Positions 1-64,000 of a stretch of 64,000 nucleotides of DNA are shown here, piece after piece (positions within the stretch are counted from its first letter, which is position 1; every line of letters starts with the position of its first letter). Where the stretch lies: assembly GCA_947561715.1 (NCBI GenBank), contig OX387203.1:15128001-15192000 (forward strand), in the 5' to 3' direction. The position numbers and the translations under genes are program-made. The notes below the pieces were generated by a model. It was not told the origin of the DNA. It was given only the letters and a program-made list of their open reading frames with translations, and searched no databases. Source of the stretch: Ascidia mentula. Taxonomy: Eukaryota; Chordata; Ascidiacea; Phlebobranchia; Ascidiidae.

Positions 1-582
1 AGAGGAAGCTGAGCGGTTACACTACGCTCCTTGGTATCGCATCCTAAAGATCGCGCTGGTGGTACGCTAGATGCTAGAGGGGTAATATACCGCATTCCAT
101 GTGGAGGGTGTGAGAAGGTGTACATTGGTAAGACGGGTCGCGCCCTACGAACACGTCTAAAGGAACATCAACGGGATGTTGGCAAACCCAATAAGGTGGC
201 AGGGACGGCATTGTCGCAACATGTTGCAGCAACAGGACACACGGTTAATTTTGAGAACACAGTAATTCTGGACCGGGAAAAGGACAGGTACAAGAGGATG
301 TTCATCGAGTCTGTTCATATAAACGCACATGGGTTTTCACTTAATGATAAGAGGGAAACCTTCTTTCCACCCGTTTATCGCAATTTGATAAACGGTCTGC
401 ACGACATGCCCCCTGATGGAACGTGATGGTCTTGCGCACCTCGAGGCGCTATGCTTTAGACCTCGGTATCGTCCTGTTGGCGCGCATTTTCTATTAATGG
501 TGTTCCCCCCCTCCCCGCTTCTTAGCTTGTGTTGTTTCTTTCGCCTTTTTTTTGCTTTATGCGCGCGTGAATATTTATCGTT
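1..582 (+). mobile_element. 3' part of a Penelope-like retroelement
   Basis: This is the downstream end of a Penelope-like element; its reverse transcriptase would lie left of the window. The GIY-YIG endonuclease domain (31-426) is followed by about 150 bases of 3' sequence. The right boundary is placed near 582 because the sequence from there on is collinear with the NLR1 intron at 18358. The motif GTTTGAT occurs twice at the joint, a possible short target duplication. The element therefore sits inside the long intron of NLR0. Penelope-like elements are known to carry hammerhead ribozymes, which is relevant to the ribozyme-like sequences further along. The family assignment rests on the endonuclease; the exact ends are inferred. 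Confidence 0.75.
31..426 (+). CDS. GIY-YIG endonuclease domain of a Penelope-like element (partial)
   Basis: The protein contains IYRIPCGGCEKVYIGKTGR followed by ALRTRLKEH, matching the GIY-YIG nuclease core with the CxxC that Penelope-like elements insert before the YIG motif. It continues with LSQHVAATGH, a variable stretch, then a conserved Glu in FIESVHI near the end. The role is target cleavage during retrotransposition, in the nucleus. The first codon given is TTG at 31; an in-frame TGA lies at 10-12, so this is not a natural start, and either the reading frame to the polymerase is broken or the junction lies elsewhere. The polymerase part is not in the window. The domain call is firm; activity is unlikely for this fragment. 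Confidence 0.8.
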   Translation: MVSHPKDRAGGTLDARGVIYRIPCGGCEKVYIGKTGRALRTRLKEHQRDVGKPNKVAGTALSQHVAATGHTVNFENTVILDREKDRYKRMFIESVHINAHGFSLNDKRETFFPPVYRNLINGLHDMPPDGT

Positions 583-1502
583 TGATGTTTGATGGTTGCG
601 GCTGACGATGCGCAGCGGTCGCCGATTTTTCCGCGCTTTTGGAAGCGGCAAGAGGGTTTTCACTAGCAGTGCGGTTGTCGCCACCGCGGCAAATCATTTC
701 AATATCTACAGCGTCTTTGTGTCGTAAAAACGTCAATAGGAAACTTATATGTATTATTTGGTTTGCTTTTACTGGTGGAAGAGCAAATGTGATCTACAAA
801 AAGTGATCTAAAAAAAAAAAACGTTTTCCCATGTCCAAAAATTAAATACCGCAAAATAATTTGCGCCATTTTCAACAATAAATCTTATCACCAAACATTC
901 AATATAGGTACAAATAGAATTGTTTAAAACCACCTAAAATAAATCATAACTAGCCAAATACCGAACGAAAACAAGCTTCGGGTCATTGCGGCTGACGGAA
1001 AAGTTAAATCAGATTTAACTCCGCCGTCAGACGCTTCGAGCGAGAAAATCATGCCGTCACTGCCAGCCGCGTTTGGTGTGAATCATGCTACAGGCAGTCA
1101 CTATCTCCGTGGTATATGTTAATTGCTCCTGCTCAGTAACTTAATACATAAAAGCCAACGATGTACATTTACATGAACTTGCGTTTCGTGACATAGAACC
1201 AGATTTCCATAGCAATGCATCATGCATGGCAACCTAACTGATCATTGGTAGCGAGATTGCTGACAACCATAAACAAAAATGTAGAAATCAGTAAAACATT
1301 ATCTGCAGTGACAATTTTAATGTGACGGTCTTAGTCACATAATATGGTCAATTCGATTCTATGTTGCTAGGGCAAGACACAGATATTAATAAATGCGCCG
1401 CATTAAGCTAACATTTTGTCATCTCCAAATGGTCGAATATAAATGCTTAATCAGTTGGGGTTTCGACTTGAATACAAGCATTTGTATTCCAAACTTCCCT
1501 AC
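583..1502. other. intron sequence of NLR0, no exon recognised
   Basis: This stretch is collinear with 18358-19413 of NLR1 and 43915-45535 of NLR2, the long intron after the histidine-rich exon. It lacks about 90 bases present in NLR1 near 18520-18600. It includes a short GC-rich inverted repeat around 985-1035 (GGCTGACGG and its complement, enclosing GTTAAATC and its complement). I see no exon, RNA gene or regulatory site that I can support. Confidence 0.6.
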
Positions 1503-2043
1503 CTCGTTTATCTTCTGATTCTGTAATGGTTGATTCATGATAATGGGCGTGATGGTGATGATGTTCTTCCACAGTCTGATGCAGATGTTCTTCCACAGTC
1601 TGATGCAGATGTTCTTCTACAGTCTGATGCAGATGTTCTTCCACAGTCTGATGCAGATGTTCTTCCACAGTCTGATGCAGATGTTCTTCCACAGTCTGAT
1701 GCAGATGTTCTTCCACAGTCTGATGCAGATGTTCTTCTACAGTCTGATGCAGATGTTCTTCCACAGTCTGATGCAGATGTTCATGATGATGTACGTCACC
1801 AGTATGTAGGTGTAGGTTCTGGAATGGAACCAGCAAAAGTAACCAAACACACTAATATTAATCGTACAAAAAGACAGCATGGTCGTTGAAATGTTCTGAA
1901 ATCAAAAACTGTTTCTAAACTTCCCACATGCGCGATTGAATTTCCCCAACCTCTACCACCAGTACAGCAAATCTCAAGAACAACAAGCTTACCTCGGCAA
2001 CAATGTATTGTGAGTTTTCTCCTTCTGTTTGTCGTTCGGCCAT
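1503..2043 (-). CDS. NLR0: first two coding exons of an NLR-type gene (partial)
   Basis: Two exons are visible: 1993-2043 (ATG, 17 residues MAERQTEGENSQYIVAE, donor GAG|GTAAG, phase 0) and 1503-1818 (phase 0 to 1). The second exon opens NLHLHTGDVHHHEH, then has nine copies of LHQTVEEH, then HHHHHAHYHESTITESEDKR, and ends at a CGAG|GTAGGG donor. These match the first two exons of NLR1, NLR2 and NLR3, which splice in phase to a NACHT exon. The rest of NLR0 is not in the window: a Penelope-like element occupies the intron left of 583, and any NACHT exon would lie beyond coordinate 1. The gene may be whole or truncated. The peptide has many spaced His and Glu residues and could bind metal or form a coiled coil; that is inference. 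Confidence 0.65.
1561..1780 (-). repeat. coding minisatellite, nine 24-bp units (LHQTVEEH)
   Basis: Nine tandem 24-bp units, nearly identical; the few differences are single bases such as CCACAG versus CTACAG. The minus-strand frame encodes the octapeptide LHQTVEEH and is the frame that splices in phase from the ATG exon. The orthologous arrays in NLR1, NLR2 and NLR3 have four, three and one units. The unit length is a multiple of three, so changes in copy number keep the frame. Confidence 0.95.
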
Positions 2044-2132
2044 TCTTGGATTAGCAGGTGTAGCTTTGTATTGCAAGTACAGTATAGAAATATATCACAC
2101 ATATATAGCCTACAAACTGCGTGAAACCCGAT

Positions 2133-2600
2133 CAGTGTTGCCAGATTTTTTTACCAAAGGCCCCAATTTTTTGTTTCAACACGCCCCAAAAGCGCCAATT
2201 TCTGCAAAAACAAAACGCCCAAATGCGCCCAATGTTAATGAAGTTTACACTTCAGTTACGTACACCAATCGTCATTTCATACCCATGGTTGACTGCACTC
2301 ATCTACCAAGAAACACTTTAACGGAAAACTAAGTCCGTGAACAGGACACCAGACCTGTAAAACTGCATTATTTTCACCACAGTCGTCAATACAATATGAT
2401 TATGACGTCATATTTCGTTGCGTGGTCAGATTGTAGTATTCAATAGAAATAAGACTGAGACAGCGTTTTCTTACATAATTAATGAACTAACAATCGAATT
2501 TTTAAATTTCCAAAACACGCCCAAAGCGCAAGGTGCAACAAAATAGCGCATACGCCCAACACAACAGGCTCAATTGGGCGTAAAAAGCGCCCAACAACTG
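2133..2600. mobile_element. hAT-type MITE, 468 bp
   Basis: The left end is CAGTGTTGCCAGATTTTTTT and the right end, read on the other strand, is CAGTTGTTGGGCGCTTTTTA. The flanks AACCCGAT (left) and AAGCGGAT (right) agree at 6 of 8 positions, as for an old 8-bp target duplication. NLR2 has uninterrupted sequence at the equivalent place (near 46045). No transposase is present. The insert lies just upstream of the NLR0 first exon. Confidence 0.55.
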
Positions 2601-2608
2601 AAGCGGAT

Positions 2609-3746
2609 CCTTGTTGCTGCCGTGCGACTTTCTTTTCTGGCCCTTTTCTGTTTCGCGCATTACTTGTCATTTGTTCCGCTTTATTGCTTTTCTGTTATAA
2701 TTTCTATAGTTTTTCATTTTCGAGGGTAACGTCTGTGTATATAAACGCGAACTTTTCCTCTTTTTTTCATTTCATTTCGTAAAAGTTTGAAGGATACTGC
2801 TACTCTATCGCTGTATGCAGTGGTGGGATTCAAGTATTTTAGCAACCGGTCCTCTCACTAGCGACATGCCATAGTAACCGTGGGAATACAGAGTGTTTAT
2901 TTTCTAATAATTTCGTAACAGTGTTTTATTTTTATTTTTCAGTTACCACATTTCTCACGAATATTACAAGCAATTTGGTGAAGAGATTTGTGCGTTTTAA
3001 GCAGACTGCCGTTGATAAAAATCAGTAATTGTTTATTTATCTCCTGTGGCAGTCGGCCTTCCGGTTGTGTTGCGCTGCTACCGCAACGATTTGTATGCAG
3101 TGAAGGCCGCATCTCTGTATTTCTATGGAAAAGACTTTCTTGGTTGGGAAATGCCCTTCTCGAACTCCGACATAACAGAGTAAAATTATGTGTAACAATG
3201 CAATGGGTCATGCATGGGCGCCGGTGTTTTGGTTGAATGAGCTCAGATGAACAGGCTGTTGCCAGGGCGATTTTCAGCGAGATTTGGGGCAGTTTTACTA
3301 TGGTTTTCAGGGTTATTAGTCAGGCAGTAAATTGACACAGGATGCTGTTGAACATGTAGCTGAAAAACTACCCAAATATTAAGGTAGATTTTGTGGAAAA
3401 AATAATCACAGAAAGTATGGTCAATTTGTGATTTTCTGTTAGTGGCGACCCTTGACTAGGAATTCTGGTCAAAATTATATTCGAGATAACTACTTTAACC
3501 GCTATTTTGGCCAAAAAAGCAAAAAAAAGTGTAGGTTTGTTTTGTGAAAAAATGAATCACAGAAAGTACCCTCCATTTGCCATTAAGTGAAGCCTCCAAC
3601 CCTCCTCTACACGATTCATTAAGAATTAGATGTCTTGTAACTGTTTTGGTGGCCCCCCCAGGGCTGTTTTTTTTTTCTGTAACCAGGTGCACGAAGGCAA
3701 ATGACCTCTAAAACTCAATTTTTAGGATTTAATTGTGATATGCGGC
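2609..3746. mobile_element. composite insertion with a copy of the GATATGCGGC MITE family
   Basis: The NLR array sequence breaks at about 2125 and resumes at about 3747 (compare 20229-20262). Within the gap, 3220-3746 resembles the 824-bp MITE at 34650-35473 and ends in the same GATTTAATnnTGATATGCGGC. The left end of that copy is not visible. At 2822 there is a single hAT-like end, CAGTGGTGGGATTCA, matching the MITE at 20829-21005, but no matching right end. No gene is supported in this stretch. Confidence 0.4.
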
Positions 3747-4290
3747 CTTAAGATGCAATGAGGGTGTAAATTGTTTCTGCTCCAGTTCATTGTTTACATT
3801 CTGGAATTGGCATGGGTTCATTTGACATCTCAGTCAGCATGATGGTATGTTTTTTCTGTCACCTAGTAGGAAATACTCATACACTTTTGGTATAGAAACA
3901 CACATATACTTATGCATGTATTTAAAATCATAAAAGTGAACTAAAGTATTGTAGATGACAGAAAAAAATACTGAAGTACACATATGTGGTCACTACAGTA
4001 AGCACTGCCAGGCAAAGTAAGCAACACTATGGTTAATTTAATCAAGCCAGTATTGAAGATTGCAGGCATGAAAAAACTTTTGTTTCCGCCGTTTGGCATC
4101 TTGCGTTGGAATGATGGAACTGACGTCTTGTATGAAATTCCTGTTGCTGCCAGGCATATTGCAATTTAAAATGTGATGATCTTCTGGCATAAAGAAGATC
4201 AGTACATTTGGAATTGACTGCTTGTTACTTAATTGCTATGGTTTTGCAAATTTGTATCAGTTCTCAAAACAGGCACCGCATGTGAGAATA
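3747..4290. other. NLR upstream flank shared with 20229-20690, no gene seen
   Basis: The sequence is collinear with the region upstream of NLR1 (20229-20690), including ACACATATACTTATGCATG and TTTCCGCCGTTTGGCATCTTG. It contains no recognisable coding exon. Confidence 0.5.
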
Positions 4291-4294
4291 GCCC

Positions 4295-5940
4295 AACATC
4301 ACCAAATCACCCCACCACCTCCATTAACACACCGGTTCACGCACAAACTACACTCACCGACACCTAAAACTGTCCAGACACAAAACGAGCCAGGTAGCGG
4401 AAGTTTAAAACCCCACGGTTCATTAGAACCTTTCCCACCGACCAATGGCAAATTTAAAATGGTTTGGCAGCGCCCTCTAGCGGATGAACCTAGAAATAAC
4501 ACTAAAACATCTATTTCGCCTGGGTATTCACTAGTTTTGACGTCAACACAATGTATCGTTGTTACGTCAAACAAGCCTTTGTCCCTGTTTTCGTCTTAGT
4601 TAGTTGTCATGCATTGCTGTAGGTTGCTAAACCTTATTTTTTTCTATATGAACATGGACAATTTTAATGGCCATTTGTTTTTTGCTGCCTACGATTATAC
4701 GGTAAGCTGGCATTATTTATTGTGCTGTATTACTTCTTGGTAAATAACGTTAACCTTGTTTACGGTGATAAAAAAAGATGATTTGTTGGAAATCCCCGAT
4801 ATTTGTGACTCTGATCTCATAGTAGTTCATTAAAGACCATTGTGTATTTCATTTCTTTGTATTTTTGGTCGCTGTTCCTACGCATGTGAAGAAACCGCCT
4901 TCGGAATAAAGTTTATCGGTTCTGTTGACCGGATTGCTTTGTGAGTTACAGACTATTGTAGAAATTCCCGCCTGGTGCTCTGTCCGGGACCAAAGGGCCA
5001 CGCCTGCCGAACTGCCAAGGGCACCGCAACACTGGCTAACACCTAAATGTATTGATGGGTTGAGATGGTTTGACGGAATTGCATCTCCGCGAACCCAACA
5101 TCAAGTCTGTCAAGAAAGTCTCGGTGTGACACCATGTTGGCTGCAGTTCCCGTCACCGATGGTAGTGATGTAGGAAACCACATGTTGGGATCTAGGAGAC
5201 AAAATGTTGTAACCAATGAGGTCACATTGCTATAAGTTGGACCGAACATTAGGATCTCTGAGACCAAATCTCTTTGTTTGCAGGAAAAGTCGCAAATACA
5301 TCGGGCGATATCAAAGTCGAGGCATGAACAAAGAGATAATTGCTGCGATTACGCGACAAAGTAGACTTAGAAGAAGTAGCGCAAGTTGAAAGACGGGGTG
5401 TAAATGCAAAAGCTGTTTCGAAGGACCAAGTTAAAAATATGACAATAAAAAATCCCTACTATATGTATTTGGTCACAAAAATTGCCATCGTAATGTAAGT
5501 TTATGTTCAATGTTTAACAATATATAAGAAAGAAATCTTCCTTATCCTTTCAGTTAAACGAGAGAGGAACGAGTCGTTCGATTGCCAACATCCACTCACA
5601 AGTACATGTGGAGTTATCAGCTGCTGTGAAGCAGAAAACCCACAAGCTTTTTTTGTAAATAAGGGGATTTTGTAGTTGCGCGAGCACAGCGAAAGAAAAT
5701 GTTTCATCGTCAACACGTAAAACTGCTAAGCGCATGTGTTTTCATTATTTGTAACCCAGAATATAGCTGGTCGGTGTTACCTATGCACCCTGTTACTTAT
5801 CAGGGAAACGAATCGGCCCCGACCGCATCTTGCAGCTGTAGCTTTCGGCATAATTAGCAAACTGTTTTAATTGTGGGACAAAACGTCACGTACGAATTTC
5901 CTGGTTGATACAGGGGCTGGAATGAGCATTCTGCAATGAA
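4295..5940 (+). mobile_element. LTR retrotransposon fossil (Ty3/gypsy-like), broken
   Basis: An LTR-like segment (about 4295-4960, with an AATAAA signal near 4905) is followed by leader sequence, a possible gag-like remnant, and near 5895-5925 a remnant of an aspartic protease with the DTGA signature. A related copy lies at 47820-49215 and fragments at 24100-24420, 29275-29700 and 17025-17090. The element is heavily broken and clearly old. The family call rests on the protease signature and the LTR-like organisation and is tentative. Confidence 0.4.
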
Positions 5941-6119
5941 ATAAGTGGGTTTAAAACTACAATTTTGTTATTCATACCTTTAGCACTGCTGTTTAGTTAA
6001 AATACATTCGAGCAGCAGCCTGATATTTAAAAATGCGCTTTTAAGGCGCAATCAGAAATCTTGAAAACGATGTTTTGTTTGAAATGATTTTATCCCGTTC
6101 AATTAAATGCCTTGTTGGT

Positions 6120-7245
6120 TTTCTAAACTATAAAATTGTCGTCGTTCTGAAAACAAGATTGGAAATTATTTGTGGAAATATTTTTAGATGAACAAGAATG
6201 ACTCGATTTAACCATAGCTAACAATGGAAAAAGAAAATTTCCACTCTTACTGCAGTAAACATTGTCAGGTTCAAACAGCCAAGTAGGCGACTGCAATTCT
6301 CATCGACGAATATGCTCATTGGCGCCACTGGTGGCTATTTTTTTTTTTGATGGACGTGCTGCGCTTTATTGGAAAACAGTGATTTGTTCATTCTTATAAA
6401 AATTAAATACGATTTTCCCTTTCATTACTGTTGTCATGGATGTCACTTGTATCTTGTGCAGTGTTAATACATAAAGATAAAAGAAATAGGGTAAGTTAGT
6501 ACCACACATTACCCCAATAAACCATTATATCCAGAAACATAGAAAACTTCCTGCACCCCCCATTCCCCAACCAGATATTCCATACTCATATTGTGACGAA
6601 AACTGGTTTTGTCCAAGAGGCAAACATGCTGACTGCATAAATCGACTGCAAACATAGAAATAGGTTAGTAATGGGACAGAAAAGTGCATGAATTACATTT
6701 GAATAAAATTGTGACTCCAGCTGCACTGAGACCTTTTAGGTCGAAACATTGGCCATCTGTCTGCAGCTTACACAAAATTGTGATTGTTTACTAAAATCAT
6801 AGCTGACATACTGCTTATGTGGGAGAATATTCGAATTCGGAAAAGTGAGATCTTGTGTAGAACGACATTGTCCCCGTAGACTTTCCACTTATGATTTGCA
6901 ACACTATAGTTGGGAATGATCACATAGTGAGGTTTTCCTCTTCAATAATTAGGTCATGTGAATCCTTTGATTTGTAGTAACCTGTAACCACCCACCCCAG
7001 GCCCCGATCGCTGGTCCCATTGGTTAACCTGTCACCATGGAAACAGCTGAATAATACTATTTGTTGTTTCAAAAGATAATCAAAAAAACATCAGCAAATC
7101 AATGCTCTTTATGAAACAGATTGCACACAAGAAACACTTACATTTGAGCTAAATTTAACACAATGTGCAGCTGTAAGAAGGTAATGTCAAGTGTGGGGTT
7201 TACAGCATGTTAGTGGATGTCTCCAATGTATGGGAACCTGTTGAA
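6120..7245 (-). pseudogene. trypsin-like protease pseudogene, unit 1
   Basis: Pieces follow the exon order of the protease gene at 25573-28591. On the minus strand, 7130-7235 matches the His-57 exon (GCTGCACATTGTG, as in TAAHC), 6940-7070 the Asp-102 exon, 6575-6650 the PACLP/SGWG exon, and 6270-6330 the NENCSRLL exon. The frames contain stops and length changes, and the Ser-195 exon is not recognisable, so no S1 protease could be made. The copy lies downstream of NLR1 in the same relative place as those at 30.5 and 49.2 kb. A 59-bp hammerhead-like unit is inserted at 6715-6773. Confidence 0.7.
6720..6767 (+). ncRNA. hammerhead-ribozyme-like sequence, degenerate core
   Basis: GCTGCA and TGCAGC form a perfect 6-bp stem I around a GACC/GGTC stem II and a CGAAAC block, ending CTGTC before the stem I return strand. 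The CTGATGA core is reduced to CTGA, so cleavage is not expected. It is the inner part of a 59-bp insertion (6715-6773) flanked by AAAATTGTGA on both sides. Confidence 0.6.
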
Positions 7246-8790
7246 ATCATAAAAGTAAATTAGTTTTCTTGATGTTATGTGAATATCACATATCTTGCAC
7301 ACTTGTACAGAATGTCAAAATATAATCAATCATATTATTCATCAATACTTCATTATTTTGTAACAATTTAATAACAATGACTTATATCAATGGTGGGGAA
7401 GGTCAACTATAAGAACATAACCTTGTCTCAGACAATTCACAAAATATCATTTATGCAAAACTTTTTGTGTTGATTAAAAGCAATACTGCTTACCGTATGT
7501 TTGTCATCTTTCATTGTCATTTTCTGTTATGAGTAAGATTGCATTCTATCGGAGTGTGTTGACAGGATTGCAGAGAAGTATTGGTGTTAACAACAACTAA
7601 ATTATTTCCAGTCGTTATTTTCCAATCCTCAGGTTGGCATCGCTATGACTCTGCAAAAACAACACTGGTATTTAATGACTTTGCAATTAAAAGCATCAAT
7701 GTTTGTAAACGAGTTTTAGATAAAGATCGTTTTCTTTATGGTTCTTTTGCTTTTGTCAATAAATTCGAGAAACATTAACTACAGTCAGGCCTTTTTAATC
7801 TAAACTGCTTTGTTTCATCAAATATGTTTTAGTCTGCATAAAGAGCCATCCAGCACATACTTTTATTAAATTCCACTTAACAAATGTAGGGGTCAACATA
7901 AAATCAAAAATGTGTTTGCTCTTTCTTTATTAACAAAGTCAATCTAACCTTTTTTGCACCAACTACAAGGATTCAATGTAGGGCAGGCATGTTGTTGATG
8001 ACCTTGTGAAAATTAGAGGTCATAATATTCTTTTTTTGTGTGTTTGTTTTGACCACACAGGGATTTGAATATTCTTGATGTTGCCTTGGTGATGTTTTAT
8101 TCTTCAGTGCAACCTGGTGGATAAATGTAAAATGAAAGGTTTTGGGACCACTGGCGACCCGCAACTGGAGTACCACCAAAACTCGGCAAATCTCAAACAA
8201 ATGCATAATTATGACAGCCAAACATAACATGGTTTTAATGTAATAAAACTAAAAAAATAGTTGTCTAATAATGCTACAAGAAATTACTGTTGTAAAGTTT
8301 ATGCAGCAAAATAATGTTATATAGGCATAGTTACACACACTTGTGATAATATAGCAATATCAATACCAAGGAAAAAGTATCACATAAGTTTTCAGTATTT
8401 CTTTCATTGAAATTTACATACAACAAAGTTAAATACCGCTTGTGGGGCAACCCAACTTTTTTGCTTGTGACCTCTTTTTCAGATCAAAATTTCCTGGGAT
8501 TCGTTGTGTTGGTCAATCATCTAAATTCAGTGACTCTAGACCTCTTTGTCCGGGAATATAAAGCAGTCAGAAACGTCATTGACATCTTTGATGTTGGTAA
8601 ATCTGATCCTGCCAAGATTAAAGTACGGGGTGAAAGTCACAATGTGTTTTCCATATAACCAGGTTGTTACTTGCTTCTACTGTTTTGCATATATCCATGC
8701 TCATATTGTAAACTACACAAACATTTTTTTGAAAAATAGGGGTTTATAAATCACTTAGAGTGAGTATTTGGAGGTTGTGGAAGACTCCCT
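7246..8790 (+). other. triplicated spacer block with possible plus-strand exon remnants
   Basis: This block recurs at 31740-33450 and 52613-53800. Three open stretches behind AG sites could be exons of an unrecognised plus-strand gene: 7632-7778 (GWHRYDSAKTTLVFNDF), 8108-8227 (CNLVDKCKMKGFGTTGDP) and 8479-8658 (SDQNFLGFVVLVNHLNS, then SVTLDLFVREYKAVRNVID). In the other two units the same stretches carry stops or length changes (for example CAC TGA in unit 2), so the gene, if it existed, is decayed in at least two units. I do not recognise the protein. It could also be non-coding sequence conserved only because the duplications are recent. Confidence 0.3.
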
Positions 8791-8794
8791 AATA

Positions 8795-9100
8795 ATGCTT
8801 AATGGAGGGGACAAGAACCCCTGGCACATGAGGTTAATATTCATGGCATGCCAAGTAATTTAGAAGTTCATACTTCAGTACTTTTACATGCATTCGGGAT
8901 TGGCTTGCGTCGCAAATATACGTCAAAAAGATAAATGTCAAAGAATTGCACAAATTTACACAACAAAATTTATATAATGATATAGGTAATGTGTGGTGGC
9001 AGCACACACAGTTGTAACAAGGTAAGGGCAACAAACTTTGGTTTGCACGTATATAATTTAAAAACACACATGTAATGTTTAAAACGTTGCTGACCCCTGC
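8795..9100. mobile_element. hAT-like MITE (AGGGGTCnGCAAC ends), unit 1 copy
   Basis: The right end AACGTTGCTGACCCCTG, reversed, gives CAGGGGTCAGCAACGTT. The left end is worn here, but the unit 2 copy (33454-33740) shows AGGGGTCGGCAACCCCTGG. The same element sits in all three units, so it predates their duplication. The target duplication is no longer clear. Confidence 0.45.
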
Positions 9101-9336
9101 TGCACTGATACTGGTTAAGAACCACTGGTCTAAGTTTAAATTCCCTAAAAAATTTAGCTATGTTTTGCAGAAAAATTCACAAGCTTTGCATATAAATATA
9201 ATTTACTGTGACATGGAGCCCGACGGCACCACTTTTACAAGGACATGGGGTTTCACCTTCGGAGGTTAGCATCCAGTGTTTGTAAAAATCTTTCACTGGT
9301 TGTTTGGCGAGCAAGATTGTCAAGAGCCAACATCAA

Positions 9337-9393
9337 GCTGCACTGATGAGACCTAACAGATCAAAACATTGGCCCAGTCGTCCAGTCTGCAAC
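9337..9393 (+). ncRNA. hammerhead-ribozyme-like sequence, shared by three units
   Basis: GCTGCA, then the full CTGATGA core, then GACC, then ATCAAAAC (the GAAA box is mutated to AAAA), ending CCAGTC and TGCAAC as the stem I return. The copies at 34002-34058 and 54347-54408 occupy the same site in units 2 and 3, so it was present before the duplications. The changed GAAA box argues against activity. Confidence 0.55.
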
Positions 9394-10030
9394 TCACTTA
9401 ATATGATTTCTGTTGACAAAATTTACGTATCAATTTAGTTTGGGGTCAGCATGATGACCAGGACTTCTTCCAGCAACAATTCATTGTGTGGATTAGTGAT
9501 AGTTTTTGGAGCCGATAAGTTTGTTCTCATTATTTTTTTTTGTTCGGATTCGGGGTAAAATTTATTCAAGGATTTTTTTCTAATTAGGATTGACTCAAGG
9601 AATTATTTAAAAATAAACACAGCAACCAACTTTTAAACAGCGCACAACTAAACTGCAAGTAAGTATTTGTGTACAACAGACCAATGGGAGACAGCACTTA
9701 CTTCATTAACCAACATATTCTCTTGTAACTTGATTCATGGGCGATGTCAGTTTGTGGGAGTTTCACTCTTCATTTGCAATGATATTTCTTGCATTTAAAA
9801 CCAATTCATTGGAAAATCAGATATTTTGAGACAGTTGAAGTTTTAATTTTCTTCCAAGACCAAGTAGATCCGTCTGTTACGTTCCTACATGACAACATTC
9901 TATTCTACAAACAACCCCTGGTATTCTTTCTTCTGAAAACTGGAATAAAAATGTCGGAAAACTTTCGTCTCACTTTCTGCTCCAGACATATTTCACTTTA
10001 TATATTTCGCAGCAATTTTATTTAGAATAA
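9394..10030. other. 3' flank of NLR1, no gene seen
   Basis: The sequence is shared with 34059-34648 and 54409-54990. The unit 2 copy is followed by an 824-bp MITE that is absent here. Short open frames are present but do not hold across the units. Confidence 0.5.
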
Positions 10031-10036
10031 AAAACA

Positions 10037-10042
10037 TTTATT
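10037..10042 (-). terminator. poly(A) signal of NLR1
   Basis: AATAAA on the minus strand about 100 bases past the stop codon of NLR1, with a second one about 15 bases further on. The same signal is kept behind NLR2 (35532-35537) and NLR3 (55019-55024). Confidence 0.6.
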
Positions 10043-10141
10043 TTGAACAAATCACAAAAAAAACACAAATAATTCTGGAAGTCGCGTGTTTTGTTTCAAT
10101 CCGGACCACTGGAGTCTTCATCGGATGAGAGGAAGGAATAT

Positions 10142-13100
10142 TTACTGACGATCCAAACCCCAAACTTTCGGCTGAAAAAAAATCACAAAACTTTTAATTT
10201 CATCAAAATTAACGAAACCATGTTTTAATGCAAATATAAATTAAACAAATTCTTACCGGATTTTCCAGTTTTTTAATCTCTTTTCTCAAGACTCGAATAG
10301 ATTCGGAATCGAATCCGCATCCACGCAACGACAACCACCCATCCACTTTAGGGAGAATCCGACAAATATTTCCAACATCTTTTTGTTCAAACTTGTTGCG
10401 ACCCAGGTAGAGAAATCTCAACTATTTAAAATATAAAGATTGGTCGGAAATCTTTGTTTCAAACTTTTTTTGAAACAGATTTTTTTCTTAAAACCGGATT
10501 AAAATTAACTCCATGTTTACACTTTTGATTAAAAAAAGTAAGTTTCATAAAAATATCATGGATTTGAACAAATATTTATTCTCAAAGTAATGAAAACCAA
10601 CCTTGGGTCCCATCTTCATAATCGCTTCACAGATCATGTTTAAAGTTTCGGAATTAAGTCCGCATTCCCTCAACAACAGCCACAAACCGGGTTCTTGAAT
10701 CTGTGGGAGGAAATCCGCGAGAGCGAAAACATCCGAAATCTTCAGTGGGATTCCGGTTAAACTCAACTTCCCAGGACAAGAGAGGGCGATTTTATCTCTA
10801 AATATTTCGTCAACTTCCTGTAAATCTACGAGGAAATCTGAAACAGGGACAAGTTTATTAAAACAAACATGGCGGAAGTTTCATTAAATCATTAAAACTT
10901 TTTATTGCAAACTTCAAACAAGATTTCATCACTTTTAATCGGATTTAAACAAGACAAGATCCAACAAATTAATCAAATACAAAAACATTAACTTACTGGA
11001 AGGAAAACATAAACTTTATCCGACAAAAAATATGCGACCTTCCTTTAAAACTTTCAACCTGAATTAAACATTTTTATTCCATTCTCTTCTATAAGAACAA
11101 TGGAATTGCGACGTCACAATACTTACTGTGACGTCACAGTTACGTTTACAAACACGCATCACACAGACTGGAAATAAATACTAACCTCGTAACTCGTATC
11201 TACGTAAATACGATCCATGGGGCCTTTTTTCTCGCAGGTATTTCGAAAGTTTCTTCAACAACTTTTTCGCACGTTTGTCTGAAAATAACAAGATCAACAT
11301 TTACGGCAAAAATAGAAGCGCATTTGGATGGGAGAATTATTTAAACTCCCAATGTGCGTTTTCCACAAATATAACCTGCGTATATTAGATGCGTAATGAG
11401 ATGTGAGACTTTCGAAACCACGATGCCCGTTTACCCAATATAATGGTAACTTGTAGTGGAAACTGTGTGAAAGTTTAACAGCAAGCTTTTCGCGTAAAGC
11501 AACGTTGTGTAACAAATTGTAAACATGGTTTTGCAAATCGTTCAGGGCCTGTCAATGCAGACAAGTGCAACAAAACAAATATGTTACATTACAGCAGCAT
11601 CTTAACTTTGGCAATAGTTTCTTTGTCCAAGCTTTTTACACCTAAATGCCTTGTATTACTTTGCTGGTTACAATTATTACAGCAGAATGATTTTCTTATG
11701 TTTAGATGAGAAAAAAGAAAAGATTGTTTTTAATGTAACTGACTACCATGCATTTGTTCCTCATTGTTAAGTGTGGAGGATGCTGGATCACTGGAAGCAG
11801 TCTTGACTGAGGTTGATGGCAAGGTTTCTGGACTGGAACCACTTCCATCACCTGCAAAAAACAATCAAGGTGATAACTGCAATTTAATGGCACTTATGTA
11901 CACTGTAAGGGTTAACCCAATGCGAAGGCCTTACTTAATAATTTTGACAATAAATAAATTAGGTTACAGTGGCTTAACAACCAAGCTGGACCTGGGCATT
12001 CCAGGCCACTGCTCTGTCTGTGGGAGTTCGCCAGTTAGACTTTACAGCAGGGATACATAACACGAATGTCATATTTGGTTCTCCAGTGGATTTTGAAGTG
12101 ACTTCACAAACAGGTTTTAACTTTATGAAACTACTCTTTGAGTTGTGCATCCTGCTTTACTGGGAAAAGGGATTTAATTCAGCTATGCTGTATTCATAGG
12201 CTAATTACTGCTTTAAACCACACCGGGAGTCCATTTCAAAAGCAAATAAAAAAAGATGCATTTTTGGAGCCATTGAGATCTATAAATATTCTTACTGACT
12301 GCTTCAGGTACAGCAACAGCAAAATGTTTAAAAAAAGCCATAATAATTGAGAGCTGCAGACAGGGTGTACACGCACTGTTTCGGCCTATGAGGTCTCATC
12401 AGTGAAGCTGTTGACTGTGGCACTGTGCTAGCTTTTACAAAAGCAGTCACACTGATTTTCCAAACCACCGGTGGTTTTTCTTGTTTGGTACCCAGTATAA
12501 GGTACCCAATGGATTGACGTTGACCGAAAGGTTCCACAAAGTGGAAATCAGTGGCCCGGTAGTGTAAAAGCTAGCACAGTGCCACAGACAACAGCTGCAA
12601 TGATGAGACATCATAGGTCGAAACAGTGCATGTACACCCTGTCTGCAGCTCTCAAAATGTTTACATATGTGAAATGTTGTAATATTCATACCATTTGACA
12701 ATTAATTTAAGTGCCCAAAACCACAGGTTTATGCAAAACAATGGATATAATAAATACCAAAGAATTTTTGTGTTACAAAAATGGTATACTTCAGTACTTG
12801 CACTAAAAATCAGTTGAGCAACGTGTGTATATAGGGCAGAACTTACTTTTTACATGTTCTAGCTCACCACCATCTATTTGAGATATTGTGGTTGCCTTAA
12901 GCTCAGCTGCAGCAGTGGAGGTTTCACCAGCTGTAGAAACATGTGTTAAATTTACATTTACAATACATGATTGTTTAGATTAACACAACAAATGGATTGA
13001 GCTACTGTGGCATGCTTACAGCACTAAAACGTTACACACCAAGTAACAGCGGCATCACAGCCAAGACTGGTAAAGCTTCTTTTCCTGATAGCTCAAGATA

Positions 13101-16100
13101 TAAAAAAGCACTGGAGTTTGAACTCGTAACTCTGGTCATTAGGAACCATAGTTCTACCAACTAAGCTATGAAAGTTCCAAAAAATGGAAACACCCACTTT
13201 GGCTGTGATGTCACTGCCAAGAAGCAGGGAAATAAAACTCAATAATTTGAAAATTTAACCTTTTCCTGCATGTTTTCGATGTTTCTTTGAACGTCTTGAA
13301 AAAAGTCCCGCAAAAAAACCTGTTTGTTTCTTTGTGGCAGAATTGGAAGAAACTAAACAAAAATACTGAGTTTATCAAGTCAAGCATAACCATACTATAA
13401 CACATAATACACTGTTAAATCTTGTGCAGCCCAGTTTAAAAATGAAAGGATTGTTGTTATGTTATGTTTTCTGCTTTGTAAATATTTATCACCATTATCC
13501 AGCGACTGTTTTGAATGTTGGGCCTTGGAAGTTGTTGCGCCACCTAATGTTTTGGATGAAGACGATTCGATATTTCTTGAAGCCAAACCATCCCTGAAAG
13601 CTTTAAAACAATGTGTTGAAATATATAGCATAGCATATATATATATCATTTATTTTCATTTTTTGTAGACTTTAGTGAAGTGTTGTAATATTCATACCAT
13701 TTAACAATTAATTTATGTGCCTTAAACCACAGGTTTATGTAAAACAATGATTATAATAAATACCAACGAATATATGAATGCAAAACATGGTGGCAACATT
13801 ACACTCCAGTTTGTGTTGTAAAAATGTTATACTTCGTTTCTTGCACTAAAAATCAGTTAAGCAACGTGCGTATATAGGGCAGAACTTACTTTTTACATGT
13901 CCCAGCTCACCACCATTAATTTGAGATATTCTGGTTGCCCCAAGCTCAGCTGCAGCAGTGGAAGTTTCACCAGCTGTAGAAACATATGTATTACAAATCA
14001 TAAACAAGATATACTGGGATACCATCTGTTTGCCAGTGCCTTGATAAAACAGAGTACAAACATTTGCTAAAATTCTAGTAAAATTTTAAATAATTGTTCC
14101 AGTGGTTCTCAACCTGTAAGGGCTTTTAAGTGGTGTGCATAAAAAATTGCAACATAGACAAATTCCATCCAAAAATGCCAATCGTGTGAAATTGCATGCT
14201 GTGGCATGTGTCATGAACTTTCAATGGGCATTAAATCCTGTTTCTGGTTTTTATTTGGCATTTTGATATTCAGTTCAAAGTACAACACAACCATGCTTTA
14301 ACACACAATACACTGTCAAATCTTGTGCAGCACAGTTTAAAAATGTAGGCATTGTTGTTGGTTATGTTTCACTCAAATAGTTTTCTGCTTCAAAAACATT
14401 TACCACCATTTTCCGGCGACTGTTTTGAAAGTTGGGCCTTGGAATTTGTTGCGCCATCTAATGTTTTGGATGAAGTAGATTTTACATTTGTTGAAGCCAA
14501 ACCTTCTCTGCAAGCTGTAAAACAATGAGTCACAATATATAGTATAGCATATAATATATCTTTCTTTTTCTATCAATTACAAGTTCATTGCTTAGTACTC
14601 AGCAAAGTTTTGTCAGCAAAAAAGATAACAGAAACACATTTTTAATACACAAATACCAAATATACATAGTACTGACGGATTTTATGCATCTTGGAAATTG
14701 TCGTACCGCTAACAGCACTATTGACAGGATCAGATTCTGAGCTGGTTTCACTATGTCCACTTCCAGATGCTTTGATTGAAAATTATAAAATAAAAATAAT
14801 GGTCATTAAAGCACAAACTTTCCAATGTGCTGCACATACCTGGTTTGTGTCCGAGTAAAAGGCCACACACAAAACGACGAACCATTGCCCAATGGGGTTT
14901 GTTAATCAAATCGTCAACGATTTGATCAAATTCTTCATCTGACATGAACATAGAAATGTAGTATGCACCAAACATTTCCTGCAGAACTTGATGAAGGTAG
15001 TAGAAGAGAACATCTCTCCCATCAAAGACTCTACGACTGGGAAACCATGAGAACTTTGCCATTTTGAACACTACATCCTGTACTTTTACATCTTCTAAAC
15101 CTACTTTTTGAAGGTCATCATGTGTGAACACAACGGTTTTGCGAACCATGCCTTCATATGCCATTTGGCTAAGTGGCAACTTGAGGTTTTCTAATTTCTC
15201 TCCTTTTGCATGCTCAGAGTGACCAAGTTGTTGCAAAACGACATCAAATACATTAGTTATAGTGGAAACACTGTGCACCTCACCAAATAACCCAGCATAA
15301 ACAATAAATTGTAAAAGCATTGGATTGCGGCATAAATCAAGCAATTGTGGAGATTTAGTTGCAAGTTTGTTCCACAGTTTATTTGCTTTATCACCTGAGT
15401 AACTATCAAACAGTGTCTTTGCATCCTCAGGAGAAAGATCACTGACATAAATTGTTGGCTTAGGTCGGAGTCCTAATGGTATTGATAGCAATGAGTGGGG
15501 CCGAGAAGTAAAAATCAATTTAGATTTTGGAAAAAATTGCCTGCTGCAAAGGTTAGCAACAAGCTGTTGTACTGGCAAGGGAGTGTGATACTTCTCATTT
15601 ACAGGTGCCATGTTTTCTAGTGTCCAGGTTGCCTGATCTAATCCATCAAAAATAAAAGCACACTTTTCTGGGTTGTTTATCATCCACTGGAAAACCAAAC
15701 TGAGTGTTTCCTGTGAAGCACGGTTGAACTGGTTATCCAGCAGAAGCTCCTGCAAAGTAAGCTTTCTATCGCCGTAGTTTAAATGCATGAACCGAAGATG
15801 AAGCACTAAGTGATCTTCTGTTTCTAGTTGCCTGCATAATCTCTTTGAAAGAGTGGTTTTGCCGCATCCAGCCAGTCCAAGGAAAGCTAGAAATATGCCT
15901 TGCTGGTTGTGTTCTTTGAACCTTGAAACTAGTTGGGAAAATTTGATGTGTTCACCAACAAATCGAGCTTTGCCCCCCTTCCTTGTAGATGGCTGAAACT
16001 TATTTTCCTTTTGAGGATCAATTCCTTTGTAAATATCAGTATCTATCAGTGTTGGTTGAACCTCTGGTATTTCAACCTTTTGCAACTCTTCACTGTAAGG

Positions 16101-19100
16101 GACAACATCGGGATCAAGATTTTCAAGCTGATACCTTTTGATTTCATCAACTGCCTGTTGCAACTTTTCTTCTGCAAATTTTAAACAGGTTTTTCAGATA
16201 ATAAATGCATGTTACAGTGGTTTTTAGACAAAACAGTGGGCTCTAGCATCTATGTTTGGCTGGTATAATTTTATTGCAGCATGCTGCATAACCACAACGC
16301 AAATTGAGGATTAGTGTTTATCTGTCAAATTATATTGTAATGGTAACGTTTAATGCCACAGAAAATTGATAAAATCCCCAAGTACAAAAACGGGAAAAAA
16401 TTGTCTGCTGTTAGTTTTTAGCAAACCGTATAATGTATCATCATATTTTCATTTCACATGCTTGTTTACGAAGTTTTAGTTGTTCTAACTCTTATTTTTC
16501 GTCAATTTATGTAACTACTTTGCTTCGTAGGAGTAGGAACAAACATAATTTCAGATGACATCGACAAACATCACAGAGTGTTTTTAGTTGTGACAGGCAA
16601 ATTTCGAGTTGTGACTCCCTGATTGGTTGGATTTTTACCCACAATGCAGTATACCTAATGGAGCTTAAAAAAACTGCTGAAGGACGCATATTGGTTTTTC
16701 TATGAAAATATGTTTGACAGCGGAAAATTTGCACCTTGTATTTAATCCTCTGTCACAAAAGAAGGACGTCACAAAGCAATCAGTGATGCATGGGGTTCAA
16801 TTTTACGTTTGAGCACATGTGCCGTAGCTTGGACTAAGTTAGTAGTCTCTGCTTGGACGAATTTGAGCCAGTTTTAGGCAGTTTTAAGTAGAGTTTTGGG
16901 TGTTTTAAGTCAGGTTGTTACGTGGTAACGGTTGCTGTATAAAATTGAGCTGATAAGGCGGTTCAATCTTGAGGCTATATCTGCAGAATAATCAAAGACT
17001 TATGAATTACAAAAAAATTCTGGTCCAAGAACACCATCGGTGACGGGACCTGCAGCCAACATGATGTCTGACGGAAGTCAATGTTCATAACGAAAGTGAT
17101 GTTTCAATCCTGCTATAACTGACAAATCGCATCCTAAAAGCATGAGCAATCAGTCATGTTGTGTAGCAGCCTACTGTTAATGCCACAGTTCTAACCCGCT
17201 TTATAGCCAAGTTAAATAATGTGAGTGATATTTTTCATTATTGTTGAAACTTTCTATTAGTTATGTTCCTCAATCGAAATCATAATCACTCAGCAAAACT
17301 TGGTGAAACAAGTCAGGTTTTTTTACAAAGTTGTGTATTTTGTGCTTTTTCAGAGGAAGAACTTTCAGCGATTGTATGAGAGTGTTTCCGTTCCACAGTC
17401 AGCAAAAAAAGCTTAATCGTAGACAAACGTAGGTGTTTTAGCTAAAGTGTTTGTTTTACATGTTGGCCAAACAAGCGTGAAGAAAATTCCTCACTTTCTA
17501 AGCCCATGTCATCGGCGTGAAAATGCCTTGGACTTACAGGCACCGTAGCTTCATTTGACAGTTTGGCTTAACACTAGATACAGTAAACTGGAATCTTCTG
17601 TCCACCGTAATCCATATTGGAAATAGCTGTCCCTGTACTGTCGTATCTACCAACTGATTTAAACGTTTTCACAAACACTTTACTTCCCGTATGTTTGCTC
17701 AGTTTCGCTTGTCACAGCTACAAAAATATGTTCCACACTTGTCCTCAAGTGGTTTGTAAAATGGTTACGTAGGTTGTTTGTGATGTCACGAGGTTATGAG
17801 TTGAGAGTTAACTATCAAAACATTTAATGGCTTGATGCCACATAACCAAAATGTTTGCAGTGGCAACATATAAGCGCATGTGTAGAATGGTTTCATATCT
17901 CCGTCGAAACTATTTTATCAATTTTTCGCGGCACACACAGTTTGCGAAACCTGTTAAACGCATTATTCTGACTAGCTGTAAAGTGCACTATTCGTTCAAG
18001 TAGACAAAAATGATCGCATTCTCATCATGATTCTACAAGGGAAGTGAGAGCTCCCGAGCATCTGGATCCAAACACAAATTACTAAACACATAAAAGTATC
18101 TGAAAACGTTTTTACACCTTTCACGCAAAAAGGTCACGGACAGCATGCTTTCGTCTTCAATGCTGAAGTCAGACACATTCTTATTTTAATCGGAATATTG
18201 CTTTCCTTAAAAGCAGAGGTCGGTGTTGTGACAACCAAGACATGCACGCCCACAGCCTTCTAGTATCATGCTGAACGACAGAACTTTTTGCTCGCACTTG
18301 CATTTCGCCCCAACAACAACCGTAACTGGAACTTAAGTGCTCTGTACACCAGAGGCGTTTGATGGTTGCGGCTGACGATGCGTAGCGGTCGCCGATTTTT
18401 CCGCGCTTTTGGAAGCGCCAAGAGGCTTTACACTAGCAGTGCGATTGTCGCCACCGCGGCAAATCATTTCAATATCTACAGCGTCTTTGTGTCGTAAAAA
18501 CGTCAATGGGAAACTTCTGTTAATTTTATTTTTTACGACAATTGACTTATTGATCTATTTTATATTCATGTACGGAGAGTTTCCTTACGAAATATGTATT
18601 ATTTGCTTCGCTTTTACTTGTGGAAGAGCAAATGACTATGTTAGTGTCACTGATTTACAATATTTTGTGATGTACAATAAAAAAAAAACGTTTTCCAATG
18701 TCCAAAAATTAAATACCGCAAAACAATTTGCGCCATTTTCAACAATAAATTTTATCACCAAACACTCAATATAGGTACAAATAGAATTGTTTAAAACCAC
18801 CTAAAATAAATCATAACTAGCCAAATACCGAACGAAAAAGAGCTTCGGGTCATTGCGGCTGAAGTTAAATCAGTTTTAACTCCGCCGTCAGAGGCTTCGA
18901 GCGAGAAAATCACGCCGTCAAGGCCATGGCCACGTTTGGTGTGAATCATGCTACAGGCAGTCACTATCTCCGTGGTATATGTTAATTGCTCCTGCTCAGT
19001 AACTTAATACATAAAAGCCAACGATGTACATTTACATGAACTTGCGTTTCGTGACATAGAACCAGATTTCCATAGCAATGCATCATGCATGGCAACCTAA

Positions 19101-19824
19101 CTGATCATTGGTAGCAAAATTGCTGACAACCATAAACAAAATTTGTAGAATTCAGTGAAACATTATCTGCAGTGACAATTTTAATGTGATGATTTCCACG
19201 TCATTTTATCAGAGTCTAACGGTCTTAGTCACATAATATGGTCAATTCGATTCTATGTTGTTGCTGAGGCAAGACACAGATATTAGTAAATGAGTCGCAT
19301 TTAAGCTAATATTTTTGTCTTCTCCAAATGGTCGTAAATAGATGCAAAATCAGTTGGGGTTCGACTTGAATACAAGCATTTGTATTCCAAACTTCCCTAG
19401 TAAAACTCCCTACCTCGTTTAACTTCTGATTCTGCAATGGTTGTTTTCTGATAATGGTAATGATGTTCTTCAACAGTCTGATGCAGATGTTCTTCTACAG
19501 TCTGATGTAGATGATGTTCTTCTACAGTCTGATGCAGATGTTCTTCCACAGTCTGATGGTGATGTACGTCACCAGTATGTAGGTGTAGGTTCTGGAATGG
19601 AACCAGCAAAAAGTTACCAAACACACAAATATTAATCGTCCAAAAAGACAGCATGGCCATTGAAATCTTTCAAAATCCATTACTGTTTCTAATCTGCCCA
19701 CATGCGTGCTTGATTTTCTCCAACCCCGACCACCAGTACAGCAAATCTTAATATTCAAGAACAACAAGCTTACCTCGGCAACAATGTTTTGTGGGTTTCC
19801 TCCTTCTGTTTGTCGTTCGGCCAT
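10142..19824 (-). CDS. NLR1: His-rich/NACHT/Ser-Thr linker/LRR protein, 878 aa model
   Basis: Spliced NLR-type innate immune receptor, presumably cytosolic. My exon model on the minus strand is 19774-19824, 19414-19591, 14840-16171, 14707-14769, 14407-14514, 13890-13973, 13493-13600, 12847-12930, 11747-11851, 11186-11278, 10602-10837, 10257-10421 and 10142-10171. All junctions have GT/AG sites and matching phases. The sum is 2637 bases with one terminal stop. Domains: leader MAERQTEGGNPQNIVAE; four LHQTVEEH-type repeats; NACHT with Walker A GLAGCGKTT (about 175-183), Walker B FIFDGLD (about 249-255), sensor FTSRP, and the winged-helix motif YLHQVLQEMFGAYY; Ser/Thr-rich linker (about 521-704); Lys/Arg-rich exon (about 705-735); two LRR exons (about 736-869). 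The linker has no recognised domain. The 3.2-kb intron after exon 2 could hide an extra phase-1 exon. The NACHT call is firm; the His-rich N-terminus rests on splicing logic. Confidence 0.82.
12353..12408 (-). ncRNA. hammerhead ribozyme candidate, type I, core intact
   Basis: Read on the minus strand: GCTTCA, CTGATGA, GACC, loop TCATA, GGCC, GAAA, CAG, loop, CTG, TC, TGCAGC. All core positions of the hammerhead are present (CTGATGA, GAAA, and GTC at the cleavage site). Stem I (GCTTCA/TGCAGC) has one mismatch and stem II (GACC/GGCC) one. Stem III is ACAG/CTGT, closed by a loop, with stem I open, which makes it type I. It lies on the sense strand of NLR1, inside an intron. Of the copies here, this is the most likely to be active. 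Confidence 0.65.
12594..12649 (+). ncRNA. hammerhead-ribozyme-like sequence, opposed partner
   Basis: GCTGCA/TGCAGC stem I is perfect, stem II ends GGTC, and GAAAC and CTGTC are intact. The core reads ATGATGA, so C3 is changed to A, which should abolish cleavage. It faces the copy at 12353-12408. Confidence 0.6.
12660..14550 (-). repeat. internal tandem duplication of two exon modules plus introns in NLR1
   Basis: Two blocks of about 1 kb (12660-13680 and 13680-14550) have similar introns (TGTTGTAATATTCATACC starts both) and similar exons. Module A exons (12847-12930 and 13890-13973, 84 bp) encode GETSTAAAEL. Module B exons (13493-13600 and 14407-14514, 108 bp) encode a Ser/Lys-rich segment with SKTL and SKQS. 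All are phase 1-1, so gain or loss keeps the frame. NLR2 and NLR3 keep the same B-A-B-A order. Confidence 0.85.
13107..13176 (-). pseudogene. tRNA-like relic in an NLR1 intron
   Basis: The minus strand has an A-box-like TAGCTTAGTTGGTAGAA and a B-box-like GAGTTCAAACTCC at tRNA spacing. The anticodon stem is imperfect (TGGTT/GACCA with a six-base loop) and the acceptor strands do not pair. Copies lie at 38893-38958 and, partly deleted, near 57788-57843. It is a tRNA-derived remnant and not a working tRNA. Confidence 0.45.
17025..17090 (-). mobile_element. LTR retrotransposon fossil fragment
   Basis: About 65 bases match, in the other orientation, the leader part of the fossil copies at 5090-5160 and 48905-48960. 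It is part of an insertion in the NLR1 intron (about 17025-17260) that is absent from units 2 and 3. The fragment is broken and undateable on its own. Confidence 0.4.
19461..19558 (-). repeat. coding minisatellite, four units (NLR1)
   Basis: Four units of the LHQTVEEH-encoding 24-bp repeat. One junction carries an extra in-frame codon (EEHHLHQ). It sits in exon 19414-19591 of NLR1. Confidence 0.9.
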
Positions 19825-19890
19825 TCTTGGATTAGCAGGTGTAGGTTTGTATTGCAAGTACAGTATAGAAATATATTACACATATATACA
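19825..19890 (-). promoter_or_regulatory. putative NLR1 promoter / 5' leader
   Basis: Upstream of the ATG the minus strand reads TATATATG and ATATATTTCTATACTG, then CACCTGCTAATCCAAG directly before AATGGCC. The same layout precedes the ATG of NLR0, NLR2 and NLR3. The AT-rich motifs could be a TATA element. The CTAAT followed by an AG immediately before the ATG could instead be a splice acceptor. Neither is proven. Confidence 0.35.
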
Positions 19891-20134
19891 AGCTGTGTAA
19901 AAATTTTGTATGCAGTTATGATGCAACAATGATGTAAATTGTTTCTCATCCAATGTTTTCATTCTGAAATACAAATATTTTATCTCAAACTAATCACGAA
20001 ATTCGCCTAAGTCAGAATTTCGTAAAATTTTTGGGCTGCAGGCCTTTTGTATTCATATTGTTTTTCTCGGCCCGCAATCATATGTTTCATGAATTTTTCC
20101 GCTTTCTCAGGGTGGAAGGCAAAAGAAAGCAAAA

Positions 20135-20300
20135 ATTGTTCGGCCATTCTTGGATTAGCAGTTAGCTTCGTATCGCAAGTACAGTATAGATATATATTAC
20201 ACATATATACAAGCTATGTGAAAATGTGTATGCAGTTAAGATGCAACAAGGATGTAAATTGTTTCTGCTCCAGTTTTTGTCACACAGTTGGAAATATTCA
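20135..20300 (-). repeat. duplicated copy of the NLR 5' leader with a second MAEQ start
   Basis: The sequence around the NLR1 first exon (CTAATCCAAGAATGGCCGAA and the upstream TACTGTACTTGC) recurs here about 330 bases upstream. After ATGGCCGAACAA it diverges and stays open for 66 codons (20007-20204), with no histidine-rich exon attached. It is probably a partial tandem duplication of the promoter and first exon; whether it is transcribed is unknown. Confidence 0.5.
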
Positions 20301-20828
20301 TACACTTTGGTAAATAAACACACATATACTTATGCATGTATTTAAAACACACATACTCATGTCATGAACATAAAAGTAAACTAATGTATTGCAGATAACA
20401 GAAAAAAAACTAAAGTACACATATTTGGTCACTACAGTAAGCAGTGCCAGGCAAAGTAAGCAACAATATGTTTGATTTATTCAAGCCAGTATTGAAGATT
20501 GCAGGCAAGAAAAAACGTTTGTTTCCGCCGTTTGGCATCTTGCGTTGAAATAGCGGAACTGACTGCTTGTAACTTGCTATAGTTTTACAAATTATTCTAC
20601 AAGCAACAACAGGATTTAATGTGAGTAGTTGTAACTATGGGAATTCAACTTGTGTCAGTTCTCAAAGTAGGCACCGCATGTAAGAATGGTAGATGCTCTA
20701 TAACCACCATACAGACGGGCGATAGGGATTTTCCTATTTCATGCGTGGCTACTTTAAGAATGGTCCTCGTCCTTTCAGGTAATTGAGACGGGAAATGAGT
20801 CATGCGATTGGCAGCATTCAGTCAAAAG
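20301..20828. other. spacer, no gene seen
   Basis: Up to about 20690 this is the upstream flank shared with 3747-4287. The remainder is unique in the window. No coding exon or RNA gene is supported. Confidence 0.4.
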
Positions 20829-21005
20829 CAGTGGTGGAATTCAATTTTTTCAGCCGGTTTTATCACAAAAGTTATATTTTTCAGCGGGTTCTGTTACAAA
20901 AAGTCATATTGACAGCAACCAGTAATGCTAACCGGTTCGCTGATCTCATAAAATTTCGTGAGACAGTTCTATGAACCGGTGCGAACCGGCTGAATCCCAC
21001 CACTG
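20829..21005. mobile_element. hAT MITE, 177 bp
   Basis: Ends are CAGTGGTGGAATTCAATTTT and, on the other strand, CAGTGGTGGGATTCAGCCGG. The flanks GTCAAAAG and GTCACAAA match at 6 of 8 positions, as expected for hAT insertion. It is non-autonomous. Confidence 0.8.
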
Positions 21006-22042
21006 GTCACAAACCACAAGTAAATACATGTGGAGTTATCAGCTGTGTTGGTTGGGTAATCCCCCGCTCGACCCACGTATACAATGTCGAATGAATATTC
21101 GCAACCTGAATATTTATCACAGAATCTAATCATCAAGGCGACAACTCTATGTATTAAAACTTTAACAAACTTCTGTCTACGGCACAACACATGCTTACCG
21201 ACCCTAAGACACCATGCGTTAATATCACAAATTCGCCCCATTCCCTAATGACGCAACAAACAAAAAACTACAGCACGCCATACGAAAACATAGCAGTGGT
21301 GACGTCACAAAGCGCTACGTTTCGCTTTCAGTTTGTCGTGATTCGAATTCCATTACGAAACTGAATCTGACGACGTAAAGGAACGAATAAATTTGACATT
21401 TTTATGCATGGACTTAAGTATAATTTATACCAAATACTGATGGTAGTGTAAGGTTTGAACCTCACCAGCAAACCGTTGTTTCCCAAACAAACAGTTTATT
21501 ATCAGGCTGTGGGGATAAATCCCAAGCCGGCGAATAGCTTGTAGAGTCTCAGCAATAATAGCAGTGTAACATTAATACGATAGAACAAGTAGAATCGAAT
21601 GGAATCAAATAGAATGAATTTACCGGTCTAAACTGGGCTTTTTAAAGCTCTCCATACTGAGAGCTGATTGGTCAATAACGTCACGTGATATCATGAGGCG
21701 CTTGAAGTAATATAACACAAGAACATAGGTGTGATGTGACATAAGCATAGGAGAACATTTTATGTGGTAAACAGGATGTTGAATGAATCACTTTACTCGA
21801 GAATATTCGATGGCTAAATCATTTGGGTCACATTATGGGATTATGCAGTAGGTCTACATATGCAAAGCTGTGCGCAAAACATTACGCAATTCAAGCACTG
21901 GTTTCTGTGACGTATGTTACAGTAGTTTAGCATTAGAAATGTTTGTGCACCAATCTGTCAGGATGTTGTTGAGCTTGCATATTATAGCTGAATACTGAAT
22001 TTTATACCATCTGCACGGACAGTGTGAAGTTCTTAACAGTGC
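21006..22042. other. unique spacer, nothing recognised
   Basis: About 1 kb without repeats shared inside the window. I see no convincing exon, RNA gene or element end. Open frames are short and lack splice context. Confidence 0.4.
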
Positions 22043-22050
22043 AATTCACT

Positions 22051-22460
22051 ATGGGCGGCCAGAAGGGTCACAATTCGTCTGAATCAACACGTTGCTTATT
22101 TAACCAACATGTTACTTATTTAACCAACATGTTGCTTATTAAGCCACGTTTTGGTTGACGCCAGAAGGGTCAAAATTCACACGTTACTTATTTAACCAAC
22201 ATGTTGCTTATTAAGCCACGTGTTGGTTGACGCCAGAAGGGTCAAAATTCACACGTTGCTTATTTAACCAAAATGTTGCTTATTTGACCAACATCTTATT
22301 TAACCAACATGTTGCTTATTTAACGAACATGTTGCTTAAATAAGCAACGTGTGAATTTGGACTCTTCCGGCGCCAAGTAACACGTTGCTTAACAAGCAAC
22401 ACGTTGGTTAAATAAGCAACGTGTTGATTTAGACGAAATATGACCCTTCTGGCCGCCCAT
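22051..22460. mobile_element. palindromic MITE, 410 bp, 8-bp target duplication
   Basis: It starts ATGGGCGGCCAGAAGGGTCA and ends with the complement. The flanks are AATTCACT and AATTCACA. The interior is built of repeated CACGTTGCTTATTTAACC-type units in both orientations, so much of the element can fold on itself. The 8-bp duplication fits hAT or Merlin; the ends do not settle which. Confidence 0.75.
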
Positions 22461-22804
22461 AATTCACAAACAACATAAATAACAAACTTACTTGTCAGCA
22501 CAAGAATATCAAAAACGACTGTTAGCATAAGGTAATCATATTTGCATAAGCGCAATTTCGGACACAGTAATTTCAGTTACGTTAACAAATTTTGGCTTCA
22601 AAAACCATTTAAGACCTTTCAGACACTTGACCTTCGCAACTAAAGAATGATACTTAGTTCAGATGTTATTATAAGAGGTTGAGAGGTACCATCTTCAAAA
22701 TTCCGGTCATTTCCACTGACACAGGAATTAAACCGCCAATTTTCGTAAATGTCCGGACTACTGGGAACTCTAAACATACAGGCTACGCAATTCCTATTCA
22801 TAGT

Positions 22805-23955
22805 TTCGATTATGCGTCATCAATGGTTCAAACATCACAATGCTGCAGGTAAAGATTGGCTGAAAATGCATTGGTTTAGATAAGAGCTATTTACTAAAAC
22901 GTGTGCAGCGCAGGCATAGATCCTTTTGTAGGAAAACTGTTACGTTTAGGTAAAGCAGAATTTGTCGAAGAATGTAAGTACCAGGCAACAAAAACAAAAA
23001 TTTTCGTATAGGCGAAGAAAACATCTTCAATTCACGGCAACCAGCGCGCGTGGCACCAACTTTCGCTGTTGTGTGCGTTTTTGCTGCGGTGAATCAATCT
23101 TGATCGTATTGAAACTGAAAGTAGACTGACACTAAAGCTTATCTGTTATGTTTTTTTGTTGGTGCGTACAACAAAGTTAGGAAAATTTCGTAAATTTTAT
23201 AATCTTTTGCAAAACCTGGGCAGGGATTCCCAAAGATTGCACTGCGGGGTCCGTAATGATAACCCCCCGAAAAAACAATTTTATACAGTGTGAAAGCAGT
23301 AATCACTGCAGTAATCATAACTGGAGTGGTTTCGTAAGCATTACAATACGTACATTTACATTTACTCTACTTTTGAATGGTTCTTACACTATCCTTGTAT
23401 CTTACAATTTCAAACTTGTTTGCATTTTTTCTTTTTCTTTACTACGCGTCTATGACGTAAGAATTCACCCTAATTGCCATTGTTGATATTGTTTGTGGAA
23501 TTCTCAACGCTGATTACGTTACAAAATGATATGACGTAAGACAGGGGGTCCGAGAAAAACAGGTTCACAAAATGAGGGCCGCGGCCAAAAAAAGTTTGGG
23601 AATCCCGAGAATTAGGAGAACACGTTGATCATTTTATTTGAGGTCTTTTGTTTCTTATTCTGCGATTTTGCCAACTAACGAGACACCAAACGCGCACATC
23701 AATGCAATGCAGCTGCTAGATGCGCAATTTTTTCTTCGACTAAACGAAAATTTTTGCTTTTGGTGCTTGGTACTTATATTCTTCGACAATTTCTGCTATG
23801 CCTAAACGTAACAGTTTTCCCACAAAAGGATTTAGGGCAGCGCTACACGCGTTTAAGTAAATAGCTCCTATCTAAACCAATGCATTTTCAGCTAATCTTT
23901 ACATGTAGCATTGTGACGTCAGACCCATTGTGACGCGAAGTCGGAACCATTGAAT
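22805..23955. mobile_element. long-inverted-repeat (foldback) element with a nested insertion
   Basis: Arms of about 220 bp (22810-23035 and 23730-23950) are inverted copies with moderate divergence; both contain AAAATGCATTGGTTTAGATA or its complement. Between them, 23222-23608 looks like a separate hAT-type insert: the left end GGGATTCCCAAA faces TTTGGGAATCCC on the right. No transposase frame is visible. The outermost boundaries and the target duplication are not clear. Confidence 0.65.
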
Positions 23956-24099
23956 ACTTCGAAAATATCCTGAAACAGCGTTGTTAAAGTAAACAAACAC
24001 ATATTGTCCGAGATATCTTTGGTCCAGGTAACACAATTATGTCGCAATTCCAACTGCAAATCTGCTAGTTATTAACGAATCAGTAAAACCACCACGAGC

Positions 24100-24420
24100 A
24101 GCAAATCTACTACTTCCAAAACAAGTTTCTTATAAAAAAGGGCTTCTGTAGTTGCGAGATTACAGCGCAAGAAACTGTTTCATCGCCAACACATCGAACT
24201 GCCAAGCGCCTGTGATTTTATTATTTGTAACCCAGAATATAACTGGTCGGTGTTGCCTATGCACCCTGTTACTTATCAGGGAAACGAATCGGCCCCGGCC
24301 GCATCTAGCTGCTGTATAGCTTCCGCCATAAATAGCAACCTGTTTTAATTGTGGGACAAAACGTCCCTTACGAATTTCCTGGTTGATACAGTGGCTGGAA
24401 TTAGCGTTTGACAATAGACT
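24100..24420 (+). mobile_element. LTR retrotransposon fossil fragment
   Basis: About 320 bases match 5640-5925 of the fossil at 4295-5940, including the remnant of the aspartic protease region. It is broken and old. Confidence 0.45.
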
Positions 24421-24829
24421 ACAATTTTGTTTTGAGGATAAATAATACCTTTAGCACTGACGTTTAATTCAAATACAATTGCACAGCAGCCTGGTATTTA
24501 AAAATATACGTTAACCCGATATACTGGAGTGTGGCGACTGAACTTGGTCAGAAATTAATAATCACTTATTCGAAGGACTGTATTTTTGCTTCGCTTTGAT
24601 TTATCCCATAGATATAACAACTATTGAACAATAGCATATACCGTCACTGAACCGCAACTCACAGCTAGGTTTGAGGCAAGGGAAATGTTTAAACCCCTCC
24701 GGACTCGTGCAAGCAAAATAACAACAATAAACGTTTTGAAGTGCGTCATTTTCGAATCCATTCATACGTCGCATTGTTTCAAAAATTTCCTGGTGATATC
24801 AATGCTTGTGAACTTTCGGCACAGGAAAT

Positions 24830-24886
24830 GCGTGCAGAGCATAATGGATTAGCGATCCATCGTCTTAACCACTCGGCCACCTTGTC
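24830..24886 (-). pseudogene. truncated tRNA-Ser(GCT) relic
   Basis: The minus strand begins GACAAGGTGGCCGAGTGGTT, the D-arm region of tRNA-Ser, then has an ATGGA/TCCAT anticodon stem around TCGCTAA and the variable arm GCTCTGCACGC. The T arm and 3' acceptor strand are missing. The loop reads TC where CT is usual, so position 33 is not T. It is not functional. Confidence 0.65.
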
Positions 24887-25030
24887 GTCCAAAACCTGTT
24901 GTTAAATAAAATATTTATGTGAGATTTGTTTGGAAAAAATATTGTCTTGTGAAAATTACTTTAGTGTGGTTTAATATTGTCGGATACGATAAATTGCACT
25001 TACATAAACTTGTTAGATGGTTTCCCACAT

Positions 25031-25066
25031 CCTTCGATAGTTCAGTTGGTGCGGCGGTAGAGTTTA
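25031..25066 (+). pseudogene. 5' fragment of a tRNA-Tyr-like sequence
   Basis: CCTTCGATAGTTCAGTTGGT matches the acceptor and D-arm start of animal tRNA-Tyr. The following GCGGCGGTAGAG is scrambled and no anticodon or T arm follows. The same fragment is at 29976-30012. Confidence 0.45.
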
Positions 25067-25222
25067 TTTGCTTGGCCATATGTTTACTCTACTGTGGTTC
25101 GTCACCATTAGCTCCTTCCTATTTTGGTCCCTAACGAATCGACGTCAAATGCAAAGAACCACAAAGTAGAAGATTTCCTGGTTAGTTAACCGACAAGACC
25201 ATATCGCAAGCTGCACTTCGGA

Positions 25223-25531
25223 ATGGGACGATCACGCCTTGTCATACAAGAGCATAAAGCGTTGTCTGATTACGGTTATATAGATCCCCTACGTATATGT
25301 GAAGGTCGTCTTGCAAGTCGTGCGCTAGCTCACCAGTTTGACAACATTATGCGCGTCGGTTTTAACAAAAACTCTCCACATATATTCAGAGAACAGTTGC
25401 CGGAAAAGGAACATTACAACGAAACGGCGTTAGTTAGAGCACACCGGTTTAGTTGTGTCAATGCAGACAAGAAGATCCTGTTGATCCAATCTTCAACCAC
25501 AAAGCTGAACCATTTTGTTCATAAGTTCTGA
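25223..25531 (+). CDS. uncharacterised 102-residue open frame
   Basis: An ATG-started frame of 102 codons, convergent with the protease gene and ending 42 bases from its stop codon. The protein is basic and hydrophilic, has no signal peptide or membrane segment and no motif I recognise. It has no copy elsewhere in the window to test conservation. It may be a chance frame or an exon of an unseen gene. Confidence 0.2.
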   Translation: MGRSRLVIQEHKALSDYGYIDPLRICEGRLASRALAHQFDNIMRVGFNKNSPHIFREQLPEKEHYNETALVRAHRFSCVNADKKILLIQSSTTKLNHFVHKF

Positions 25532-25572
25532 ACTTTAATCAAATACACGAGTACAAACGCACACAGACACAA

Positions 25573-28500
25573 TCAGTAATGTTGGCAATATTTGTCAAGC
25601 ATTCGGAAAGATCGAACGTCGCTCATAAACTGTTTATCAGTTGGTCTCATTTTGAGGTAAAGCCAACGAACATAGGTTGACACCCTCGTGTAAATCCCAG
25701 GTTTGTTTACGTTTCCACAACCGATTCCCCAACTTGTGATACCCCAGATAGTGTGACGTGTCGTGTTGGGGTCTAAACATGCCAAAGGACCCTCACTGTC
25801 ACCCCGACACGTGTCAGTACCATCTTTCTGGAATACAAAAGTGGCAACAGTTAAAAAAAATGCGATTTCTAAGTTAAAAATTTTTTTCTGTACAGTTGCC
25901 CAAAGTGTTTATATTACACGTGCAAGCCATGATACCCGAAATTGTAGATTTGGTTCAATTGCTGAACAAACAACACGAAAAATACACAAGTGCTTCAGGC
26001 AAAAAAACTACCTGCAAATGCAACAGTTAAAACAGACATCGAACAATCGCAACAACAAACAAATTACAAAACGTTGCATTCTAAAGTAAACAGAAAAGCA
26101 AGCGGTGTTTGATAAATTAACTTTAAAAGGCAGCATGGGTATTGAAAATTGTTGTTCTCGCCGCAGCGCACATCATGGAGTGCTTAAGGTAGTCAACACC
26201 GAGCAGTCGGCTGCAATTCTCATTTGGAAATATGCTCACTGGCGCCTGCTGGAGGCAGGGTGGATAATCCATGGGGTTAACTGCCGAACAACAAGCATGT
26301 TGTGATGTGATTCTTAAAGGTTGTGGTTGGCAAGACTTTTGTAAGTTTCGTCAACACCGCATCACAGTGTTCGTTGTTGTAACTTAGAAATGTTATATAT
26401 GCCGACCGTAGATTGAATGCGCTGTACTATGAAATTGTACCCACAGAATACAGAGGTTAATTCATAACGCGCAGGTGTTAGAGATGCTTCCATATCGGTT
26501 TGTGAAAGGATTTGGGAACAGGAACTTGGAGTTTTTCAAAAACCCTTGTCTAGGTGCAAAATACTGAAGTGAATGACCTTGAATTAGAGGCCAAAACCTA
26601 AATTGTTAAACAGACACGACATGTGTTTATCATCAGTACTGTATTACATGATAATGCATCGAATGCATCGCCTACATTCACAGGCAGGCGGATGGAAAGC
26701 CAATTTTGAAACGTGTTTGAAAAAAAGTACAGCATTCCAGTTTTTACCGTTTTATTCAAAAACCCTTATCTAATGACGTAACTGTCGATAAACATCTGAT
26801 AAAGCGACTCATGCACAGAAAAACATAAAAAAACTTACAGTGTCTGGGACCATGCGCCCCCCACCCAGATATTCCACATCGAGATTGTGACGAAAACTGG
26901 TTTTGCCCGAAAGGCAAACATGCTGGTCGCACAAATCGACTGCAACCATAGAAATAAGTTTAAAATTAAACACTGATATCTCCACATGATATTTAATAAC
27001 TCCTAGCTTCGGGCGTATTACGTTTACGTTGTGTGAAAACCAAGGCAATGCATTCTAATTTGGAATGTAGCAGGTCCCTTGCGAATTTATCTTACTTGGA
27101 TGAAACGCATTGTCTCAATTTAATCAACGCCAAGTCGTTGGTTGGACTCGAATGATACGAGTAAGGATGTCTGTAAACCTCTTCAATATCTAGGTCACGT
27201 GAATCCTCTACGCCCTCTGATTGGCTGAATTGGAGTCCGTCACGGTTGTAGTAATCGCCCACCCGAACGATCGTCTCATTGGTGAACCTGTAACCATGGA
27301 AAAGGTTCCCATGGTAATTTGTTTTAACTCTATGGCACTCCATACCAACAATGAAATTTTTTAAGACCTTATTTCATGATATCCTTATGTACAAAATGAA
27401 CTTTACAGCTGAAAGCATTATTGTTTATAGGAGGTCTGTGGACCCCAAATGGAAAACTATGTTGTCGGAAATCAAACTTAAAATCGACACCAAATTCTCA
27501 CAACGTGCACCGAAATGCAAACTTTTTACGAGCCTGAATCTGTCTGGAACTTTGTGCTAATTTATTCCAGCATGAAAGAACTTCGGAAATTACTCACGAT
27601 TTCGAACTGGATTCGACACAATGTGCGGCTGTGAGGACGTAACATCTGTTGATGAGAGTTCCTCTGCAAGAGTGAGGGGTGCGGCCTCTTAATGGATACT
27701 TCTTACGTATGGAAACCTGTAAGAATGACAAAAATACCACGTACGCTTGATGTAAACATGAAGATATTAAGCTTATAGTGGTTCTTCACCGGTGAAAAAT
27801 TTACTAGTAGGGGGAAATTATGGGTTTGTGGGTGATTAGTCGGTACCGAAATATACAAAAGTAGTTACAAGAGAAATATTATCATCTGTATTCACTGTGT
27901 GTCGTGTAGTTATTGACAATTGGTCATGCCATGTGGCCGAAACAGTGAAAAAAGGATAACAGATATAGCGAAAAAGCAATCTTTAAATTCTACATTTAAA
28001 AATTTGAATACTGGTGGGAAATAGGGACCCCGATTAAATTTAAGCTGGGAAATGAGATGAAAAATGGTTAAGAACCAGCACTGTTACAGACACACGTGCA
28101 CATGGAAGCAAGCTTTTATGAAAGCCGGCATCTGACTGACAGCGAATATGAGGCATGGGTTTTGAAATGAGCTCTCCTATAATTGTACGTTTCAACATAA
28201 CTTTGCAAATCTCCCATAAAATCATTCACCTGCAACGGCTGACTCCCGGGGTTAGCGTTGACCCCTTCCACTATTCTCAATCCGTCTTTGACCTCAGGAC
28301 AGAAAGCCGGAACAGGAATATCGGTGGTGGCTTCATCGCAAGATTCTTCTTGCAGTTTGCTACCTGGGAATATACGAACAAAATATACTGGCTGTTGATA
28401 AGATGTTGGATAAAGTTTACAACACAAATGACACGTTTGACCGAGTTGTGCATCCCCGTAATAAATTGTGGAAAACTTCGTACAGCTAACCTAAATCTTG

Positions 28501-28591
28501 GTCAGTTAAAAGCCGAAAATGTTCCGTCCTTTGCGAGTTGTAAACAGCAATGTGGTTGGTTTCTCCAATGGAAGGCAATCTTCTCGTAATG
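25573..28591 (-). CDS. S1 family trypsin-like serine protease, 3' exons
   Basis: Exons on the minus strand are 28491-28591 (tentative), 28230-28363, 27598-27716, 27096-27287, 26839-26939, 26162-26280 and 25573-25827; every phase matches. In order they give the activation site GLR|IVEGV, LTAAHC (His 57), NDLALIKL (Asp 102), PACLP and ISGWG, then the segment ending KHSMMCAA, then DTCRGDSEGPL (Ser 195; the Asp six residues before it implies trypsin-like specificity), TSWGIGCG and PGIYTRV. The likely role is a secreted zymogen, but no signal-peptide exon was found. Two oddities: Gly 196 is Glu (GDSEGP), and the donor at 26161 is GC where the unit 2 copy has GT. The gene may be active, regulatory or beginning to decay. 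Three neighbouring copies are pseudogenes. Confidence 0.8.
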
Positions 28592-29270
28592 CTAAACGCA
28601 AGAGAGCAACTACATGAAAATCTTTCAAAATCTCAAACTTTTTCCGAAAAGAGTTAACATTGTTGAATATTCATCGATTAGTATTAGAAGTATTGAATAT
28701 AAATTGTCTTTACACATCACAAAGCCAGTTATCTTTTGGTGAAGCATTATCCATTCTTTTCTAGTTACAAATGCATTACCTTTTCGACCCAACATTTAAG
28801 CATAGGCAATACATATGTATTTTGCACTATATTGTATACAATAACAAACTAACGTAAGCTTACGGTAAGACGTAGGTAAGAGCTCCGCTGTAATATATCA
28901 TGATGGATATGGTGTGAATATGAATAATGATTTGAAACTTAGTCCCTCTGCTTAATCTTGCCCTGCCCAGACGACAAAAGGGCCTTGCACTCCATTCGTT
29001 TCCAGTTGGTCCGTTCTTGATGATTAGCTGTGTGTTACATACAAAGCGAAACCATTACAAACAGCAAGTTTATTCAATTCAATGTTTTACAGTAAGATAG
29101 TTTGTATTATCATAATCTCCTGATAGCAATATACCCAACAGAAACACATTCTGTTAGAATAAACTATACTGAAGCATAGGCGATACAAATATACATGAAA
29201 TATATCAATTAAAAAGCTTGTGAAATACCGACGCCGGACTTATTACAGAACTTGCTACAGTAAGTTGAAA
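28592..29270. other. upstream flank of the protease gene, no exon placed
   Basis: The signal-peptide exon should lie here or further upstream, but no frame with a hydrophobic start and a phase-matching donor stands out. The sequence is AT-rich and unique within the window. Confidence 0.35.
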
Positions 29271-29274
29271 GTTT

Positions 29275-29700
29275 GTTCAATTTATTGTAACCTTTCCCAC
29301 CGACCAATGGCATATTTAAATTAGAATGGCTTGACAGCGCCGTCTAGCTGATGAACCAAAAGAAGGCACTAAAACATTCGAACTTTTAATTCTTGCTGAT
29401 TCTTTTTGAAAATGGTTTATTCATGCCAAAATAATGTTTTTGTGAAGTACATTGTTAGTTATCTGACTTAATCTTGCATGCCTCGTGTTGTGACACAAGT
29501 GACCTGGAGTAACCCCAGCGGACTGTACCGTTACAGAGGTGGTTTGAGATTCTCCCAACTCAAGAGATATGTTTGGGTGATAGTTTGCTTATCAAGCTTT
29601 TAACGGTCGTTACATCGCTGCTTTTCTATGCCGTGTAAATATGTTTTCTATGTCGTGTTATTTTATGAACAATAGGGTATATCGCCATTGAACTGCAACT
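29275..29700 (+). mobile_element. LTR-like fossil fragment
   Basis: The sequence matches 47935-48260, the LTR-like part of the fossil copy in unit 3 (ACCGACCAATGGCA and the following segment). It is broken and old, with no internal coding part here. Confidence 0.4.
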
Positions 29701-29774
29701 CACAGCTAGGGTTGAGGCAAGGAAAATGTATAAACCCCTCCGGACTCGTGCAAGCAAAGAAAACTTTCGGAAAT

Positions 29775-29831
29775 GCGTGCAGAGCATAATGGATTAGCGA
29801 TCCATCGCCTCAACCACTCGGCCACCTCGTC
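29775..29831 (-). pseudogene. truncated tRNA-Ser(GCT) relic, second copy
   Basis: It begins GACGAGGTGGCCGAGTGGTT, closer to a canonical tRNA-Ser than the copy at 24830. It has the same TCGCTAA loop and is cut at the same place after the variable arm. It lacks the T arm and is not functional. Confidence 0.65.
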
Positions 29832-29975
29832 GTCCAAAACCTGTTGTTAAATGAAATATTTATGTGAGATTCGTTTAAAAAAAAAATGGTCTTGTAAAAA
29901 CTACTTTAGTTTGGTTTAATATTGTCAGATACGATAAATTGCACTTACATAAACTTGTTAGATGGTTTCCCACAT

Positions 29976-30012
29976 CCTTCGATAGTTCAGTTGGTGCGGC
30001 GGTAGAGTTTAT
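29976..30012 (+). pseudogene. 5' fragment of a tRNA-Tyr-like sequence, second copy
   Basis: CCTTCGATAGTTCAGTTGGT followed by the same scrambled GCGGCGGTAGAG as at 25031. The repeat block ends directly after it. Confidence 0.45.
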
Positions 30013-30520
30013 CACAAATACATCTGAAGTACACAGCATTTTAGGTAAAAGTAGTTTTGAAAAAGAATGCATTAAACTAACTGGTATTACAGGATATCTT
30101 TCTTCCTGAGTATTACAAATGGCTTCACTATCTTTAGTAAATGGAAAGCATGAAAGCTTTTCCATTCAAGGTTAGCAATTGTTACAGGCGTAAACAAATT
30201 TTTTGTACTGATTTGGTAAACTTTGCCCATCTTAAAAAAGTACAGTACATAACAAACGTGCTGCGTTCAGGTTGCAGTACTTTAGACAATCCTGTCTATG
30301 CACTGTAATTTGTTATATTATTTAGTAATGTTTAAGTAGTTTTCAGGCGCAATTACAAGCTTTGTTAAACGATGATTTGTTTAAAATTATTTCATCCTGG
30401 TTAATTAAATGCCTTGTTGGTTTTTGAAACTATAAAACTGTCAAAATCACAACAAAAAATTCAAAAAAAAACACACAAACCGGCGCAGTCTCAATCAATA
30501 ATGTTGGTAATATTTACCAA
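30013..30520. other. spacer, no gene seen
   Basis: The part from about 30345 resembles 6045-6135 upstream of the unit 1 protease pseudogene (AATTAAATGCCTTGTTGG). No exon is supported. Confidence 0.4.
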
Positions 30521-31740
30521 GAATCCGATAAGATCGAACAGAGCTTGACACCCTCGTGTAAATCCCAGGTTTGTTTACGTTTCCACAACCGATGCCCCAA
30601 CTTGTGATATCCCAGATTGTGTGATGGTTTATGTTAAGGTCAACGCATGACAAGAACTCCAACTGTTAGTGCCGTCGTTCTGAAAAACAAGATTGGAAAT
30701 TGTTAGTGGTAATATGTTTAGATGAACAAGAATGACTCGATTTAACCATACAGTAGCTAACAGTGGAAAAATAAATTTCCACTCTTACTGCAGTAAACAT
30801 TGTCAGGCTGAAACAGCCAAGTAGGCGACTGCAATTCTCATGGACGAATATGCTCACTGGCGCCACTGGTGGCCATTTATTGGAAAATAGTGATTAGTTT
30901 ATTTTTGTAAAAATTAAATACGATTTTCACTTTCATTACTGTTGTCATGGATGTCACTTGTATCTTGTGCAGTGTTAATACATAAAGATAAAAGAAATAG
31001 GGTAAGTTTGTACCACACTGAAAAGTTTTCAAGTAACATGTGCTTTGTATTATTTCACCTTTAGCATTACCCCAATGAACCATTATATCCAGAAACATAG
31101 AAAACTTCCTGCATCCCGCATGCGCCAACCAGATATTCCATACTCATATTGTGACGAAAACTGGTTTTGTCCAAGAGGAAACATGCTGACTGCACAAATC
31201 AACTGCAAACATAGAAATAGGTTAGTAATGGGACAGAAAAGTGCATGGATTCCATTTGAATAAAATTGTGATTCTGTACTAAAATCCAAGCTGACATACT
31301 GATTATATGGGAGAATATTCAAATTTAGAAAAAGTGAGATCTTGTGTAGAACGACATTGTCCCCGTAGACTTTTCACTTGAATGATTTGCAACAGTATAT
31401 AGTTGGGAATGATCACATAATGAGGTTTTCCTCTTCAATAATTAGGTCATGTGAATCCTTTGATTTGTAGTAACCTGTAACCACCCACCCTGGACCCCGA
31501 TCGCTGGTCTCATTGGTTAACCTGTCACCATGGAAACAGTTCAATAATACTATTTGTTGTTTCAAAAGATAATCAAGAAAATATCAGCCAATCAATGCTC
31601 TTTATAAAACAGATTGCAGACAAGAAACACTCACATTTGAGCAGAATTTAACACCATGTGAAGCTGTAAGAAGGTAATGTCAAGTGTGGGGTTTACAGCA
31701 TGTTAGTGGATGTCTCCAATGTGTGGAAACCTGTTGAAAT
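30521..31740 (-). pseudogene. trypsin-like protease pseudogene, unit 2
   Basis: Minus-strand pieces align with the exons at 25573-28363: 31625-31735 (His 57 exon, TTCACATGG in place of GCACATTGT), 31430-31555 (Asp 102 exon), 31125-31205 (SGWG exon), 30785-30870 (NENCSRLL-like, here HENCSRLL) and 30545-30680 (Ser 195 exon, motif lost). Stops interrupt the frames. The donor after the HENCSRLL exon is a normal GT (GCA|GTAAGA), showing that GC in the intact gene is derived. The 59-bp hammerhead unit seen in units 1 and 3 is absent (empty site near 31265). Confidence 0.7.
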
Positions 31741-33450
31741 CATAAAAGTAAATTAGTTTTCTTGATGTTATGTGAATATCACATATCTTGCACACTTGCA
31801 CAGAATGTCACCATTAACTAACTTAAAAGTGTTTCTTCGGTTTGACGTTGTAAAACTTAAATCATTTTAACCTGTTGTCATTTTTGACAAACAAGTTGCA
31901 GATTTTAACAACTTTTTGTTGGTTTTTAAATTGGGTTAAAATATAATCAATCATATTATTGATCAATACTTCATTATTTTGTAACAATTAAATAATAATG
32001 ACTTATATCAATGGTGGGGAAGGTCAACAATAAAAACATAACCTTGTCTCAGACAATTTATAAAATATCATTTATGCAAAACTTTTTGTGTTAATTAAAA
32101 GCAATACTGCTTACCGTATGTTTGTCACTTTCTGTTATGAGTAAGATTGCATTCTATCGGAGTGTGTTTAACTTCTTATGCTACAATTTGGGTGTTTTTT
32201 ACCCAGGATTGCAGAGAAGTATTGGTGTTTACAACAACTCAATTATTTCCAGTCGTTATTTTCCAATCCTCAGGTTGGCATCGCTATGACTCTGCAAAAA
32301 CAACACTGGTATTTAATGACTTTGCAATTAAAAGCACCAATGTTTGTAAATGAGTTTTAGATTAAATTAAAGACGTTTTTCTTTATGGTTCTTTTGCTTT
32401 TGTCAATAACTTCGACAAACAACAACTACAGTCAGACCTTTTTAATCTAAACTGCTTCGTTATATCTAATATGTTTTAGTCTGCATAAAGAGCCATCCAG
32501 CACATACTTTTATTAAATTCCACTTAACATATGTAGGGGTCAACATAAAATCAAAAATGTGTTTGCTCTTTCTTTATTAGCAAAGTCAATCTAACCTTTT
32601 TTGCACCAACTACAAGGATTCAATGTAGGGCAGACATGTTGTTGATGACCTTGTGAAAATTAGAGGTCATGACATTCTTTTTTTGTGTGTTTGTTTTGAC
32701 CACACAGGGATTTGAATATTCTTGATGTTGCCTTGGTGATGTTTTATTCTTCAGTGCAACCTGGTGGATAAATGTAAAATGAAAGGTTTTGGGACCACTG
32801 TCGACCCGCAACTAGAGTACCACTGAAACTTGGCAAATCTCAAACAAATGCATAATTATGACAGCCAAACATAACATGGTTTTAATGTAATGAAACAAAA
32901 AAAATAGTGTCTAATAATGCTACAAGAAATTACTATTGTAAAGTTTATGCAGCAAAATAATGTTATATAGGCATAGTTACACACACTTGTGATAATATAG
33001 CAATATCAATACCAAGGAAAAAGTATCACATAAGTTTTCAGTATTTCTTTCATTGAAATTTACATACAACAAAGTTAAATACCGCTTGTGGGGCAACCCA
33101 ACTTTTTTGCTTGCGACCTCTTTTTCAGATCAAAATTTCCTGGGATTCGTTGTGTTGGTCAATCATCTAATTCAGTGACTCTTGTCCTCTTTGTCCTGGA
33201 AAATAAAGCAGTCAGAAAAGTCATTGACCTCTTTGATGTTTTGGTAAATCTGTTCCTGCCAAGATTAAAGTACGGGGTGAAAGTCACAATGTGTTTTCCA
33301 TATAACCAGGTTGTTACTTGCTTCTACTGTTTTGCATATATCCATGCTCATATTGTAAACTACACAAAAATTTTTTTGGGAAAATAGGGGTTTATAAATC
33401 ACTTAAAGTGAGTATTTAGAGGTTGTGGAAGACTCCCTGGCAACGCTCTA
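31741..33450 (+). other. triplicated spacer block, unit 2
   Basis: The block is collinear with 7246-8790, plus about 120 bases (31805-31930) missing in unit 1 but present in unit 3 (50185-50315). The candidate plus-strand exon stretches are here at 32273-32353, 32755-32876 and 33129-33387, with an early stop in the second. No gene is supported. Confidence 0.35.
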
Positions 33451-33453
33451 TGA

Positions 33454-33740
33454 AGGGGTCGGCAACCCCTGGCACATTAATTTAATATTCATGGCATGCC
33501 AAGTGATTTAGAAGTTCATACTTCAGTACTTTTACATGCGTTCGGGATTGGCTTGGGTTGCAAAGATACGTCAAAAAGATAAATGTCGAAGAATTACACA
33601 AATTTACACAATAAAATTTATATAATGATATAGGTAATGAGGTGGTGGCAACACAGTGGTAACAAGATAAGGACAATATACTCTGGTTTGCACATACATA
33701 ATTGAAAAACAAACATGTAATGTTTAAACGTTGCTGACTC
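33454..33740. mobile_element. hAT-like MITE, unit 2 copy
   Basis: It opens AGGGGTCGGCAACCCCTGG and closes CGTTGCTGACTCCTG. It is the clearest of the three unit copies. It predates the unit duplications. Confidence 0.45.
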
Positions 33741-34001
33741 CTGCTGCACTGACACTGGTTAAGAACCACTGGTATAAGTTCGAAATTTGCAAAAAAATTT
33801 AGCTATCTTTTGCAGAAAAATTCACAAGCTTTGCATATATATATAATTTACTGTGAGATGGAGCCCGACAGCACCACTGGTTTTAGCTTTTACATGGACA
33901 TGGGGTTTTCACCTTGATTGTCTTCAGAAGTTTGCATCCAGTGTTTGTTGAATTCTTCGACTGGTTGTTTGGCGAGAAAAATTGTCAAGAGCCAACATCA
34001 A

Positions 34002-34058
34002 GCTGCACCGATAAGACCTAACAGATCAAAACATTGGCCCAGTCCTCCAGTCTGCAAC
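34002..34058 (+). ncRNA. hammerhead-like sequence, unit 2, degenerate
   Basis: It sits at the same site as 9337-9393. The core reads CCGATAA and the GAAA box AAAA, so it should be inactive. Confidence 0.5.
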
Positions 34059-34649
34059 TCACTTAATATGATTTCTGTTGATGGAAGTCACGAATTAATT
34101 AGTTTGAGGTCAGCATGAAGACCAGAACTTCTTCCAGAAAGAATTCATTGTGTGGATTAGTGATGTTTTTTGGATCCAATAAGATTGTTCTCATTAAGTG
34201 TGTTTTATTCAGGTTTTGGATAAAATTTATTCTAGGATTTTTTTTATTTGGATTGACTCGAGGATTCATTTAAAAATAAACACAGCAACTAACTATTAAA
34301 CAGAGCACAACTTAACTGCAAGTAAGTGTTTGTGTACAACAGACCAATACAAGACATACACTTACTTCATTAACCAACATATTCTCTTGAACTTGATTCA
34401 TGGGCGTTGTCAGTTTGTGGGAGTTTCACTCTTCATTTGCAATGAGATTTCTTCCATTTAAAACCAATACATTGGAAAATAAGATATTTTGGGACAGTTG
34501 AAGTTTTAATTTCATTCCAAGACCAAGTAGATCCGTCTGTTACGTTCCTACATGACAACATTCTATTCCACAAACAACCCCTGGTATTCTTTCTTCTGAA
34601 AACTGGAATAAAAATGTCGGAAAACTTTCGTCTCACTTTCTGCTTCAGA
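34059..34649. other. 3' flank of NLR2, no gene seen
   Basis: The sequence is collinear with 9394-9978. It contains no supported gene and runs directly into an 824-bp MITE. Confidence 0.45.
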
Positions 34650-35473
34650 CCGCATATCAGTAATTATATTAAAATAGTTTTGCCCGCGGGGAATGCCCGT
34701 CTTGTACTCCTGCGTCATAGATAGTCTCAGTTCCGTCACAAGGCAACCGGTGATGCGTTGGGGTCAATTTTCTGGTTGAATGAGCAAGAAGTCACGTGGT
34801 GTAGCCAGGGCGATTTTCAGCGTGTTTAGTGCAGTTTTAGTGCATTTTTTGCTCTTCTCAGTCAGTCAGACGTTTGGTGCAGGGTGCTGTGAAAAGTTTA
34901 ATTGAAAAACCACCAAAATGTTCAAGGGGATGTAGCTCAAAATTGAATCACAGAAGTATACCTTAATTTGTGATTTTATGTTAGGCCCGCCTCTTGGCTA
35001 CGCAGTAAGGTGAAAATTAGTTGCAAGATAGTTGCTTAAAGCACCACCTAGGGGTCTTTTAGGCCCCCGATTAGTCATTATTTTAGCTAAATTGGCTGCA
35101 AAAAAATGTAAGATGGTTTTGCGAAAAAATGAATCACAAAAACCTCATCCAATTTGCAATTTAATGTTGGCCCTAACCCTTTTCTACGCAATGGCAAAAA
35201 AAATTGTCACAGGAAAGTTGCTTTGGTTGCCCCCTGGGACTGTTTTTGCTATCCTATAGGACAAAAGATCCTCCTGGAGGCTCCTCAGATCCTTGCTGTG
35301 TTTTGGCGGATGCAGCTGCAATCAATTTTTTTTCTCTATGAATAGTACCAGTAGATCTTCATGGGTCACTGACCACAGGAATTGTTGTTGGCAAAAAAGC
35401 AAATCACTCAGTATGGGTATTAATGGTGATAGCCTTCAAAACTAGATTTTTGGGATTTAATACTGATATGCGG
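34650..35473. mobile_element. non-autonomous DNA transposon, 824 bp, 7-8 bp target duplication
   Basis: Ends are CCGCATATCAGT and its complement ACTGATATGCGG. The flanks GCTTCAGA and CCTTCAGA match at 7 of 8 positions, and the empty site is seen in unit 1 (near 9980). Related sequence occurs at 3220-3746 and, older and more worn, in the NLR introns near 16770-16960, 42570-42760 and 61330-61520. No transposase is present. Confidence 0.75.
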
Positions 35474-35531
35474 CCTTCAGACATATTTCACTTTATATAA
35501 TTCGCAGCAATTTTATTTACAGCAAAAAACA

Positions 35532-35537
35532 TTTATT
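35532..35537 (-). terminator. poly(A) signal of NLR2
   Basis: AATAAA on the minus strand about 100 bases past the last exon, conserved with NLR1 and NLR3. Confidence 0.55.
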
Positions 35538-35635
35538 TTGAACAAATCACAAAAAAACACAAATAATTCTGGAAGTCGCGTGTTTTATTTCAATCCGGAC
35601 CACTGGAATCTGCATCGGATGAGAGGAAGGAATAT

Positions 35636-38600
35636 TTACTGATCATTCAAACCCGAAACTCCCGGCTGAAAAATCACAAAACTTTTAATTTCATCAAAAT
35701 TAACAAAACCATGTTTTAATGCAAATATAAATTAAACAAATTCTTACCGGGTTTTCCAGTTTTTTAATCTCTTCTCTCAAGACTCGAATAGATTCGGAAT
35801 CGAATCCGCATTCATACAGCCACAACTCCTCATCCACTTTAGGGAGAATCCGACAAATATTTTCAACATCTTTTTGTTCAAACTTGTTGTCACTCAGGTT
35901 GAGAAATCTCAACTATTTAAAATATAAAGATTGGTTGGAAATCTTTGTTTTAAACTTTTTTTGAAACAGATTTTTTTTTTTTAAAACCGGATTAAAATTA
36001 ACTCCATGTTTTCACTTTTGATTAAAAAAAGTAAGTTTTATAAAAATATCATGGATTTAAACAAATATTTATTCTCAAACTAATGAAAACCAACCTTGGG
36101 TCCCATCTTCATAATCGCTTCACAGATCATGTTTAAAGTTTCGGAATTAAGTCCGCATTTACCAACCCCAGCTCCAAACTGGGTTCTCGAATCCGTGGGA
36201 GGAAATCCGAGAGAGCGAAAACATCCGAAATCTTCAGTGGGATTCCGGTTAAATCCAACCACGGAGGACAAGAGAGGGCGATTTCATCTCTAAATATTCG
36301 GTCAACTTCCTGCAAATCTACGAGGAAATCTGAAACAGGGACAAGTTTATTAAAACAAACATGGCGGAAGTTTTATTAAATCACTAAAACTTTTTCATGC
36401 AAACTTCAAACAAGATTTCTTCACTTTTAATCGGATTTAAACAAGACAAGATCCAACAAATTAATCAAATACAAAAACATTAACTTACTGGAAGGAAAAT
36501 ACAAACTTTATCCGACAAAAAATATGCGACCTTCCTTTAAAACTTTCAACCTGAACATTTTTATTCCATTCTCTTCCATAAGAACAATGGAATTGCGACG
36601 TCACAATACTTACTGTGACGTAACAGTTACGTTTACAAACACGCATCACACAGACTGGAAATAAATACTAACCTCGTAACTCGTATCTATTTAAATACGA
36701 TCCATCAGGCCTTTCTTCTCCCAAGTATTTCGAAAGTTTTTTCAACAACTTCGCGCGTTTGTCTGAAAATAACAAGATCAACATTTACGGCAAAAATAGA
36801 AGCCATGTATTTGGATGGGAGAATTATTTACACTTCCAATGTGCGTTTTCCACAAATATAACCTGCGTATATTAGATGCGTAATGATATGTGAGACTTTC
36901 TAAACCACGATGCCCGTTTACACAATATAATGGTAGCTTGAAGTGGAAAGTATGTGAAAGTTTAACAGCAAGCTTTTCGCGTAAAGCAACGTTGTGTAAC
37001 AAATTGTAAACATGGTTTTGCAAATCGTTCAGGGCCTGTCAATGCAGACAAGTGCAACAAAACAAATATGTTACATAAGCAGCATCTTAACTTTGGCAAT
37101 AGTTTCTTTGTCCCAGCTTTTTACACCTAAATGCCTTGTATTACTTTGCTGGTTACAATTATTACAGCAGAATGATTTTTCTATGTTTAGATGAGAAAAA
37201 AGAAAAGATTGTTTTTAATGTAACTGACTACCATGCATTTGTTCCTCATTGTTAAGTGTGGAGGATGCTGGATCACTGGAAGCAGTCTTGACTGAGGTTG
37301 ATGGCAAGGTTTTTGGACTGGAACCACTTCCATCACCTGTAAAAAACAATCAAGGTGGACCAGGGCATTCCAGGCCACTGCTCTGTCTGTGGGAGTTCGC
37401 CAGTTGGACTTTACAGCAGGGATTCACTACACGAATGTCATATTTGGTTTGCCAGTGGTTTTTGAATTGGCTTTGCAAACAGGTTTTAACTTTACAAAAC
37501 TACTCTTTGAGTTGTGCAACCTGCTTAACTGGGAAAAGGGGATTTAATTCAGCTATGCTGTATTCATAGTAGTGATGTGTTGCGCCGGATCCGTGTACCC
37601 GGACCCGGCCGGATATTGACCAATTTTCAATACCCGGACCCGGCCGGATAATAGACTTAATTTTACCGGATAGTTGGGGAAGCATTTTTGTCCTAAAAGC
37701 GCAAACATTTCACAAATTACTCGTTTTTGGGACCCAGTCTGTTATACTCGCCGACGTAAGATTTTTCTGTTATTTGTTATTAAGGTATTTCGTGACGTGT
37801 TGTACCATATTAATAAATGCCCATGTTTATTTGTTTCACTCATGATAGGCTAACCTTAACATAGCATTCTGTTTGGCAATCAAACATTTTTGCCATACCG
37901 ATAAAATACACTAATCGGTGTTAACAAACTGCCGGATCCAAATTATCCGGCCGGATTTGATTGATAACTATCCGGATCCGGCCGGGCCGGATAATTTGGA
38001 ACTGGGAACATCACTAATTCATAGGCTAACCACTGCTTTAAACCACACCGGGAGTCCATTTCAAAAGCAAATCAAAAAAGAGGCAATTTTGGAGCCATTG
38101 AGATCTATGAATATTCTTACTGACTGTTTTAAGAACAGCAACAGCAAAATGTTTAAAAAAAGCCATAATAATTGAGAGCTGCAGACAGGGTGTACACGCA
38201 CTGTTTTGGCCTATGAGGTCTCTCAGCAGGCACATTGATTTTCCAAACCACCGGTGGTTTGTCTCTGTTGTTTGGTACCCAGTATAGGGTACCCAATGGA
38301 TCGACATTGACCGAAAGGTACCACAAAGTGGAAATCAGTGTGCCCGCTAGTGTAAAAGCCTGCACAGTGCCACAGTCAACAGCTGCACTGATAAGACAGA
38401 CATCATAGGTCGAAACAGTGCATGTACACCCTGTCTGCAGCTCTCAAAATGTGTGAAATGTTGTAATATTCATACCATTTGACAATTAATTTAATTTCCC
38501 AAAACCACAGGTTTATGCAAAACAATGGATATAATAAATACCAAAGAATTTTTGTGTTACAAAAATGGTATACTTCAGTACTTGCACTAAAAATCAATTA

Positions 38601-41600
38601 AGCAGCGTGTGTATATAGGCCAGAACTTACTTTTTACATGTCCTAGTTCACCACCATCTATTTGAGGTATTCTGGTTGCCTCAAGCTCAGCTGCAGCAGT
38701 TGAGGTTTCACCAGCTGTAGAAACATGTGTTAAATTTACATTAACAATACATGATTGTTTAGATTAACACAACAAATGGATTGAGCTACTGGGGCATGCT
38801 TACAGCACTAAAACGTTGCACACCAAGTAACAGCGGCATCATAGCCAAGCCTGGTAAAGCTTCTTTTCCTGACAGCTCAAGATATAAAAAAGCACTGGAG
38901 TTTAAACTCATAACCCTGGTCATTAGGAACCATAGTTCTACCAATTAAGCTATGAAAGTAATAAAAAATGGAAACACCCAGTTTGGCTGTGATGTCACTG
39001 CCAAGAAGCAGGGAAATAAAACTCAATATTTTCAAAATTTAACCTTTTCCTGCATGTTTTGGATGTTTCTTTGAACGTCTTGAAAAAAGTCTCGCAAAAA
39101 AACCTGTATGTTTCTTTGTGGCAGAATTGGAATAAACTATAGAAAAATACTGAGTTTATCAAGTCAAGCATAACCATGATATAACACATAATACACTGTC
39201 AAATCTTGTGCAGCACAATTTAAAAAAGAAAGGATTGTTGTTATGTTATGTTATCTGCTTTGTATATATTTATCACCATTATCCAGCGACTGTTTTGAAT
39301 GTTGGGCCTTGGAAGTTGTTGCGCCATCTAATGTTTTGGATGAAGACGATTCGATATTTGTTGAAGCCAAACCATCCCTGAAAGCTTCAAAACAATGTGT
39401 TGAAATATATAGTATAGCATATATATATATATCATTCTTTTTCTATTTTTTTGTAGACTTTAGTGAAGTGTTGTAATATTCATACCATTTAACAATTAAT
39501 TTATGTTAATTTAAAATTATTAATGTAACCACAGGTTTATGTAAAACAATGATTATAAAAAATACCAAAAAAATATATGAATGCAAAACATGGTGGCAAC
39601 ATTACACTCCAGTTTGTGTTGCAAAAATGTTATAGTGCGTTACTTGCACTAAAAATCATTTAAGCAGCGTGTGTATATAGGGCAGAACTTACTTTTTACA
39701 TGTCCTAGTTCACCACCATCTATTTGAGGTATTCTGGTTGCCTCAAGTTCAGCTGCAGCAGTGGAGGTTTCACCAGCTGTAGAAACATATGTATTACAAA
39801 TCATAAACAAGATATACTGGGATACCATCTGTTTACAAGTGCCTTGATGAAACAGCGTACAAACATTTGTTGAAATTCTAGTAAAATTTTAAATAATTGT
39901 TCCAGTGGTTTTTAAGTTTAAGTGGTTTTTTAAGTGGTGTGCATAAAAAATTGCAACATAGACAAATTCCATCCAAAAATGCGAATCGTTGTGAAATTGC
40001 ATGCTGCGACAAGTGTCATGAACTTTCAATGGGCATTAAATCCTGTTTCTGGTTGTTAATTGGCATTTTGATATTCAGTTCAAAGTACAACCCAACCATA
40101 ATTTAACACATAATGCACTGTCAAATCTTGTGCAGCACAGTTAAAATGAAAGCATTGTTGTTGGTTATGTTTCACTCAAACAGTTTTCTGCTTCGAAAAC
40201 ATTTACCACCATTTTCCGGCGACTGTTTTGACAGTTGGGCCTTGGAATTTGTTGCGCCATCCAATGTTTTGGATGAAGTAGATTTTACATTTGTTGAAGC
40301 CAAACCTCCTCTGCAAGCTGTAAAACAATCAGTCACAATATATAGTATAGCATATAATATATCTTTCTTTTTCTATCAGTTATATTTAAGTTCAATGCTA
40401 TGTAATCGGCAAATTTTTGTCAGCAAAAAAGATAACAGAAACACATTTTTAATACACAAATACCAAATAAATATAGTACTGACGGATTTTATGCATCTTG
40501 GAAATTGTCGTACCGCTGACAGCACTATTGACAGGATCAGATTCTGAACTGGTTTCACTACGTCCACTTCCAGAGGCTTAGATTGAAAATTATAAAATAA
40601 AAAAAATGGTCATTAAAGCACAAACTTTCCAATGCGCTGCACATACCTGGTTTGTGTCCGAGCAAAAGGCCACACACAAAACGACGAACCATTGCCCAAT
40701 GGGGTTTGTAAATCAAATCGTCTACGATTTGATCAAATTCTTCATCTGACATAAACATAGAAATGTAGTATGCACCAAACATTTCCTGCAGAACTTGATG
40801 AAGGTAGTAGAAGAGAACATCTCTCCCATCAAAGACTCTACGACTGGGAAACCGGGAGAACTTTGCCATTTTGAACACTACATCCTGTACTTTTACATCT
40901 TCTAAACCTACTTTTTGAAGGTCATCATGTGTGAACACAACGGTTTTACGAACCATTCCTTCATATGCCATTTGGCTAAGTGGCAACTTGAGGTTTTCTA
41001 ATTTCTCTCCTTTTGCATGCTCAGAGTGGCCAAGTTGTTGCAAAACTTCATCAAATACATTAGTTATGGTGGAAATACTGTGCACCTCACCAAATAACCC
41101 AGCATAAACAATAAATTGTAAAAGCATTGGATTGCGGCATAAATCAAGCAATTGTGGAGATTTAGTTGCAAGTTTGTTCCACAGTTCATTTGCTTTATCA
41201 CCTGAGTAACTATCAAACAGTGTCTTTGCATCCTCAGGAGAAAGATCACTGACATAAATTGTTGGTTTAGGTCGGAGTCCTAATGGTATTGATAGCAATG
41301 AGTGGGGCCGAGAAGTAAAAATCAATTTAGATTTTGGAAAAAATTGCCTGCTGCAAAGGTTAGCAACAAGTTGTTGTACTGGCAAGGGAGTGTGATACTT
41401 CTCATTTACAGGTGCCATGTTTTCTAGTGTCCAGGTTGCTTGATCTAATCCATCAAAAATAAAAGCACACTTTTCTGGGTTCTTTATCATCCACTGGAAA
41501 ACCAAACTGAGTGTTTCCTTTGAAGCATGGTTGAACTGGTTATCCAGCAGAAGCTCCTGCAAAGTAAGCTTTCTATCGCCGTAGTTTAAATACATGAACC

Positions 41601-44600
41601 GAAGATGAAGCACTAAGTGATCTTCTGTTTCTAGTTGCCTACATAATCTCTTTGAAAGAGTAGTTTTGCCACATCCAGCCGGTCCAAGAAAAGCTAGAAA
41701 TATGCCTTGCTTTTTGTGTTCTTTAAAGCTTGAAACTAGTTGGGGAAATTTGATGTGTTCACCAACAAATCGATCACTGTCCCCGTTGCTTGTTGATGGC
41801 TGAAACTCATTTTCCTTTTGAGGATCAATTCCTTTGTAAACATCAGTATCTATCAGTGTTGGTTGAACCTCTGGTATTTTAACCTTTTGCAACTCTTCAC
41901 TGTAAGGGACAACATCGGGATCAAGATTTTCAAGCTGATACTTTTTGATTTCATCAACTGCCTGTTGCAACTTTTCTTCTGCAAATTTTAAACAGGTTTT
42001 TCAGATAATAAATCCATGTTACTGTGGTTTTTAGACAAAACAATGAGCTCTAGCATCTATGTTTGGCTGGTTTAATTTTAGTGCAGCATGCTGCATAACC
42101 ACAACGCAAATTGAGGATTAGTGTTTATCTGTTAAATTATATTGTAATGGTAACGTCTAATGCCACAGAAAAATAATAAAATCCCCAAGCACAAAAACGG
42201 GAAAAAAATTGTCTGCTGTTTAGTTTTTTAGCCAACCGTCTAATGTATCATTATATTTTCATTTCAAATGCTTGTTTACAAAGTTTTAGTTGATCTAACT
42301 CTTATTTTTCGTCAATTTATGGAACTACTTTGCTTCGGAGTAGGAACAAACATAATTTCAGATGACATCAATAAACATCACAGAGTATATTTAGTTGTAA
42401 CAGGCAAATTTCGAGTTGTAACTCTCTTATTGGTTGTATTTTTACCCACAATGCAGTACACTTTATGGAGGAAAAAACAAAAAGGACGCATATTGGAATT
42501 TCTATTAAAATAAATTTGGCGGCGGAAAATTTCCACCTTGTATTTGATCCCCTGTTACCATAGAAGGAGGACGTCACAAAGCAATCAGTGAAGCATTGGG
42601 GTCAATTTTACGGTTGAGTGAGCACGAATGCACGAATGTGTTGTTGCTTAGGGGAATTTGAGTCTGTTTTGGGCAGTGGAGTTTTGGGCGTGTTAAGTCA
42701 GGTAGCTACGTGGTAACGTGTGCTGAAAAAAATTGAGCCAAAAAGGCGGGTAAAACTTCAGGCTATATTTGCAGAATAATTGAAGACTTATGTCTGCGTC
42801 GAACGGCAACAAAATTCTGGTTTTCTACTAGTTATGTTCCCAGTTCTAAACTATCCGGCCTGGCGAAACCTAGTGTGAAGAAAGTGTGCAGAAAAAGTGG
42901 ACGCGAACATATCAGCGGAAAGTAAATCAATCGAAATCATAATCACTCAGCAAAACATGGAAAACAAGTCAGGTTTTTTAACAAAGTTGTATATTTTCTG
43001 TTTTTTCAGAAAAAGAATTTTTAGCGATTGTATGAGAGTGTTTCCGTTTCACAGTCAGCAAAAAAAGCTCCATCGTAGACAGACGTAGGTGTTTCAGCTA
43101 CAGTGTTTGTTTTGCATGTTGGCCAAACAATCGTGAAGAAAATTCCTCACTTTCTAAGCCCATGTGATCGGCGTGAAGATGCCTTGGTAACTTACTGGCA
43201 CCGTAGATTCATTTGACAGTTTGGCTCAATACAAAATACGGTAAACTGGAATCTTCTGTCCACCGTAATCCATATTGGAAATAGCTGTCCCTGTACTGTC
43301 GTATCTACCAACTGATTTAAACGTTTTCACAAACACTTTTACTTCCCGTATGTTTGCTCAGTTTCGCTTGTCACAGCTACAAAAAAATGTTCCACACTTG
43401 TCCTCAAGTGGTTTGTAAAATGGTTACGTAGGTTATTTGTGATGTCACGAGGTTACGAGTTGATAGCAAACTATTGAAACAATTCATGGCTTGATGCCAC
43501 ATTATCAAAATGTTTGCAGTGGCAACATATAAGCGCATGTGTAGAATGGTTTCATATCTCCGTCGAAACTCTTTCATCAATTTTTCGCGGCATACTCAGT
43601 TTGCGAAACCTGTTAAATGCATTATTCTGACAAGCTGTAAAGTGCACTGTTCGTTCAAGTAGACAAATATGATCGGATGCTCATCATGATTCTACAAGGG
43701 AAGTGAGAGCTCCCGAGCATCTGGATCCAAACACAAATTACTAAACACATAAAAGTGTCTGAAAACTTTTTTACATCTTTTACGCAAAAAGATCACGGAC
43801 AGCATGCTTTCGTCTTAAATGCTGAAGTCAGGCACATTCTCATTTCAATAGGAATATGACTTTCCTTGAAAGCAGAGGTCGGTGTTGTGACAACCATGAC
43901 ATGCACGCCCACAGCCTATTTTATATTCATGTACGGAGCGTTTCCTTACGAAATATGTATTATTTGGTTCGCTTTTACTGGTGGAAGAGCAAATGACTAT
44001 GTTAGTGGCACTGATCTACAATATTTCGTGATCTACAATAAAAAAAAAACGTTATCCAATGTCCAAAAATTAAATACCGCAAAATAATTTGCGCCATTTT
44101 CAACAATAAATCTTATCACCAAACACTCAATATAGGTACAAATGGAATTGTTTAAAACCACCTAAAATAAATCATAACTAGCCAAATACCGAACGAAAAA
44201 GAGTTAAATCAGATTTAACTCCGCCGTCAGAGGCTTCGAGCGAGAAAATCACGCCGTCACGGCCATGGCCGTGTTTGGTGTGAATCATGCTTTAGACCAG
44301 TGCTTCCCAAACTTTTTTTCTGTACCGCCCCCCAAACAGCTTAGTCATTTAACAACGCCCAACAAAACAGACAAAAAATACAACGAATTTATTTGTTACT
44401 TGTCAATTAATGCGTTGGGTGGGGTTGGTGCAATGACACCAATTTCGTTTAATTTCTAATATTTCAATACCAAACTGTAGTTAAAAACAAGTAAACCATA
44501 ACACCAAAAATCCTCATTTTCGAATAGCGGTTATTTAGCGTTGATTGGTGACACATTGTGACATACAAAAAATTCGTTGTGACGTCAGAATCAATATCTT

Positions 44601-45970
44601 TTAGTTCAGCATGCGAGAAAAGGCTTATTTGCAGTAGCATTAAAGGCTTTTTTGCAGTAACTTATACAAAGATTGGACTAAATCATTTGGCCCAGTGATT
44701 CCCAACCTTTTTGTGGTTGCGTACCACTTGGAGGTACAACAATTTCGTCGTGTACCACCTAGCTAAGTGTTGCAAAGTAGCATTGAGCCTGTATTATCGA
44801 AAATTTGGAAATTAGTTACGATTTTTAAAATTCGAACTATACCCGCAAACTACGGAGAGGTGCTCCTGAAATGCGGTCGCGTACAACTAGTGGTAAAACG
44901 TACCACCGGTTGGGAAACACTGACCTACGCTATAAGAGAAAATTTGCCCTGTCATCAAGCGCCCACCAATCGGTCATTTATTTCCTAGCTCCCCCAATCG
45001 CCCATTTGGTCTTCAGCGCCCCCCACAAGATTGCAAACGCCCCCAGGGGGGCGCTGGCGCCCACTTTGGGAACCACTGCTTTACACAGTCACTATCTCCG
45101 TGGTATATGTTAATTGCTCCTGCTCAGTAACTTAATACATAAAAGCCAACAATTTACATTTACATGAACTTGCGTTTCGTGACATAGAACCAGATTTCCA
45201 TAGCAATGCATCATGCACGGCAACCTAACTGTTCATTGGTAGCAAAATTGCTGACAACCATAAACAAAAATGTAGAATTCAGTAAAACTGTAGTGACAAT
45301 TTTAATGTGATGATGTGCACGTCATTTAATTAGAGTCTAACGGTCTAAGTCACATAATATGATCAATCCGATTCTATGTTGTCGCTGGGGTAAGACACAG
45401 ATATTAGTAAATGAGTCGCATTTAAGCTAATAATTTTGTCATCTCCAAATGGTCGAATATAAATGCTAAATCAGTTGGGGTTCGACTTGAACAAAAGCAT
45501 TTGTATTCCAAACTTCCCTAGTAAAACTCCCATACCTCGTTTATCTTCTGCTTCTGCAATGGTTGATTCGTGATAATGGGCGTGATGGTGATGTTCTTCC
45601 ACAGTCTGATACAGATGTTGTTCTACAGTCTGATGCAGATGTTCTTCTACAGTCTGATGCAGATGTTCATGGTGATGTACGTCACCAGTATGTAGGTGTA
45701 GGTTCTGGAATGGAAACAGCAAAAGTTACCAAACACACAAATATTAATCGTGGAAAAAGACAGCATGGTCGTTGAAATATTCTGAAACCAAAAACCTGTT
45801 TTTTTAAACTGCCAACATGCGTTTTGTTACGTGCAAATAAAACTGTCACTCACAAATGATTTTCTCCAACCCCTACCACCAGTACAGCAAATCTTAATAT
45901 TCAAGAACAACAAGCTTACCTCGGCAACAATGTTTTGTGGGTTTTCTTCTTCTGTTTGTTGTTCGGACAT
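35636..45970 (-). CDS. NLR2: His-rich/NACHT/linker/LRR gene with a 1-bp deletion in the LRR part
   Basis: Exons by homology and splice phase: 45920-45970, 45536-45704, 40647-41978, 40514-40576, 40210-40317, 39693-39776, 39277-39384, 38631-38714, 37232-37336, 36673-36762, 36095-36329, 35748-35912, 35636-35665. The NACHT exon is intact, with Walker A GPAGCGKTT, FIFDGLD, FTSRP and YLHQVLQEMFGAYY. The leader is MSEQQTEEENPQNIVAE, with three histidine repeats. Exon 36095-36329 is 235 bases where NLR1 and NLR3 have 236; the missing base lies around 36160-36180, after which the frame reads ELGLVNADLIPKL and stops. The predicted protein loses most of its LRR part. It could be a truncated receptor, a young pseudogene or an assembly error. 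Introns carry a hAT MITE (44298-45078) and another MITE (37570-38016). Confidence 0.75.
37570..38016. mobile_element. hAT MITE, 447 bp, perfect 8-bp target duplication
   Basis: Starts TAGTGATGT and ends with the complement ACATCACTA. It is flanked by ATTCATAG on both sides, and NLR1 has the single uninterrupted ATTCATAG at the same intron site (near 12193). Near both ends it is rich in CCGG, with runs of GGACCCGGCCGGAT. The clean duplication indicates a fairly recent insertion. Confidence 0.93.
38178..38231 (-). ncRNA. hammerhead-like sequence, unit 2 left arm, degenerate
   Basis: The core is reduced (CTGAGA) and the GAAA box reads AAAA. Stem III and the GTC site remain. Inactive by sequence. 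Confidence 0.5.
38382..38441 (+). ncRNA. hammerhead-like sequence, unit 2 right arm
   Basis: GCTGCA/TGCAGC stem I, GAAAC and CTGTC are intact. The core reads CTGATAA (G8 changed to A) and stem II is extended by a few bases. G8 is the general acid, so activity is unlikely. Confidence 0.55.
44298..45078. mobile_element. hAT MITE, 781 bp, in the NLR2 intron, with a nested insert
   Basis: Ends are CAGTGCTTCCCAAACTTTTT and, reversed, CAGTGGTTCCCAAAGTGGGC. The flanks CTTTAGAC and CTTTACAC match at 7 of 8 positions, while NLR1 and NLR0 have the uninterrupted site (near 18945 and 1087). A second element, 44693-44922, has CAGTGATTCCCAACC and CAGTGTTTCCCAACC ends and lies within it. Confidence 0.88.
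44693..44922. mobile_element. nested hAT-type MITE, 230 bp
   Basis: Terminal repeats CAGTGATTCCCAACC and CAGTGTTTCCCAACC. The interior has GGTACGTTTTACCAC-like inverted pieces. No clear target duplication is left. Confidence 0.6.
45593..45665 (-). repeat. coding minisatellite, three units (NLR2)
   Basis: Three LHQTVEEH-type units with two substitutions (EQH and LYQ), in exon 45536-45704. Confidence 0.88.
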
Positions 45971-46404
45971 TCTTGGATTAGCAGGTGTAGCTTTGCATTG
46001 CAAGTACAGTATAGAAATATATCACACATATATAGCCTACAATTTGTGTGAAAATTTTGTATGAAGATGAAACAAGGGTGTGAATTATTTCCAATCCACG
46101 GTTTTCATTTTGGAATCGGCGTGGGTTCATTTGACATCCCAGTACAAACTTTTCACCGTAAACTAAAAACGAATTTTAGCTGCTTAATTCGACTAAGTCA
46201 GAATTTCGTAAAATTTTTGAACAGCAGACCATTTATTTTGAAATTGTTTTTCTCGGATCGCAATTTTCTGTTCCATGAATTTTTCCGCCTTCTCAGCGTG
46301 GAAGGCAAAGAACGCAAAAATGAATAATATAACAGCCTGGAATTAAAATTGCAAGATCTTTTTTGAAAAACGAAAAAGAAAAACGGTAAGAATTAAAAAA
46401 TGTT

Positions 46405-47590
46405 AACCCGTAAATGCAAACTGTAGCGTTTAAAACAAAGTCATTTAGCGACCTTGTAGGCTAATGTAGCAATTTTGATTGTTTATTAACTATGTATAAG
46501 CCGAGGTGTAAACACGTTTCATGCAGGTTAGGAATCTAAACAAGGCAAAACAAGAGAAGGTTGGGAACCACTAATTTAGGCGATCTTACTCAACAGGAGC
46601 GCGACGAGGGTCGCTTCAACCAGTATACAAAGAAATTCAACAAAGCGCGATCTCGCTCTCACTCTGTTTTACGATCACAGCGAGTTTTATGTCAGTCGGT
46701 AAGTTGAATTTACTGCCTAACGAATCGTAAACCAACCTAACCTGAAGCTCATAGGGTTAAACCACCATGTTTTCAAACGTACGGGATTTACGAGGTTACC
46801 AAACACCGTTCCCTGTTCAAACCTCGTTCACAAATCTCTTAAACTTCGAGATGGTTTGAACTATATCGTAAAGCTGTAACAGAAAAGTTACTTACATGTT
46901 TTCTATCATCTGCACCCACGGTAACATGGACTTCGTAAGAATTACACTAACTTCATTTTTGTCTGACCCCAAAAATGGTTTTCTTTGTAATATCGTTGTG
47001 AGAACCGAGTTGGCGTTTGCGCCTCCCAATACTGACTGCGATCCTACGACAGACGGCGATATTCCGTGAGGTGATCACCTTGAACATGGGTGTCCGACTC
47101 GATAACCTTCTAGTTTTATCGGTGCCCATGCCATTTTATTTCTTTCGCACATGTTCTTCTGCGTGATTGTTTTTCGCCCCATATACATTTGATTTGATAT
47201 GAATATGGATTTTTTGATAATGGGAAGAATAAAAAATGTTAAGATCGCCTAAATTAGCGTTTCCCAATCTTCTCCTGTTTAAGTTTGTTTGGATCCTTAA
47301 CCTGCATAACACGTGTTTCAATATCGGCGTATGTATAGTAAACAAAATTAAAAATTGTTACATTAGCCTACCAGATCGCTAAATGACTTTGTTTAAAGGC
47401 TACAATTTGCATTTGCGATTTTAATCAACAGGAGCGCGACGAGGGTCGCGTCATCCAGTGTACAAAGAAATTCAACAAAGCACGATCTCGCTTTCACTCT
47501 GTTTTACGATCACAGCCAGTTTTACGTCAGTCGGTAAGTTGAATTTACTGTCTAACGAATCGTAAACTAACCTAAACTGAAGCTCATAGG
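46405..47590. mobile_element. foldback element with direct repeats and a LINE tail inserted
   Basis: Inverted arms of about 180 bp (46405-46595 and 47236-47418) share AAACAAAGTCATTTAGCG and its complement. A direct repeat of about 165 bp follows the left arm (46592-46755) and the right arm (47424-47588), starting CAACAGGAGCGCGACGAGGG. A LINE 3' end lies at 46997-47210 between the arms. No transposase is seen. It may be one complex element or several nested ones. Confidence 0.55.
46997..47210 (+). mobile_element. 5'-truncated LINE 3' end
   Basis: The sequence matches the 3' untranslated part of the LINE at 50419-52606: TGAGAACCGAGTTGGCG, GACTCGATAACCTT, TATCGGTGCCCATGCC and a TTTGATTTGAT tail. 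There is no coding part. Confidence 0.8.
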
Positions 47591-47819
47591 AAGCTGACGA
47601 CCGCAAACTTTACCAACGCCCATGGACTCGGTAATTTCGTGTGTTGGCGACAGCGGAGTGCGTTTGAAATAATTTTCAATAAATTTAATTTTGTAGCGCT
47701 AGCCGCAATACGCATCCACAAATCGGGCGTATGACAAAATGTGTTTTCGTATTGCACACTTTTTAACCGAGTCATTGCTCTGGTGTATTAAAATCGTCAG
47801 TAAGGTGATTAGTTTCACC

Positions 47820-49215
47820 AAATCATCTCACCAACCCCATATCACACCGGTTAACGCACAAACTACACTCACCGACACCTAAAACTGTCCAGACACAGAA
47901 CGAGGCAGGTAGCGGAAGTTTATAACCCAAGGTTCAGTAGAAACTTTTCCACCGACCAATGGCAAATTTAATTTAAAATTGCTTGGCAGCGCCGTCTAGC
48001 GGATGAATTACCCGATAGCACTAAATGAACTTTATGTTTATGTCAAAAATATTGATTTAGAGAAGTACATTGTTAGTTATCTGTCTTAATCTTGCATGCC
48101 TTGTGTTATGACACAAAGTGACCTGGGGTAACCCCGACGGATTGTACCGTTACAGAGGTGGTTTGATTTTCTTTCCACTAAAAGATATGTTTGGGTGATG
48201 GTTTGCTTATCAAGCTATTAATGATCGTTACATCGCAGCTTTTCTATGCTCTGTAAATATGTATGTCGCGTGATTAATTTGATAGTTTTTTTCGTCAACA
48301 CATTGTAGCGTTGTTACGTCATACAAGCCGTTGTCTCTGTAGAAGCCTGATACCTTCCAGTGCTGTGTTGGTCTTAGTTAGTTGTCATACATTGCTGTAG
48401 GTAGCCTAACCGGATTTTCTATATAAATATGGAAAATTTTAGGCAAATTTAATGGCCACTTGTATTTTGCTGCCCACGATTTCACGGTATGCGGGCAATA
48501 TTTATTGCGCTGTATAACTTCTTGGTAAATCACGTTAACCTTGTTTACGGTGATAAAAAAACGATTACTTCCACATATCTGTGACTCTGATCACACAGTA
48601 GCAAAGACCATTGTGTATTTCATTTCTTTGTGTTTTTGGTGGCTATTTATACGCATGTGAAGAAACCGCAGCGCCTTCGGAATAAAGTTTATCGGTTTCT
48701 GTTGACCGGAGCGCTTTGTGAGTTACGGACTATTGTAGAAATTCCCGCCTGGTGCTCTGTCCGGGACCAAAGGGTCACGCCGCCGAACTACCAAGGGCAC
48801 CGCAACACTGGTCAACACCTAAAGATATTGATGGGTTGAGATGGTTTGGTGAAGTTGCATATCCGCGAACCCAACATCAAGTCTATCAAGAAAGTTTCGG
48901 TCTGACACCATGCTGGCTGCAGTTCCCGTCACCGAGGTTCTCGGTTCTTGGACTAAGTTCGGTCTGTGACCAAAACCAAGATCTGGAACAGAAAACCGAA
49001 ACCACATGTTGGGATCTAGGAGACAAATGTTGTAACCACTGAAACCACATTGCGCTCTGAGTTAGACCGAACGTTAGGATCTCTGAGACCAAAAGTGATG
49101 AATTGCTTATTTGTGGAAATAGTCGCAAATATATCGGGCGATATCAAAGACGAGGCAGAAACAAAGAGATAATTGCTGCGATTACGCGACAAAGGAAACT
49201 TGGAAAAAGTAGCGC
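47820..49215 (+). mobile_element. LTR retrotransposon fossil (Ty3/gypsy-like), broken
   Basis: An LTR-like part (about 47820-48740, AATAAA near 48682) and leader sequence, related to the copy at 4295-5940. It is broken, with no coding region left that I would call, and old. It lies between NLR2 and the unit 3 protease pseudogene. Confidence 0.4.
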
Positions 49216-49219
49216 AAGT

Positions 49220-50110
49220 TGAAAGTTTACGTTTCCACAACCGATGCCTCAACTTGTGACCCCAGATAGTGTGACGGTTTATGTTGGTGTCAACGCATGA
49301 CAAGAACCACACTGTCACCACCACGTGTGTAAGTGCCGTCGTTCTCAAAAAAACAAGATTGGAAATTGTTTGTGGACTCGATTTAACCATACAGTAGTAA
49401 ACAGTGCACATTGTCAGGCCTAAACAGCCAAGTAGGCGACTGCAATTCTCATTGACGAATATGCGAAAACTGGTTTTGTCCAACAGGCAAACACGTTGAC
49501 TGCACAAATCGACTGCAAACATAGAAATAGGTTAGTAATGGGACAGAAAAGTACATGGATTACTTTTGAATGAAATTGTGATTCCAGCTGCACTGAGACC
49601 TTTTAGGTCGAAACAGTGGCCATCTGTCTGCAGCTTACACAAAATTGTGATTGTTGACTAAAATCCAAGCTGACATACTGCTTATATGGGAGAATATTCG
49701 AATTCGGAAAAAGTGAGATCTTGTGTAGAACGACATTGTCCCCGTAGACTTTCCACTTAAATGATTTGCAACAGTATAGTTGGGAATGATCACATAGTGA
49801 GGTTTTCCTCTTCAATAATTAGGTCATGTGAATCCTTTGATTTGTAGTAACCTATAACCGACCACCCCAGGCCCTGATCGCTGGTCTCATTGGTTAACCT
49901 GTCACCATGGAAACATGGAAAAGCTCAATAATGCTATTTGTTGTTTCAAAGGATAATCAAAAAAATATCAGCAAATCAATGCTCTTTATGAAACAGATTG
50001 CACACAAGAAACTCTTACATTTGAGCTGAATTTAACACAATGTTCAGTTGTAAGAAGGTAATGTCTGGGGTTTACAGCATGTTAGTGGATGTCTCCAATG
50101 TATGGAAACC
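49220..50110 (-). pseudogene. trypsin-like protease pseudogene, unit 3
   Basis: Pieces match the protease exons: 50010-50110 (His exon), 49820-49920 (Asp exon), then 49465-49520 (SGWG exon) joined directly to 49405-49470 (NENCSRLL exon) by a deletion of the intron and flanks, and 49225-49345 (Ser exon). The frames are interrupted. A hammerhead unit is present at 49587-49634, as in unit 1. Confidence 0.65.
49587..49634 (+). ncRNA. hammerhead-like sequence, unit 3 protease pseudogene
   Basis: Same insertion as at 6720-6767: perfect GCTGCA/TGCAGC stem I, GACC/GGTC stem II, GAAAC, CTGTC, and the same shortened CTGA core. It is flanked by GAAATTGTGA and AAAATTGTGA. Confidence 0.58.
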
Positions 50111-50418
50111 TGTTGAAATCATAAAAGTAAATTAGTTTTCTTGATGTTATGTGAATATCACATATATAGCACACTTGCACAGAATGTCACCATTAACTAA
50201 CTTTAAAGTGTTTCTTCGGTTTGACGTTGTAACACTTAAATCATTTTCACCCGTTGTCATTTTTGACAAACAAGTTGCAGATTTTAACAACTTTTTGTTG
50301 GTTTTTAAACTGGGTTGAAATATAATCAATCATATTATTCATCAAAACTTCATTATTTTGTAACAATTAAATAATAATGGTGGGGAAGGTCAACAATAAA
50401 AACATAACCTTGTCTTAC

Positions 50419-52606
50419 TTTAAGTGGCAATGTGTCTTCATTCTTCTTCTTCTATGAAACAACACCAGATGAGATAGAAATGTATATATCCCTTTTAGAT
50501 GCAACAAAATCGGTACCATCTCATGACATCCCCATTAAGTTCATTAAGCTAGTTAAATACATAATTGCACCCTTCCTGTCGGAGGTGTATAACTGGTGTA
50601 TTCGTAATGGACAATATCCCGTAGTTCTTAAGTCGGCAGAAGTAATTCCCATACACAAAAATGGTTCTGTGAGTGAGTGCACTAATTACAGGCCAATATC
50701 ATTATTGTCGCCTTTTGCAAAAATTATTCACAGCCGCCTATATAACTACCTTGAAAAAAGTAAGTTAATTTCACAGCATCAATACGGATTTAGAAGTAAA
50801 CATTCCACGTCACTCGCCATTTACGAGAAGCTGTTAGAATCTTTTGATAATAAACAGTTCACATGCGCCATTTTTCTAGACCTGTCTAAGGCATTCGACA
50901 CCGTAAATCACGAGAAGTTGTTGGAAAAGTTAGAGCGCCGGTATGGAATTAGGGGAAATACCCTACACTTAATCCGCAGTTACCTTGTAGGTAGAAGTCA
51001 ATGCTCTAGAATAGGAAATTCTGTGTCGGATATTAAACCCATAACATGCGGTTGCCCACAGGGTTCGCCATTAGCTCCTTTACTTTTTTTATTCTACATC
51101 AATGACCTTCCGCAAGTATCCTCTTTTACAACCAAATTGTTTGCTGACGACACGGTTCTTTCAATGACCTCCCCTTCACTTATTGACTTACAATCCCGTG
51201 TTAACGAACAACTCACAAATGTTGACAACTGGTTAAGGCACAATCGACTTTCTCTCAACATTCGGAAAACAAAGTTCGTATTGTTTTTCCCTTCCACCTC
51301 AAGCACTGGCAATTTCACCGTCACCATCGGTCATGAAAAACTTTTGCGATCAGATAATATTAAGTACCTCGGTGTATACATTGATGACAAACTAACCTGG
51401 ACAACTCACATTCATTATTTGGAAAAGAAATTGTCACAAGCATGCGGCACTTTTTTTCAGTTGCGAAATTATCTTGACGTTAAAACGTTGAGAAATGTTT
51501 ACTATTCATTTGTATATTCCCATATTCAGTACGCTATTGGTGCTTGGGGTGGAGGATCGGCACTCCCATTGAAAAAACTCAACACTATTCATAATAACAT
51601 ACTCCGCTCCATAACCTTTAGTTCCTTTCAAAGCCACGTCACGCCATTATACAGGAAATTAGATCTCATAAAAATTAGAGACATTTACCAACTCGAACTG
51701 GCCAAAGCAATGCACGATTTCCATACCGGCAATCTACCGGCCTCCTACAACTCCTTATTTTCGTTAGTAGGCACAGTGCACGATCATTTCACAAGAAATG
51801 CATCGAAAAAGAACTTATTTCACCCAAGAGTTAACACCACCTTCGGCTTACGCATGCTAAAATTTAGGGGTCCACAGATATGGGAGGAAATAAACCCTTC
51901 CATTAGATCGCTCTTCCGTCCATCATTTAAAAAAAAATCCGCCAATGTTTCAAATCTCAGTATTAACTTCCGTTTTCAACCACCCTGTTAGCAGTCCTTT
52001 TTTCCCTTTTTCTTGTAGCCCTCCTGTCGTTTATTGCGTTTCATCTGTCTTTTTTTTTATGGTGTTTTTAATAAAACTTTTTATCTATATTCCATACTCT
52101 ACGCCTAAATGAACAATTTACTGCCGTAGGATCCGTTGTTGTTTCAGACCTAGGAGCGCTGCACACCAACATCGCAACGTGCGATTGATCATCAGCAAGA
52201 CCTACGATGATTCAACAAGCGCAACCTCCATACGATCCCGACCATCTCCAACCAAAACCACCACGTTTGGACTGTCCTCGGGACGTTAAGGTCTGTCGAT
52301 GTGGATCAAAGGAAACGTTCTGAGAACCGAGTTGGCGTTTGCGTTTCGATGGGTTTTGCTTTGGCCAGCACGGCCGGGTGGCCACCTTTCGTCACATGTA
52401 GCTTGTCGCAACCCATCACCTTCAAGTGCGACTGGCTGCGATCCTACGGCAGACGGTGATTCTCCGTGAGGAAATCACCTTCACATGGGCGCCTGACTCG
52501 ATAACCTTTATGGTTTTATCGGTGCCCATGCCATTTCATTTCCTTGTTTTTTGTTCGTCGCGTAGTTGCTTTTCTCGCAAAAATAAACATGATTTGATTT
52601 TGATTC
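50419..52606 (+). mobile_element. 5'-truncated non-LTR retrotransposon (LINE)
   Basis: Inserted in the spacer of unit 3; units 1 and 2 have the uninterrupted site (near 7425 and 32050). TCTTAC at both edges may be a short target duplication. It holds the reverse transcriptase frame and about 610 bases of 3' untranslated sequence ending AAACATGATTTGATTTTGAT, with no poly(A). The 5' part, including the endonuclease, is absent. Confidence 0.85.
50432..51991 (+). CDS. LINE reverse transcriptase (Jockey-superfamily, CR1/L2-like), partial
   Basis: The frame is uninterrupted for 519 codons. It has reverse transcriptase motifs in order: NYRPISLLSPFAKI, QHQYGFRSKHST, FLDLSKAFDTVNH, GCPQGSPLAPLLFLFYINDL and the catalytic FADDT. 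Behind these come the thumb-like KYLGVYIDDKLTW and a C-terminal segment. An endonuclease domain would normally precede it and is missing through 5' truncation, so the natural start is not present; the ATG at the beginning is arbitrary. The clade is inferred from the motif spelling; a phylogeny would be needed to place it. The intact frame suggests a young insertion. Confidence 0.88.
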   Translation: MSSFFFFYETTPDEIEMYISLLDATKSVPSHDIPIKFIKLVKYIIAPFLSEVYNWCIRNGQYPVVLKSAEVIPIHKNGSVSECTNYRPISLLSPFAKIIHSRLYNYLEKSKLISQHQYGFRSKHSTSLAIYEKLLESFDNKQFTCAIFLDLSKAFDTVNHEKLLEKLERRYGIRGNTLHLIRSYLVGRSQCSRIGNSVSDIKPITCGCPQGSPLAPLLFLFYINDLPQVSSFTTKLFADDTVLSMTSPSLIDLQSRVNEQLTNVDNWLRHNRLSLNIRKTKFVLFFPSTSSTGNFTVTIGHEKLLRSDNIKYLGVYIDDKLTWTTHIHYLEKKLSQACGTFFQLRNYLDVKTLRNVYYSFVYSHIQYAIGAWGGGSALPLKKLNTIHNNILRSITFSSFQSHVTPLYRKLDLIKIRDIYQLELAKAMHDFHTGNLPASYNSLFSLVGTVHDHFTRNASKKNLFHPRVNTTFGLRMLKFRGPQIWEEINPSIRSLFRPSFKKKSANVSNLSINFRFQPPC

Positions 52607-52612
52607 TTACAC

Positions 52613-53800
52613 AATTCATAAAACATCATTTATGCAAAACTTTTTGTGTTGATTAAAAGCAATACTGCTTACCGCATGTTTGTCATCTTTCATTATCATT
52701 TTCTGTTATGAGTAAGATTGCATTCTATCGGAGTGTGTTTAACTTCTAATATTACAATTTGGGTGTTTTTTACCAAGGATGTCCTTGCAGAGTATTTCCA
52801 GTCGTTATTTTCCAATCCTCAGGTTGGCATCGCTATGACAAAAATATCACAGCAGGTATTTAATGACTTTGCAATTAAGAGTGTCCATGTTTGTTTAGTT
52901 TTAGACTTTTAGCTTTTGAACACTTATAAACATTACATTCTTTTCTGTATAGCTCATTAAATTCTACTACAGTCACACCTTTTTCATTTGAATTACTTGG
53001 TTTCATCAAATATGTTCTAGTCTGCTATAACAGCCACCCAGCACATAATTTTATTCAATTCCACATATTCTTGATGTTGTCTTGGTGATGTTTTACCCTT
53101 CAATGCAACCTGGTGGATAATTGAAAATTCTGACTTATTGATGAAGGTTTGGGTCAAAAAAGACAATTGCCGAAACTCAGCAAATCTCAAACAAACGATA
53201 ATTTATTATGACAGCCAAAAGGATCGAAAGAAAAAAAATTATTTTCTTCATAATTTTACGAGAAATTAGGCTAATACTTGTGTTAATACAAGAAAAGTTT
53301 ATGCAGCAAAATAATGGCATCTAGGCATAGTTACACACTCACTAATATATAGCAATATCAACACATCTAGGTAAAAACATCACATAAGTTTTCTGTATAT
53401 TGTTCATTGAAATTTGTATACAACAAAGTTAAATACAGATTGTGGGAACCCAACTTTTTTGCTTGCGACCTCTTTTTCAGATCAAAATTTCCTGGGATTC
53501 GTTGTGTTGGTCAATCATCTGATTCAGTGACTCTAGACCTCTTTGTCCTGGCATACAAAGCAGTCAGAAAAGTCATTGACCTCTTTGATGTTTTGATAAA
53601 TCTGTTCCTCTCAAGATTAAAGTATGGGGTGAAAGTCACAATGTGTTTTCCATATAACCGGGTTGTTACTTGCTTCTACTGTTTTGCATATATCCATGCT
53701 CATATTGTAAACTGCATAAACATTTTTTGGAAAATAGGGGTTTTTAAATCACTTAAAGTGAGCATTTTTAGGTTGAGGCGGACTCCCTGACAACGCTCCA
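52613..53800 (+). other. triplicated spacer block, unit 3
   Basis: The block is collinear with 7440-8790 but shorter, with about 200 bases of the middle candidate exon missing. The third open stretch (53477-53715) still reads as an open frame, in a different phase from unit 1. No gene is supported. Confidence 0.35.
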
Positions 53801-54346
53801 TGGATGGGCCAGTGAGGTTAATATTCATGGCATGCCAAGTGATTTATCAGTTCATACTTCAGTACTTTTCCGTGCATTCGGTTCGAGATTGGCTTGCGTC
53901 GCAAAGATAGGTCAAAAAGATAAATATCGTAGAATTTCACAAATTTACACAATAAAATTTATATAATCATATAAGTAATGAGGTGGTGGCAACAGAGTGG
54001 TAACAAGATAAGGGCAACATACTCTGGTTTGCACGTACATAATTTAAAAACACACATTTAATGTTTAAAACGTTGCTGACCCCTGCTGCACTGACACTGG
54101 TTAAGAACCACTGGTCTAAGTTTAAAATTCCCCCAAAAATGTAGCTATCTTTTGCAGAAAAATTCAGAAGCCTTGCATATATATATTTAATTTACTGTGA
54201 CATGGAGCCTGACGGCAGCACTGGTTTTAGCTTTTACATGGACATGGGGTTTTCACCTTGATTGTCTTCAGAGGTTTGAACCCAGTTTTTTTTGGAAATC
54301 TTCGCCTGGTTGTTTGGCGAGCAAGATTGTTAGGAGTCAACATCAA

Positions 54347-54408
54347 GCTGCACTAATGAGACCTAACAGATCAAAACATTGTCCCAGTCGTCCAGTCCAG
54401 TCTGCAAC
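54347..54408 (+). ncRNA. hammerhead-like sequence, unit 3, degenerate
   Basis: Same site as 9337-9393. The core reads CTAATGA and the GAAA box AAAA. Confidence 0.5.
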
Positions 54409-55018
54409 TTACTTAATATGATTTCTGTTGATAAAAATTACAAATTAATTTAGTTTGGGGTTATTCATTGTGTGGATTAGTGATGTTTTTCAGAGCCGAT
54501 AAGTTTGTTCTCATTCATTTTTTATTGAGATGTTGAATAAAATTCATAGGATTTGTTTCTTTTCTGGATTGACTCGAGGATTCATTTTAAAATAAACCCA
54601 GCAACTAACTTTTCCACAGCGCACAACTAAACTGCAAGTAAGTATTTGTGCACAACAGACCAATACGAGACATACACTTACTTCATTAACCAACATATTC
54701 TCTTGTAACTTGATTCATGGACGTTGTCAGTTTGTGGGAGTTTCACTCTTCATTTGCAATGAGATTTCTCACATTTAAAACCAATACATTTAAAAACAAG
54801 ATATTTTGGGACAGTTGAAGTTTCAATTTAATTCCAAGACCAAGTAGAGATCCGTCTGTCAAGTTCCTACATGACATATGACAACATTCTATTCTACAAA
54901 CAACCCCTGGTACCTGGTATTCTTTCTTCTGAAAACTAGAATAAAAATGTCGGATAACTTTCGTCTCAGACATTTCACTTTTTACATTTGGCAGCAATTT
55001 TATTTACAGCAAAAAACA
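54409..55018. other. 3' flank of NLR3, no gene seen
   Basis: The sequence is shared with the flanks of NLR1 and NLR2. It lacks the MITE found behind NLR2. Confidence 0.45.
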
Positions 55019-55024
55019 TTTATT
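55019..55024 (-). terminator. poly(A) signal of NLR3
   Basis: AATAAA on the minus strand about 100 bases past the stop, conserved in the other copies. Confidence 0.55.
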
Positions 55025-55125
55025 TTGAACAAATCACAAAAAACACAAATAATTCTGAAAGTCTCGTGTTTTGTTTCAATCCGGACCACTGGAGTCTCCA
55101 TCGGATCAGAGGAAGGGCTGATCAT

Positions 55126-58100
55126 TCAAAAATAAATTCTGGGCTGAAAAAAAATCATTATCTATCATCTTCGAAAAAATTATCTACGTTAACGAAACCA
55201 TGTTTTTATGTAAAATTTAACAAAATTCTCACCGGGTTTTTCAGTTTTTCAATCTCTTTTGTCAAGACTCGAATAGATTCGGAATCGAATCCGCATCCAC
55301 GCAGCGCCAACCCCTCATTCACTTTAGGGAGAATACGACAAATATTTTCAACATCTTTTCGTTCAAACTTGTTGCCCCTCAGATCGAGATTTCCCAACTA
55401 TTTAAAATATAAAGATTGATCGGGAGTCTTTCTTTCAAATTTTCTTAAAAACAGATTAAAATCAACTCCATGTTTTTACTTTCAATTAGAAAAAGTAAGT
55501 TTTATAAAACTATTATGGATTTGAACAAATATTTATTCTCAAAATAATGAAAACCAACGTTGTGTCCCATCTTCATAATCGCTTCACAGATCATGTTTAA
55601 AGTTTCGGAATTAAGTTCGCATTTCCCCAAACCCAGAATCAAAACGGGTTCTCGAATCCGTGGAAGGAAATCCGCGAGAGCAAAAACATCCGAAATCTTT
55701 AGTGGGATTCTGATTAAATTCAACTCCTGAGGACAAGAGAGGGCAATTTCATCCCTGGATATTTCGTCAACTTCCTGTAAATCTACGAGGAAATCTGAAA
55801 CAGGCACAAGTTTATCAAAAACAAACATGGCGGTTTTTAAGATTTATTAAATCACTAAAACATTTTATTGCAAACTTCAAACAAGATTTCTTCACCTTTA
55901 ATCGGATTTTGAACTAAACATTTTTATTCCATTCTCTTCTATGAGAACAATGGAATTGTGACGTCACAATACTTACTGTGACGTCACAGTGAAGTTTACA
56001 AACACGCATCACACCGACTGGAAATAAATACTAACCTCGTAACTCGTATCCATCAGACCTTTTTTCTCGCAGGTATTTCGAAAGTTTCTTCAACAACTTT
56101 TTTGCACGCTTTACTGGGAAAGACCAGAGGGATATTAGTTGACAAAAAAAAATCGCCAGTTAACAAAATTTTGAACGCGAGTTACTTGGCCACTTACGAG
56201 GTAGCAGCATGATTTTTTCACACGTAAAAGTTCAATTCTGCCAACCTTTTTTATTTAAAGTGCATATGACACGGCCATGACAACTTTGCGTAAAACTAAA
56301 GGTACATCTACAACAAACATATATCCAAAGTTTTACGGTTCTACGTCAACTAAAAAATGTAGAAAACTGCACGAAAAGTAACGGCGACCAAAAATCGTAA
56401 ATCTTTTGCCCTGAGGAGAAAAGGACATCACATAAGGCGCTTGCGTCGAAAAAATGCATTGTTTAGATAGGAGAAGGCACCTTTTTTTGCAGATATCGAA
56501 TAGTTTCAAACATAGGAGAATGTACAGATTACGCTACCTTAAAGGTCAGAACAGGGTTTTGCATGACAAAAAAATTGTCATTGTGACGTCACGAATCAAA
56601 GGCCCTTATCAGCGGAAGACCATGGGGTATAGCAGAAACGACATAACTGTGAGTGGGCAAAACGACAATGCTAAACTAACGGTTTGTCTCTGTCGTGTTT
56701 TCAAAAGTTCATGTATCACGTTAGCGATCATAAATGCTGTAACAACAAGAACATCCTGTCCCAGTACCGTATTTACTCGATTGTAAGCCGCGGCTTATAA
56801 AGTTTTTTAACCTACCGTTTGTGCGGCTTACAATCGAGTAAATACGGTAACTGTTTTATTATTACACAACTAAACAAGACATAATAGTTTGAACTGCGGC
56901 CATCTGTCTTCAGCTTAAATTAACATCAAAATCCGTTTATTGCACTTGTTCACTTTTTGTCCCCTGTTTAATGCAATATTATGATTAAACCAGTTTTACA
57001 ATGTTTTCTATTCCTGCGCATAAGGATTGCTGCCAGCACTCGCGCACGACCGAAGCGCCTTCTACGACGTCACGCAACAATATCTCGCTTTCGCACGACG
57101 CGACAAAAGTGCGACTTTGATCAGCTGTATCTCAGAAACCAGTCGTCGTATCAAACTACTTTTTTCGCTAAAAAAGTTATGAACATCTCTTAGTTTGATT
57201 ATTAACATGTTTTATTTTTACGTGTCATATGCACTTTAAGTGTCCAAAACCACAGGTTTATGCAAAACAATGGATATGATAAATACCAATATATATGTTA
57301 CAGAAATGGTATACTTCAGTACTTGCACTACAGGACAGAACTTACTTTTTACATGTCCTAGCTCACCATCATCAATTTGAGGTATTCTGGCTGCCTGAAG
57401 TTCTGCTGCAGCAGTGGAGGTTTCACCAGCTGTAGAAACATGTGTTAAAAAGCAGAAGCAATATGTACTGGGCTACTGTTACATCTTACAAATGTTACCA
57501 AAAGCTAAATTAACAAAAAAATACAGCAAACAAATAAAATGTAAGGTTTTGAAAATTTGGTAAGACATTTCTGTCAAAAAAAAGTATGAAATGTGTATTG
57601 TAGTATGAATATAAATTAACATACAATTTTTTTCATTAACAATACATGATTGTTTAGATTAACACACCAAATGGATTGATCTACTGTGGCATGCTTACAG
57701 CACTAAAACGTTGCACACCAAGTAACAGCGGCATCACAGCCAAGCCGGGTAAGCTTCCTTTCCTGAAAGCTCAAGATATAAAAAAAGCACTGCAGTTTGA
57801 ACTCATAACCCTTGTCATTAGGAACCATAGTTCTACCAACTAAGAAAAAATGGAAACACCCAGTTTGGCTGCGATGTCACTGCCAATAAAACTCAATAAT
57901 TTAAAAATTTAACCTTTTTCTGCATGTTTTGGATATTTCTTTGAACGTCTTGAAAAAAGTCTTGCAAAACCTGTACGTTTTTGTGTGGCAGAATTGGAAT
58001 AAACTAAAGAAAAGCAAAAATACTGAGTTGATCAACTCAAGCATACCCATGCTGTAACACATAATACACTGTCAAATCTTATGCAGCGCAGTATGAAAAC

Positions 58101-61100
58101 AAAGGATTGTTGTTATGTTATGTTTTCTGCTTTGTAAATATTTATCACCATTTCCCGGCGACAGTTTTGAATGTTGGGCCTTGGAAGTTGTTGTGCCACC
58201 TGATGTTTTGGATGGAGACGATTCGATACTTGTTGAAGGCAAACCACCCCTGCAAGCTTTAAAACAATGTGTTGAAATATATAGTATAGCATATATATAT
58301 CATTTTTTTTCCATTTTTGTAGACTTTAGTGAAGTGTTGCAACATACATACCATTTAACAATTAATTTATGTGCCTTTACCACAGGTTTATTTAAAACAA
58401 CGATTATAATAAATATCAACAAATATATATGAATGCAACATGGTGGCAACATTACACTCCAGTTTGTGTTGTAAAAATGTGATACTTCATTACTTGCACT
58501 AAAAATCAATTAAGCAACGTGTGTATGTAGGGCAGAACTTACTTTTTACATGTCCTAGCTCATCACCATCAATTTGAGGTATTCTGGTTGCCTGAAGTTC
58601 AGCTGCAGCAGTGGTGGTTTCACCAGCTGTAGAAACATATGTATTACAAATCAGAATCAAAATATACTGGGCTACTATCTGTTTACAAGTGCCTTAATGA
58701 AACAGAGTACAAACATTTGCTGAAATTCTAGTAAAACTTTAAATAATTGTTCCAGTGGTTCTCAACCTGTAAGGGCTTTTTAAGTGGTGTTGTTGCGTTT
58801 GAAGTGTTCGCTACAGTGTGCATAAGAAATTACAACATAGACAAATTCCAACCAAAAATGCCAATCGTTGTAAAACTGCATGCTGCGATATGTGTCATGA
58901 ACTTTAAATGGGCATTAAATCCTGTTTCTGATTGTTATTTGGCATTTTGATATTTAGTTCAAAGTACAACACAACCATGCTTTAACACATAATACACTCT
59001 CAAATCTTGTGCAGCGCAGTTTAAAGAAGCATTGTTGTTGTGTTATGTTTCACTCAAACAGTTTTCTGCTTCGAAAACATTTACCATCATTTTCTGGCGA
59101 CTGTTTTGAATCTTGGGCATTGGAATTTGTTGCGCCATCTAATGTTTTGAATATAGTAGATTTTACATTAGTTGAAGCAAAATCTCCTTTACAAGCTTCA
59201 ATTCAGCAAAGTTTTGTCAGCAAAAAAGATGACAGAAACACATTTTTAATACACAAATATCAAATAAATATAGTACTGACGGATTTTATGCATGTTGAAA
59301 ATTGTCATACCGCTGACAGCACTATTGACAGAATCCGATTCCGAACTGATTTCACTACATCCACTTCCAGAGGCTTTAATTAAAAATTATAAAATAAAAA
59401 TAATGGTCAATAAAGCACAAACTTTCCAATGCGCTGCACATACCTGGTTTGTATCCGAGCAAAAGGCCACACACAAAACGACGAACCATTGCCCAATGGG
59501 GTTCATTGATTAAATCGTCCACGATTTGATCAAATTCTTCATCTGCCATGAACATAGAAATGTAGTGTGCACCAAACATTTCCTGCAGAACTTGATGAAG
59601 ATAGTAGAAGAGAACATCTCTCCCATCAAAGACTCTACGTCTGGGAAGCCAGGAGAACTTTGCCATTTTGAACACTACATCCTGTACTTTTACATCCTCT
59701 AAACCTACTTTTTGAAGGTCGTCATGTGTGAACACAACGGTTTTACGAACCATGCCTTCATATGCCATTTGGCTAAGTGGCAAATTGAGGTTATTTAATT
59801 TCTCTCCTTTTGCATGCTCAGAGAGACCAAGTTGTTGCAAAACGGTATCAAATACATGAGTTATGGTGGAAATACTGCGTACCTCACCAAATAACCCAGC
59901 ATAGACAATAAATTGTAAAAGCATTGGATTGCTGCATAAATCAAGCAATTGTGGAGATTTACTTTTAAGTTTGTTCCACAGTTCATTTGCTTTATCACCC
60001 GAGTAACTATCAAACAGTGTCTTTGCATCCTCAGGAGAAAGATCACTGACATAAATTGTTGGCTTAGGTCGGAGTCCTAATGGTATTGATAGCAATGAGT
60101 GGGGTCGGGAAGTAAAAATTAATATAGATTTTGGAAAAAATTGCCTGCTGCAAAGGTTAGCAACAAGCTGTTGTACTGGCAAGGGGGTGCCATACTTCAC
60201 ATTTACAGGTGCCATGTTTTCTAGTGTCCAGGTTGCCTGATCTAATCCATCAAAAATAAAAGCACACTTTTCTGGGTTGTTTATCATCCACTGGAAAACA
60301 AAACTAAGAGTTTCCTGTGAAGCATGGTTGAACTGGTTATCCAGCAGAAGCTCCTGCAAAGTAAGCTTTTTATCGCCATAGTTTAGATACATGAACCGAA
60401 GATGAAGCACTAAATGATCTTCTGTTGCTAGTTGCCTGCACAATCTCTTTGAAAGAGTAGATTTGCCACATCCAGGCGGTCCAAGAAAAGCTAGAAATAT
60501 ACCTTGCTGGTTGTCTTCTTTGAAGCTTGAAACTAGTTTCTCAAATTGGATGTGTTCACCAACAAATCGATCATTGTCCCTCTTGCTTGTTGATGGCTGA
60601 AACTCATTTTCCTTTTGAGGATCAATTCCTTTGTAAATATCAGTATCTATCAGTGTTGGTTGAACCTCTGGTATTTCAACCTTTTGCAACACTTCACTGT
60701 AAGGGACAACATCTGGATCAAGATTTTCAAGCTGATATGTTTTGATTTCATCAACTGCCTGTTGCAACTTTTCTTCTGCAAATTTTAAACAGGTTTTTCA
60801 GATAATAAATCTATTTTGCTGTGAGAAACAGTGAGCTCTAGCATCTATGTTTGGCTGGTTTATTTTTAGTGCAGCATGCTGCATAACCACAACGCAAATT
60901 GAGGATTAGCATTTATCAGTAAAACTATATTGTGATGGTAACGTCTAATGCCACAGAAAAATGATAAAATCCCAAGTACAAAAGCGGGAAAAAATTTGTC
61001 TGCTGTATGTATCATTATATTTTCATTTCAAATGCTTGTTTCCAAAGTTTTAGTTGATCTAAATCTTATTTTACGTGAATTTATGGAACTACTTTGATTC

Positions 61101-63697
61101 GTATGAGTAAGAACAAACATAATTTCAGATGACATCGAATAAGGTTGTAATCGGCAAATTTCGAGTTGTAACTCTCTCATTGGTTGTATTTTTACCCACA
61201 ATGCAGTACACTTTATGGAGGATAAAACAAAATCTGCTGAAGGACGCATGTTGGTATTTCTATTACAATAAGCTTGGCGGCGGAAAATTTATACCTTGTA
61301 TTTAATCCTCTGTTACCTCAGAAGGAGGAAGTCATAAAGCAATCAGTGAAGCAATGGGGTCAATTTTACGGTTAAGTGAGCTCATATGCAAGTGATGTTG
61401 CTTGGGTGAATTTGAGCCAGTTTTGGGCAGTTTTAAGTAGAGTTTTGGGCGTTTTAATCAGGTAGCTACGTGGTAACGTGTGCTGTATAAAATTGTGCTA
61501 AAAAGACGGTTTAAGTTTGAGGTTATATCTGCAGAATAATTACAGACTTATGTCTGCGTTGAACGGCAAAAATATTCTGGTTTTCTACTAGTTATGTTGC
61601 CAGTTCTAAACTAACCAGCCTGGCGAAACCTAGTAGTGTGAAGAAAAAGTGGACGCGAACATATGAGCGGGAAGTAAATCAATCGAAATCATAATCACTC
61701 AGCAAAACATGGAAAACAAGGCAGGTTTTATTACAAAGTTGTATATTTTCTGTTTTGCAGAGAAAGAACTTTTAGCGATTGTATGAGAGTGTTTCCGTTC
61801 CACAGTCAGCAAAAATGCTTCATCGTAGATAGACGTACGGTGTTTCAGCTACAGTGTTTGTTTTACATGTTGGCCAAACAAGCGTAAAGAAAATTCCGTA
61901 CTTTCTAAGCCCATGTGATTTACGTGAAGATGCCTTGGTAACTTACTGGCTCCGTAGCTTCATTTGACAATTTGGCTCAACGCAAGATACGGTAAACTGG
62001 AATCTTCTGTCCACCGTAATCCGTATTGAAAATAGCTGTCCCTGTACTGTCGTATCTACCAACTGATTTAAACGTTTTCACAAACACTTTTACTTCACGT
62101 ATGTTTGCTCAGCTTCGCTTGTCACAGCTACCTAATGGTTTGTAAAATGGTTACGTAGGTTATTTGTGATGTCACGAGGTTATGAGTTGTGAGCAAACTA
62201 TTGAAACAATGGCTTGATGCCACATTACCAAAATGTTTGCAATGACAACATATAAGCGCATGTGTAGAATGGTTTCATATTTCCGTCGAAACTCTTTCAT
62301 CAATTTTTCGCGGCACACACAGTTTGCGAAACCGGTTAAACGCATTATTCTGACAAGCTGTAAAGTGCACTATTCGTTCAAGTAGACAAAAATGATCGCA
62401 TGCTCATCATGATTCTACAAGGGAAGTGAGAGCTTTCGAGCATCTGGATACAAACACATAAAAGTGTCTGAAAACTTAACACCTTTTACGCAAAAAGGTC
62501 ACGGACGGCATGCTTTCGTTTTAAATGCTGAAGTCAGGCACGACAGCCCCCAACAACTATCGTAACTGGAACTTAGACATTCACTATCTGAGTGGTATAT
62601 ATGTTAATTGCCCTTCCTCAGTCGCTCTCTCTTAAGGACTCGGTTACCCAGTTTTAAATTCCATTGATGTGACGCGTATACTATTATTTGTAAACGCATT
62701 CTGTTCACGGAGTCAAATTAGTTATAGTTCAGAACACGCCCCAGAAAACCAGAACTTAGCTAAAACAGCCAAGTTCACACCGCTGGGTCTGACCCATACT
62801 CCGTAATTGAGTTTTAGGTGCTTGATAATTTCGGAAATTACATAAACTCATTACATAAAAGCCAACGATGTACATTTACAAGAACTGGCGTTCCATGAGA
62901 TTGCACCAGATTTCCATAGCAATGCATCATGCATGGCAACCTAACGGATCATTGGTAGCAAAATTGCTGACAACCATAAACAAAAATGTAGATTTCAGTG
63001 AAACATTATCTGCAGTGACAATTTAATGTGATGATGTCCACGTCATTTAATCAGAGTCCAACGGTCTAAGTCACATAATATGTTTAATTGGATTCTATGT
63101 TGTCGCTGGGACAAGACACAGATATTTGTAAATTAGTCGCATTTAAGCTAATAATTTGGTCATCTTCAAATGGTCGTAAATAAAGGCGAAATCAGTCGTG
63201 GTTCGATTTGAATACAAGTATTTGTATTCCAACCTTCCCTAGTAAAACTCCCCTACCTCGTTTATCTTCTGATTCTGTATTGGTTGATTCATGATAATGG
63301 GCATGATGGTGATGATGTTCTACAGTCTGTTGCAGATGTTCATGGTGATGTACGTCACCAGTATGTAGGTGTAGGTTCTGGAATAAAACCAGAATATTTA
63401 CACAACAACAAGGTGGTTTTCTTTTTTGGAGTAGCTTCACTAAACTAAGCATCGCCGGTTTTTGGTTGTTGAAAGTAAAGTAATAAATTACTGAGAGCAT
63501 TTGTCAACGTCTCAAAGAGACCACTATGCATATTAATAATAATATCAAAGTGTGATATGTTTGATGTAATATAGCAGATCACTATAAAGTGACTAATCAA
63601 CAAAAACCTTTACAGTCACGAATAAAGTCTTTACATTCAAGCTTACCTCGGCAACAATGTTTTGTGAGTTTTCTCCTTCTGTTTGTTGTTCGGCCAT
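55126..63697 (-). CDS. NLR3: His-rich/NACHT/linker/LRR protein, 816 aa model
   Basis: Exons: 63647-63697, 63257-63377, 59444-60775, 59311-59373, 59085-59195, 58543-58626, 58149-58256, 57346-57429, 56036-56113, 55559-55794, 55233-55397, 55126-55143; the sum is 2451 bases with one terminal stop. The leader is MAEQQTEGENSQNIVAE, with one histidine repeat (LQQTVEHH). NACHT has Walker A GPPGCGKST, FIFDGLDQ, FTSRP and YLHQVLQEMFGAHY. Differences from NLR1: the linker exon equivalent to 11747-11851 is missing; the Lys/Arg exon uses a new acceptor (TTTCCCAG); exon 59085-59195 ends 3 bases later because its old donor GTGG became ATGG; and the LRR exon ends AAC|GTTGG, a weaker donor. The last exon ends PRIYF. 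The frame is open throughout, so the gene may well be functional. Confidence 0.8.
56259..57235. mobile_element. TTAA-flanked MITE, 977 bp, in an NLR3 intron
   Basis: Ends AGTGCATATGACACG and the exact complement CGTGTCATATGCACT. It is flanked by TTAA on both sides, as for piggyBac or Kolobok-type insertion. The right flank continues as the intron of NLR1 (AAGTGCCCAAAACC near 12711), while the left flank does not, so sequence including one linker exon was lost beside it. A small palindromic MITE (56767-56847) is nested inside. No transposase frame is recognisable. Confidence 0.85.
56767..56847. mobile_element. palindromic MITE, 81 bp, TA flanks
   Basis: CCGTATTTACTCGATTGTAA and its complement form nearly the whole element. 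TA lies on both sides, as for Tc1/mariner-type insertion. The same end sequence class, CCGTATTTAC, is widespread in animal MITEs. Confidence 0.8.
63257..63377 (-). other. His-rich exon of NLR3 with the shortest repeat array
   Basis: Encodes NLHLHTGDVHHHEHLQQ, one TVEHH unit, then HHHAHYHESTNTESEDKR. The single repeat shows the exon framework without expansion; its splice sites match the other copies. Confidence 0.75.
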
Positions 63698-64000
63698 TCT
63701 TGGATTAGCAGGTGTAGCTTTGTATTGCAAGTACAGTGTAGAAATATACTACACATATATAGCCTACGGTGTGTAAAGATTTGTATATTATGCAATTTAA
63801 AAACACACATACTCATGAACAAAAAAGTAAACTAATGTAAAGTACAGTATAGAAATAATACATGTAAAATCTGTGTGATCAACAGTCTCAAGTTACATGC
63901 CTTATTTAGAAACAAATTTAACGTTGCTTATTTTGTCGACCTATAACAGCAAATACACCGTAACAGACTTGATAGTAACGGATTTCACATGACTTTACTG
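63698..64000. other. upstream flank of NLR3, no further gene seen
   Basis: The first 70 bases repeat the leader seen upstream of the other NLR genes (TAATCCAAG, TACTGTACTTGC). A second, shorter copy of AAGTACAGTATAGAAATA occurs at 63840. Nothing else is recognised before the window ends. Confidence 0.4.

Follow-up and report, generated by a model that had tools for sequence, protein, structure and literature searches.

Vertebrate NLRs commonly carry PYD or CARD domains as N-terminal heads. Receptors of Death-NACHT-LRR architecture (NLRD) are reported from amphioxus, sea urchin and sponges in a paper in which ascidian NLRs are described as headless, with NACHT-LRR or NACHT only (PMC11508797). 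In a second paper, the NACHT-LRR genes of one sponge are sorted into a CARD type, a Death type and a third type mainly without an identified N-terminal domain (PMC12909245). The family analysed here resembles the NLRD receptors in its NACHT domain, winged helix, LRR-like exons and N-terminal part joined at a phase-1 junction, but its clusters are without a Death match and have instead a leader exon (ATG exon) and an exon of histidine-rich octapeptides (His exon). The NACHT exon of copy 2 matched 23 PDB sequences and all 23 were NLRs (best 7crw, 7.7e-17), a likeness to vertebrate receptors such as NLRP1 and NLRP3, whose PYD or CARD heads differ from the His head. As in the ascidian NLRs so described (PMC11508797), Pfam recognises no head; in contrast to those receptors, a conserved, uncatalogued N-terminal segment appears to be present, and ascidian NLR heads would then exist and be unlike the catalogued ones. 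Judged from its sequence, the family is one of NLRs of the tunicate type, a known kind of receptor with an unfamiliar head.

The window (the whole 64,000-nucleotide stretch analysed, C71:15128001-15192000) lies on contig C71 of a genome searched as 195.8 Mb in 79 contigs and contains four copies (Table 1). The COX1 gene on contig C79 has 5 in-frame TGA codons and reads through under mitochondrial codes 4, 5, 9 and 13; under table 13 its AGR codons give Gly at positions of conserved glycines. This corresponds to the tunicate mitochondrial code, and the genome is very probably of ascidian type. The donor of the ATG exon is GTAAGCTT in all four, and each 17-codon ATG exon joins its His exon in phase 0. 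All four His exons begin in phase 0 after ..CCAG and end in phase 1, which is the phase at which the NACHT exon begins in three copies (at 16171, 41978 and 60775); both junctions are as the original prediction had described them. Allowing up to three mismatches, the window contains 16 occurrences of the octapeptide unit, all in copies 1 to 3, and 100 shuffles produced none. Copy 1 has its nearest NACHT match about 12 kb downstream, beyond the window; this match is partial and has a stop. Retroelement ORFs (window 13-426 and L012:4104-6424) are located between this match and the copy-1 His exon; by eye, they encode a reverse transcriptase and a GIY-YIG-like end and are Penelope-like.

Table 1. 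Positions of the putative exons and ORFs of the four copies, in window coordinates.
Feature	Copy	Position	Strand	Remarks
ATG exon	1	1993..2043	-	17 codons
ATG exon	2	19774..19824	-	MAERQTEGGNPQNIVAE, 17 codons, phase-0 donor
ATG exon	3	45920..45970	-	17 codons
ATG exon	4	63647..63697	-	17 codons
His-rich exon	1	1503..1818	-	9 counted octapeptides
His-rich exon	2	19414..19591	-	4 counted octapeptides, phase 0 in, phase 1 out
His-rich exon	3	45536..45704	-	3 counted octapeptides
His-rich exon	4	63257..63377	-	1 counted octapeptide
NACHT/winged-helix exon	2	14840..16171	-	phase-1 start; 3' end by eye
NACHT exon	3	40647..41978	-	phase-1 start; 3' end by alignment to copy 2
NACHT exon	4	59444..60775	-	phase-1 start; 3' end by alignment to copy 2
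LRR-like exon within ORF	2	10212..10421	-	LRFLYLGRNKFEQKDVGNICRILPK..; LRR_1 E 0.16, below cut-off
LRR-like ORF	3	35703..35912	-	LRR_1 E 0.0081, below cut-off
LRR-like ORF	4	55209..55397	-	by eye

Searched at the protein level, the NACHT exon had at least 96 matches in the genome; 95 of 300 candidates were scored, so these counts are lower bounds. At least 55 places on C71 matched at 73-100% identity, 8 of them partially (the count includes the query itself and takes two pieces of one exon as one), and at least 27 places on C69 matched at 52-57%. The ATG exon was found at 96-100% identity in at least 40 places genome-wide (40 of 66 candidates scored). Among the 31 loci that were fetched, the first 11 were taken because they bear arrays, and the next 20 were the top-ranking remaining NACHT places, chosen regardless of arrays. 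A same-strand His-exon match lay upstream in 18 of these 20, and in three of them it was weak or partial (L028, L033 and L036); L029 and L034 had no His-exon match within about 6 kb upstream. Across the window and the fetched loci, the donor could be read in 30 distinct His exons, and every one of them ends in phase 1; L012 was dropped from this count because it repeats window copy 1, and the near-identical L016 and L017 are both included. A 12-kb search placed a His exon 1.7-4.9 kb upstream of at least 27 of the 39 near-full-length minus-strand NACHT exons (a set that leaves out partial, plus-strand and distant ones); with 40 of 54 candidates scored in the DNA search, the true number may be higher. 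Against these 27 within 5 kb, 1000 random placements in the two clusters averaged 4.65 and never exceeded 10. For the same 39 NACHT exons, the ATG exon was found for 29 and either the ATG or the His exon for 35.

The position of the ATG and His exons leaves two ways of reading them: as the 5' end of the receptor gene, or as a separate small gene or alternative transcript, with NACHT using another 5' end. The second reading draws on the His-NACHT intron, which is 1.7-4.9 kb long and in places conserved as much as the exons. Identity in this intron is about 90% in many 100-base stretches and 68-85% in others, and with copies this young and an intron this similar, conservation alone cannot tell exon from intron. 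Twenty-six of 31 NACHT exons have no Met before the P-loop; Met is present in L014, L034 and L038, and L016 and L017 are truncated exons. The upstream sequence was also examined for first exons, and the conservation of 224 candidates was compared. The best phase-1 candidate with a donor score of at least 6/8 was preserved in 15 of 25 copies, none being kept in more, and the ATG exon (donor 7/8) was preserved in 22 of 26. Some tiny candidate ORFs were preserved better than the ATG exon, but their donors were weaker. This comparison favours the direct ATG-His-NACHT model without proving it. Given the Met-less NACHT starts in most copies, the lack of a better-kept phase-1 first exon with a donor of that strength, and the co-duplication and fixed phase of the His and NACHT exons, a separate gene or transcript is very unlikely. 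The gene model in which the ATG exon is followed by the His exon and then by a phase-1 NACHT exon is, in our judgement, very probably correct. The proposal of an NLR with an N-terminal octapeptide array is supported outside the window as well, with co-duplication in tens of copies, fixed phase, Met-less NACHT exons and selection on the octapeptide (see below) behind it.

An open-frame test of 27 aligned copies gave no clear candidate for a hidden exon between the His and NACHT exons. Two intron ORFs are open in 20/24 and 19/24 copies and overlap in two frames at about window 17537-17668; a third, of 26 residues, is open in 13 of the 15 copies compared (about window 17157-17234). We read these ORFs as low-indel blocks and not as coding; since all three are open in most copies, there is a small chance of a hidden exon. 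Directly before the ATG, CTACACCTGCTAATCCAAGA (window 19825-19844, with matching sites at other ATG exons), resembles a splice acceptor, and this pre-ATG segment is about as conserved as the ATG exon (0.89 and 0.87). Tunicates trans-splice a leader, and the messages may therefore be trans-spliced.

To describe selection on the array, we analysed 101 units from 27 exons (49 LHQTVEEH, 19 HHQTVEEH and 33 others); L012 and L017 were omitted as repeats, and L028 and L036 have no unit. In the core of the unit (codons 3-8), pS was 0.229 and pN 0.034, a pN/pS of 0.147 with a range of 0.07-0.25 when bootstrapped by locus and 0.08-0.22 when each locus contributes a single unit. In the wrong sense frames pN/pS was 0.076/0.029 (+1) and 0.087/0.029 (+2), ratios above 2.5. 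Synonymous variation thus far exceeds amino-acid variation in the true frame, so the octapeptide is under selection. Apparent constraint in the antisense frame with the same wobble site (pS 0.186, pN 0.037) is expected from the geometry and is therefore not independent evidence. The first 11 codons of the His exon are constrained as well (pN 0.032, pS 0.182), and the last 10 are without constraint (pN 0.111, pS 0.095). Both the ATG exon and the His exon have the look of genuine coding sequence.

The same measurements bear on whether the array, in an otherwise correct gene model, is a tolerated low-complexity spacer that changes by slippage, with signalling either headless or through another partner. 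The counted array length varies from 0 to 10 units among close paralogues, and among the 30 His exons, L028 and L036 lack any counted octapeptide; units were counted with one pattern, which missed further variant units in L019. Such variability is what a spacer would show, as is the unconstrained end of the exon, and the description of ascidian NLRs without an N-terminal domain (PMC11508797) agrees with it. The strong amino-acid constraint on the unit core and on the first 11 codons speaks against a spacer, as does the phase kept in 30 of 30 exons; we regard it as a serious possibility, if a somewhat doubtful one. Array length had no clear relation to NACHT distance among paralogues (Mantel r 0.14, a value reached in 96 of 500 shuffles).

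Pfam NACHT matched copies 2, 3 and 4 at 9.2e-20, 2.4e-20 and 3.6e-19, respectively, and NOD2_WH, the winged helix that follows NACHT, was over the cut-off in all three window exons (8.7e-7 for copy 2). The P-loop G..G.GK[ST] is intact in 29 of 31 NACHT exons, the other two (L016 and L017) being truncated. The domain is constrained, with a median dN/dS of 0.35 in 253 pairs of 23 copies after 4 of 27 were dropped for stops or truncation. LRR-like ORFs were recognised by eye 4.0-4.7 kb downstream of NACHT in all three copies, with differing first-repeat residues; Pfam LRR_1 remained below the cut-off in both ORFs tested. Between these parts, Ser/Thr-rich exon-like ORFs follow NACHT at window 12830-14579 (STAGETSTAAAEL.. 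and REGLASTNVKSTSSK.., each in two versions in the copy read) and are probably linker exons of the receptor. DNA repeats after NACHT are likewise paired in copies 2, 3 and 4. When three copies were scored for exons downstream of NACHT, the signal was too weak for the linkers to be mapped.

Relatives of the family in the same genome have other heads. Three NACHT exons, at C71:19209211, C71:19472432 and C72:14507143 (56, 57 and 73% identity to the query), have a Death exon 2.4-5.8 kb upstream on the same strand. In the C72 relative a Death domain (Pfam 5.3e-10) is followed by another exon, a last exon ending in phase 1 and a phase-1 NACHT exon, with splice sites assigned by eye. These Death-NACHT relatives support the earlier suggestion that the His head stands in place of a known N-terminal domain. 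Six-frame searches of the genome at E≤0.001 gave 17 matches to Death (PF00531), none in the C71 His-NACHT clusters, and 3 to CARD (PF00619), none on C71, searches that a diverged domain could escape. A relative on C69 (L042:3046-3680, in C69:20097700-20101700) starts with MGNTESKKR.., which we take to be a myristoylation-like start, and continues with the short exon SSQQISAQEATITGSILGVQGDIIAPTINVYNTPG, with phase-1 junctions throughout by eye. This short exon has a Gly/Ile/Val pattern, ATITGSILGVQGDIIAPTINVYN, that is beta- or amyloid-motif-like in appearance; it had 24 genome matches, all on C69 (C69:18.6-21.3 Mb), and no match in a Pfam search. By eye, the same phase-1 NACHT junction occurs in one Death relative and one beta-exon relative.

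From these arrangements, heads appear to have been exchanged, and a phase-1 intron before NACHT would allow such exchange by an economical history. We infer that a Death head gave way, at this same phase-1 intron, to a His head of two exons and that the cluster expanded afterwards, the direction of change in the C71 lineage being towards the His head. With one NACHT lineage bearing three alternative heads, joined through a phase-1 intron, the exchange of effector heads would be readable within one genome.

We found no His-repeat NLR head in the literature (open-licence papers), where a search on His ladders in helices likewise gave nothing related. The array gave no homologue in the PDB at E 0.001 or better (one match at E 0.3), and in Pfam it gave 28 families at E up to 5, of which the 25 listed were all below the cut-off. 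Matches to three Halobaculum plasmid records, at 41-43% identity across 61% of the query (best E 2e-7), were judged to be compositional. The nearest kinds of protein would be histidine-rich metal binders and single alpha-helix (ER/K) domains. The array shares His-rich repeats with the former and charged i/i+4 neighbours on a predicted lone helix with the latter, but its ladder is His-Glu with a Leu/Val stripe. AlphaFold2, run on the single sequence of the copy-1 His exon (105 residues), predicted one helix of 103 residues (2-104) with a mean pLDDT of 90.7 and a pTM of 0.44, a method that may over-call helices on a single repetitive sequence. Translated in a wrong frame, the same DNA encodes 72 residues that again repeat in octapeptides; this control gave a pLDDT of 43.3, a mild test because that repeat is rich in Ser and Gly. 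This one model with its control agrees with the helical repeat that had been proposed, and we consider it reasonably probable that the array is a helix. In the 8-residue unit the i/i+4 neighbours would form four continuous ladders, Leu-Val, His-Glu, Gln-Glu and Thr-His. Leu/Val recur every 4 residues, as read from the sequence, and a regular coiled coil looks unlikely because this spacing differs from a heptad. The ladders are compatible with a lone, stiff, titratable helix.

A putative mechanism can be outlined. The receptor would consist of the leader MAEQQTEGENPQNIVAE and variants, the His segment (0-10 [L/H]HQTVEEH), NACHT and winged helix, linkers, and LRRs. The array would be a single straight helix bearing the His-Glu i/i+4 ladder, its length set by the number of repeats. 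When the LRRs sense a ligand, NACHT would open into a wheel and bring many His/Glu helices side by side, and their packing would be controlled by a divalent metal (Zn) or by protonation. The His head would then act as a metal- or pH-tuned clustering module, not as a death-fold filament. That helices gathered on the NACHT wheel concentrate His/Glu and could bind Zn or sense protons is, taken by itself, rather unlikely. A tunicate NLR subfamily whose exchanged His helix head acts as a metal- or pH-tuned clustering module is a plausible, though tentative, description. The broadest version is unlikely: a new class of NLR head in dozens of genes of one tunicate, where a length-variable His/Glu helix with metal- or proton-gated assembly has replaced the death fold, plus a second unfamiliar, beta-type head in a sister cluster. 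A different role, in directing the protein to a place in the cell such as nuclear speckles, would fit the His fraction of 0.23-0.34 per exon, and histidine-rich stretches matter for nuclear speckle localisation according to one report (PMC3523016). The pure-His runs in the His exons are short, however, and we consider this role highly improbable. With a His repeat where some relatives have a Death domain, these receptors may use an unfamiliar mode of signalling or switching, and what a His/Glu helix does on an oligomerising receptor is a well-defined question for biochemistry.

Several copies are broken or incomplete. In both L020 and L033, the His exon is continuous with the end of an ATG-exon copy and so has a phase-0 donor and no usable phase-1 donor; a join to NACHT would therefore be out of frame, and these His genes look broken. 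The usual ATG position is without an ATG in L010 and L030. In L012, L015, L016, L017 and L019 the array has no NACHT exon within the stretch retrieved. The nearest NACHT match is 35 kb away for L015 and 196 kb away for L019. These arrays could suggest other partners, but for three of them another reading applies: L012 contains the retroelement, and L016 and L017 have a NACHT start 2.4 kb downstream that is then cut. The latter two are near-identical copies 717 kb apart whose NACHT exon stays open for just 12 codons; past that point come long foreign ORFs and a tandem array, which we infer to be an insertion. Within the window, the NLR cluster also contains a long reverse-transcriptase ORF on the plus strand (50408-51991; Pfam RVT_1, 3.1e-37; non-LTR by eye), and positions 22085-22420 consist of tandem arrays built on a CAACATGTTGCTTATTTAAC unit, among which inverted copies are visible by eye.
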